Shown here: positions 1 through 40,295 of the stretch, one piece after another | How positions within the stretch are numbered: the first letter of the stretch is position 1 | How the letters are laid out: every line of letters starts with the position of its first letter | DNA from: a virus | Direction: 5' to 3' (one strand) | IMG/VR virus record: IMGVR_UViG_3300003322_000534 | Coordinates: 1 to 40,295 of that record | Length of the DNA stretch: 40,295 nucleotides | Program-made: the position numbers and the translations under genes | The notes under the pieces: generated by a model | Database searches by the model: none | What the model saw: the letters and a program-made list of their open reading frames with translations, nothing else | What the model was told of the DNA's origin: nothing

Positions 1-860
1 GTGCGACCCTCTATGTGCAGAAGGGCGGCAAATCTCTGCGGGAGTTTCTGTATCGTGATACGGAAGCCGCCTACGGCTCGAGCAACGTAGCCATCCTCGC
101 GCCGCACCTCATAGTCACCCCCGTCGACATGGATGTGCTCTATGGTTCTGAGGAACAGCCAGAACAGTACGCTTACATCGTCAACAGCGACGGCACACTG
201 GCGCAGTTCCATTCGATCCGCGATGAGGAGGTGGCTGGCTTTGCGCTGTGGGATACCGATGGGGATTACAAGTCAGTGTGTGTGGTGGGAAGCAAGGTAT
301 TTGTTGCGGTGCAACGTACTCTCAACAGCGTCTCGACCCGCTGCCTCGAGGTGTTTGAGGAGGGGAGAACCCTCGATTGTTCCCTAGATGCAACTAGTGG
401 CGGCGCTACCACCACGTTTGCTGCAGCCGTTCCGCATCTAGCCAACATGGCTGTGGAGGTGGTTTCCGGCAACCTGTATCTGGGCGGATTTACAGCAGGT
501 GGCACGGGCACTGTGACTACGAATGATGAGGTCACGAGCATTACCGCTGGGCTGGACTATACCCCAACCTTCACCACCCTTCCTGCAGCTAGTGCATTGA
601 GCGAAGGCTCATTGCTGGGCGAGATCAAGAGGCTGGTGAAATGTGTGATTGCGCTTGATAGCTCAGTCGAGTGTGTGGTGGAAGGGCAAAGCTTGATCAT
701 TCGTGATGTAACGGATGACTTAAGCCTAGATCCCACCGCTTTTACTGGCAAAAATGAGTTTTTATTAAAAGGATATAGTCGAGATGCGCAATTCACTGTC
801 GAACAGCAAGTGCCTCTCTCGCTCACGGTCCTCGGATTTAATTTGGAGATAGCGGCCTAA
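1..860 (+). CDS. Tail nozzle / tail tubular protein B-like, C-terminal part (joins 39005-40295)
   Basis: This is the 3' part of a gene whose 5' part ends the window. Frame +3 is open from base 3, and base 40295 plus bases 1-2 complete a Gly codon, giving a 716-residue product across the joint. The joint reads KPFDG then ATLYVQKGGK, which agrees with the conserved block that I recall from podovirus tail-nozzle proteins of the T7 gp12 type (for example VDGATLFVQ followed by LREFLY). The role is to form the distal tail tube through which DNA exits. The stop TAA at 858-860 overlaps the ATG of the next ejection gene. The family call is by pattern and context, with no search done. Confidence 0.85.
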   Translation, partial: ATLYVQKGGKSLREFLYRDTEAAYGSSNVAILAPHLIVTPVDMDVLYGSEEQPEQYAYIVNSDGTLAQFHSIRDEEVAGFALWDTDGDYKSVCVVGSKVFVAVQRTLNSVSTRCLEVFEEGRTLDCSLDATSGGATTTFAAAVPHLANMAVEVVSGNLYLGGFTAGGTGTVTTNDEVTSITAGLDYTPTFTTLPAASALSEGSLLGEIKRLVKCVIALDSSVECVVEGQSLIIRDVTDDLSLDPTAFTGKNEFLLKGYSRDAQFTVEQQVPLSLTVLGFNLEIAA

Positions 861-1327
861 TGGGAGATCCAATAACAGTAGCGTTGATGGTTGGGGGCAC
901 TGCTATTTCAGCCTACGGCCAAATGCAGGCGGGCAAAGCACAAGCACAGGCTGCCGAGTTTGAGCGCGCACAGTATGAGGAGCAGCGCCAGCTCGCACAG
1001 GTCCAGGCGCTTGATGAAGAAAGCCAGCGCCGTAAGCGGCTCAATCAGGTGCTTTCATCGAACCGTGCTGCTGCCGCCGGAGCCGGTATTCAAACGGATG
1101 GTAGCCGTTCATTCCTAGCTATTCAGAAAGATAGCGCGAATGAGGCCGAGCGCGACATTGGGCGCATACGCCTCAATGCCGCATCAACCAATCGCAGCTA
1201 TATGTTGCAGGAACAACAATCGAGCTTGGCAGGTAAGTCAGCTCGGAGTAGTGGGTTCATTGGTGCAGCGGGCACAATCTTAGGCGGCGGGTATCAGCTA
1301 CGACGCGACTCAACGACCAAGGGATAA
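860..1327 (+). CDS. Internal virion protein, gp14-like (ejection protein)
   Basis: 155 residues. The N-terminus has a short hydrophobic Gly/Ala segment (VALMVGGTAISAYGQM), followed by a long Gln/Ala/Glu-rich helical region with coiled-coil character and a second Gly/Ala-rich hydrophobic stretch near the C-terminus. This is the usual shape of the small internal virion protein B of T7-like phages, which is ejected into the host envelope to start the DNA channel. The start overlaps the nozzle stop as TAATG, implying coupled translation. It heads a block of four ejection-type genes, which supports the assignment. The function is inferred from position and composition. Confidence 0.7.
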   Translation: MGDPITVALMVGGTAISAYGQMQAGKAQAQAAEFERAQYEEQRQLAQVQALDEESQRRKRLNQVLSSNRAAAAGAGIQTDGSRSFLAIQKDSANEAERDIGRIRLNAASTNRSYMLQEQQSSLAGKSARSSGFIGAAGTILGGGYQLRRDSTTKG

Positions 1328-1329
1328 AC

Positions 1330-3462
1330 ATGGCCATTCAACGCTATGAACCTACTGTAAGCATCGAACATGGCAGGATTGCTTCTGCCACTGGCCTGCG
1401 CGCTGTTGCTGAGAATTGGGCTGAGGTCGGCCGCACTGGTGCAAAGGTCGCTGATATTGCTTCTTCTGAAATGGAGAAGCAGGCAAGACTAGCGGGCCAG
1501 AAGGAAGGCCAGCAAGCGGTTTGGGTTGATCCTGAGACTGGAACCCCGAAGGTAGTGGGCACTTTGCCTGACGGTACTAGGCCCTATGCTGAGGAATACC
1601 GCAAAGCCGCTGAAGCTGACTACCAATCTAAGCTTGGGGTATCTGCCTTAGTGAAGGCCGGCGAGCTCGCCAATGCAAACGTGGGCAACCCTGAAGGATT
1701 CCGCAATGCCTGGTCTGGATACATCAAAGGCACCGTCGATAGCGTGCCCGATGATCTCAAGCCAGGTGTCGAAACGCTGCTGATGCGCGAAGGTGCCCGG
1801 CATTACTACACGATGCAGCAAGAAGATTTTCAACGCACTCAAGGCCAGGCCAAAGTGAGTGCTATGAACCTGGCCGATATGCAGGAGAAAACCACAGTCG
1901 ACATGCTGCGAAACGCTGGCCTGGCCGGCGGCACTCCTGAGTTCCTTGCCCAGCAGCGAGCCACCCTCGAGGGCCTGATGAATGATCAGGTGCACTACGG
2001 CATCATCTCACCAGAGGAAGCGAGCCAGCGGCTCAAAGATTACGACTTCCGTACCGAGCGCGGCATGATCGCCGGCGAGGCTATCAAGATGGCCAAAGCC
2101 GGCCAGGCCGACAAAGTGCAGGGCTTCCTTAATGAATACGTGCGGAGCTCAAACAAAAACGTCGACGACTACCAGCGCAACATGATCTCTGACTATGCCC
2201 GCGGGGAAGTGGCAACGGAGCTCGCGAAGGCGAAAGCCGAATCTTCTGCTGCCCAGGAAGCTGCAAAAAAGCAGGTGAACGATGCAGCAGACGTGTGGTG
2301 GAAGGGTGAGAATTACGCGCTCGACGATGCACAGGTGATCCGCATTGCTGACGCAACAGGTGATGCGCGGCTTGCAGAGGAGGCTCGCTCGGCACTGGCG
2401 GCTAGAACGGCCATTAAAGACTTCTCTCTGATGTCTGGTCCTGAGCAAGAGGCGGCCCTTAGCCAATCGCGCAAAGGCGGCGGTGAGACACCCGATACAC
2501 TGAAGCTGCGGGATAAGCTCGATAGCATCTACAAAGAAACACAGTCAGCACTCGATACCGGCGACACGCTGGCGCTTGCTACCCGGCGCGGCCTGGTCAC
2601 TGCTGATCCTATCGATCCGGCTAACCCCGACACGCTAAAGAAGCGCGCGGAGGATGTCGCCAAAGTCGACCTGCAGATGGGCGGGGTATCAAACCCGCTG
2701 CTGCCTGTCGAAAAGGACCAGCTCATCAAACTGTTCGATGGCATGGATAGCGAAGGCAAAGTGCAGCTCTATGGCTCACTGAAAGCAGGGATGGGCGATG
2801 ATCTAGCGAGCCGAGCTCTGCGTCAGATCGGTCAAAAGCGTCCGGCAATGGCATTGGCCATGGGCATCTCTGATGATGCACCGGAAGTATCGCGATCAAT
2901 TCTCATGGGTGACTTGGCATTAGAGGCCGATAAGCAGCTATTGGCGGGTGATCTTACCAATTTTGCAGATACCTTCAGCTCCAAGGTGGGCACAGCGGTG
3001 CAAGGTGACGACACACTGCGCAACGCAATCTATGAGGGCGCAAAGGCGGTCTATGCCGAGAGTAAGAAGCGCGGAAAAGAGCTCTCCTTTGAGGATGCAA
3101 TCGACCAGGTAACTGGCGGGGTAGCCGAATATAACGGCACCAAAACGATTGTTCCGAAGCGCGGCATGGATAGCGACGGGTTCGAGGACCTGATCGATGG
3201 AATGGATGACGCGAAGTTCCGGTCAGCCGCCGGCGGGAAGCTGCTAGCCCTTAACGGCAAGGAAGTCTCTGCCGATCTAATCCACAGCCGTGGTGTATTC
3301 GAGTGGGTAGGCGATGGCCATTACATCCTGAAGCTCAAGATCAACGATAGCCTGAGCGGTCAGACGGTGTTTGTGGCCGATGAGAAAGGCAACATCATCA
3401 AGGATAAATGGGGCCGGCCTGTCCCTGCTGAGCTCAACCTGAAGCCGCTCGTAGGGGGCTAG
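1330..3462 (+). CDS. Internal virion protein, gp15-like (ejection protein)
   Basis: 710 residues, largely helical, acidic and Ala-rich, with no signal peptide or transmembrane segment. It sits between the gp14-like gene and the transglycosylase-bearing gene, the slot of internal virion protein C in T7-like podoviruses, which forms the periplasmic part of the ejection tunnel. The C-terminal 120 residues look more globular and beta-rich. Spacing is 2 bases to the upstream stop and 1 base to the next ATG, so it is part of one virion operon. The assignment rests on position, size and composition, as I see no catalytic motif. Confidence 0.65.
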   Translation: MAIQRYEPTVSIEHGRIASATGLRAVAENWAEVGRTGAKVADIASSEMEKQARLAGQKEGQQAVWVDPETGTPKVVGTLPDGTRPYAEEYRKAAEADYQSKLGVSALVKAGELANANVGNPEGFRNAWSGYIKGTVDSVPDDLKPGVETLLMREGARHYYTMQQEDFQRTQGQAKVSAMNLADMQEKTTVDMLRNAGLAGGTPEFLAQQRATLEGLMNDQVHYGIISPEEASQRLKDYDFRTERGMIAGEAIKMAKAGQADKVQGFLNEYVRSSNKNVDDYQRNMISDYARGEVATELAKAKAESSAAQEAAKKQVNDAADVWWKGENYALDDAQVIRIADATGDARLAEEARSALAARTAIKDFSLMSGPEQEAALSQSRKGGGETPDTLKLRDKLDSIYKETQSALDTGDTLALATRRGLVTADPIDPANPDTLKKRAEDVAKVDLQMGGVSNPLLPVEKDQLIKLFDGMDSEGKVQLYGSLKAGMGDDLASRALRQIGQKRPAMALAMGISDDAPEVSRSILMGDLALEADKQLLAGDLTNFADTFSSKVGTAVQGDDTLRNAIYEGAKAVYAESKKRGKELSFEDAIDQVTGGVAEYNGTKTIVPKRGMDSDGFEDLIDGMDDAKFRSAAGGKLLALNGKEVSADLIHSRGVFEWVGDGHYILKLKINDSLSGQTVFVADEKGNIIKDKWGRPVPAELNLKPLVGG

Positions 3463-3463
3463 A

Positions 3464-6166
3464 ATGCCCCTCTTTGACAAGAAAGATACACTCGGCACTG
3501 CGGTAAGAAACCCGCTCGAGCGTCTGCCTACCGAAGCTGGTGAAGCACTGGACCTTGGCTATGAGAACGTGCTGCGTACCAGCCGCACCGATTCCATTGA
3601 GATCGGGCTGAAGGAAGAATACCAAACCATTTTGGATGAGATCGAGAAGCGCACAGGGCAGCGGCTCATCAATCCCGTCAATTACGTCGGTTACCAGGAT
3701 ACCCCAACCTATGCAGAGGGGAAGGTAGGGGTGCAGCCAGCTCGCCGGAATATGTACGGCGCACAAATCGGTGTGATCAACGAGTTCATAAATCGCAATC
3801 AGGAAGCGCTTTCTGGCATGCCTCCCATTAATGAGGCAGAGATCAAGAAAAAGGCGGTCGAGAAAGCGTTGCGTGCACGGAACGAATGGTCATTAGCCAG
3901 CGAGTATGCAGGGACAGGGGCCAGCGTTGCCGGCTTTGTAGGTGGCATGGGAGCTGGTGTTACTGATCCGCCAAATGTTGCAGCCACTATCATCGGTTTG
4001 TGGGCGCCTCCTAGCCGCGGGCTTCCGCTGGTAATGCGGGAAGCTGGTATCAACATGGCGGCTGAGGTTGTCTCGGAGCCCTCAAAGCGTGACGTGGCGA
4101 CGACGCTCGGCTTTAAGCGCAACCTTGGTGACTTAGCTACCGATGTTGGGATGGCCGGTGTATTCGGTGCTGGCTTCAGTGCGGGTGCTGAAGGTGTCGC
4201 CCGCACCTTCGAGTTTCTGCGCAGAAGCAAGAACCCCATGGCACGCGCGCAGGGCATTGTATCTGAACGGGCCCATGAAACCGTAGTGCAGGATAACCCC
4301 AGTGCAAAGATTGCTGCTGCTGAGAGTGCCGACAATTTGGCAGCAGAGAATCCGAACAGCACAGCCACGGGGAAATTCCAGTTCACTGAGGGCACATGGA
4401 ATGAGTTCGCCAAGGAAACTGGTGTTCCACCCATCATCGAGGGCAAGCCCGATCCGCGGCTCAATGAGAGCTACCAGGATCTTCAGGAGGGCGCTTACCG
4501 CAAGAGAAGCGTCAAATCACTCGAGCAAGCTGGGTTGGCTGTCGATGACACCAATCTGTATCTGTCTCACTTCCTTGGGCAGCAGGGCGCAGTCGATTTC
4601 CTAAAGAAGTTGAAGGCCGATCCTACGGCGCCGGCGGTCAAGTATGTCGACCATGCCGCTGTCGATGCTAACCGCAAGGTGTTCTTCAAAAAGAATGGCA
4701 TGGCTCGCACTGCCCAGGAGCTTTACCAGTGGGCAGCCGGAAAGATGGGTTCGAGCTCCACTGGCCTGCCTGAAGCGCACATAGCCAATTATGACGCTAA
4801 CCTGAAGGCGATGAATGAGGGCGGGCAGATACCTGAGCCGCAGCCTGTGCCTGGTGCTATTAGGCCACCGCATCAGGACGGGCTCGAGCTCGTTGACCCG
4901 AATAGCGTTCAGGTCGACGCAAAGACATTTCAGTTTAAGGAAGGGGGTGATCAGTTTGGGGTTACCGACAGGCTCACAGGCGTTGACAAATGGGAGCCTG
5001 ATTTTGCTGGCGTGGCTTTGGTATATGAACGCGCTGATGGCTCTCGTTTCATTGCTGATGGCCATCAACGCCTAGCGCTTGCCAAGCGCACTGGCGGGGA
5101 ATTGAACGCTCGTATATTGAGAGAGGCCGATGGCTGGACACCAGAAGCAGTGCGGGTGCGCGCGGCCGTAAAGAATATCGCAGAGGGTACGGGCAGCCCG
5201 CTTGATGCAGCCAAGATCATGCGCGCAGCTCGAGCCTCGGATCTCCCGCCTCTTCCTCCTACCTCAGCGCTGGCGCGGCAAGGCAGGGCGCTGGCTGAGC
5301 TCAGTGACGATGCATTCGGCATGGTGGTGAATGGTGTCGTGCCCGAGAATTATGGCGCCCTTGTCGGCCGGCTGATCAAAGATCCGAAGATGCAGGAAGC
5401 TGCTATTCGTGTTCTCAACAAAACCCGCCCTGAGAATGTGACCCAGGCTGAAACCATCATTCGGCAAGTGTCAGACACCGAGATGACAACCACCACTCAA
5501 AGCAGCCTGTTTGGTGAGGAGCACATTTCGGAAAGCCTGTTCCTCGAGCGCGCCAAAGTTATGGATGCCTCGATTAAAGCGCTCAAGAAAGATAAGGCGG
5601 TGTTCTCGACGCTGGTCAATCAGGCTGAGCGGATCGAGGGTGCCGGCAACAAGCTATCCCGTGAAATGAATTTAGAAAGGATGAACCAAGATGCCAAAGT
5701 CGCCGACTACATCCAAAAGCTCGCGAGCCGCAAAGGACCTATCAGCGATGCCCTTACCGATGCAGCCAGGAAGCTCAAAGAAGGAGCAAGGCCTGGTGAT
5801 GCTACCCGAGATTTTCTCCGCACTGTCAGAGGATCAATTGATTCAGGCTTGGACGGGGGGAGCGGAGGACGCATCAGCGGATCGGTTGTTGACAGCAACC
5901 GCGATTTACAACCTGCAGAAATAAAGACACAGCAGGAGTTCCTTGAATCACAGCCGGCGGATTTCCTTGATCACCAAATCAGTACCCAGGTTGATGAGGC
6001 TTTAAGTAATGGCGTGCTTTCCAAAGATATGGAGATGGACATTGATGTTGGCGGCACGATGGTTAAAAAGAAAATCGGTTCGTTATTGGATGACTTGGCA
6101 GCGGATGAGGTGCTTGTACGCGAGCTGACCGCATGCGTTGAGGGAGCAGCGAAGGGTGCAGTATGA
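3464..6166 (+). CDS. Large ejection protein with lytic transglycosylase-like and ParB-like domains
   Basis: 900 residues. Residues about 280-390 resemble a lytic transglycosylase: AAAES with candidate catalytic Glu287, then ATGKFQF about 20 residues later and a Trp-containing helix. That would locally open peptidoglycan during DNA entry. Residues about 490-560 end in DGHQR (532-536), the signature loop of ParB/Srx-type nuclease-like domains, also described in phage 'polyvalent' proteins. The rest is helical. A Gly/Ala-rich hydrophobic stretch lies near residues 140-160. It corresponds by position to the gp16-like internal core protein. The end overlaps the next ATG (ATGA at 6163-6166). The domain calls are motif-based, and activity of the ParB-like part is unknown. 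Confidence 0.7.
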   Translation: MPLFDKKDTLGTAVRNPLERLPTEAGEALDLGYENVLRTSRTDSIEIGLKEEYQTILDEIEKRTGQRLINPVNYVGYQDTPTYAEGKVGVQPARRNMYGAQIGVINEFINRNQEALSGMPPINEAEIKKKAVEKALRARNEWSLASEYAGTGASVAGFVGGMGAGVTDPPNVAATIIGLWAPPSRGLPLVMREAGINMAAEVVSEPSKRDVATTLGFKRNLGDLATDVGMAGVFGAGFSAGAEGVARTFEFLRRSKNPMARAQGIVSERAHETVVQDNPSAKIAAAESADNLAAENPNSTATGKFQFTEGTWNEFAKETGVPPIIEGKPDPRLNESYQDLQEGAYRKRSVKSLEQAGLAVDDTNLYLSHFLGQQGAVDFLKKLKADPTAPAVKYVDHAAVDANRKVFFKKNGMARTAQELYQWAAGKMGSSSTGLPEAHIANYDANLKAMNEGGQIPEPQPVPGAIRPPHQDGLELVDPNSVQVDAKTFQFKEGGDQFGVTDRLTGVDKWEPDFAGVALVYERADGSRFIADGHQRLALAKRTGGELNARILREADGWTPEAVRVRAAVKNIAEGTGSPLDAAKIMRAARASDLPPLPPTSALARQGRALAELSDDAFGMVVNGVVPENYGALVGRLIKDPKMQEAAIRVLNKTRPENVTQAETIIRQVSDTEMTTTTQSSLFGEEHISESLFLERAKVMDASIKALKKDKAVFSTLVNQAERIEGAGNKLSREMNLERMNQDAKVADYIQKLASRKGPISDALTDAARKLKEGARPGDATRDFLRTVRGSIDSGLDGGSGGRISGSVVDSNRDLQPAEIKTQQEFLESQPADFLDHQISTQVDEALSNGVLSKDMEMDIDVGGTMVKKKIGSLLDDLAADEVLVRELTACVEGAAKGAV

Positions 6167-8640
6167 GCGTAAGGAAGTGTCTAATCGGAAAGGTTGAGGC
6201 TGGCACGCTGACCCGTGACCAAATGGGTGAGATCGAGGATCGCTTACGGCGCTACGAGGAGAAGAACCGCCGCGGCATGAACGAGGAGCAAGCCCAGGCA
6301 CTAGCTGCCAAGCAAGCCATGGAAGCCTTCACCAAAGAGAAAGCTACCAAAGCCCGACAAACCAAGATGCGTATGGCGCGACGTGCCGACCTACTCAAGA
6401 ACAAGGAACAATACGGCGAGAATGGATATCGCTGGCTATTGTCTGAGCTGGATATCGACCCATGGGCCAGAAACAGCGCGGCTCCTGTATCAAACCTGCA
6501 GGAGATCCATCGCAATCGTGCTTTCGGCATGATGAATGACCTGCTGACGACCTTTCGGCCCCGGCTGGCTGGTCTGCGGCGCCCGCGTGCCGGCATCGAT
6601 GATGTCGTTCGGGAACTGCACGGACAGAATACCGGGCTTGAGTCGGCCAAGGAAATGGCAGAGGGCTTCCGGTCAGCAGCCAAATATGTGTGGACAGAGT
6701 TCAACAGGGTGGCCGGCGACACGATCCCATGGCGCGAAGATTGGGCCATGCCGCATATCCATGATCCCGTGAAGGTTGGCTCAGTCAGCGCCGAACAGTG
6801 GGCGGATGAGATCATTCCGCTATTGAACCGGGACAAGATGCTCGATCACTCGACTGGCCAAGCGTTGTCCGATACCGAACTGCGCACGATGCTACGCGAT
6901 ACTTATGAATCGATTCGTACCCATGGGATGAATGATAAGGTGCCAGGTACACCAGGGGGCAGCTCGATAGCTAACCGACGCTCTGATGCTCGCATGCTGC
7001 AGTTCAAGGATGGGGATGCATGGTTGCAGTACAGCCAGAAGTACGGCGCCGGGGACCCGCTCGACACTATGGTTGGGTACGTCCAGAGCATGGCGAGAGA
7101 CATTGGCTTAATGGAGAAATTCGGCCCTAATCCAAAGAACGAGGTGCAGTCACTCAAGGACATCATCGCGATTGAAGATGCCCGTAAGCCTGTGCCGCAA
7201 AACCGTAAGGGCTACGCGAAAGCGGAATACCAAAAGACATTGGCTCGAGCTGTCGATAACACCTACGCAACCCTGGCCGGCTCACATGCGACACCAGTGA
7301 ATGGCCTATGGGCAGGAGTGATGAGCGGAGCTCGTAACCTTCTCTCTGCTGCCTTGCTTCAGCGCGCCTTCCTGTCGGCCGTCACCGATCTTAATGGGCA
7401 GCGTATTGCACGACGGATGGTGGGCTTGCCTGAAACCAAAGTGCTCGCCAACATCGTGCGCAATCTTAGGAGTTCGCTGAAGGATGATCAGCAGCTCGCG
7501 CTTCACCTTGGTCTTGGCTCCGATAGCTGGACGCAAACTGCAAGCGGCATGGCCCGGTTTGTTGGCGATGTGGCTGGTCCCGAATGGACCCGTCGGCTTT
7601 CTGACTTCACCATGCGCGCTACCTTGCTGACCCCATGGACACAAGGCGGCAAGAACGTGGTCGGCATGGATCTTTACAGCTTCCTACACCGCAACGCCGG
7701 TAAAGCCTTCGATGCCCTACCTGCCGAGCTCAAAACAGAGTTCTCTCGCTTTGGTATTGGCAGCGAGTATTGGGATGTGATCCGCAAGGCAGATCCGCTC
7801 GAGGCCAGCAATGGCGCGCGCTATGTGAACCCGCTCGAGGTCATGAAGGATGAGCGGCTTGGCCGGGAAGCGGCAACGCGCCTGCAGAATATGGAGGTCA
7901 CCTTGCAGAGGATCGCGGTAATCGAGGCCTCGCCACGTGTGCGAGCTGCAATGATTGGCGATACCAAGCCGGGCACCCTCACTGGTGAAGCACTGCGCAG
8001 CTTCGGCCTGTTCAAAAACTTCCCTCTCACTCAGATGCATTTGCAGATGTTCAATGCAGTGCAGTCGAGGGCAGGGCGCGGGCAATTCAGCCGGGCCAAG
8101 ATGGCTGCCAATATCATCATCGGCTCAGCCGCATTCGGTGGCCTGGCCTTCCAGATCAAGGAGATCCAGAACGGCCGTGACCCTATGAACATGGAAGATC
8201 CGAAATTCTGGGCTGCTGCAATGATGCAGGGAGGGGGTCTGTCTCTATTCGGTGACTACTTATTCGCAGATCAAAACCGCTTCGGCAAAGGGTGGTGGGC
8301 ATCACTTGCTGGGCCAACGGTCGACTTCCTTGATGACGTGAGCAAGCTGACACTCGGCAATGTGCAGGAAGTGCTTAAAGGGAAGGATACCCACCTACCT
8401 AAAGAGCTCGTGAGCTTTGCCGGCAAGTACCTGCCGGGCGGGAAATTCTGGTATTGGGGCCTGGCCTTCCAGCGCTTGGTGCTCGATCAGCTCGATATGG
8501 CGGCAGATCCCAAGGCTTATCGTCGGTTCCAACAGCAGGAACAGCAGTACCTTAAAGAGCGGCACCAGCGTTACTGGTGGAAGAAAGGCAAGACTGAGCC
8601 CGACCGCGCACCTGATCTCGGAGCTGCAGCCGGCCCCTAG
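6163..8640 (+). CDS. Large internal virion / ejection protein
   Basis: 825 residues, starting within the previous stop (ATGA). The N-terminal 100 residues are highly charged and coiled-coil-like. The C-terminal third (from about residue 640) has hydrophobic stretches (MAANIIIGSAAFGGLAF) and a patch rich in Trp and Gly. It resembles the C-terminal half of large ejection or polyvalent phage proteins, which are often fused to the transglycosylase part and here are encoded separately. The likely role is the inner part of the ejection apparatus or cargo injected with DNA. I recognise no enzyme motif, and the function is inferred from position. Confidence 0.6.
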   Translation: MSVRKCLIGKVEAGTLTRDQMGEIEDRLRRYEEKNRRGMNEEQAQALAAKQAMEAFTKEKATKARQTKMRMARRADLLKNKEQYGENGYRWLLSELDIDPWARNSAAPVSNLQEIHRNRAFGMMNDLLTTFRPRLAGLRRPRAGIDDVVRELHGQNTGLESAKEMAEGFRSAAKYVWTEFNRVAGDTIPWREDWAMPHIHDPVKVGSVSAEQWADEIIPLLNRDKMLDHSTGQALSDTELRTMLRDTYESIRTHGMNDKVPGTPGGSSIANRRSDARMLQFKDGDAWLQYSQKYGAGDPLDTMVGYVQSMARDIGLMEKFGPNPKNEVQSLKDIIAIEDARKPVPQNRKGYAKAEYQKTLARAVDNTYATLAGSHATPVNGLWAGVMSGARNLLSAALLQRAFLSAVTDLNGQRIARRMVGLPETKVLANIVRNLRSSLKDDQQLALHLGLGSDSWTQTASGMARFVGDVAGPEWTRRLSDFTMRATLLTPWTQGGKNVVGMDLYSFLHRNAGKAFDALPAELKTEFSRFGIGSEYWDVIRKADPLEASNGARYVNPLEVMKDERLGREAATRLQNMEVTLQRIAVIEASPRVRAAMIGDTKPGTLTGEALRSFGLFKNFPLTQMHLQMFNAVQSRAGRGQFSRAKMAANIIIGSAAFGGLAFQIKEIQNGRDPMNMEDPKFWAAAMMQGGGLSLFGDYLFADQNRFGKGWWASLAGPTVDFLDDVSKLTLGNVQEVLKGKDTHLPKELVSFAGKYLPGGKFWYWGLAFQRLVLDQLDMAADPKAYRRFQQQEQQYLKERHQRYWWKKGKTEPDRAPDLGAAAGP

Positions 8641-8697
8641 TGTGCATTGAGAGAAGGACCACTGAAGGCAATCCTGCCTGACAGGAGAGCCCAACCC

Positions 8698-10065
8698 ATG
8701 CCAGATCCACACGTTACTATTCCCGATGAAGATCCGATCATCCAATACGAGGTCGGCAGCACCCCGGATCAGACCTTCGATATCCCATTCGTGTTTTTCG
8801 ACACGACGGATATTGTCATCTATATCGGCGACGATCTTCTTCCTGCTGGCGGGTATGCGGTTACGGGAAATTCAGGTACATCGGGCGGGTATGATGGCGG
8901 AACCGTTGCGCTCGATGTCGCGATAAGCAACACGACTATCACCATCGTTCGTGAAGTTCCTCCCGTGCGAACGACTGACTTCCCCCTGGCTGGGCCCTTC
9001 AACATTCAGGCGCTCAATACCCAGCTCGACAAGCTATTCGCTATCCAGCAGCAGCAGAACAGGCGCATTGAGCGTTCCATCGCCTTCCCCGATAGTGATG
9101 ACGCCGACCTAATCACCGTGCTCCCATCCGCCTCTAGCCGGGCCGGCAAAGCGATTGTGTTTGACGATGACGGCAATATTGACGTAGCGCTGCAGGTTGC
9201 CGACTCCGTTATCGAGGCTCAAGATGCTGCCGATGAAGCCACCGCTGCTGTCGCGGAGATACAGTCAATCATTGATGGGTATGTTCTCGGCAACACGGTA
9301 GACAGATTTGATGGCACCGGCGCGCAAACGGCTTTCACACTCAGCAGAAATCCAGGCTCGGAAAATAACACCCAGGTTTATGTCTCGGGTGTATATCAGC
9401 AGAAAGATACCTACAGCGTCAATGGCACTACGCTCACCTTCTCGAGCGCCCCTCCGAGTGGGACAGGCAACATCGAGGTGGTGCACGGCTCAACGATTCC
9501 TATGGGCGTGCCTGGCGACGATACGGTTGCGACTGCAAAGATCCAGGCTTCTGCAGTTACCACGGCTAAGATTGCTGACCTGAATGTGACGACAGGTAAG
9601 ATTGCGGATGACGCTGTTACGGCTGCAAAACTTGCCGATACTGCAGTCACTCCCGGCAGCTATACCAATGCCAACATCACGGTTGACCAGCAAGGACGCA
9701 TTACCGCAGCGGCAAGTGGGTCGGCGGGCGTTTTTACCCTGTCGTATACAAGCACAGATCAGACAATCACATCTGCTGGCGGGTTGACTCTGGCGCACGG
9801 TCTTGGCGCGGCGCCTAAATTTGTAAACTTCGAGCTTGTTTGTCAAAGTACCGAACAGGGCTATTCTGTTAATGACGTCATAGTGATACGCGAAGTCAAC
9901 AGTTATTCGTTTGACCGCGGGCTTGCCTGCTGGCTTGACGCAACCAACATAAATATTCGCTTCGGGACGGCGGCGGCGGTGTTCCAGTACGGTCATAAGA
10001 CGACAGGAGCCCAAAGCGCTCTCACAAATGCCAATTGGAAACTAAGAGTGAAGGCGTGGGCGTAG
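8698..10065 (+). CDS. Tail fibre with T7 gp17-like N-terminal domain
   Basis: 455 residues. I chose the ATG at 8698 because an AGGAGAG ribosome site lies 8 bases upstream; an upstream TTG at 8647 would add 17 residues without support. Residues about 10-130 match the virion-anchoring N-terminal domain of T7-like fibres: a strand with FDIPFVFF, then an 'hhYxVxG' turn, then FNIQALNTQLDKLF and a QQQNRR helix. The middle carries TAKIADL / TAAKLADT-type repeats and a PGSYTNANITVDQQGRIT block common in phage fibres. The C-terminal 120 residues are beta-rich and probably bind the receptor. Confidence 0.85.
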   Translation: MPDPHVTIPDEDPIIQYEVGSTPDQTFDIPFVFFDTTDIVIYIGDDLLPAGGYAVTGNSGTSGGYDGGTVALDVAISNTTITIVREVPPVRTTDFPLAGPFNIQALNTQLDKLFAIQQQQNRRIERSIAFPDSDDADLITVLPSASSRAGKAIVFDDDGNIDVALQVADSVIEAQDAADEATAAVAEIQSIIDGYVLGNTVDRFDGTGAQTAFTLSRNPGSENNTQVYVSGVYQQKDTYSVNGTTLTFSSAPPSGTGNIEVVHGSTIPMGVPGDDTVATAKIQASAVTTAKIADLNVTTGKIADDAVTAAKLADTAVTPGSYTNANITVDQQGRITAAASGSAGVFTLSYTSTDQTITSAGGLTLAHGLGAAPKFVNFELVCQSTEQGYSVNDVIVIREVNSYSFDRGLACWLDATNINIRFGTAAAVFQYGHKTTGAQSALTNANWKLRVKAWA

Positions 10066-10090
10066 TTTAACTAAGGTGATGAGATGATTT

Positions 10091-10723
10091 ATGGCACTGA
10101 CGACTATTCCATCAGACTTAATTACTGCAGATGCGGTTACATCGGCAAAAATTCAGGACGGGCAGGTGAGCGCTTCGGATCTTGCTTCGACGCTTGATCT
10201 CTCGACCAAAACGCTCACTATGCCTACAGGCTTGGTTCCGTGGACATATGGGGCGCAGATCGCCACGACTTCTGGCACCGCAGTTGAGCTGGTAAACGGC
10301 CTAGCCGACACATACCGCGAAATAGAGATCATGCTGGCTGGCGTGAGCACCAGCGCGGCTAACCAGCCTCCCTTACTTCAACTTGGCGACGCTGGCGGGT
10401 ACGAAACCAGCGGCTATATTGCTGAAGTTTCTATCATACAGGACGCGAACACCAATGAGACTGCCATCACTGATGGCTTCTCATTGACGCGCCCGACCAA
10501 CGCAGGCGCCGCTGATTTGATTACGGGCATTCTTCGTTTAAGCCGCTGGGACACCGCCGAACATCAATGGATAGCAAGCGGTCATTTTATTACTGAAGGC
10601 GCCATGGTGCATTCTGTCTGCGGCTATAAGACAACCTCGCAAGCGATGGACCGCATCCGCCTGACGACGACCGGCGGAGCCGCAACCTTCGATGCGGGTG
10701 AAGCGCGCGTCAGGTACAGGTAG
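10091..10723 (+). CDS. Second tail-fibre-like protein
   Basis: 210 residues. The N-terminus carries a DAVTSAKIQDGQVSASDL segment of the same 'SAKI/TAKI' repeat style as the preceding fibre. It is followed by a beta-rich domain ending in a short RVRYR C-terminus, typical of small fibre tips. A ribosome site AAGGTGAT lies about 10 bases upstream. It has no virion-anchoring domain of its own, so it probably attaches to or extends the first fibre, or is an alternative tip. The last 120 residues have the look of receptor-binding C-terminal domains. The function is inferred. Confidence 0.65.
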   Translation: MALTTIPSDLITADAVTSAKIQDGQVSASDLASTLDLSTKTLTMPTGLVPWTYGAQIATTSGTAVELVNGLADTYREIEIMLAGVSTSAANQPPLLQLGDAGGYETSGYIAEVSIIQDANTNETAITDGFSLTRPTNAGAADLITGILRLSRWDTAEHQWIASGHFITEGAMVHSVCGYKTTSQAMDRIRLTTTGGAATFDAGEARVRYR

Positions 10724-10793
10724 GTCTACTGTGCATCGCAACCTACACGCACAAAGAGTAGCCTCTACTAAACCAACCGGGGAGCCAGAGGAT

Positions 10794-11042
10794 ATGCCGG
10801 ACACACGTAGTGGGCGGGAGCGAATTGCCCGGCTAGAGGAACGCTCGGAAAACACCGATGAGAAGGTAGATCAGCTCATTGCTAGCGTTGAGCACGTCGC
10901 CAACGAAGTCAGCCTTATTCGAATGAAGTTCGAGAAAAGCATCAGCTTTGTGGGCGGCATAGCTTTTACATTCAGTTTGCTGGGCGGGCTATTTGTAATC
11001 GTTGCCCAAGCGGGGCTAAAGAAAATGGGGTTTGACCTTTAA
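10794..11042 (+). CDS. Coiled-coil plus C-terminal membrane segment protein (lysis-associated)
   Basis: 82 residues, starting at the ATG preceded by GGGGAG. Residues 7-50 form a charged heptad-like coiled coil (RIARLEERSENTDEKVDQL). Residues about 52-72 form one hydrophobic span (FVGGIAFTFSLLGGLFVIVA), followed by a short basic tail. This layout resembles haemolysin XhlA-type and other single-span proteins of phage lysis cassettes, and a holin or holin accessory role is plausible. The stop TAA overlaps the next start as TAATG. No pore function can be shown from the sequence. Confidence 0.6.
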   Translation: MPDTRSGRERIARLEERSENTDEKVDQLIASVEHVANEVSLIRMKFEKSISFVGGIAFTFSLLGGLFVIVAQAGLKKMGFDL

Positions 11043-11575
11043 TGAACAAAGATTTGGATATTTTGGCGCGCATAAAGCCGGTCGATTTGGGTTGGCTCGC
11101 CGGGATCATAGAGGGCGAAGGCTCGATTGTTCTACGGGAAGGCCCCAAAAATTCCCACTGGGCTGTTATTAGGGTCGCCATGACAGACCTCGACATCGTT
11201 ATGCGTCTGAGGAAGGTTACTGGCCGCGGTAAGCTCACATATATTCAGCCAACGCAGCCGCACCACAAGCCGCAATACCAGTGGGCGCTCGGCGCTCGGG
11301 CCGATGTGACCGCCATCCTTCGGCTGATTTACCCACTTATGGGCCACCGGAGAAAAGAGCGGATCACCGCAGCCCTTGAATATCTTGACGCTTACCCGAC
11401 GCCCCCAAAGAAGGGCGAGAATAATAAAAACGCCAAATTGACATCCGCTCAGGTGGCTGAGATCCGTGAAGCTTATAATTCAAAGACTGCTACCATCATG
11501 ACTCTCGCCAAGCAGTACGGCGTTTCTTTCCAAAACATAAGCAAAATTGTGCGCGGCGAAAGGTGGGCTGCATGA
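11042..11575 (+). CDS. LAGLIDADG homing endonuclease with C-terminal HTH
   Basis: 177 residues. Residues 18-28 read WLAGIIEGEGS, a LAGLIDADG motif with the acidic residue that binds the catalytic metal. There is only one copy, so the enzyme would act as a homodimer. After residue 120 a Lys-rich linker leads to an HTH-like segment (KLTSAQVAEIREAY then TLAKQYGVSFQNISKIVRG) that could read target DNA. The first ten residues (MNKDLDILAR) copy the start of the endolysin just downstream (MSKDLDILAR), suggesting the element settled at the endolysin start and rebuilt its 5' end. It is not needed for phage growth; its role is its own spread. Confidence 0.85.
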   Translation: MNKDLDILARIKPVDLGWLAGIIEGEGSIVLREGPKNSHWAVIRVAMTDLDIVMRLRKVTGRGKLTYIQPTQPHHKPQYQWALGARADVTAILRLIYPLMGHRRKERITAALEYLDAYPTPPKKGENNKNAKLTSAQVAEIREAYNSKTATIMTLAKQYGVSFQNISKIVRGERWAA

Positions 11576-12018
11576 GCAAGGACTTAGATATTTTAGCAAG
11601 GACTCTGTTTGGAGAAGCCAGAGGCGAACAGATCGACGGTAAGGCGGCAGTGGCCAACGTAATCCTTAACCGCACCCGTAAATCGCGGGGCTCTGATGGC
11701 AAGATTATCTATCAGCTCTTTGGCAATGGCAGCATCGAATCAGCTTGCCTAGCGCGTTACCAATTCTCCTGCTGGAATAACAACGATCCGAACCGCAATA
11801 AGATATTGGAAGTTAAGGCAACTGAGCCGTACTTTGCCGAGTGCATTGTCGTCGCCAAGCTGGCTATTGCAGGATTGCTCATCGATAACACCAAGGGCTC
11901 AACGCATTATCACGTGTTGAGTATGGGATTCCCGACCCCCTGGTTACGTCCAGGTGATACGATTCCTAAACCGGCGGTGATTATCGGTAAACATGCGTTT
12001 TACAACACGGTCAAATAG
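11572..12018 (+). CDS. Endolysin, SleB-type cell wall hydrolase
   Basis: 148 residues. The N-terminus LARTLFGEARGE carries the catalytic Glu (E15) of the SleB / cell wall hydrolase 2 family, which cleaves peptidoglycan glycan strands. VANVILNR, the Cys/Trp-rich FSCWNNNDPN segment and THYHVLSMGFPTPW complete the expected fold. The length equals the catalytic domain alone, and there is no signal peptide, so release through a holin is expected. I used the ATG at 11572, which overlaps the upstream stop (ATGA), rather than an in-frame GTG nine bases earlier. It is followed by holin and spanin candidates, forming a lysis cassette. Confidence 0.9.
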   Translation: MSKDLDILARTLFGEARGEQIDGKAAVANVILNRTRKSRGSDGKIIYQLFGNGSIESACLARYQFSCWNNNDPNRNKILEVKATEPYFAECIVVAKLAIAGLLIDNTKGSTHYHVLSMGFPTPWLRPGDTIPKPAVIIGKHAFYNTVK

Positions 12019-12027
12019 GGGGATTCA

Positions 12028-12183
12028 ATGATCGAGTTTATCACTACTCACCTGAACGATCTGTGGCTGATTGTGGCCCAGGTCGTCACGTTGGCTTCGC
12101 TGATCGTGAAGCTGACACCGAGCACTGCTGACGACGCTTTCGTGTCGAAGCTACTGCAGTTCATCGCACTGAATAAGAAATAA
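12028..12183 (+). CDS. Small membrane protein, holin candidate
   Basis: 51 residues (begins MIEFITTHLNDLW). One hydrophobic stretch covers residues about 10-27 (NDLWLIVAQVVTLASLIV), followed by LTPSTADDAFVSKLL. A short acidic N-terminus, one span and a 'KLTP-T-DD' segment recur in small phage proteins next to endolysins. A GGGGGA ribosome site lies upstream of the ATG. The position between endolysin and spanins suggests a holin or pinholin, but nothing proves pore formation. Confidence 0.6.
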   Translation: MIEFITTHLNDLWLIVAQVVTLASLIVKLTPSTADDAFVSKLLQFIALNKK

Positions 12184-12187
12184 AGAC

Positions 12188-12421
12188 GTGAGCTGGATTC
12201 AGCTCATTATTCTGGTTATTCGGGCGGTCGCGTGGGGTGTGAATTATCTCAGCGACCGTCAGCTTATTAAGGCCGGCCAAGCCCAAGCCATAGCAGACGG
12301 CCTTGCTCTCACCCTAACCAATGTGGAGAAGGCCAATGAAGCTGCTGATGCTGTTGTCGATCCTGATTCTGACTACGCTAAACGGGTGCGCGCTCGTTAC
12401 GAAAGAAAACCGGGCGAGTGA
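12188..12421 (+). CDS. Single-span protein upstream of Rz1-like gene (i-spanin-like candidate)
   Basis: 77 residues from a GTG start (no in-frame ATG), 4 bases after the holin candidate. An N-terminal hydrophobic segment (WIQLIILVIRAVAWGVNYL) acts as a signal-anchor, followed by an Ala/Gln/Glu-rich helix and a charged C-terminus. The o-spanin gene starts inside its 3' half in another frame, which is the classic nested spanin arrangement. On that basis it may be the inner-membrane spanin subunit, although the periplasmic helix is shorter than in lambda Rz. No strong ribosome site is visible, so translation is probably coupled. Confidence 0.6.
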   Translation: MSWIQLIILVIRAVAWGVNYLSDRQLIKAGQAQAIADGLALTLTNVEKANEAADAVVDPDSDYAKRVRARYERKPGE

Positions 12422-12557
12422 CTTCTGCACCATCGCCCGGCCCATTCATGATAGCCCTGCTGATACGCAGGAAACCCGGCTGCAGATCCTATCCCACAAC
12501 GCGAAGTTCGCGTGTGTCTGCGAGGGCATCTGTCCCGACACGGACACCCGCGGGTAG
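12336..12557 (+). CDS. Rz1-like o-spanin lipoprotein
   Basis: 73 residues starting MKLLMLLSILILTTLNGC, a lipoprotein signal peptide with lipobox L-N-G-C and Cys18 as the predicted lipidated residue. The following DFCTIARPI and a Gln-Ile-Leu-x-His-Asn segment recur in small phage Rz1-like proteins. It would sit in the outer membrane and join the i-spanin to fuse membranes at lysis. The gene overlaps the upstream frame by 86 bases and its last 69 bases are antisense to the integrase 3' end. The start ATG is preceded by AAGG. Confidence 0.75.
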   Translation: MKLLMLLSILILTTLNGCALVTKENRASDFCTIARPIHDSPADTQETRLQILSHNAKFACVCEGICPDTDTRG

Positions 12558-13700
12558 CTGCATCGCCCCAGCGATGTTTTCAGCCACCGCATTAACGATT
12601 TCCTTTTGCTTATGCCACATGAGGTGCGTGTAGCGTTGAGTGGCGCTTGGGTCGCGGTGTCCGAGGATCTCACCGATCCGCTTCATGTCGACCCCATAAG
12701 AGATGGCAACGCTCGCAAACGTGTGCCGCAGGTCATGAATACGGAAGTCTTTTAAGCCCGCCTGTTGCGTCAAAGACAGCCATGAATTGTAGTGATTATG
12801 AATAGGCTTCGATGGATCGCGTCCAGGGCAAAGCCATACGCTGTCAGGGCACTCCGCTATCATCTTCCGAATCAGATCCATCGCCTCTACAGAAAGCGGT
12901 ATGTCCTTCTCGCCCGTTTTACTGTCCGGCAAGCACAGCAGCCCGCGCTCAAAATCAACCCACTCCCGTTTGGCCGTGGCTATTTCATTCTTTCTGGCGC
13001 CAGTCAACAAAAGGAGCCGGAAAAACTGACCAGAGCTCCGGCGCCAGCGGTCGCCATTCTCCCATTCCCTTATCACGCTGCCGAAGCGCTGTAACTCCTC
13101 GACCGAAAGGTAGCGCTTGCGGGCCTTCTCCTTTTGCCGCGATATGAGCCTACACGGATTGGTGTGCTGAGGCCTCCACTCCCACTTCTCAGCAAGCTGC
13201 ATAGCCACGCTGAGCACGGCCTGGACACGGTTGGCTGTGGTTGGCTTCTCAACAGCCACCTTCTCGAGCATAGCGGCCACGCTCTTGCGGTCGACCTGGC
13301 ACACCCGCATTTTCCCTAAGGCCGGCAAGATCGAGCGCCGCCAGTAGCCCTCCATAGCGATCTGCGTACCTGCTTTCAGCCTGGGCTTGTGCTGCTTTTG
13401 CCATTCGGCGTGCAGATCCGCGACGGTCAACCTCTCGACATCGGTGAGGCCAGGTTTAACAGCCTCACCCCTGGCATTCTGCAGGAGCCAAAGCCTAGCC
13501 ACATCCCGTGCCTGTGGGAGGGTGAGCACGCCGGCGTCACCTATTTTCGGCCGTCGCTCCTGCCGATCCTTGGTTCTGAAATATAGGTAGAAGCTGGTGC
13601 GCTGGACACCGCGTTTGGCGTGCAGACCAGTTACCTGGTCATCCCACAACACCTCGCCTGGTTGCATCTTGGCGAGGGCGGCGGCAGAAAGTTTGGACAT
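12489..13700 (-). CDS. int: Tyrosine-type integrase
   Basis: 403 residues from the ATG at 13700, which has AAAGGAG about 9 bases upstream; a longer start would add 9 residues. Residues 1-90 look like the arm-binding DUF4102-type domain of P4-like integrases. Residues 90-190 form the core-binding SAM-like region, and 200-380 the catalytic domain with Arg236, His322-x-x-Arg325, His348 and nucleophile Tyr357 in RYTHLMW. All catalytic residues are present. It inserts phage DNA at a bacterial attachment site. The gene is at the end of the leftward early region and ends inside the o-spanin gene on the other strand. The candidate attP lies directly upstream. Confidence 0.95.
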   Translation of the reverse strand: MSKLSAAALAKMQPGEVLWDDQVTGLHAKRGVQRTSFYLYFRTKDRQERRPKIGDAGVLTLPQARDVARLWLLQNARGEAVKPGLTDVERLTVADLHAEWQKQHKPRLKAGTQIAMEGYWRRSILPALGKMRVCQVDRKSVAAMLEKVAVEKPTTANRVQAVLSVAMQLAEKWEWRPQHTNPCRLISRQKEKARKRYLSVEELQRFGSVIREWENGDRWRRSSGQFFRLLLLTGARKNEIATAKREWVDFERGLLCLPDSKTGEKDIPLSVEAMDLIRKMIAECPDSVWLCPGRDPSKPIHNHYNSWLSLTQQAGLKDFRIHDLRHTFASVAISYGVDMKRIGEILGHRDPSATQRYTHLMWHKQKEIVNAVAENIAGAMQLPAGVRVGTDALADTRELRVVG

Positions 13701-13720
13701 AGCTGGCTCCTTTGGTTCGG

Positions 13721-13947
13721 GTCGCACACGGGTCGCAACCCATGAGGATTTTCCGGCCCATTATCACCAGCTATGCCCTTTGAACTCTACCCTCTAAGAC
13801 CTTGTTATGACTTGTTATAATCAGTCTTGACAAGGTTCGGAGTAGATCCATTGAGAAAACACTGGAGACTTTTGTGCCTCGAAAATCATCCAATCAATAA
13901 CACGACTTAGAGGAAACTGCAAGTGTGCAGGTCGCACCTGTGTCGCA
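13721..13947. other. Candidate phage attachment site (attP) with paired arm repeats
   Basis: GTCGCA occurs as two direct pairs, 13721/13732 and 13931/13942. Each pair is spaced exactly 11 bases (one helical turn), and all four copies point the same way. Between them, 13799-13836 holds ACCTTGT...ACAAGGT inverted arms and the 8-base repeat CTTGTTAT at 13801 and 13811. Two arm-site pairs around an AT-rich core, next to the integrase start, is the layout expected for a tyrosine-integrase attP. The core crossover is not determined. TATAAT at 13816-13821 could also be a promoter box. Confidence 0.5.
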
Positions 13948-14316
13948 TCACTCACTCCTTTTGAGTTTGGAGAGGGTTTCGCGGGCAATGGCTCTGGCCT
14001 GGAATCCGTCGAAATCAGTTTCAATGTCGGTCATTTCAGCTATTCGCTCCAACGCCTCCAGCGCCTCTTTAAGCAACGGCTGGGCCACTGATAGGCTGAC
14101 TTCACGTATCTTGCCATACTCTCTTAGTGTTTTTGCGGCGTCCTCTTCCCATTGCGCCAGATATTTTTCGTATTCCTCATGCGCCCAAGCATATGGCGTA
14201 AGGCAATGCTCGTCAGGAGCTTCGTTCATGGCTTTTTGCAGGTTGCGAGATTCAGCACATAAATTCAGTCCGCGCTTCACTAACTGTGCCATCATCTCCA
14301 CTAAATCATTGCTCAC
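13948..14316 (-). CDS. Small helical phage protein, unknown function
   Basis: 122 residues from a GTG start that overlaps the upstream stop (GTGA at 14313-14316). Predicted mostly helical and charged (AHEEYEKYLAQWEEDAAKTL), with a C-terminal EAARE/KLKR-style helix. It is the last gene of the leftward small-gene operon before the integrase control region. I do not recognise the family. An alternative start at an ATG-ATG eight codons in has a poorer ribosome site. Confidence 0.6.
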   Translation of the reverse strand: MSNDLVEMMAQLVKRGLNLCAESRNLQKAMNEAPDEHCLTPYAWAHEEYEKYLAQWEEDAAKTLREYGKIREVSLSVAQPLLKEALEALERIAEMTDIETDFDGFQARAIARETLSKLKRSE

Positions 14317-14636
14317 ACTTCCCCCATTGCTTTGCGGTATTGTTTCAAGACTTGCTGAGCTTTCCATCCTTCTGGGTTTAGGTGCTGATAATACTTGAGT
14401 CCTTCCACCATCTGCTCTATAAGCGGCTGCATGACAGTGAAGGCGGCTGTAGCGATATGGGGTGACCACGTGCAGATTACCGGATTGAACTGTGACGGCC
14501 AACCCTGAGTATGAACTGTATCCTGAATAATACGCTCAGTTATCTGCTTGATTAGTTCGTTTTTAGTCATAGGCTTTTCCTTGCAATAACAGTCGAACCG
14601 CCCACAGCTTTCGCAATCTTCGCTTCTATCGCTCAT
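14313..14636 (-). CDS. Small protein with N-terminal Cys cluster, unknown function
   Basis: 107 residues. The N-terminus has CESCGRFDCYC, possibly a zinc-binding knuckle, followed by a helical region with conserved-looking aromatic residues (KYYQHLNPEGW). The ATG at 14636 overlaps the stop of the 38-residue gene upstream (ATGA) and GGGAAAG precedes it. It is linked by a four-base overlap to the next gene. I do not recognise the family. Confidence 0.6.
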   Translation of the reverse strand: MSDRSEDCESCGRFDCYCKEKPMTKNELIKQITERIIQDTVHTQGWPSQFNPVICTWSPHIATAAFTVMQPLIEQMVEGLKYYQHLNPEGWKAQQVLKQYRKAMGEV

Positions 14637-14749
14637 AAACAAAACTTTCCCAAATTGATTACAGAGGCCAACGCAAACCCGGCGACACCGCCACCAATAA
14701 ATATTGCCGACATAAAGCCGAGCATTGCCAATCTCGCTAACCCTTCCAT
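14633..14749 (-). CDS. 38-residue single-span membrane protein
   Basis: A very short gene starting MEGLARLAMLGFMSAIF. Nearly the whole product is one Gly/Ala-rich hydrophobic span. It is supported by tight coupling on both sides: its ATG overlaps the stop of the upstream gene (TAATG) and its TGA overlaps the next ATG (ATGA), with GGGAGG upstream. The function is unknown. Confidence 0.6.
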   Translation of the reverse strand: MEGLARLAMLGFMSAIFIGGGVAGFALASVINLGKFCL

Positions 14750-14976
14750 TAATCCCTCCCCGCTTTCATCGCCTCTAATTCAGGAAGCGCAGCCTTCATC
14801 GTTTCACACGCCACTTCGTAAGTAACTGGCTCGCGAAAGTCGATGAACCCATAAGGCGTTCTCCAGCCGCGCGACTTAGGAATACGCCAGTCAGCATGCG
14901 CTTCATCGGCATGCGTTTCTGCAAATCGTTGCGTAGTGAACTTTTTGCCGCACTTTGCTGGACACATTACAGCCAT
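14749..14976 (-). CDS. Small C2H2-like zinc-finger protein
   Basis: 75 residues. CPAKCGKKFTTQRFAETH and a second His five residues on give a C-x3-C-x12-H-x4-H layout resembling a C2H2 finger, so zinc and possibly DNA binding are plausible. The ATG at 14976 overlaps the HNH gene stop (TGATG) and has GGTAGGTGGG upstream. The C-terminus is helical. It may be a small transcription or host-interaction factor, and the role is not known. Confidence 0.6.
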   Translation of the reverse strand: MAVMCPAKCGKKFTTQRFAETHADEAHADWRIPKSRGWRTPYGFIDFREPVTYEVACETMKAALPELEAMKAGRD

Positions 14977-15524
14977 CACCCACCTACCTTTCTACGCAGC
15001 GGGGCAAGACGGGCATCTGGAAAGTTTAGACGGGCGAACTCACCGTAAAGTTCTTTTGCCTTTGCGTCATAACAAAGGGCGGCTTCCTCTGGCGTGTCGA
15101 ATCTTCCTATGATAATACTCTTACGCTTTTCGGTTACAGTAGCGAGCCATCTTCTTCTATACTGAATAACACCCTTGTACTGCCGTCCGACCTTTGCTTT
15201 AGAGTTTCTAATATTATCAGTGTTGGTGCATATACGTAGATTGCTTCTCCTGTTGTTTAGCCCGTCCCCATCAATATGATCTGTTACAAAACCCTCTGGT
15301 GTCTCCATAATCAATGCATGCATCGCGTGGTGCGATAAATGGGCATTACCTTCGCTTCTATTGGTCTTGGCGTACCATGTGTATCTTCCAGGCGTAGCGT
15401 ACCATTTGATCGGCGCCACCAGCTCAAGGTCTACAGCATCGATCTTCGCTATTCTGCCTCTGGTCAGTACAACTCCGATGCAATCATCTGACAAAGTGAT
15501 ATATTGATTATATTTCTTAGGCAT
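14976..15524 (-). CDS. HNH endonuclease with AP2-type DNA-binding domain
   Basis: 182 residues. The middle carries the HNH nuclease core (TDHIDGDGLNNRRSNLRICT) and the C-terminal 60 residues carry an AP2/ERF-like domain (YKGVIQYRRRWLATV, then GRFDTPEEAALCYDAKAKEL). This pairing is typical of phage homing endonucleases. A paralogue of the same architecture is at 27421-27897. It overlaps the Lar-like gene upstream by 8 bases and the zinc-finger gene downstream by 1 base. It has probably entered as a selfish element, though it keeps operon coupling. Confidence 0.85.
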   Translation of the reverse strand: MPKKYNQYITLSDDCIGVVLTRGRIAKIDAVDLELVAPIKWYATPGRYTWYAKTNRSEGNAHLSHHAMHALIMETPEGFVTDHIDGDGLNNRRSNLRICTNTDNIRNSKAKVGRQYKGVIQYRRRWLATVTEKRKSIIIGRFDTPEEAALCYDAKAKELYGEFARLNFPDARLAPLRRKVGG

Positions 15525-15963
15525 GATTCAGATCCCTGATGGAATGCAAGAACTGCTCGGCGTAACCAGACTTCCCGTCATTAGCTAATTGCCCGCGATA
15601 TTTTTCCAGTGTTGCACACACCTCATTCAGCGCAGCGCGGATGGTGTCGAGTTGATTATGCGCAGCGATAAGATTGCCCTTCGTAGTCATGTGTGAGTCA
15701 CATTCAGCCAGATAACGTTCAATGTACCTGTCTGCTTGCTCGCGGAGCGTGGATTCGGTGATGCGAGTGTTCCACCAATTGATCTGATACATTCCCATGC
15801 GCAATTCACAATCTTCGTTGTCGCAGTGAACCCATTCATCTTCGTCTTCACAGAGCAGTGCTTTTGATCCACAAAACGGGCACGGCAATAACTCAAGCTT
15901 CCGCTGATTCACCGGGTGGCAGTCCTCGTAACCGCCGATCAATTTATCTTCGTGCGTGTTCAT
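15517..15963 (-). CDS. Lar-like zinc-ribbon protein (restriction alleviation family)
   Basis: 148 residues. Residues about 26-66 hold LLPCPFCGSKALL, then a CDNEDCEL pair and NWWNTR, the zinc ribbon of the Lar-type restriction alleviation family. The C-terminal half is a helical extension absent from the shortest members. In Rac prophage, Lar moderates type I restriction. Here the same action is inferred only from the domain, and many phage members have no tested role. The start is set by GAGGAG 9 bases upstream of the ATG at 15963, which overlaps the previous stop (ATGA). Confidence 0.75.
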   Translation of the reverse strand: MNTHEDKLIGGYEDCHPVNQRKLELLPCPFCGSKALLCEDEDEWVHCDNEDCELRMGMYQINWWNTRITESTLREQADRYIERYLAECDSHMTTKGNLIAAHNQLDTIRAALNEVCATLEKYRGQLANDGKSGYAEQFLHSIRDLNHA

Positions 15964-16601
15964 TGTTTGTTCTCCTCAGTTGGCGGTGGTGGCAATGGCA
16001 TCCAGTGAGCGCCTCGATTCAACCGATACAAGGCGCTTCGATAATTAACGCCAGCAATCTCGCAGGCTTCCGAAAGTGGCATCTCTCGGTTTTGATATGA
16101 GACTAGACGGTGATTACGCTTATTACGCGCCTGAACTTTAGGAGATGCCCAGCGACAATTAGAGGGTTCATAGTTACCGTTAACATCGATTCGGTCTATT
16201 GTTGTATTGGAAAATGGTTTACTTCCCATGTCTCTTAAAAAACATTCAAAATCATTCTGCCATTGTGGGCAAACTGTAATCCCTCTTTCGCCATATTGAA
16301 GGTATTTGGCATCGTTAAGATTCGAGCACCGCGCTTTCATTTTTATCCATGAATTGTATTCTGTACTTCCCGTTTTCCCATGTGTCGTGTGTGCCTCAGT
16401 AACAGCTCGGGCCACACTTTCTTTTTGAAGGCAGCCGCAACTGCCCGTATGGCCATTGTTAAGGCTGCGTGGATTGGTAGTAATAAAAGAACCACAATCA
16501 CAAACACAGTTAACAGTGCGACGACCTTTATTGCGCTTTCCATCGCCAATAACTGTTAGCCGTTGGAATCGTTGGCCTGTAATATCAATTTTAGCTGGCA
16601 T
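15960..16601 (-). CDS. HNH-like homing endonuclease with N-terminal Cys motifs
   Basis: 213 residues from the second ATG of an ATG-ATG pair, which gives AAGGAG a spacing of about 7. The N-terminal half has CVCDCGS and SCGCLQKE, a likely zinc site. The middle has THGKTGSTEYNSWIKMKARC and YGERGITVCPQWQ, and then TTIDRIDVNGNYEPSNCRWA, the nuclease core of a phage HNH-related family. The C-terminus looks like an HTH (PLSEACEIAGVNYRSALYRL). It overlaps the upstream gene by 11 bases. It is probably a mobile endonuclease. Confidence 0.75.
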   Translation of the reverse strand: MPAKIDITGQRFQRLTVIGDGKRNKGRRTVNCVCDCGSFITTNPRSLNNGHTGSCGCLQKESVARAVTEAHTTHGKTGSTEYNSWIKMKARCSNLNDAKYLQYGERGITVCPQWQNDFECFLRDMGSKPFSNTTIDRIDVNGNYEPSNCRWASPKVQARNKRNHRLVSYQNREMPLSEACEIAGVNYRSALYRLNRGAHWMPLPPPPTEENKQ

Positions 16602-16848
16602 CATTTTCTCCTTTATCCAACCACCCGTTTGTTTCCACGCGGGGCTGGAGGGCTCCGATGGCGGCTTGGAATCCAGACATGAAGAAAACAAAATCATCTT
16701 GTTGGGCTTGTTCTTGGTATTCACCAAAATCCGTTTTTGAGAAATCGCCTTCGTAATAATCGTGAGTTTTTTCTTCAAATAGTTTGCGGCAGAGCTTTGC
16801 TTGCTTCTCCACCTCATCAGAGGCAAACTCAGTGTAGGGGTGGGTCAT
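16591..16848 (-). CDS. Small acidic phage protein, unknown function
   Basis: 85 residues, rich in Glu, Gln, Phe and Asp, with a helical N-terminal half and a FVFFMSGFQAAIGAL amphipathic helix. The ATG at 16848 overlaps the upstream stop (ATGA). It is part of the leftward coupled operon. I do not recognise the family. Confidence 0.6.
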   Translation of the reverse strand: MTHPYTEFASDEVEKQAKLCRKLFEEKTHDYYEGDFSKTDFGEYQEQAQQDDFVFFMSGFQAAIGALQPRVETNGWLDKGENDAS

Positions 16849-17168
16849 GATGCGTCTCCCATAGGTATAAACGGATAATGCAACGCATCCTTAGCTACTG
16901 ATTGCAACGAATCATAACTGCTATAATAACGAATTTTGCCTGATTGAGTTATGCCTTTTCCGTTTGCAATCTTGGCTAAAGCTAATCGCAGGCATTTTAC
17001 TTCTTTTTCCAACGCCAGAACTTCTGGACTTTTGAAAATATCCTCGTGCTTAACATGCTTTCCGTCTTTGCTAACCCCTAGCCCGTGGTTAACGGTATCC
17101 AGAATAACATCGTTTAAAGTTTTCACCCCATCCTCCTGCTTCGTGTTCACTTCATTATCGGCTGTCAT
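16845..17168 (-). CDS. Small phage protein, unknown function
   Basis: 107 residues with a predicted coiled segment (LALEKEVKCLRLALAKIANG) in the middle and charged flanks. The start overlaps the upstream stop and the end overlaps the next start, both as ATGA. No enzyme or binding motif is recognised. Confidence 0.6.
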   Translation of the reverse strand: MTADNEVNTKQEDGVKTLNDVILDTVNHGLGVSKDGKHVKHEDIFKSPEVLALEKEVKCLRLALAKIANGKGITQSGKIRYYSSYDSLQSVAKDALHYPFIPMGDAS

Positions 17169-17407
17169 AACAATGTCTCCATACTCTTTGTCCTTACCTT
17201 CTTACCCAAACACCAGGCCACTTCTCCCGGCTTAACTAAAGAAGCAATGCAGTCTCCAAGCGTTTGATCCTCATCCCTATTGGCGCATAATTTGTCAGGA
17301 GAATCTCGGTATTGAAGATTCTTGAGCGGTTGCAATAATTGACGCTCAGCACGGGTTAGAATGTCGCGACACTTTGCTTCTGGCGATTCGTAAAGTTCAT
17401 CGTTCAT
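17165..17407 (-). CDS. Small phage protein with dispersed Cys residues, unknown function
   Basis: 80 residues. It has four Cys residues spread through the chain and a hydrophobic ASLVKPGEVAWCLGKKV segment. It lies between two ATGA overlaps in the leftward operon. I do not recognise the family. Confidence 0.6.
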   Translation of the reverse strand: MNDELYESPEAKCRDILTRAERQLLQPLKNLQYRDSPDKLCANRDEDQTLGDCIASLVKPGEVAWCLGKKVRTKSMETLL

Positions 17408-17535
17408 CGTTGTCTCCGGTCTCTTTCTAGTGCGTCGTGTACGTCTTTGGATATTGCTTTAATTGCTGCTAGCGTTAGCCCGATACAGATAGTAACTGCG
17501 CAGGCAGCGAATATGATTGGTTGAGAGCGGTTCAT
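17404..17535 (-). CDS. 43-residue single-span membrane protein
   Basis: Starts MNRSQPIIFAACAVTICIGL. One N-terminal hydrophobic span is followed by a basic helix (DALERDRRQR). The ATG at 17535 has AAAGGAG about 9 bases upstream, and both ends overlap neighbours as ATGA. It probably sits in the inner membrane with a cytoplasmic basic tail. The function is unknown. Confidence 0.6.
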   Translation of the reverse strand: MNRSQPIIFAACAVTICIGLTLAAIKAISKDVHDALERDRRQR

Positions 17536-17702
17536 TTGCTGCGCTCCTTTGGATTCATAATGGTGACTTGCGCCAAACAGAAATGGCTCTGGTCGACCTT
17601 GGCAAAGGCCTCGAGCGCGTCGAAGTAAGACCGGAACTCCAGCGGTGATTCGACTTGATTGCGGTGGCGGATCTCGTAATGGGTTTCCAAGAATGGATTC
17701 AT
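17532..17702 (-). CDS. 56-residue phage protein, unknown function
   Basis: Starts MNPFLETHYEIRHRN. A soluble small protein with a helical YFDALEAFAKVDQ segment. Its start and stop overlap the neighbouring genes as ATGA on both sides, which supports that it is translated. I do not recognise the family. Confidence 0.6.
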   Translation of the reverse strand: MNPFLETHYEIRHRNQVESPLEFRSYFDALEAFAKVDQSHFCLAQVTIMNPKERSK

Positions 17703-18025
17703 CGCTGCCTCCGTCCGCCTGACATCTTGCTGACATGCTCAGCCCAATTGATCGGCTTAGGCTTGGGCACGCAATCGGCCCACCCGGTATTTGCGAACGC
17801 TGTGGCTGTAGCGACATCGGTGATGTGGTCGAGCGATTTGGGCTCGGCATCTATCAGAGCTATCTTTATGGCGTTGGCGACCGCGAAAAAATCAGGCTTA
17901 TTGGTTTCTTTATATGCCTTGACTATCTCATTACATAACAGCTCGCGTAGCGCTTCGGTATCAGTATGCTCCTTCCCGAAGGTATTGAGCATGTCGGCAA
18001 TCTTCTCGTGCAAGTGTAATTCCAT
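17699..18025 (-). CDS. Small phage protein, unknown function
   Basis: 108 residues. The N-terminal half is helical and acidic (KEHTDTEALRELLCNEIV). The C-terminal third is richer in Trp, Pro and Lys. The ribosome site is GGGGGA just upstream of the ATG at 18025. A stronger AAGGAG lies 16-24 bases further up in front of an out-of-frame ATG at 18041. The stop overlaps the next start (ATGA). Confidence 0.6.
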   Translation of the reverse strand: MELHLHEKIADMLNTFGKEHTDTEALRELLCNEIVKAYKETNKPDFFAVANAIKIALIDAEPKSLDHITDVATATAFANTGWADCVPKPKPINWAEHVSKMSGGRRQR

Positions 18026-18053
18026 GATTCCCCCTATTCATTGTTTTTTCTCC

Positions 18054-18227
18054 TTAAATGATTTGCTCCACCGCGATCATATTTAACTCGGTGAGGCCAA
18101 GTAATACCCGGCCATCCTCGAGCTCCACGTCATAGCGTGGGTTTTGTTCAATCGTGCGGCCAATGATGGTGCCTGCTGGCAGACCATCCATAAAGACCAC
18201 GACCTTTGATCTGAGCGGGTAGCTCAC
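18054..18227 (-). CDS. 57-residue phage protein, unknown function
   Basis: Reads from a GTG start (VSYPLRSKVVVFMDG) that overlaps the AlpA-like gene stop as GTGA. The body looks like a small beta barrel with alternating hydrophobic residues (YDVELEDGRVLLGL). An in-frame ATG 12 codons in is possible but has no ribosome site. It is conserved in style with small Tudor- or KOW-like phage proteins, but I cannot name a family. Confidence 0.55.
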   Translation of the reverse strand: MSYPLRSKVVVFMDGLPAGTIIGRTIEQNPRYDVELEDGRVLLGLTELNMIAVEQII

Positions 18228-18436
18228 ACACGTCCCCGTTTCTGTGCCTCCTCAGTTGTGTTGTTGAAGGTGCGCTGCTCGAGCCAGGCCATAATGTCCT
18301 CTCTCTTGTAACGCACCGTGCGATGCCCAACCTTGATGAACTTGGGCCCACCACCGTTCGAGCGCATAGATTGCAGCGTGGTCACCGCTCGACCCATGAT
18401 CTTGGCCGCTTCTTCTGGTGTCAGTAGTTCGCTCAT
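18224..18436 (-). CDS. AlpA / excisionase-like HTH protein
   Basis: 70 residues starting MSELLTPEEAAKIMGRAVTT. Residues 4-55 form a MerR-type winged helix of the helix-turn-helix 17 (excisionase) group: LTPEEAAKIMGR, then GGGPKFIKVGHRTVRYKRED and IMAWLEQR. Such proteins bend DNA for excision or act as regulators. In a genome with an integrase it is the best excisionase candidate, though it is more than 4 kb from int. The start ATG follows GGGGGA and overlaps the upstream TGA (ATGA). Confidence 0.75.
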   Translation of the reverse strand: MSELLTPEEAAKIMGRAVTTLQSMRSNGGGPKFIKVGHRTVRYKREDIMAWLEQRTFNNTTEEAQKRGRV

Positions 18437-18561
18437 TGCATCCCCCATAGTGTGAGCAGTTGATAAACCCCGAGCCCCCAAGGCACGATGATCAGGGCGA
18501 CCATGAGCAGCATCAGGAACACCGCGAAGGCAATAAAGACCAGTTCTCCTAGATCGCTCAT
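18433..18561 (-). CDS. 42-residue membrane protein
   Basis: Starts MSDLGELVFIAFAVFLMLLM. It is almost entirely hydrophobic, one long or two short spans, ending near LLTLWGMQ. The ATG overlaps the RecT stop and its TGA overlaps the AlpA-like start, both as ATGA, so it lies inside the recombination operon. The function is unknown. Confidence 0.6.
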   Translation of the reverse strand: MSDLGELVFIAFAVFLMLLMVALIIVPWGLGVYQLLTLWGMQ

Positions 18562-19505
18562 GCATCCCCCTCGCCATCAAACTCAGGCTCAGGCTTTTCT
18601 TCCGTGACCTTTATGCCCTCGACGTGAATTTTGCCGTCTTTCACGGTGCCGTTGACTTCAGCCGTGTGGTCGCCACCCGGCTTCCCCTTATCGACCTTGG
18701 CGAACTTGTCGAGCTTGGCCTCGGCTTTCGGCTTCTCTGGTGTCTCCTGCTTCACCTGCTCATCGACCAGCTCGCTCGAGATGATCAGATCATTGCCCTC
18801 GATCACCGTATGTTTGCCGGCGTCGTGCTGATCTTCGAGAGCTGCCGCTCGCTGCACGGACATCGGCAGATTCTTTGAGAGCTGACGAATGGCCGTCTTT
18901 TTGCCCATCGCCTCATAGTGGCTTTCCCAAGGGGTGTCCTTGATCTTGCCGGCCTTGAAGGCTTTGTAACCCTCCGATGCATCACGCACCTTGTTGATGT
19001 CCTCGACCGTAAGATCCACAAAATCGAAGCCACCATTGGTGAAGTGGGCGACGGCATAGAAGCCGACTATCTCGCCACGGTCGCCCTTGGCCTTCTCGTG
19101 CTGTAGATCACGCTTCAAGCCATGAATGACCTTGTAGGTGTCTTTCTCGCGCACCTCGACGGCATAGAGATCCGAAACCTCACCGCTGTTGCGCGCCAAT
19201 TTTATGTAGCCCTTGTACCCAGGGATGAACTGCACCTTCCGCTTGAACGGAACCAGGTAGCCATGCCCAAGCACACCATCCGGCTCGAGACCGAGAGCGC
19301 AGGCCGTCATCACCGATGCCAGCAGCGAACCGCGGTCACAATCGAGGATGAAAGGGTTGTTCTGGATCTGATTGAGCACGATCCGATTCATGCGCTCAGG
19401 ATCTAGGTGCTTAGGCAGCGCCATCGCCATCTGCGGCTTGAGCTGCTCGAGCAATTGCCTCACGGTCCCTAGGCGCGGGTCCTTCTTTACGACTTCGGTA
19501 TTCAC
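18558..19505 (-). CDS. recT: RecT-type single-strand annealing protein
   Basis: 315 residues from a GTG start that has AGAAGGAGAAGG upstream and overlaps the exonuclease stop by one base. Residues 10-230 match the RecT family: MNRIVLNQIQNNPFILDCD, then LEPDGVLGHGYLVPF, QFIPGYKGYIKLAR and WESHYEAMGKKTAIRQL. The last 80 residues are an acidic, Lys/Glu-rich tail of low complexity. It anneals complementary single strands behind the partner exonuclease, as in RecE/RecT. Confidence 0.93.
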   Translation of the reverse strand: MNTEVVKKDPRLGTVRQLLEQLKPQMAMALPKHLDPERMNRIVLNQIQNNPFILDCDRGSLLASVMTACALGLEPDGVLGHGYLVPFKRKVQFIPGYKGYIKLARNSGEVSDLYAVEVREKDTYKVIHGLKRDLQHEKAKGDRGEIVGFYAVAHFTNGGFDFVDLTVEDINKVRDASEGYKAFKAGKIKDTPWESHYEAMGKKTAIRQLSKNLPMSVQRAAALEDQHDAGKHTVIEGNDLIISSELVDEQVKQETPEKPKAEAKLDKFAKVDKGKPGGDHTAEVNGTVKDGKIHVEGIKVTEEKPEPEFDGEGDA

Positions 19506-20389
19506 TATGCCTTCTCCTTCTGTTTGTGTTGAGTGACTCGGGTCACGGCATAGGCCTTGCGGATGTAGCTAACCGGCGCTTCAGCAACCATGCTTTGACT
19601 AATACTGAATCCCATGGTCACAGCTTTAGCAGCGTCGGCGACGATGGTACGGATCTCGGCCAGCGCGGCTTCTTTGCGCGCTTTTGCATCTTTCTCTGCG
19701 TCGTTGGCTGCGATGTACTCGCCGCACAGCACGGGCAGGTGATTATTCGCCGTGAGATCGATCACCTTGTCTTTGGTCACCGACATCAGCGATGCAATGG
19801 TGCCGCCGTCATAGGCAAAGTCTGGCTTGGGCTCTTGGTTATTCTGAACGCTTGTCCAAAAGAGCGCGACTTCATCCTCGATCTGTGCGACGGCTTCTCG
19901 GTGCATATGAACGCGCATTCGGTAAAGCTTGCCGTTCAGCATCACAACAAGCCAACCATAGGGAGCCCCGGTTACCGCTAGCTGGGCTTGCACCTGCAGC
20001 AGATAGCGGAATGGCGCATCGAGTATCTCATCGCCCTCGACTTCCCAGCCTTCACGCGACTGGCTCCATTTAATCTCTACGGGGATTAGGCTACCTTCTG
20101 CATGCTCATAATCGAGCGAGCAGCCAAAGCGATCAATGTGTGGGTGTTTGATGTAGCGGTGCACTTTCCGCAGCTTCATGCTCCACTTATCAGCGGCCCA
20201 TGCAGCGATGGCTGGCTCGAGATAGGTGCCCGCCTGGATGTAGGGATTGTCGGAAAGATCTTCGGGCTCTATACGCCCGGCCTTCTCGAGCCATAGTTGC
20301 CAGCGGCTTTTGAACCCGACCCCGAATAAGTCAGCCACTTCGCTTGCGCCGATGAAATTCTTCCTATCGGTGAGCGCAATATTGCTCAT
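19505..20389 (-). CDS. YqaJ-type recombination exonuclease (lambda Exo / RecE-like)
   Basis: 294 residues from the ATG at 20389, chosen for the GGGGGGA site upstream and for the promoter at 20418-20446. Motifs of the YqaJ nuclease fold are visible: GASEVADLFGVGFKSRWQLW, Glu58 in TYLEP, Asp93 in SLDYE, Glu105-x-Lys107 in VEIKWSQ, and QVQAQLAVTG. It should degrade one strand of duplex DNA from ends and load the RecT partner encoded next. It is the first gene of the long leftward operon. Confidence 0.88.
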   Translation of the reverse strand: MSNIALTDRKNFIGASEVADLFGVGFKSRWQLWLEKAGRIEPEDLSDNPYIQAGTYLEPAIAAWAADKWSMKLRKVHRYIKHPHIDRFGCSLDYEHAEGSLIPVEIKWSQSREGWEVEGDEILDAPFRYLLQVQAQLAVTGAPYGWLVVMLNGKLYRMRVHMHREAVAQIEDEVALFWTSVQNNQEPKPDFAYDGGTIASLMSVTKDKVIDLTANNHLPVLCGEYIAANDAEKDAKARKEAALAEIRTIVADAAKAVTMGFSISQSMVAEAPVSYIRKAYAVTRVTQHKQKEKA

Positions 20390-20417
20390 GTATTCCCCCC
20401 TCAATAAGTATGCATGA

Positions 20418-20446
20418 CTCATAACTGCATTAATGCAGTAAGTCAA
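20418..20446 (-). promoter_or_regulatory. Leftward early promoter with operator in the spacer
   Basis: Reading leftward: TTGACT (20446-20441), 17 bases, TATGAG (20423-20418). The spacer contains the perfect palindrome CTGCATTAATGCAG (20425-20438). A repressor on this palindrome would block the promoter for the exonuclease-RecT operon. The box fit is good, and the regulation is inferred. Confidence 0.7.
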
Positions 20447-20503
20447 CACGCAAAATACCCCGTTATGGGTAGCTATGTGCAGTTATGCTGTGTTCTTATT
20501 GTT

Positions 20504-20722
20504 TTACTTAATTTTTATTTTTCGCGGGGGTGTGGGTATATTTACCCCCGCTGCGTGTGCAAGTTTAACGAGAGTGACGTAACTTGGTATATGGCTGCTA
20601 CCCTTAACAAATCGTGTAATGTTGGTGGGAGTGGTCCCTGCCTCCCTGGCCCATTGCTGAGCGGTCCAGTGGTGCTCATTCATGATTCCGCGCATCCAAG
20701 TGCGCAGATATTTGGCGGGCAT
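20504..20722 (-). CDS. XRE-type HTH regulator (Cro/CI-like)
   Basis: 72 residues. Residues 15-60 form an XRE-like HTH (TAQQWAREAGTTPTNITRFV, then PSYVTLVKLAHAAGV). There is no peptidase or dimerisation domain. It is transcribed leftward, divergently from the HTH genes at 20776 and 20876, with the palindrome at 20747-20760 between them. It is therefore a candidate for the repressor or Cro partner of the switch. The ATG at 20722 has only a weak site, and an in-frame ATG at residue 14 is an alternative start. Confidence 0.7.
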   Translation of the reverse strand: MPAKYLRTWMRGIMNEHHWTAQQWAREAGTTPTNITRFVKGSSHIPSYVTLVKLAHAAGVNIPTPPRKIKIK

Positions 20723-20746
20723 CCTAGTTTCTCTCCCTATATCTTC

Positions 20747-20760
20747 CTGCGTTTGTGCAG
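20747..20760. promoter_or_regulatory. Operator palindrome in the switch region
   Basis: CTGCGTTTGTGCAG fits CTGC-N6-GCAG. It lies 15 bases before the rightward ATG at 20776 and 24 bases upstream of the leftward start at 20722. TACAGT (20761-20766) follows directly and could be the rightward -10 box. No good -35 is seen. GATATA on the other strand near 20740 could serve the leftward gene. Confidence 0.6.
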
Positions 20761-20775
20761 TACAGTTGCAACACT

Positions 20776-21048
20776 ATGAGAGAAAAAATCGATAGCTACT
20801 TGGATCAATTGGAAGAAGCCTCGAAAGAGGCGGGGGTTAATTTGTTGCGTGCTTTTGTGAGAGGGGGGTGCGCCGATGGGACTTATTACCGAGCGAGGAA
20901 TGGAACGACTGAGCTTCGAAAGTCGACTGCTCAGAAGGTACTTGACGCCATTCGAGATCTGGCCGGCGAAAAAGAAGGAAAAGGTGCCGGAGCACCTGCG
21001 CCAAGACTTCCTGGCCGAGATGGTGAAGCAGCTCGTAGCCAGGCGTAA
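20776..21048 (+). CDS. HTH-type regulator, probably leaderless
   Basis: 90 residues starting MREKIDSYLDQLEEASKEAG. Residues 20-70 look like a small DNA-binding fold (YYRARNGTTELRKSTAQKVL), with a Gly/Ala/Arg-rich tail after residue 70. There is no Shine-Dalgarno; the ATG sits about 10 bases after a -10-like TACAGT, so a leaderless transcript is likely, as for lambda cI. The last 173 bases overlap the next gene in another frame. It may be the repressor or the rightward Cro-like protein. Confidence 0.6.
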   Translation: MREKIDSYLDQLEEASKEAGVNLLRAFVRGGCADGTYYRARNGTTELRKSTAQKVLDAIRDLAGEKEGKGAGAPAPRLPGRDGEAARSQA

Positions 21049-21214
21049 GGAGCTCGGGCTTTCTGGCCTGGCCGTCGATGCTCGAGTCGGATCTGCTGAG
21101 TATCTGACAGCGAAGTGGGAGTGCGGCATGCGTTCGCCTTCTGCCTTCATGCTGCAGTGCTGGGCGCGCGCGCTTGGGTGCCGGTGGGCTCTGGTGCCCA
21201 TTGAGGAGGAATGA
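20876..21214 (+). CDS. HTH-type protein overlapping the upstream regulator
   Basis: 112 residues from the ATG at 20876 (GAGGGG about 9 bases upstream). The C-terminal 60 residues are an XRE-like HTH (KQLVARRKELGLSGLAVDA, then EYLTAKWECG and PSAFMLQCWARALG), a form common in phages of alphaproteobacteria as I recall them. The first 36 residues are read from sequence that also encodes the 90-residue gene in another frame. A GTG at 20984 with GAAGGA before it would give a 76-residue product with less overlap and may be the true start. Its stop abuts the resolvase start. Confidence 0.6.
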   Translation: MGLITERGMERLSFESRLLRRYLTPFEIWPAKKKEKVPEHLRQDFLAEMVKQLVARRKELGLSGLAVDARVGSAEYLTAKWECGMRSPSAFMLQCWARALGCRWALVPIEEE

Positions 21215-21679
21215 ATGGTGTTTGTTGGCATTGATCCAGGCCTCAGCGGAGCGTTGGCGCTCTATGACCCGGCTCGAGATTGGCTCGAGGTGCACGACTG
21301 TCCTACCCTTAAGGTCAATGGCAAAGGCGAGATGTTCCTGCCTGGTATCATTGACATTCTAGGGTCAGCGGAGGTCATTGGCTGCATCATTGAGCGCAGC
21401 CAAGCAATGCCTAAACAAGGTGTATCAAGCACGTTCAGCTATGGAACAGGCTACGGCAGCTATCTAGGGATTTTGGCGGCTCTTGGTATGCCACACACAA
21501 AGATCGGGCCGCAAGAGTGGAAACGAAAACTGCGGGTGCCGTCTGACAAGGATGGAGCCCGAGCTCGAGCCTCTGAGCTTTTGCCCGCCCACACGGGCAA
21601 ATGGTTGCGCAAGAAAGATCACGGCCGAGCTGAAGCAGCGCTGCTCGCCTACTTCGCCGCAAACCATGCCCAGCTTTAG
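21215..21679 (+). CDS. RuvC-like Holliday junction resolvase
   Basis: 154 residues. Catalytic layout of the RuvC fold: Asp7 in GIDPGLSGA, Glu60 in IERSQAMPKQG, and Asp135 and Glu140 in KKDHGRAEAALLA. It should resolve branched DNA during replication and recombination. It starts directly after the HTH stop, with GAGGAGGA upstream, and overlaps the SSB start by 14 bases. Length and motifs fit phage and plant-symbiont type RuvC relatives. Confidence 0.85.
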   Translation: MVFVGIDPGLSGALALYDPARDWLEVHDCPTLKVNGKGEMFLPGIIDILGSAEVIGCIIERSQAMPKQGVSSTFSYGTGYGSYLGILAALGMPHTKIGPQEWKRKLRVPSDKDGARARASELLPAHTGKWLRKKDHGRAEAALLAYFAANHAQL

Positions 21680-22058
21680 CCAGGTCAACGTTCTCGGCTA
21701 CGTCGGCAACCCGGTTCAGCTCATGACCGGCAAGGGCAAGAACTTTGTTCAGCTTAGCGTCGGCGTCACCAAGGCCTACAGGCAAGGGAAGAAGTGGAAT
21801 ACTAAGACAAGCTGGTTCAAGGTAATGTTCTTCGGTGAATACGCCGACATCGTTGCCACGCGGGTCAAGAAAGGCGATTGGTTACACATTACCGGCGAGC
21901 TCGCTGTATCGGAATGGGTCAAAGATGGCATTAATCGCTACGATTTGTATGTTGCTGGCCGTCATTTCACACCAATGCGTAACGATAAGGGTAGCAAAGA
22001 CGACGATAATTACGGCGTGCCAGAAGATGAAATAGCTGACGATCAAATGGTTTTTTAA
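21666..22058 (+). CDS. ssb: Single-stranded DNA-binding protein
   Basis: 130 residues, starting MPSFSQVNVLGYVGNP. OB-fold pattern of bacterial SSB: FVQLSVGVTKAYRQGKKW, TSWFKVMFFGEYADIVAT, KKGDWLHITGEL. The acidic C-terminus ends DDQMVF, similar to the DDIPF partner-binding tip. It coats single-stranded DNA for replication and RecT recombination. The start overlaps the resolvase stop region by 14 bases; I see no strong ribosome site, so it is probably coupled. Confidence 0.88.
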   Translation: MPSFSQVNVLGYVGNPVQLMTGKGKNFVQLSVGVTKAYRQGKKWNTKTSWFKVMFFGEYADIVATRVKKGDWLHITGELAVSEWVKDGINRYDLYVAGRHFTPMRNDKGSKDDDNYGVPEDEIADDQMVF

Positions 22059-22101
22059 TTTTCCACATTGATTTCTTATTTCGATTGACTGCGCGGCCTA
22101 A

Positions 22102-22115
22102 CTGCATTAATGCAG
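22102..22115. promoter_or_regulatory. Operator palindrome upstream of replication genes
   Basis: A perfect copy of CTGCATTAATGCAG preceded by CTAA. TTGACT at 22085-22090 lies upstream, and a -10 overlapping the palindrome (TTAATG, 16-base spacing) is possible but weak. It sits in the 170-base gap before the DUF1376 gene. Confidence 0.6.
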
Positions 22116-22116
22116 A

Positions 22117-22220
22117 ATAGGCGAGGGGGGCATTACATCGTTTACTCGATGGCGTGTTGCGCAACCCCCCAAGGTTGCCCCCCTCGCTATCTTTCTTGGG
22201 GAACAATAAAAATCTCTTGG
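22117..22220 (+). promoter_or_regulatory. Structured leader RNA upstream of the DUF1376 gene
   Basis: An outer inverted repeat GCGAGGGGGGC (22121-22131) pairs with GCCCCCCTCGC (22177-22187). Inside it a hairpin GCAACC-CCCCAA-GGTTGC spans 22161-22178. CCCCCCAAG (22165-22173) is also complementary to CTTGGGGGG at 22217-22225, which is the ribosome site of the next gene. The two pairings compete, so the leader could switch translation. This is seen by eye only and not folded. Confidence 0.45.
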
Positions 22221-22228
22221 GGGGGATT

Positions 22229-22936
22229 ATGAGTCATGAATGGTATCCTTGGTATCCGGCGCTTTATAAAGCCGATACGATGCACTTAACCGCCGAGCAG
22301 GATGGAATTTACCGCCGGCTCATAGATCACTACATGGAAACACGGCAACCGCTGCCCGCAAATGATGCGGCGCTTGCCCGTATTGCCGGCGTTGATATGC
22401 AAACCTGGACCAATGCTTTAGCTATAGTTGAGCCATTCTTCAACCAAGGCAGCGACGGCCTACTGCACCACAAAAGATGCGATTTAGAGCTAGATCGACA
22501 AGACAAGCTCTCGAAAAACCACTCCGAGAGAGGCAAAAAGGGCGCAGAAAAAAGGTGGAAAAATCAACAACCTGATAGCAGTAGCCATGCTTTGGCTATA
22601 GCTGAATCAATGCTTGTCGATAGCACAAGACAAGACAAGACAAGACAAAAAGAAGCTAACGCTTCTTCTGCAGAAACCAAAAAAATTGATTTTGATTTTG
22701 CTGTGGGTAAATTCACCGGCATCACCAAGCGGCAGTACGAAACCTGGTGCGAGGCCTTTCCCGCAATCAACGTCGATGCGGAGATAAGGAAGGCAGCCGT
22801 GTGGCTCACAGCCAATCCGAAAAACCGCAAGTCGAACTACAGCCGGTTCCTAGCGAATTGGCTCACCAAGACCCAAGACAAGGCGGCAAGGGTTGGAGCA
22901 TCAAGCGGCGTCACACCGCTCGGGGTAGGGGGTTGA
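22229..22936 (+). CDS. DUF1376-family replication-associated protein
   Basis: 235 residues from the ATG behind GGGGGGGA. Residues 3-110 match the DUF1376 (YdaU) domain: WYPWYPALYKADTMHLTAEQ, GIYRRLIDHYMETRQPLP and an RGKKGAEKRW end. Such genes sit at the phage replication module, often as initiator-like proteins ahead of a helicase or helicase loader. The C-terminal part (ITKRQYETWCEAFP) looks like a second small helical domain. A run of four ACAAG units lies at 22625-22644 in the linker. Confidence 0.8.
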   Translation: MSHEWYPWYPALYKADTMHLTAEQDGIYRRLIDHYMETRQPLPANDAALARIAGVDMQTWTNALAIVEPFFNQGSDGLLHHKRCDLELDRQDKLSKNHSERGKKGAEKRWKNQQPDSSSHALAIAESMLVDSTRQDKTRQKEANASSAETKKIDFDFAVGKFTGITKRQYETWCEAFPAINVDAEIRKAAVWLTANPKNRKSNYSRFLANWLTKTQDKAARVGASSGVTPLGVGG

Positions 22937-22937
22937 G

Positions 22938-23201
22938 ATGGATGTGGGGGAATTTCTAAGCCATCACGGCATCAAGGCAATCCGTAGCAGCGGTAGTTTC
23001 AAAACCACCTGCCCCAAGTGCAGCCACACCAGGCGTAACAAGACTGATCGATGCTTGAGCGTCACCATCGACCACGAGGGCTGTGTCGTTCATTGCCACC
23101 ACTGCGGATGGGCAGCCGGCAGCAAGGGCAGGGAGCCCGAGCCTAAAAAGTCCACCTCCCGCAATGACGGACGGCTCCGAACCGCCAAGCGGGGGTGGTA
23201 A
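22938..23201 (+). CDS. Primase zinc-binding domain protein
   Basis: 87 residues. Cys25-x2-Cys28 and Cys53-x2-Cys56 (TTCPKCSHTRR and VHCHHCGW) form the zinc ribbon found at the N-terminus of T7 gp4-type primases, which reads the priming site. The usual fusion partner, TOPRIM plus helicase, follows in the -1 frame with a TAATG overlap. A GGGGG run just before the stop could allow a slip that joins them. Alone it could act in trans with the next protein. Confidence 0.8.
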   Translation: MDVGEFLSHHGIKAIRSSGSFKTTCPKCSHTRRNKTDRCLSVTIDHEGCVVHCHHCGWAAGSKGREPEPKKSTSRNDGRLRTAKRGW

Positions 23202-24652
23202 TGCTGCGCCAAGAACACATGGAGCTCCTCGAGAGCAGGGGGGTGAGCCCTGAGTTACTCACACGGCTTGGCGTCGAGAGTGGTGACGGGGATTGGATAA
23301 AAATCCCATACGTTGCTGATGGCAAAATTGTAAATTTCAAGCATAGAACCATCGCCGGCCAGAAGCAGTTTCGGCAGGAAAAGGATGCGCGCAAATGCTT
23401 CTGGAACTTCGATATCCTCAAGGATGAAACCCTGAAAGACATGCCCCTCATCATCACCGAGGGGGAGTTTGATGCGATGATCGCCATGGAGTGCGGTTAT
23501 GCTCGGGTCATCAGCGTGCCCGATGGAGCTCCGGCCGAGGCCATAGGCGACAAGGAAAGCCAGAAATACACCTACCTCGATGATGCTGAGCACCTGCTCA
23601 GGGGTGTGAAGGAAATCATCCTCGCCACCGATGGTGACGGGCCAGGCATCAACCTCATGAATGACCTGGCCTTGCGCCTAGGCAAAGCCCGCTGCAAATG
23701 GGTCGGGTATCCAAAGGGCTGCAAGGATCTGAACGAAGCATTCATGAAGCACCGCAACGGCGCGGAGGCTGTGCGACAAACGATTGCCCGCGCTCAATGG
23801 TGCAAGGTCGATGGTGTCTACCGGATGAGCGAGCTCCCGCCTGTGGTCGAGCCGCTCGTGTACGAGATCGGCATTCCTGGCCTCGGTGAGCATTACAAAA
23901 TCCGGCCAGGTGACTTGACCATCGTTACCGGCATTCCTGGCCATGGCAAGTCAAGCTTCCTCAACGATGTAGCTTGTCACATGGTCAGCCGGCATGGATG
24001 GGGTGTTGTGTTTGCTAGTTTCGAACAGGAGCCGCAGACCGACCACCGCCGGAATCTGCGCACCTGGTATAGCCGCAAATGGGTCAAGGACATGAACCAG
24101 GCCGAGCTCGCCGCGGCTGACACTTGGATCGAGAAAAGCTTCAGTTTCATTTGCCCAAGCGAGGATGATTACGTGAGTCTTGATTGGGTGCTCGAGCGTG
24201 CCGCAACAGCCGTGCTGCGTTTCGGTGCAAAGCTGGTCATCATCGACCCATGGAACGAGATGGATCACGTCAGGCCCAAGGACATGACGGTAACCGAATA
24301 CACAGGCAAGGCCATCAAGGATTTCCGCTTGTTTGCGAGGAAGTACAGCGTCCATGTCGTGGTGGCCGCCCACCCCGCCAAGCAGCAGAAGAAGCCCGAC
24401 GGCACCTATCCGATCCCAACCCTTTACGACATCAGCGATAGCCAGCACTGGTACAACAAGGCCACCGTGGGCATCGTGGTGCATCGGCCCGACAAGGAGA
24501 AAACCATCATCCGAATTGCGAAAAGCAAATACCACAACATCATCGGGAAGCCTGGTGACCTCGAGGTAACGTTTGACCTGCAAACGAATCGCTATGACCT
24601 CTACCAAGCCGCACCCCAAGCGGCGTCCTATTCATGGCAGCGTGATGATTAA
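23201..24652 (+). CDS. TOPRIM primase-helicase (T7 gp4 / Twinkle-like)
   Basis: 483 residues. The TOPRIM domain has Glu87 in IITEGEFDAM and Asp144/Asp146 in ATDGDG. A linker leads to a RecA/DnaB-type helicase domain with Walker A GIPGHGKS (244-251) and Walker B LVIIDPW, and an AAHPAKQ segment like the helicase motif 3. It should synthesise primers and unwind DNA at the fork. It lacks its own zinc domain, which the preceding ORF supplies. There is no phage DNA polymerase in the genome, so host polymerase is presumably recruited. Confidence 0.92.
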   Translation: MLRQEHMELLESRGVSPELLTRLGVESGDGDWIKIPYVADGKIVNFKHRTIAGQKQFRQEKDARKCFWNFDILKDETLKDMPLIITEGEFDAMIAMECGYARVISVPDGAPAEAIGDKESQKYTYLDDAEHLLRGVKEIILATDGDGPGINLMNDLALRLGKARCKWVGYPKGCKDLNEAFMKHRNGAEAVRQTIARAQWCKVDGVYRMSELPPVVEPLVYEIGIPGLGEHYKIRPGDLTIVTGIPGHGKSSFLNDVACHMVSRHGWGVVFASFEQEPQTDHRRNLRTWYSRKWVKDMNQAELAAADTWIEKSFSFICPSEDDYVSLDWVLERAATAVLRFGAKLVIIDPWNEMDHVRPKDMTVTEYTGKAIKDFRLFARKYSVHVVVAAHPAKQQKKPDGTYPIPTLYDISDSQHWYNKATVGIVVHRPDKEKTIIRIAKSKYHNIIGKPGDLEVTFDLQTNRYDLYQAAPQAASYSWQRDD

Positions 24653-24714
24653 GGGTGCGCAGTGTCCTAAACATGGCCCGCAGTTAAGCAGAAACGGCCC
24701 AAAGAGAAGCAAGA

Positions 24715-24743
24715 AGGGGCCAGCCTATACCTGACTAGCCCCT
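24715..24743 (-). terminator. Hairpin between convergent units
   Basis: AGGGGCCAG (24715-24723) pairs with CTAGCCCCT (24735-24743) with one G-U pair and an 11-base loop. Read leftward it is followed by the T-rich TCTTGCTTCTCTTT. It lies between the rightward helicase end and the leftward small-gene end, so it probably ends the leftward transcript, perhaps both. Confidence 0.55.
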
Positions 24744-24769
24744 GAGACTCAAAACGTCTGTACGGTCAA

Positions 24770-24937
24770 CTAAACGGGCTTTTCCCTTTTGACTTCCTCG
24801 ATGCCCTCGAGAACCCAGCCTGCTCGCCATGGGGTTTTGAGTTGGGCCATATGGAAAGCGTTTGTTTCGGATGCAGCCCTGACAGTTAGCCAGCGCGTGC
24901 CGAATGGAGTGGAGTATTTAGCGCGATAGCTGGTCAT
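24770..24937 (-). CDS. 55-residue phage protein, unknown function
   Basis: Starts MTSYRAKYSTPFGTRWLTVR. A soluble, basic small protein with several Trp residues and an acidic GIEEVKREK end. The ATG overlaps the stop of the 31-residue gene (ATGA) and has GGGGGA upstream. It is the last gene of the leftward unit driven by the promoter at 25373-25401. I do not recognise the family. Confidence 0.55.
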   Translation of the reverse strand: MTSYRAKYSTPFGTRWLTVRAASETNAFHMAQLKTPWRAGWVLEGIEEVKREKPV

Positions 24938-25029
24938 ACAATCCCCCATATGGCCTCAAGTGTGGCCATAACTACGAAATAGGTTGTTGCATACAGGGTC
25001 ATTTCAACAAAGAATTGTTTAAGTGTCAT
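24934..25029 (-). CDS. 31-residue membrane protein
   Basis: Starts MTLKQFFVEMTLYATTYFVV. One hydrophobic span makes up most of the product. It is supported by AGAGG upstream and an ATGA overlap with the next gene. The function is unknown, and the very small size lowers certainty. Confidence 0.45.
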   Translation of the reverse strand: MTLKQFFVEMTLYATTYFVVMATLEAIWGIV

Positions 25030-25038
25030 GGTAGCCTC

Positions 25039-25341
25039 TTATTTGTTGTCGCACCAGATGCAGCCTTTACCGCCGCACCAGTTGCAATGGTTGGATAGGA
25101 AGGAGCGCCCTCTTGGGTACTTGCGATAATGGGCAAGCAGCCTTTGGCCTGCCTCGATTGCAGCAAGAGCCTCTGCAGTAGTCATGCTCTTCTGCTGTGT
25201 AGTGTTATGCTGTGTCATAAAGTACCTTTCTTTATAATAATGGGGTTCAATTTTTATAATGGCCTCATCAGTGCTGGCATAATCCAGCAGACGCGCACCC
25301 GGTTTTGTGGTTTGCCTGGGTGCGCGTTTCGGCATAGTCAT
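25039..25341 (-). CDS. Small protein with C-terminal Cys knuckle, unknown function
   Basis: 100 residues from the ATG at 25341, behind GGGGGA and 32 bases downstream of the -10 box. The N-terminus is basic (MPKRAPRQTTKPGARLL). The C-terminus carries CNWCGGKGCIWCDNK, a DnaJ-like CxxCxGxGC knuckle that probably binds zinc. It is the first gene of the leftward three-gene unit under an operator-type promoter, so it is likely expressed early. I cannot assign a function. Confidence 0.6.
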   Translation of the reverse strand: MTMPKRAPRQTTKPGARLLDYASTDEAIIKIEPHYYKERYFMTQHNTTQQKSMTTAEALAAIEAGQRLLAHYRKYPRGRSFLSNHCNWCGGKGCIWCDNK

Positions 25342-25372
25342 CCCCCACAGGTTGGTGTTAAACACGGGTTGG

Positions 25373-25401
25373 AATATAACTGCAAAAATGCAGCTTGTCA
25401 A
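25373..25401 (-). promoter_or_regulatory. Leftward sigma70-type promoter with operator in the spacer
   Basis: Reading leftward: TTGACA (25401-25396), 17 bases, TATATT (25378-25373). The spacer holds the operator variant CTGCATTTTTGCAG (25380-25393). The boxes are nearly ideal. It faces the 100-residue gene at 25341. Confidence 0.8.
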
Positions 25402-25552
25402 GTGATGAGTTGTACATAACGATGCAATACCATCTCATTACACTATTATAAACCCTCTTGACATAAGCCTGAATAACTGCGACATACTTTAATAGATATA
25501 TACACTCTTAAATGGTTCTCATTGTGGTGAAGTATATTATTATCTATATACA
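25402..25552. promoter_or_regulatory. AT-rich divergent control region before the terminase genes
   Basis: A 151-base, strongly AT-rich gap between the leftward promoter and the rightward small terminase. TTGACA occurs at about 25459, and TATATTATTAT at 25533-25543 lies just before the ATG at 25553. I see no Shine-Dalgarno, so the terminase transcript may be leaderless or nearly so. The pac or cos site might also lie here, but no specific signal identifies it. Confidence 0.45.
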
Positions 25553-26029
25553 ATGAATAAAGCGCTCCCATCTCCAACAGAACCAAAGCTCACTAAACGG
25601 CAAGAGCGTTTCCTTGATGAACTCGTAGCTAACGGCGGCAATCTAGAAGAAGCCGCAATAAGTGCCGGATATTCAATCAAATCCGCCAGAACAGCCGCGA
25701 ATCATAATATGCGCTTAACGCACGTTCAACAAGCGCTCGAGGCACGCTTGACCCGCAAGCTTAAGGTGGGGAAAGCCCTAGCAATCAAGACCTTAGAGAG
25801 CGTAGCACGCCACGGTTTCAAGGATGCCGCTCGAGTAGCTGCAGCCAACGCCATACTAGACAGAGCAGAGAAGCTCGAGGGGCTAGCGAAGGGCAATAAT
25901 GCAGGTATATCAATCAGTATCAACATGCGCAGCGACACAGGTGCGACACAGCCAACAGTGATCATTGATCAACATGCTGATGAACAAGGGCAAATAACAC
26001 AGAGCGAAGGTGATGACGCATCAGATTAG
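25553..26029 (+). CDS. terS: Terminase small subunit
   Basis: 158 residues. Residues 12-110 show the TerS pattern: KLTKRQERFLDELVANGGN, an HTH (EEAAISAGYSIKSARTAANH), then helices for oligomerisation. The acidic C-terminus ends in a flexible tail. It recognises the packaging site and recruits the large subunit, which is unusually far away (28411), separated by nine small genes. No ribosome site precedes the ATG. Confidence 0.8.
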   Translation: MNKALPSPTEPKLTKRQERFLDELVANGGNLEEAAISAGYSIKSARTAANHNMRLTHVQQALEARLTRKLKVGKALAIKTLESVARHGFKDAARVAAANAILDRAEKLEGLAKGNNAGISISINMRSDTGATQPTVIIDQHADEQGQITQSEGDDASD

Positions 26030-26195
26030 CTCAGATGGGACCCGTAACCCTGAGGCAGCCGACCCCCACGCCGGCCCCCAAAAATCCGCGCGCGCTGAAT
26101 CCACTCCCCACCTCCCCACGCATTTTTCCCCATTTGTCGAGCCTGTAGGTATGCAGGCTGAACGAGCGTTTAATATTTTCCCCCGTTTTATGTTT

Positions 26196-26209
26196 CTGCG
26201 CATATGCAG
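26196..26209. promoter_or_regulatory. Operator palindrome
   Basis: CTGCGCATATGCAG, followed by TTATTGA, which matches the extended right half of the other operators. TTATGT 17 bases before TATTGA gives only a weak rightward promoter. It is flanked by the inverted repeat GAGCGTT / AACGCTC. Confidence 0.55.
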
Positions 26210-26315
26210 TTATTGAACGCTCATTCAAGTGAGTGAGATGTGCATTCCGCTTTATTTTATTTTATGGCGTAGTGATAACTCCACCTGACGTGGGTTTACT
26301 TGCCGAAGCGACTAG

Positions 26316-26342
26316 GGGCTCCTTAAGTGGGGCCCATTTTTT
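26316..26342 (+). terminator. Rho-independent terminator
   Basis: GGGCTCC (26316-26322), loop TTAAGT, GGGGCCC (26329-26335), then ATTTTTTATTT. It should stop transcripts from the small terminase direction just before the next promoter, isolating the two units. Confidence 0.75.
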
Positions 26343-26355
26343 ATTTATTCTGTGC

Positions 26356-26384
26356 TTGACTAACTGCATTAATGCAGGTACGCA
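26356..26384 (+). promoter_or_regulatory. Rightward promoter/operator for the small-gene cluster
   Basis: TTGACT (26356-26361) is followed by the perfect palindrome CTGCATTAATGCAG (26364-26377), placed exactly as in the two leftward promoters. The -10 position reads TACGCA (26379-26384), which is weak, so activation or a shifted -10 is possible. The first gene starts at 26441. Confidence 0.6.
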
Positions 26385-26440
26385 GGATATAAGGTATTTG
26401 GTTGTGGCCCGATACTCCAAACGTAACAGAGGGGATTCCT

Positions 26441-26662
26441 ATGACGATCAAAAAGAAAGAACCGGATGCAACTGTGGCAATCAGCGCTGCGACCGAACCG
26501 AGTGATTCGGTTGTGCCGCCCAAGCCGGCGAAGAAAGAGAAGCCGAAGATTGTGGGTTTACATTTTACGCCTGGTGGCCGGATGTTCGTGGCGACTGAAA
26601 CCACGATTTACGAGAAGAAGGGCGAGGAGCTCGTGCCTGTTAAGTGGCAGGTACCGGAGTAG
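26441..26662 (+). CDS. 73-residue phage protein, unknown function
   Basis: Starts MTIKKKEPDATVAISAATEP after AGAGGGGA. A Lys/Pro/Ala-rich, probably disordered N-terminal half is followed by a small beta domain (GLHFTPGGRMFVATETTIYE). It is the first gene of a coupled cluster running into the large terminase. I do not recognise the family. Confidence 0.6.
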   Translation: MTIKKKEPDATVAISAATEPSDSVVPPKPAKKEKPKIVGLHFTPGGRMFVATETTIYEKKGEELVPVKWQVPE

Positions 26663-26664
26663 TT

Positions 26665-26904
26665 ATGGCGCTGCTTCCTAAGTACAAGGAGGGCGCTGTC
26701 TACCATTCGCAGCAGGGGCTCGTTGTGTATCGGGGTTATGACGCTGACAAGCGGTGTCATGCGTTCGAGCTGGCTTATGTGCCGGATGCCATTCGTTACG
26801 AGGGGCGCTCGCCAGTGGATCTTCATGCCCTGTATTACCTCGGTGAGATCGGGCCAAGGGTCAGCGAGGATGAGCTGGTGAAACGTATTCGAGAGGAGGC
26901 GTGA
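26665..26904 (+). CDS. 79-residue phage protein, unknown function
   Basis: Starts MALLPKYKEGAVYHSQQGLV. An alpha/beta small protein with many Tyr residues and a charged C-terminal helix (SEDELVKRIREEA). GGAG lies just upstream of the ATG, and the stop overlaps the next start as TGATG. Confidence 0.6.
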   Translation: MALLPKYKEGAVYHSQQGLVVYRGYDADKRCHAFELAYVPDAIRYEGRSPVDLHALYYLGEIGPRVSEDELVKRIREEA

Positions 26905-27134
26905 TGACCGTCGAACGTAAACTTGATGATTTGCTCACCGATTTTAAAACGCGGCTTGAGAAGCCGAGCCTGACGATGACGATGAATAGGGCTCAGGTCG
27001 AGAAAGCAGTCGAGCATTGGCTGCGCCATGAGATCATTTCCTACGGCACCAAGAAAGTGTTGGTGGTGACGCATACACCCAGCGGGGCTGTGGCCTCCTT
27101 GCATGATGCGCCAGCGGAGAAGGTGGAGAAGTGA
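26904..27134 (+). CDS. 76-residue phage protein, unknown function
   Basis: Starts MTVERKLDDLLTDFKTRLEK. A helical N-terminal half is followed by strands (YGTKKVLVVTHTPSGAVASL), the look of a small alpha/beta fold. It overlaps its neighbours by 1 and 4 bases. I do not recognise the family. Confidence 0.6.
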   Translation: MTVERKLDDLLTDFKTRLEKPSLTMTMNRAQVEKAVEHWLRHEIISYGTKKVLVVTHTPSGAVASLHDAPAEKVEK

Positions 27135-27421
27135 CCGGGAGACACCAGCGCCGTTTTGTTCAAGGGGCGGGCTTCCACGAGAAGATGATGGTGCCGACCG
27201 ATGTGCGGGTGTTCACCTGCCTCAACCACGACGGTTTCCATGGAGCCTCGAGCCATCGGGCTTCAATCATTGTGGCGAGAGATGAGGTTCATGCCAGGGA
27301 GCTCCTCGATAAAGCGCTAGAGAGGTCAGGGCTCAAGGGGTTCAGGAAGGTGAAGTATACACTTTGGGAAACCCCGCTTGATCGGTGGTCGGCTGAAGTG
27401 CTGGCAGATGGGAGCATGTGA
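27131..27421 (+). CDS. 96-residue phage protein, unknown function
   Basis: Starts at a GTG that overlaps the upstream stop (GTGA), behind AAGGTGGAG. The body has a VFTCLNHDGFHGASSHRASI stretch and a helix of charged residues (HARELLDKALERSGL), then KVKYTLWETP. A compact alpha/beta protein. No enzyme motif is recognised. Confidence 0.6.
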   Translation: MTGRHQRRFVQGAGFHEKMMVPTDVRVFTCLNHDGFHGASSHRASIIVARDEVHARELLDKALERSGLKGFRKVKYTLWETPLDRWSAEVLADGSM

Positions 27422-27897
27422 TGAAAGAGATTGAGCTTGGTCGCGGCATCAAGGCCATTGTGGATGATGAAGATTATGAGTGGTTGAATCAGTGGAAATG
27501 GTGCGCTGGTGGGCGAGCACCATACACTGCGCAAAGGCGGGCTGGGAAATTCCGAGTTCTTCTGATGCATCGTATGGTCATGTCTTGCCCGGCCGGCAAG
27601 GTGGTCGACCATATCAACGGAAACTCGCTTGACAATCGTAAGGCCAATTTACGCATTTGCCGCCAAGGTGAAAATGCAAGGAATGCCGCCAAGAGGTCGC
27701 ATAACAAATCGGGCTTCAAGGGCGTCTGGTGGCACCCGCAAAGCCAGATGTGGCGGGCAGTGGTTAGGGTAAACGGGAAGAACAACCACATCGGCCTTTT
27801 CAAAGGCAAAGAGGATGCCGCGCGGGCCTATGACCAGGCTGCCGTCAAACTCCACGGTGAGTTTGCGAGGACGAATGCAATGATGGGGCTGCTCTAA
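27421..27897 (+). CDS. HNH endonuclease with AP2-type DNA-binding domain
   Basis: 158 residues. HNH core VDHINGNSLDNRKANLRICR in the middle, preceded by LLMHRMVM, and a C-terminal AP2-like domain (GFKGVWWHPQSQMWRAVV, IGLFKGKEDAARAYDQAAVK). It has the same architecture as 14976-15524 on the other arm. The ATG overlaps the upstream TGA. It probably spreads as a homing element and may cut intron-less target genes in related phages. Confidence 0.87.
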   Translation: MKEIELGRGIKAIVDDEDYEWLNQWKWCAGGRAPYTAQRRAGKFRVLLMHRMVMSCPAGKVVDHINGNSLDNRKANLRICRQGENARNAAKRSHNKSGFKGVWWHPQSQMWRAVVRVNGKNNHIGLFKGKEDAARAYDQAAVKLHGEFARTNAMMGLL

Positions 27898-28089
27898 ATG
27901 TCGTTTATTCATGGATTATCGCCTGAAGATTTGCGGCGCCTGCGCGAGGTAACGAAGGCGGTGCATCTTCGGCATTACCCACAGCATATGATAACCGATT
28001 ACGAGGCTGACCGGATCATCGATGCGCTCGGGCCCGAGGTGGCGGGCAAGATGGTCAAGGTGGCGGTCGATAAATTGGGGGTGAAGTGA
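27898..28089 (+). CDS. 63-residue phage protein, unknown function
   Basis: Starts MSFIHGLSPEDLRRLREVTK directly after the HNH stop. A helical small protein (TDYEADRIIDALGPEVAGKM). It overlaps the zinc-ribbon gene by 4 bases (GTGA). I do not recognise the family. Confidence 0.55.
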   Translation: MSFIHGLSPEDLRRLREVTKAVHLRHYPQHMITDYEADRIIDALGPEVAGKMVKVAVDKLGVK

Positions 28090-28259
28090 AGCCTATTGAT
28101 TTCGAGAAACTCAAGCCGGCGCCTGACCAAGATAACTTCTATCACACCTGGCGCTGCAACTGCGGCAACGAGCTGTTTGAGATCCGGCTAGAGGGCATTC
28201 GTTGCCCTGTGTGCGGATCGCCGCAATACCCGTACGATGATCCACAGGGGGCGGCATAG
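28086..28259 (+). CDS. 57-residue zinc-ribbon protein
   Basis: Starts MKPIDFEKLKPAPDQ from a GTG that overlaps the upstream stop. WRCNCGNELFEIRLEGIRCP followed by VCGS gives a CxC...CPVC zinc ribbon. Similar tiny ribbons are common in phage genomes near terminase. The DNA- or protein-binding role is unproven. Confidence 0.65.
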   Translation: MKPIDFEKLKPAPDQDNFYHTWRCNCGNELFEIRLEGIRCPVCGSPQYPYDDPQGAA

Positions 28260-28424
28260 ATGGCGCGACCGAAGATCATTCAGGAAGCAGAGGCGAAAGA
28301 TGCGCGCGTGCGCCTTGGGATGTCGATGTGGGACAAGCTCGCGCGCAAGGTGAACAGGGGGGAGGCCTCGAGCATATCGGCCCTCATCCGTGATGCTGTT
28401 GAGGAGAAGTATGGCCAAGGCTGA
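28260..28424 (+). CDS. 54-residue ribbon-helix-helix-like protein
   Basis: Starts MARPKIIQEAEAKDARVRLG. The order strand (DARVRLGM), helix (MWDKLARKVN), turn (RGEASS), helix (ISALIRDAVEEKY) is the ribbon-helix-helix DNA-binding pattern. It overlaps the large terminase start by 14 bases. It could regulate the packaging or late genes, which is inferred. Confidence 0.65.
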   Translation: MARPKIIQEAEAKDARVRLGMSMWDKLARKVNRGEASSISALIRDAVEEKYGQG

Positions 28425-29961
28425 GTTCAATTATTCGCCGCCTGGCCAGGTATGCGCTGATTACCTTGCATCAACCAGCTTCTTCACCGGCGTGCGCGGG
28501 CCAGTGGGCTCCGGTAAGTCGGTAGTCTCCTGCGTCAAGATCCTTTATCACGCGACCCAACAGAAGCCTGGGCCCGATGGTAAGCGGCGCACGCGATGGG
28601 CGGTAGTGCGTAACACCAACCCGCAGCTCAAGACGACCACCATAAAAACTTGGCTCGATTGGTTTCCCGAGCACATATGGGGCAAGTTTAACTGGTCACC
28701 GCCGTACACCCATCACATTCAGCAGGGCGATCTCGACATTGAAGTGATCTTTCTGGCCCTCGACCGGCCAGAGGATGTGAAAAAGCTCCTGTCGCTCGAG
28801 CTCACCGGCGGCTTCATCAACGAGGCGCGCGAAGTGCCGAAGGCGATTGTCGATGCGCTCACCATGCGCGTCGGCCGATTCCCTTCCATGAAAGACGGCG
28901 GACCCACCTGGTATGGGGTGTTTGCCGACACCAACGCACCGGATGACGATCACTGGTGGCCGATCATGTCTGGCGAGGCACCGATACCCGACTACATGAC
29001 ACGAGAAGAAGCCCTAAGCCTGATCAAGCCCGATGACTGGACGTTCATGACCCAGCCGGCTGCCATGCTCGAGGTGCGCAATGAAGATGGCAACGTGACG
29101 GGCTACAAGCTGAACCCGGCGAGAGAGAACCGCGAGAACGTCACCCTCGAGTACTACAAGAAGATCATCACCGGGAAAACAAAAAGCTGGATCGATGTGT
29201 ACGTGCTGAACCGCTTAGGGCACGTGCAAGATGGCAAGCCCGTCTATACCCAATATGTCGACGAGAAGCATGTGGCGAGGGAGCCACTCAAGTTTGATAA
29301 CCGCCTGCCCCTCTATGTCGGCATCGACTTCGGGCTAACTCCGTCGGCCACCATCGGCCAGCGGTTGCCCACTGGGCGCTGGCTCATCCTCAAGGAGATC
29401 GTGGCGAGCAACATGGGGGCCTCGAGGTTTGCCCCGATTCTGCGGGTGGAGCTGCAACGCATCGCGCCTGGCCACAAAGAGATCAAGATGTATGGCGACC
29501 CGGCCGGCGACATCCGGGCTCAAACCGATGAGCAAACGCCGTTCGACATCTTTCGCGCCAATGGCCTCGTGGTCTACCCGGCGCCGTCCAATGACATCGC
29601 GCTGCGCATTGATGCAGTTGACGCCTGCCTGACCCGCTTCGTTGACGGCAACCCCGGCTTCCTGCTCGACCCCGAGTGCAAGTCGCTGCGCAAAGGCTTC
29701 CGCGGCGGCTACCACTACAAACGTATCCAGGTATCCGGCGAGGCAAAATACGGCGAAACACCCGACAAAAACAAATTTTCACACGTGCATGATGCGCTGC
29801 AATACATGCTGCTCGGCGCCGGCGAAGGCCGCAAGCTGACCATTGGCGACCGCAACATGAAGCCCACCGTTGCTGAACGTTCGTTCAACGTATTTGACCG
29901 ATCAGCAGGTGGGAGAAAGAAGCGCGAGAGCATCTATCGCCGGCGAGATGGTATCAAATGA
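28411..29961 (+). CDS. terL: Terminase large subunit
   Basis: 516 residues from the ATG at 28411 behind GAGGAG. Walker A GPVGSGKS at residues 30-37, with the ATPase continuing to about residue 270. The C-terminal nuclease domain begins near VGIDFGLTPSATIGQ and includes GDPAGD and HVHDALQYMLLGAGEGR. It pumps DNA into the procapsid and cuts concatemers. The length is normal for the family and no catalytic loss is visible. Confidence 0.95.
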   Translation: MAKAEFNYSPPGQVCADYLASTSFFTGVRGPVGSGKSVVSCVKILYHATQQKPGPDGKRRTRWAVVRNTNPQLKTTTIKTWLDWFPEHIWGKFNWSPPYTHHIQQGDLDIEVIFLALDRPEDVKKLLSLELTGGFINEAREVPKAIVDALTMRVGRFPSMKDGGPTWYGVFADTNAPDDDHWWPIMSGEAPIPDYMTREEALSLIKPDDWTFMTQPAAMLEVRNEDGNVTGYKLNPARENRENVTLEYYKKIITGKTKSWIDVYVLNRLGHVQDGKPVYTQYVDEKHVAREPLKFDNRLPLYVGIDFGLTPSATIGQRLPTGRWLILKEIVASNMGASRFAPILRVELQRIAPGHKEIKMYGDPAGDIRAQTDEQTPFDIFRANGLVVYPAPSNDIALRIDAVDACLTRFVDGNPGFLLDPECKSLRKGFRGGYHYKRIQVSGEAKYGETPDKNKFSHVHDALQYMLLGAGEGRKLTIGDRNMKPTVAERSFNVFDRSAGGRKKRESIYRRRDGIK

Positions 29962-30398
29962 AATGGACCATAGCGTTCTTTGGCGATGAAGATGGCGTGC
30001 GCCGCTGGTGGTGGCGCTTCACTAAGCCTGGGTTTAGGCACTGCTTCGCACTGCGGTATATGGTCGATCTCAATTCATGGGCGCTTGTCGACTGGTCCAA
30101 CCGCGGGCTGAATGTCGAGTTCCTACCGAAGCAGTATGTCGATGCGATCATGCTGGCTGTGAACGATTCAGGTGGAGCCTTCCTCGATGTGGATACTGAG
30201 GAACAGCCGGCCAGGCTTTTCCCACCATTGACACTCTATTGTGTGACGGCCGTAAAAGAGCTCGTGGGCCTACGCGATTGGCGTGTAATCACCCCATGGC
30301 AGCTTTACTGTGCATTGAGGAAGCGCGGTGCCCAGCGGATGTTCGACTTGAGTTATCTCGAGGAGACATCTAATGGGAAATCCGCTCGCCAAACCTAA
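29958..30398 (+). CDS. Terminase-adjacent phage protein, unknown function
   Basis: 146 residues starting MKWTIAFFGDEDGVRRWWWR, overlapping the terminase stop (ATGA). The pattern (PGFRHCFALRY, LVDWSNRGLNVEF, CVTAVKELVGL then ITPWQLYCAL) looks like a small NlpC/P60-style Cys-His fold: a conserved His-Cys near residue 28 and Cys near 95. I cannot confirm this. It sits between terminase and portal, a slot often holding such proteins of unknown role. Confidence 0.55.
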   Translation: MKWTIAFFGDEDGVRRWWWRFTKPGFRHCFALRYMVDLNSWALVDWSNRGLNVEFLPKQYVDAIMLAVNDSGGAFLDVDTEEQPARLFPPLTLYCVTAVKELVGLRDWRVITPWQLYCALRKRGAQRMFDLSYLEETSNGKSARQT

Positions 30399-30594
30399 AC
30401 CACCTGAAAAAGATCCTGGGCTTGAGCGCCAACTAGCTGCTGAAGCTGAGCGGGTAGCCAAAGAAAAAGCCGATGCAGAACAGAAGTCAGCAGAGGAGGA
30501 GGCCGCTCGCCTTCGCCGTTTGCGCGGTGCGCGCTCGCTTCTGGGTGGAACCTACACCGGCTTTGATCTCGGATCTCAAGATACATTGGGTTAA
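30373..30594 (+). CDS. 73-residue coiled-coil phage protein
   Basis: Starts MGNPLAKPKPPEKDP. A long charged helix (AEAERVAKEKADAEQKS) leads to RLRRLRGARSLLGGTYTGF. Similar small proteins with a 'RGRRSLLGG' end lie just before the portal gene in many podoviruses as I recall them. It may be a minor head or ejection protein. It overlaps the previous gene by 26 bases. Confidence 0.6.
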   Translation: MGNPLAKPKPPEKDPGLERQLAAEAERVAKEKADAEQKSAEEEAARLRRLRGARSLLGGTYTGFDLGSQDTLG

Positions 30595-30597
30595 CGA

Positions 30598-32178
30598 ATG
30601 GCGTACGATGCACAGCCTCATGCCGTCACTGTAAGCGGCGACAGTAAAACAAAAAAGCTGCTCGAGCGCTTCTCAAAAGCGCAGACAAAGCGTCAAGTGT
30701 GGGAACCAGTCTGGCAGGATTGCTATGACTTTGCCCTGCCACAGCGCGAAGGCTTCAACAATGATGAGGTTGAAGGCGAGGAGCGCATGGAGAACATCTT
30801 TGATGAAACCGCGCTTGTTGGCGTGCAGGAGTTCTCCAGCCGAATGGTCGCTGGTATTTGGCCGGCACTAATGCGCGCCGTCAAACTTGATCCCGGCCCG
30901 AGCGTGCCGAAAGAGAATGTAGACGCGGTGACCCGCGGCCTCGAGGAGATCGAGGATGATTTCTATGATGTGATAAACCACTCCAACTGGCAGCAGGAAT
31001 TTTATGAGGGCATGCAGGAGGTTGCGACCAGCACCGCTGCTATGCTGGTCGAGGAAAACGATGAGCCGGATAATCCGGTGCGCTTTACCACGGTGCCACT
31101 CAGTAAGCTATGGATAGAGCGCGACGTATTTGGGGGCGCCGGCGCTGTGTTCCATTCTCCGAAGATGCGCTTTGGCGACCTCAAGGTGAAATGGCCGAAA
31201 GCGGAGTTCCACAATTCCCAGCTCCTTCAGAAGATTGAGAAAGAGCCCGACGCTGAAACCTGCGTCGTGGTGGCGGTCTACCGTGACTGGTCGATTCGCA
31301 CTGAGGAAGTCAACCGCATGTGCGTGATCGTTAAAGACTTTACCGACACAATCTATGAAGATGAGTTCCGCGGCGAAGGTTCAAATCCTTGGATCATCTA
31401 TGGCTGGTCACGCGCCGCCGGCGAAACCTATGACCGCGGGCCACTCATCAATGCGCTGCCGGCGATCCGCACACTGAATCTCACCGTTCAGCTCGTGCTC
31501 GAGAATGCCGAGCTCGCGATCAGCGGCATGTGGCAGGGCGACGACGACGGGGTGCTAAACCCTGATACCATCCGCCTGGTGCCTGGTGTGGTGGTCCCGA
31601 AAGCACCGGGCAGTAATGGTCTGCAGCCGCTCGAGACACCAGGCAGCTTCGATGTTGCTCAGCTCATCCTTGATGAGATGCGGCATAACGTGCGCAAGGC
31701 ACTTTACAACGAAACCCTTGGCCCGCGGGAAGGAACGCCGCCCAGCGCTACCGAAGTGACTGAGCGCATGGCAGACTTGGCCCGTCAGATCGGTGCCCCG
31801 TACAGCCGCATCTTGTCTGGCCTCATTGAGCCGATGGTGCGCCGCGTGCTCTACATCCGCCGCAAGCAAGGGGCCATCAAGATCCCTCGTATCGGTGGGC
31901 GCTACATCACGATCCGCCCGACCGCGGCCTTGGCAAAAGCCCAGCGCTACGATGACATCTCAAACGAGACTCGGTACTACGGCACCATTGGCCAACTCTT
32001 TGGGCCTGAGATGTTGCCGCTGGTGGCGAAGCCTGAAGAAGTTGCAGCGCGCCTGGCTGATCTATTCCAGGTGAAGAAGGAGCCGCTGCGCACCAAGCTT
32101 GAGGTGAAGAACCTCATGGAGCAACTGAAGAAAGCAATGGCAGCTCAGCAGCAGGCGGCGACACAAACAGGCCAGTAA
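30598..32178 (+). CDS. Portal / head-tail connector protein
   Basis: 526 residues, of the T7 gp8-like head-to-tail connecting family: RVWEPVWQDCYDFALPQR-type N-terminus, FSSRMVAGIWPALMRAVKLD, PLSKLWIERDVFG, and an SATEVTERM helix near residue 380. The Gln/Ala-rich C-terminus is typical. Twelve copies form the ring through which DNA is packed and leaves. Position just after the terminase region supports it. Confidence 0.93.
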   Translation: MAYDAQPHAVTVSGDSKTKKLLERFSKAQTKRQVWEPVWQDCYDFALPQREGFNNDEVEGEERMENIFDETALVGVQEFSSRMVAGIWPALMRAVKLDPGPSVPKENVDAVTRGLEEIEDDFYDVINHSNWQQEFYEGMQEVATSTAAMLVEENDEPDNPVRFTTVPLSKLWIERDVFGGAGAVFHSPKMRFGDLKVKWPKAEFHNSQLLQKIEKEPDAETCVVVAVYRDWSIRTEEVNRMCVIVKDFTDTIYEDEFRGEGSNPWIIYGWSRAAGETYDRGPLINALPAIRTLNLTVQLVLENAELAISGMWQGDDDGVLNPDTIRLVPGVVVPKAPGSNGLQPLETPGSFDVAQLILDEMRHNVRKALYNETLGPREGTPPSATEVTERMADLARQIGAPYSRILSGLIEPMVRRVLYIRRKQGAIKIPRIGGRYITIRPTAALAKAQRYDDISNETRYYGTIGQLFGPEMLPLVAKPEEVAARLADLFQVKKEPLRTKLEVKNLMEQLKKAMAAQQQAATQTGQ

Positions 32179-32185
32179 CTTCAGC

Positions 32186-32213
32186 TTGCTTTCCTGCAAA
32201 ACTGCAGTATAGT
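32186..32213 (+). promoter_or_regulatory. Late promoter with operator-like palindrome in the spacer
   Basis: TTGCTT (32186-32191), 16 bases, TATAGT (32208-32213). The spacer contains CTGCAAAACTGCAG (32194-32207). The ATG at 32221 lies 7 bases after the -10, so the transcript would begin at or next to the start codon. Confidence 0.65.
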
Positions 32214-32220
32214 CACCACT

Positions 32221-32589
32221 ATGGATAGTGGTTCAGACAGCAAGACATGTATAGGTATAGATGGTTATGCCAGATCCATTGCCATTGAAAACAAGCTGAA
32301 CAGCATCGCTGCTAGCACCTTTGTCCAGCCCGGAGCTCAAGAGTTTCTCGAATATCTGAGGGGGATCACACTTAACGCCATCATGCCGCCTGGTGCGTCG
32401 GATGCAGCATTGCGTGAGCAAGAGGGCATGCGTCGGTTATTCAGCATCATCCAGCAACGTATCAATAAAGGGAAAGAGGGGCCTAATGCTAGTTCAGGGG
32501 TGGAATCGAGTGCTACGCGCGCCGGAGGGCGGGGCGTCAGGGGGAGAAGGAGCGCCAGCGGGCGGAGAAGGAAGCCCGTCGGCGGATAA
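32221..32589 (+). CDS. Head-region phage protein, probably leaderless
   Basis: 122 residues starting MDSGSDSKTCIGIDGYARSI. A conserved-looking segment (PPGASDAALREQEGMRRLFS) resembles small proteins between portal and scaffold genes in related podoviruses. The last 34 residues are Gly/Arg-rich and come from a second reading of the scaffold N-terminal coding sequence. It starts directly after the -10 box with no ribosome site. The function is unknown. Confidence 0.65.
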   Translation: MDSGSDSKTCIGIDGYARSIAIENKLNSIAASTFVQPGAQEFLEYLRGITLNAIMPPGASDAALREQEGMRRLFSIIQQRINKGKEGPNASSGVESSATRAGGRGVRGRRSASGRRRKPVGG

Positions 32590-33331
32590 GGGTGCCGCAG
32601 GCGGCGGTGAAGGCGGAAAGGAGCGGCCTGATTGGCTTCCCGAAGCTTATTGGGATTCCGAGAAGGGCGAGGGCAAATTCGAGGATCTCGCCAAAAGCCA
32701 CGCCGATATCACCAAGAAGATCACGACCCGCAACGATGATTTAAAAAAGCAGGTCAAGGCCGACTTTGAAAAGGAGCGCTTTGCCAAGCGACCGGAGGCG
32801 GCCGACAAGTACGAGCTACGGTTACCAGAGGGCGTTCTGCCTGATGGCGTTGAATGGGAGTTCAACGCCGAAGATCCGCTAGTGAATTTTGCGCGCAACC
32901 TGGCCTATGAGAACGGCCTGGGCCAGGAAGGCTTCGACAAGCTGGTTGGCGAGTACATCAAAAGTGAGATTGCCAAGCTGCCTGATGTCGAAGCTCAGGT
33001 GAAGCGCTTGGGCGAGAAGGGCCCCGAGCGCGTGGCGCGTATCGACCAGTGGCTTTCGGTCAATATGTCGAAAGGTGCCTATGCTGCGCTTTCATCGGTG
33101 GCAAAGAATGCGGAAGTGCTTATTGCTATCGAGGAGCTGATGATGCGGGCAGGAGCTCCGGCCTTCGTGGTTGACAGCGATCCAGGCGGCGACCAGCAGA
33201 TCCTCACCGATGCAGTCGTGCGGAGCTGGCAGGCAGATCCGAAGTATTGGGACCCTGTGAAGCGCGACCCAACCTTCGTCAAGAAGGTCGAGGATGCTTG
33301 GAAAAAACTCTATCCAGCGAACAAGAAGTAA
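32486..33331 (+). CDS. Scaffolding protein
   Basis: 281 residues from the ATG at 32486 behind AGAGGGG. A Gly/Ala/Glu-rich disordered N-terminus is followed by RPDWLPEAYWDSEKGEGKFE and a charged helical coil (RNDDLKKQVKADFEKER), then a helical domain (ADKYELRLPEGVLPDG). This is the pattern of podovirus scaffold proteins, which guide capsid assembly and leave before packaging. It sits directly before the major capsid gene. The first 104 bases overlap the upstream gene. Confidence 0.85.
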   Translation: MLVQGWNRVLRAPEGGASGGEGAPAGGEGSPSADKGAAGGGEGGKERPDWLPEAYWDSEKGEGKFEDLAKSHADITKKITTRNDDLKKQVKADFEKERFAKRPEAADKYELRLPEGVLPDGVEWEFNAEDPLVNFARNLAYENGLGQEGFDKLVGEYIKSEIAKLPDVEAQVKRLGEKGPERVARIDQWLSVNMSKGAYAALSSVAKNAEVLIAIEELMMRAGAPAFVVDSDPGGDQQILTDAVVRSWQADPKYWDPVKRDPTFVKKVEDAWKKLYPANKK

Positions 33332-33357
33332 CCGCGTTTATATCTTGTGCATTGAGG

Positions 33358-33384
33358 AAGCCCCTTTGCTGGGGCTTTCTTTTT
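33358..33384 (+). terminator. Rho-independent terminator after the scaffold gene
   Basis: AAGCCCC (33358-33364), loop TTTGCT, GGGGCTT (33371-33377), then TCTTTTTT. It ends or thins transcription between scaffold and capsid, which would let the capsid gene be expressed at a separate level. Confidence 0.8.
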
Positions 33385-33439
33385 TCATGCGCGGCCCCTT
33401 TCGTTGCGTGCGCCCGGCCCCTGTATAGGCTAACCGGGA

Positions 33440-33489
33440 CTCGTAATGGAGGCTTACCGGCTACCAAACCGATAACTCCATTTTACGAG
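33440..33489 (+). promoter_or_regulatory. Hairpin leader upstream of the major capsid gene
   Basis: CTCGTAATGGAG (33440-33451) pairs with CTCCATTTTACGAG (33476-33489) with a two-base bulge, and CGG/CCG inside the loop. The ribosome site GAGGGG (33487-33492) starts at the foot of the stem. It could stabilise the capsid mRNA or be a processing or control hairpin. Not folded by software. Confidence 0.5.
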
Positions 33490-33496
33490 GGGAATT

Positions 33497-34345
33497 ATGT
33501 CCACAAGTATTGATACTGCTTTTGTTAAGCAGTACGAGAGCGAGGTTCATGTCGCTTATCAGCGCATGGGCTCGAAGCTTCGTAACACGGTTCGCACCGC
33601 GAGCGTGAACGGAGCGAAAGACACCACGTTCCAGAAAATTGGTAAAGGCTCTGCCGGCACCAAAACCCGTCACGGTAAAGTGCCGGTGATGAATGTCGAT
33701 CACACCAACGTGACCGCCACGCTCACCGACTACTACGCTGGCGACTGGAACGACAAGCTCGATAACCTCAAGACGAACATCAACGAGCGTCAGATCTTGG
33801 CGCAAGCTGGTGCTTATGCTCTTGGCCGCAAAACCGATGACCTGATCATCACCGCTGCGGAAACCACCACCAACACCTCTGTTACGGGCGCGACCTGGAC
33901 CGATGGTGTTGACCTTTCTGACATGACCGCAGTGATGCAAGCGTTCGGCAACAATGACGTGCCGGATGACGGGCAGCGCTGGGCCATCGTTGGTTGGGCA
34001 CAGTGGAACCATCTGTTGCAGATCCAGCAATTCGCTTCGGCGGATTACGTGCCTGCTGACCAGATGCCGTTCACTGCTGGTACTCAAGCGAAACGTTGGT
34101 TGTCGTTCAACATTGTGCCTATGTCGACTTCCGACGATGGCCTTGGGAACGATGGCACCAACACCACCTGCCTGTTCTATCACCGCAACGCAATCGGTCA
34201 CGCAATCGGGGCTGAAGTGCAGTCGGATATTACATGGCACGGCGACTATGCAGCTTATTTCATCAATAACATGATGTCACAGGGCGCTGTGCTGATTGAT
34301 GCGAATGGCTGCTACAAAATCGCCGTCAACGACACATTAAGCTAG
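33497..34345 (+). CDS. Major capsid protein
   Basis: 282 residues starting MSTSIDTAFVKQYESEVHVA. The pattern (QRMGSKLRNTVRT, TTFQKIGKGSAGTKTRHGKV, VTATLTDYYAGDWNDKLDNL) is that of the HK97-fold capsid proteins of podoviruses related to the 'phage capsid 2' group. It forms the icosahedral shell. Position after scaffold and its own ribosome site (GAGGGG) support high expression. Confidence 0.9.
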   Translation: MSTSIDTAFVKQYESEVHVAYQRMGSKLRNTVRTASVNGAKDTTFQKIGKGSAGTKTRHGKVPVMNVDHTNVTATLTDYYAGDWNDKLDNLKTNINERQILAQAGAYALGRKTDDLIITAAETTTNTSVTGATWTDGVDLSDMTAVMQAFGNNDVPDDGQRWAIVGWAQWNHLLQIQQFASADYVPADQMPFTAGTQAKRWLSFNIVPMSTSDDGLGNDGTNTTCLFYHRNAIGHAIGAEVQSDITWHGDYAAYFINNMMSQGAVLIDANGCYKIAVNDTLS

Positions 34346-34358
34346 AGGAGATTAGAAC

Positions 34359-34964
34359 ATGGCTTACAATGCAGTCGGTTTTAAAACCATTAAGTCTGGG
34401 GGCGCCATTGGCGCCGGCAGCGGCAGCGTAAAGAACATCCATTCTTACGCAACCAACGATACGTTGGCGACCGTGCTGGCCTCTGGCTACTTCAACAGTG
34501 CAACCAGCTTCCTGACGCAAGGCGACATCGTCCTCATCCATGGCGATGTTGATGGCACTCCTTACGCCACGACGGCTATCGTTACGTCGGCCACAGCGGC
34601 GGCTACCGTCACCACGACTTCAGGTGGCGAGTACAGCATCACCGATGAGCTCTCGCTCACCGACGGCACCTACCAGCTTTTCCCGTTCGCGAAAGCGGGC
34701 GTGATCAAGAAGATCTACACAGTTCTTCGCGCTGGTGCGGTGACGACCAACGATGCGGTGTGCACATTCCGCATCAACACCACCAACATCACCTCGGGTG
34801 TGGTGACTGTCACGGCTTCCGGCTCTGCGGCCGGCGACATTGACGTTGCTACTCCAAGCGCAGCCAACACGGTTGCGGCGGGTGATTACCTGAGCTGCGT
34901 AGTTTCCGGTACTCCCGGCGGCTCGCGTGTCGCAGGGGTCCTGGTGCTGATGGCTCCGGGCTAA
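34359..34964 (+). CDS. Capsid decoration / cement protein candidate
   Basis: 201 residues, very rich in Thr, Ala, Ser, Val and Gly, with no Trp and short beta strands. The N-terminus has an Ala/Gly-rich loop (KSGGAIGAGSGSVKNIH) and the C-terminus a jelly-roll-like pattern. The position directly after the major capsid gene fits a decoration or cement protein that binds outside the capsid. The ribosome site AGAGGAGATT is strong. The assignment is by context only. Confidence 0.6.
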   Translation: MAYNAVGFKTIKSGGAIGAGSGSVKNIHSYATNDTLATVLASGYFNSATSFLTQGDIVLIHGDVDGTPYATTAIVTSATAAATVTTTSGGEYSITDELSLTDGTYQLFPFAKAGVIKKIYTVLRAGAVTTNDAVCTFRINTTNITSGVVTVTASGSAAGDIDVATPSAANTVAAGDYLSCVVSGTPGGSRVAGVLVLMAPG

Positions 34965-34980
34965 TCAATTATAGGGTGGG

Positions 34981-35010
34981 AGGGGGGAGTTTTATATTCC
35001 CCCCTTTCTT
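34981..35010 (+). terminator. Rho-independent terminator after the capsid genes
   Basis: AGGGGGGA (34981-34988), 9-base AT-rich loop, TCCCCCCT (34998-35005), then TTCTT. It probably limits read-through from the capsid gene to the minor structural genes. Confidence 0.75.
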
Positions 35011-35039
35011 AAAAAATAATCTAAGAATAGGTTTGGCTT

Positions 35040-35363
35040 ATGTCTGTATCACCGCTTGGCACGCTCACGGCAGTTGGCGCCGGCACCAAGGTTAACATCG
35101 GCCCGCTCGAGCCGCCGCTAACTTTCCAGGTAACAGGTTCTACCAGCTCCGGCAGTGGCTCAGCGATCGTCAAGCTACAGGTCAGCAATACTGGCGGTAG
35201 CACTGACGGTGAGTGGATGAACGCAGGCACTGTAACGTTGATTCTAAGCGCCTCCTCCACCTCTGACGGTTTTGTGATCAATACAAGATGGCCGTTTGCT
35301 CGTATGTACGTCCCCACAATTTCCGGCACCGGAGCTTCTGTTTCAGGGACAATAGGGGGATAG
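35040..35363 (+). CDS. Small Ser/Gly-rich structural protein, unknown function
   Basis: 107 residues starting MSVSPLGTLTAVGAGTKVNI. Beta-rich, rich in Ser, Gly and Thr, with a STSSGSGSAIVKLQVSNTGG stretch. In this slot between capsid and tail genes it may be a head fibre or decoration protein. I do not recognise the family. Confidence 0.55.
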   Translation: MSVSPLGTLTAVGAGTKVNIGPLEPPLTFQVTGSTSSGSGSAIVKLQVSNTGGSTDGEWMNAGTVTLILSASSTSDGFVINTRWPFARMYVPTISGTGASVSGTIGG

Positions 35364-35364
35364 A

Positions 35365-35871
35365 ATGACAGCTACACCAATAGCCACAGTAACAAATAAT
35401 CTCTCGTCGTTGGCAGAGCTGGTTCCGTCTCCGACTTACGGTGTTGTGCCGACTAGCAGTGGCGGCACGGCTATGCCGAACATTATTGTCGCAGCCACTA
35501 AGTCCGGCACTACTCAGGTGGGCACTACTGACACTTCGCCAACAGAAACAGAAGTTGTTGCCCTAATGCAGACGGTGTTTTTCTCTGCTTCAGACCGTGT
35601 GATGGAAGTGAATGCAATGTTCTCGGTTGTGCCAACGCTTACCGCGGCGGCGCAATCTATTTTGGCGGTGGTGAATGGCAACGATGACTATGAGGATGCG
35701 GATGCGCTTGCCACCCGTAGCGGGCAGGTTGTCGAGCTTTTCCCCAACATCTTGGCAAAAATACAAAGTGATGTTGCTATTACCAGAATTTCGTTTGTGG
35801 CCACGCCATCAGGTGTCGCCAGCAGCGTTACCACCGGTCAGTTTGTTTCATTCATTGGAAGGATCGTGTAA
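35365..35871 (+). CDS. Structural protein, unknown function
   Basis: 168 residues starting MTATPIATVTNNLSSLAELV. Beta-rich and low in Cys and Trp. It has the look of a small virion surface protein (SSGGTAMPNIIVAATKSGTT). It starts 1 base after the preceding stop, and its stop overlaps the next ATG (TAATG). I do not recognise the family. Confidence 0.55.
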   Translation: MTATPIATVTNNLSSLAELVPSPTYGVVPTSSGGTAMPNIIVAATKSGTTQVGTTDTSPTETEVVALMQTVFFSASDRVMEVNAMFSVVPTLTAAAQSILAVVNGNDDYEDADALATRSGQVVELFPNILAKIQSDVAITRISFVATPSGVASSVTTGQFVSFIGRIV

Positions 35872-36683
35872 TGAGCATCCCACTCTTCCCGGTACGCCAT
35901 AAACAAAAACAGTTCTCTGAGCTGATTGCCACCGCCACCAAGCCTTATGCCTATTGGTCTTTTGCAACCAGTGCCAGCGAAACAATTTCTACTCCAAGCA
36001 CATCAATTGGAAGTAAAACCTCTAGCGGCACTCCAGATTTTGCTACAACTGCTGGGCGTATTACATTAGATAACAGCACCTATTACACATTTGATGATTC
36101 CACAACCGCCAACACTGGGCTGGCAGCGCTGTTGAATTTGGGTGCTGGGGCCATACTTGTGGCCGCCACCGTCAATATTAACGCATCAGAAACCGGTCAA
36201 TCTTGTATTTTATCTGTGCATACGGGCGCAGGCCCGAACTGGCGCTTGGGTGTAACTAAAAACACAACATGGCGGCACGACATCAATCTAGCTATGGACG
36301 CGGAAACTTCGGTTACTCAATATGCTGGAAGTTCAAATGAGTTTGCTTCTGGAACAGACGTTAATCTTGTTTGGTTAATTGATAATAGAAGTGGGGTGTG
36401 GACGCTTTACCGCTGGAATAATGGCACATCGCTTACTGGGGCCACTTGGTCGGGCAATGCCAATAGAGGGCCCTGCACATTTGCAAGCGCCGTTACAAAA
36501 CGTGTGCGCATTGGATCAGATAGCGCTGGAACTCCTGGAAGCCTATTTTGGGGTTCGCTGCGCCGACTTCATGTAGTCAACTATGGAACAGGCGGCCCTC
36601 CTTCCAGAATCAATGATATTGTGGCTTCATTGCATGCGAATAATAACCGCCCTACTCGTCTATTGCTTGAAAGCATCCAATGA
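35871..36683 (+). CDS. Concanavalin-like (LamG-type) lectin-fold structural protein
   Basis: 270 residues. Residues about 40-240 fit a laminin-G/concanavalin jelly roll: YYTFDDSTTANTGLAALLN, AGAILVAATVNIN, WRLGVTK, LVWLIDNRSGVWTLYRWNNG, RVRIGSDSAGTPG, FWGSLRRLHVVNYG. Such folds in phage particles bind glycans or display on heads and tails. It overlaps the metallophosphatase start (ATGA), so the two are likely partners. Confidence 0.6.
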   Translation: MSIPLFPVRHKQKQFSELIATATKPYAYWSFATSASETISTPSTSIGSKTSSGTPDFATTAGRITLDNSTYYTFDDSTTANTGLAALLNLGAGAILVAATVNINASETGQSCILSVHTGAGPNWRLGVTKNTTWRHDINLAMDAETSVTQYAGSSNEFASGTDVNLVWLIDNRSGVWTLYRWNNGTSLTGATWSGNANRGPCTFASAVTKRVRIGSDSAGTPGSLFWGSLRRLHVVNYGTGGPPSRINDIVASLHANNNRPTRLLLESIQ

Positions 36684-38317
36684 CTGCCAAATCATTAGTT
36701 GATGGGCTAAGAGTAAGGCTTGGGTATTGCACAACAACTACGGCTAAAATAACGGTTGTCGCGTTGCAGGATGCTGGCACGCTTAATGTCACCTGTTCAG
36801 GCGGATCAGTTAACATCACCACGCCGTTGACCGGCATTGGTGACGACCACCCCACGTATGGGGCTGGCCAATACCCTTTATTTTACGCCAAGGTTGATAT
36901 CACGGGTCTGACTGCCGGCACACGGTACACGTACACAGTTAGCAAGAACGGCATCACTCGCAGCGGTTCATTTAGAACCATGCCAGCTAACGGCCAGAAT
37001 TATTCGTTTATGATGTCTACCTGTGAACACGGGGAGCAATCCAGCCCAGTCGCGGTGCATCAATTAATGCGCGAATATGCGGAAGCGCAGGAAATCCCGG
37101 TGTATTTCTATGCTCACATAGATGATAATTGGTACACTGATTCTATGCGCTTTTTTGGTTACGGGCCTGCGGCGGGGCAGGATAGGGAAACCGGCTTGCA
37201 AATGTCAAATCTTAGCAAGGATCCTCAAGATACCGGGCTGGCATGGGATTACTCTTTTGTTTGGTCTGGATATTTTGGACTCCTTCCCGGATGGCCGTAT
37301 GGATTCCGTCAAGATCGAATGTGGTGGCATGAAAACATGCCGCTATGGGCGCATTGGGGCGACCACGAGGTGGCGAGCAATTGGCTGCGTGGCTACGGCG
37401 GCCAAGGCAATTGGTACGGCCCTCCGGGTTACAGCGCAGCTTCCGATTTCAGCCCGGTCGGCAATGCGCATGCCGACTTCTTTGGTGAAGTGGCGAAACC
37501 CCTGTGGGAGGCCCTCTTCGGCCAGGCGCTGCCCCCGAAGCTAGGTACGGGGCAGCACTGGGGCGTGAGTTACGGCCCGGTGGCTTTCGCTTCCGCCGAT
37601 GGCAACACCTTTGCCGACGGTCGCCACGGCCTCGTGCCGGGGACAGGAAGTGGTACAGGCAGGCAGGCAGACGGGTCAGTGAATGCCGGAGCAGGAAACG
37701 CAACACTTGACTACCTCGGAGCCACGCAAATTGGCGAAATTCTTGGCTTTTATCAAACAGCAGACAAGCCGTTCAATATTCTATTCACGTCCAATGGCAT
37801 TGCTTCTCACAACGAGCCTTGGGGGCAATGGTGGGTAAATGATTTCGATGATTTTGCGGGGCGCGCCAGCACAGGCGTGCTAAATCAAACGCGGCTGAAT
37901 GGCACGACAGGTAAATTCTGCATTTTGAAGGGCGACACCCATTCATTACATGTGCTGAGCTACCACAGCAACGGCACTGCGGCGGGGCTGGGCGGATCAG
38001 GGCATAACAATAAGGAGCTTTGGGAAATCTGCCCTGGCACAGTCAACGCATCAGGTACAGCTAACACCACATTCCAATATAAAATATTGGGCGAAAAGTT
38101 GCGTTATAAAAAAGATGCTCCATCGCCGCGCGGCAGAAACTATCACGGTTTTCTTCATGTGACAGTGTATGCAGAAGAGTCGCCAAACCGTATGGAGGTC
38201 AGATTGGTAGACACCAGCAGCGGCATGAATGAGGTAGTGTGGTCAGGCGGGTGGAATGCAAATACAAGTGGCAACGCCTTCCAGCGCATAAAGACCTACA
38301 CAAAGATCGCAAATTAA
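36680..38317 (+). CDS. PhoD-type metallophosphatase with N-terminal Ig/FN3-like domain
   Basis: 545 residues. Residues 10-100 form a fibronectin-III/purple-phosphatase-like beta domain ending SGSFRTMP. From 105 on the PhoD metallophosphatase motifs are in order: SFMMSTCEHGEQ (109-120), AHIDDNWY (145-152), HWGDHEVASNW (225-235) and KGDTHSLHV (417-425), which carry the metal-binding Asp, His and Asn residues. PhoD enzymes hydrolyse phosphodiesters, including teichoic acid in Bacillus. There is no signal peptide. Placed among virion genes, it may act on a phosphorylated surface polymer at the cell surface. That role is inferred. Confidence 0.75.
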   Translation: MTAKSLVDGLRVRLGYCTTTTAKITVVALQDAGTLNVTCSGGSVNITTPLTGIGDDHPTYGAGQYPLFYAKVDITGLTAGTRYTYTVSKNGITRSGSFRTMPANGQNYSFMMSTCEHGEQSSPVAVHQLMREYAEAQEIPVYFYAHIDDNWYTDSMRFFGYGPAAGQDRETGLQMSNLSKDPQDTGLAWDYSFVWSGYFGLLPGWPYGFRQDRMWWHENMPLWAHWGDHEVASNWLRGYGGQGNWYGPPGYSAASDFSPVGNAHADFFGEVAKPLWEALFGQALPPKLGTGQHWGVSYGPVAFASADGNTFADGRHGLVPGTGSGTGRQADGSVNAGAGNATLDYLGATQIGEILGFYQTADKPFNILFTSNGIASHNEPWGQWWVNDFDDFAGRASTGVLNQTRLNGTTGKFCILKGDTHSLHVLSYHSNGTAAGLGGSGHNNKELWEICPGTVNASGTANTTFQYKILGEKLRYKKDAPSPRGRNYHGFLHVTVYAEESPNRMEVRLVDTSSGMNEVVWSGGWNANTSGNAFQRIKTYTKIAN

Positions 38318-38396
38318 AAGCCACAAGGAAAAGTGCATTGTCCAGTCGCGTCACTGCCATAGGCTATTGCGATGACACCGCGCTAATGAGCCTATT

Positions 38397-39002
38397 ATGT
38401 CGCTTACCAATATAGATGTTGCCAACCGGATGCTGGCTTTGATTGGCGCCAACGCTATTACGGCCTTTGATGATGGTTCAGCTGAGGCAACGTTCATTAC
38501 TCAAATCTATGAAGGCTTAGTGCAAGCCGAGCTGACCGCGAAGCCCTGGCGCTTTGCTATCAAGCAGGCCGAGCTCGACATGCTGACGGCTGAGCCGGTA
38601 GGGCGGTGGTCTGTTGCGCACCAACTTCCTTCAGACCTACTAAGGCTCTTGGCAGTCACTTGTAATGACTACCCTATCGAATACGACCGCTATGACGACA
38701 TGGTTTATAGCGAATCCGACGCGAGCGATACTCTGGTGGCTGATTACATTTATCGGGTAGATGAGTCTCTCTGGCTGCCGTATTTCACGCAAGGCATCGT
38801 TTACTTAGGCGCTGGCCTTCTTGGTGGAGCCATCGCTCGAGATGCTGCCCTAGTCGAGAAGTACGAGAAGATGGGGCGTGATCAGATTGCCAGGGCCGCC
38901 AATGTCGAAGCGCAGTCACAGAGCTCCAAGCGCGTGCGAACCACTCGGTTCTTGGCAGCTCGAGGCCGGGCTGTTGGTGGATTCAGAGATGATGGGTACT
39001 AG
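38397..39002 (+). CDS. Tail tubular protein A-like
   Basis: 201 residues starting MSLTNIDVANRMLALIGANAI. The pattern 'NRMLALIGANAITAFDD', 'ELTAKPWRFAIKQAEL' and a helical C-terminus (YEKMGRDQIARAANVEAQSQ) matches gatekeeper/tail tubular protein A of T7-like phages, which joins portal and nozzle. It lies directly before the nozzle gene. It starts at an ATG after a 79-base gap with no clear ribosome site. Confidence 0.85.
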   Translation: MSLTNIDVANRMLALIGANAITAFDDGSAEATFITQIYEGLVQAELTAKPWRFAIKQAELDMLTAEPVGRWSVAHQLPSDLLRLLAVTCNDYPIEYDRYDDMVYSESDASDTLVADYIYRVDESLWLPYFTQGIVYLGAGLLGGAIARDAALVEKYEKMGRDQIARAANVEAQSQSSKRVRTTRFLAARGRAVGGFRDDGY

Positions 39003-39004
39003 CC

Positions 39005-40295
39005 ATGCGGAGGCTCCGGCTGGTTAAAACAGATTTTACAGCGGGTGAGCTCGATCCGCTGCTGTTGGCGCGTGAAGATATCAAGGCCTACGCCAAGGGT
39101 GTGGCTCGCTTAAGGAATTACACTCAACTCGATTCAGGCGCCATTCGCCGCCGGCCGGGCAGCAAGTTCATCGATGACCTGTATGATGGCACCATCCTCA
39201 AGCCCTTCGCGTTTGGGCAAAGCCAGGATTACGTCTTTGGCTTCTCCGATACCCGCGTTGACATCTACAACGCTTCCACCGAAGTGCTAGCAACCAGCTT
39301 GACCGGCGCGCCATGGACTAGTTCACAGCTTGACCGGCTCTATCCTGCCCAGTCGGCCGATACCATGGTGGTTTGTCATCCTGATTTGGCGATGCAAAAG
39401 ATCTTGCGCACGGGAGCCTCAAGCTTCACCCGTACAGCTTTTACTTTTGAGGAAAACAGCGCGGGCACCGTTCGCTACCAGCCCTATTACAAGTTTGCTG
39501 ATGACGCTGTGACCATCACTCCATCAGGGGTTACGGGCTCAGTGACCCTGACCGCCTCTTCGGCCGTGTTCTCCTCGAGCCATAACGGCACGATCTTCCG
39601 GTACAAGGAGAAGGAGATACTGATCACCGCCTATACGGACACAACCCACCTTACCGGGACCATTCGTGAGCAATTGCCTGGCAACATCACGGCTGTCGAT
39701 ACGACGGCCGAAACGCTTACCGTTACTGATCATAGCTATGTAACCGGGGAGGCTACTACCTACACCAGCGGCGGCTCGCTCATCGCTGGCCTCACTTCGG
39801 CCACCGTCTACTACATCATCAAGGTCGACGCCAACACAGTGAAGCTGGCCACCAGCGCAGCCAATGCCATTGCTGGCACCGCAATCAATCTGACGGGCAC
39901 GGGAAATGGCACCCTGCTTGGCAGCGTCGATTGGGAGGAGCCGGTGTTCTCTCCCGTGCGCGGGTACGCCAACACTGCGATCTTCCATGAAGGACGGCTG
40001 TGGTTTCTCGGCACCAAGAGCCTGCCGAGCCACGTGTTTGGCAGCAAGACGGATGCCTTCTTTAACTTCGATCTCGGCACCGGCCTGGCCGATGAGAGTA
40101 TCCAGGTTGCTATTCGCTCCGAGCAGATTGGAGAGATACGCGGCGCGGCTTCCTTGCGTCACCTGCAGATCTATACCGACCAGGGCGAGTTTTATGCGCC
40201 GTCATCCGAAAGCCGACCGCTCACGCCAGAAACCTTCTCGGTCAAGGTGCAGACGCGCTACGGCTCCGGCTATGTCACCCCCAAGCCATTCGACG
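39005..40295 (+). CDS. Tail nozzle / tail tubular protein B-like, N-terminal part (continues at 1-860)
   Basis: 430 codons are open from the ATG at 39005 to the window end, starting MRRLRLVKTDFTAGELDPLL. The 'TAGELDPLL.AR.D...Y..G', 'GAIRRRPGSKF', 'NTAIFHEGRLWFLG' and 'FFNFDLGTG' segments are characteristic of podovirus tail nozzle proteins. The last base supplies the first base of a Gly codon completed by bases 1-2. I see no stop in this frame. It pairs with the tail tube A gene just upstream. Confidence 0.88.
   Translation, partial: MRRLRLVKTDFTAGELDPLLLAREDIKAYAKGVARLRNYTQLDSGAIRRRPGSKFIDDLYDGTILKPFAFGQSQDYVFGFSDTRVDIYNASTEVLATSLTGAPWTSSQLDRLYPAQSADTMVVCHPDLAMQKILRTGASSFTRTAFTFEENSAGTVRYQPYYKFADDAVTITPSGVTGSVTLTASSAVFSSSHNGTIFRYKEKEILITAYTDTTHLTGTIREQLPGNITAVDTTAETLTVTDHSYVTGEATTYTSGGSLIAGLTSATVYYIIKVDANTVKLATSAANAIAGTAINLTGTGNGTLLGSVDWEEPVFSPVRGYANTAIFHEGRLWFLGTKSLPSHVFGSKTDAFFNFDLGTGLADESIQVAIRSEQIGEIRGAASLRHLQIYTDQGEFYAPSSESRPLTPETFSVKVQTRYGSGYVTPKPFD

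Follow-up and report, generated by a model that had tools for sequence, protein, structure and literature searches.

The IMG/VR record IMGVR_UViG_3300003322_000534, analysed here over its whole length of 40,295 bases (the window), very probably represents one whole genome unit of a temperate podovirus with T7-like tail and ejection genes, assembled as a closed circle and opened at an arbitrary point. The opening falls within a tail nozzle gene (T7 gp12 or tail tubular protein B type), the two parts of which are found at opposite ends of the record. The phage is a new, diverged relative of a known group; that a complete phage contig closes into a circle is in itself routine.

A tail nozzle gene split across the record ends

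The right-hand ORF (39005-40294) comprises 430 codons and exits the record with base 40295 left over. At the left end, frame 3 can be read without interruption from base 3 up to the stop codon at 858-860, which gives 285 residues. When the ends are joined, base 40295 and bases 1 and 2 form the codon ggt (glycine), and the product of 430 + 1 + 285 = 716 residues reads ...KPFDGATLYVQ... across the joint. The ORF coordinates, the extension of frame 3 to base 860 and the total of 716 residues had been reported in the first-pass annotation, and all were reproduced when re-derived. The same annotation held that the FDG-ATLYVQ joint fits a conserved block of the family; PFDGAT[LV][FY][VL]Q is indeed the commonest junction block in relatives, and a second group of nozzle relatives features LEGGALFVQ or LEGGVLFVQ.

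The two halves match consecutive parts of the same protein profiles. They cover positions 1-404 and 410-707 of PHROG 376, which has 712 positions, and positions 27-154 and 160-282 of PHROG 15566. Both profiles leave a gap of exactly five positions between the two matches, equal to the five residues there that remain unaligned. Moreover, the joined protein matches the tail nozzle structure 8ck1_A in PDB over 7-551 as a single stretch running across the joint (E 1.7e-37). These protein comparisons confirm that the right end encodes the N-terminal part and the left end the C-terminal part of one tail nozzle, which should be annotated as a single 716-residue gene rather than as two fragments.

Conservation of the joint among related loci

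With the joined nozzle protein as query, IMG/VR yielded 80 loci, the best of which shows 44% identity over residues 1-715. The N-part and the C-part were then run as separate queries against 81 loci carrying an uncut gene, namely the 80 IMG/VR loci and one contig from a metagenome-assembled genome (MAG). In all 81, the DNA spacing between the two parts is exactly 3 bases, or one codon. This constant spacing shows that no base or gene is missing between bases 40295 and 1, and that no base is duplicated. Nearly all relatives in which the nozzle is a single ORF align without gaps through the joint. For two cuts made independently in a circle of this size, such an exact base-level fit would be approximately a 1-in-40,000 event.

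The window features neither a terminal overlap nor a direct terminal repeat at its ends. A direct terminal repeat is the usual sign of a closed phage assembly, not a requirement, and in this record the overlap was presumably trimmed by the assembler. The evidence for closure is thus of a homology type, drawn from the comparison of gene sequences rather than from shared end sequence. An exact search of IMG/VR for the 33-mer spanning the junction found no second copy; this result is uninformative, because nothing near-identical to the window turned up either.

The lack of an overlap would also fit a linear fragment, or a chimera, whose ends merely match the same gene family. Yet all 80 ORFs matching the N-half also match the C-half, and the two sets of scores are correlated (Spearman 0.80). 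Since both halves hit the same ORFs with correlated scores, a chimeric origin is disfavoured. The one-codon spacing argues in the same direction, as does gene order, which is kept across the joint as in relatives: the gp11-like adaptor gene, the nozzle gene, then the downstream virion genes. A chance match or a chimera therefore has a negligible probability.

Gene content

The features of the window are listed in Table 1. The first-pass annotation considered the module set complete, and packaging, head, tail, ejection, lysis, integration, recombination and replication genes were all found. In relatives, the adaptor gene precedes the nozzle gene, and in several of them a gp14-like gene follows it. 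PHROGs 332 and 3437 were matched in the region of the portal, putative scaffold and major head protein. Neither a DNA polymerase nor host genes were recognised among the scanned part of the ORFs.

Table 1 Features of the 40,295-base window.
Feature	Position	Strand	Evidence or remarks
Tail nozzle, C-terminal 285 codons (+2 bases)	1-860	+	PHROG 376, E 1.9e-41
Internal virion protein (T7 gp14-like)	860-1327	+	PHROG 418, E 2e-24; Pfam T7_gp14 below cut-off; directly 3' of nozzle
Ejection proteins of 710, 900 (transglycosylase domain) and 825 aa	1330-8640	+	PHROG 992, 4067 and 684, respectively
Tail fibre protein	8647-10065	+	Several PHROG tail fibre families
HNH-type endonuclease	11042-11575		
SleB-type cell wall hydrolase (lysis)	11563-12018	+	Pfam PF07486, E 2e-13
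Rz-like spanin (lysis)	12321-12557	+	PHROG 1275, E 1.5e-9
Tyrosine integrase	12489-13727	-	PHROG 1, E 7e-64; PF00589, E 2.5e-21
HNH-type endonuclease	14976-15524		
Lar-like restriction alleviation match	15517-15963		Weak; PHROG 599, E 6e-10; Pfam PF14354 below cut-off
HNH-type endonuclease	15960-16826		
Excisionase-like HTH protein	18224-18580	-	
RecT annealase	18558-19505	-	
RecE-like exonuclease	19505-20449	-	
Holliday junction resolvase, SSB, DUF1376 primosomal protein, primase/helicase	21215-24652	+	
Terminase small subunit (TerS)	25553-26029	+	PF03592, E 5.6e-12; PHROG 51
HNH-type endonuclease	27418-27897		AP2 domain; just upstream of TerL region
Terminase large subunit (TerL)	28390-29961	+	PHROG 2
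Portal	30598-32178	+	PF12236, E 2.6e-77
Putative scaffold	32393-33331	+	Position between portal and head protein only
Major head protein	33497-34345	+	
545-aa protein	36680-38317		Weak purple-acid-phosphatase/hydrolase similarity
Tail adaptor (tail tubular protein A, gp11-like)	38397-39002	+	PHROG 394, E 6e-31; directly 5' of nozzle as in relatives
Tail nozzle, N-terminal 430 codons (+1 base)	39005-40295	+	PHROG 376, E 9.4e-69

Some additional genes were observed. The 545-residue protein, whose gene lies after the head genes and before that of the tail adaptor, is unusual cargo for a structural operon. The four HNH-type genes, all carried within a 40-kb phage, are probably free-standing homing endonucleases. 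The Lar-like ORF is possibly an anti-restriction gene, as suggested by its weak profile match.

Relationship to known phages

Among annotated phages, those nearest by TerL are Pelagibacter phage EXVC031P Hodr (OQ414635; 60% identity), Methylophilales phage MEP301 (MW452941; 43%) and Burkholderia phage BcepC6B (43%). The nozzle, the adaptor, the head-tail connector portal and the T7-like ejection proteins are all present in the order found in MEP301/BcepC6B-like podoviruses.

Besides TerL, MEP301 shares 32% identity with the window in the nozzle and 33% in the portal. In MEP301 and its metagenomic relatives, the order of terL, head-tail connector, major head protein, tail tubular A, tail tubular B and internal virion protein genes is the same as in the window. 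Further points of resemblance are the YqaJ exonuclease and SSB genes of MEP301, its lack of a DNA polymerase gene (none being recognised in the scanned ORFs of the window either) and its assembly as a single circular contig. The two genomes differ in size and composition (34.8 kb with a GC content of 40% in MEP301, 40.3 kb and approximately 54% in the window). They also differ in gene content: MEP301 has ERF in place of RecT, and a protein with a resolvase domain but no complete integrase that could be recognised; the window carries a tyrosine integrase, RecT and a primase/helicase.

Hodr has a genome of 34.2 kb and a Pelagibacter host. Its portal is 42% identical to that of the window, and its nozzle is 35% identical over residues 1-549 only. 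In the group of BcepC6B and Bordetella phage BPP-1, the order TerS-TerL-portal-head-tail-ejection-fibre-lysis is similar to that of the window, but the nozzle is far more diverged (23% identity in BPP-1). With the window, a group represented mainly by marine contigs and a few isolated phages gains a complete genome that carries an integrase.

End overlaps, break points and packaging

Closure is frequent among the relatives. Overlapping ends are present in 12 of 20 long relative contigs and vary in length from 22 to 333 bp. Moreover, the break points of the relatives, when placed on the round genome, do not depart from uniformity (Rayleigh p 0.78). Because the lengths vary and the break points are scattered, these appear to be assembly overlaps of a circular or circularly permuted template rather than copies of one defined terminal repeat. 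The claim of the first-pass annotation that the genome is complete and closed is supported by this frequent closure, as well as by the register kept in 81/81 loci and the gene order across the joint. The finished genome can be used as such, and its module completeness and gene counts can be taken at face value. Rotating the record to start at terS, as had been recommended, is sensible as a convention.

Three of the 14 closed genomes (the window and two relatives, G013 and Hodr) are broken inside the nozzle gene. The contig IMGVR_UViG_3300021963_000410 (33,066 bp) and OQ414635.1 (Hodr) are circular assemblies opened approximately 1.44 and 1.97 kb into the gene, compared with 1.29 kb in the window. 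The nozzle gene was considered as a break-point hotspot and rejected as evidence, as the overall spread shows no departure from uniformity and the 3/14 count (p approximately 0.05) concerns a gene chosen after the fact; we treat it as a coincidence. It is highly improbable that circular assemblies of this lineage open in this gene more often than expected, the break then being other than arbitrary and marking either a natural packaging terminus or a step in coverage inside a late structural gene.

The phrase "circular phage genome", used in the first-pass annotation, holds in the sense of a circularly closed assembly, a closed head-to-tail unit being supported by the register of the joint. It does not follow from closure that the packaged molecule is circular. 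Packaged DNA of tailed phages is linear. The virion DNA of this phage is likewise most likely linear and circularly permuted and, by analogy with relatives, would be packaged by a headful mechanism from concatemers cut by TerS and TerL. The reads behind the circle would come from virion DNA that is permuted and terminally redundant, from intracellular DNA in circular or concatemeric form, or from both. Inside the cell, the circle would correspond to the replicating or excised genome. The assembler probably joined the ends, trimmed the overlap and then broke the circle inside the nozzle gene. After injection, RecT/RecE-type recombination between the redundant ends may recircularize the DNA, on which the integrase would then act.

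Taken alone, the headful packaging step is fairly likely. A point against it is that the identity of the window's TerL to that of BcepC6B, the phage whose close relative was tested, is no higher than 43%. This relative, vB_E332 (86% nucleotide identity to BcepC6B), is among 82 phages found by PhageTerm to be circularly permuted and terminally redundant (PMC12860723). The authors describing MEP301 inferred from their single circular contig that the genome is linear, with either circular permutation or terminal repeats (PMC8024684).

The second of these options corresponds to a T7-type unit genome, in which a fixed direct terminal repeat has been collapsed to one copy and the actual virion DNA exceeds the unit by one repeat. 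Collapsing such a repeat also yields a circular contig, and the virion proteins are T7-like. TerL, in contrast, is unlike the T7 type and matches PHROG 2, BcepC6B and, weakly, the PBSX-family terminase. The end overlaps of the relatives vary in both length and position, and the BcepC6B-like vB_E332 is reported as permuted; a fixed repeat is thus unlikely. Many temperate phages circularize through cos ends, and closure alone would be compatible with a cos phage of which annealed or intracellular circular DNA was sequenced. This origin is unlikely as well, given the affinity of TerL to a phage group reported to be circularly permuted and the break points of the relatives, which are not stacked at one site. 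Headful packaging of permuted DNA remains the preferred reading.

Lifestyle and host

A temperate lifestyle is indicated by the tyrosine integrase. The window contains no tRNA gene and, near the integrase, no motif resembling a tRNA 3' end that could denote an attP site; a search of the window against Rfam returned no match. A closed circle would also be expected of a prophage maintained extrachromosomally as a phage-plasmid. Such an element is very unlikely, as an excisionase-like protein accompanies the integrase, the scanned part of the ORFs gave no match to a Rep, ParA or ParB family, and the right-hand 25 kb has no match at the DNA level among PLSDB plasmids.

At the DNA level, the right-hand 10 kb has no match among GenBank phages, and TerL has none among PDB sequences. 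Among genome contigs, a single relative was found, the MAG contig NZHS01000019.1 (TerL 57%). Assigning a host through genome contigs was dropped, since this only match is distant. The contig, in which the nozzle gene is uncut, is binned in a Flavobacteriales MAG (MED638) and may be misbinned viral DNA rather than a prophage.

Palindromic repeats

The palindrome AACTGCATTAATGCAG(T) is found at 20423-20440, 22100-22117, 25378-25395 and 26362-26379, as three exact copies and one near copy. The copies are mostly located upstream of genes, namely those of the exonuclease, the DUF1376/primase operon, TerS and a small ORF. These palindromes are likely operators of a phage regulator; no CI-type repressor was recognised among the scanned part of the ORFs. 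When up to three mismatches were allowed on both strands, 10 matches were counted against 0.47 expected, a number reached in none of 100 shuffles.
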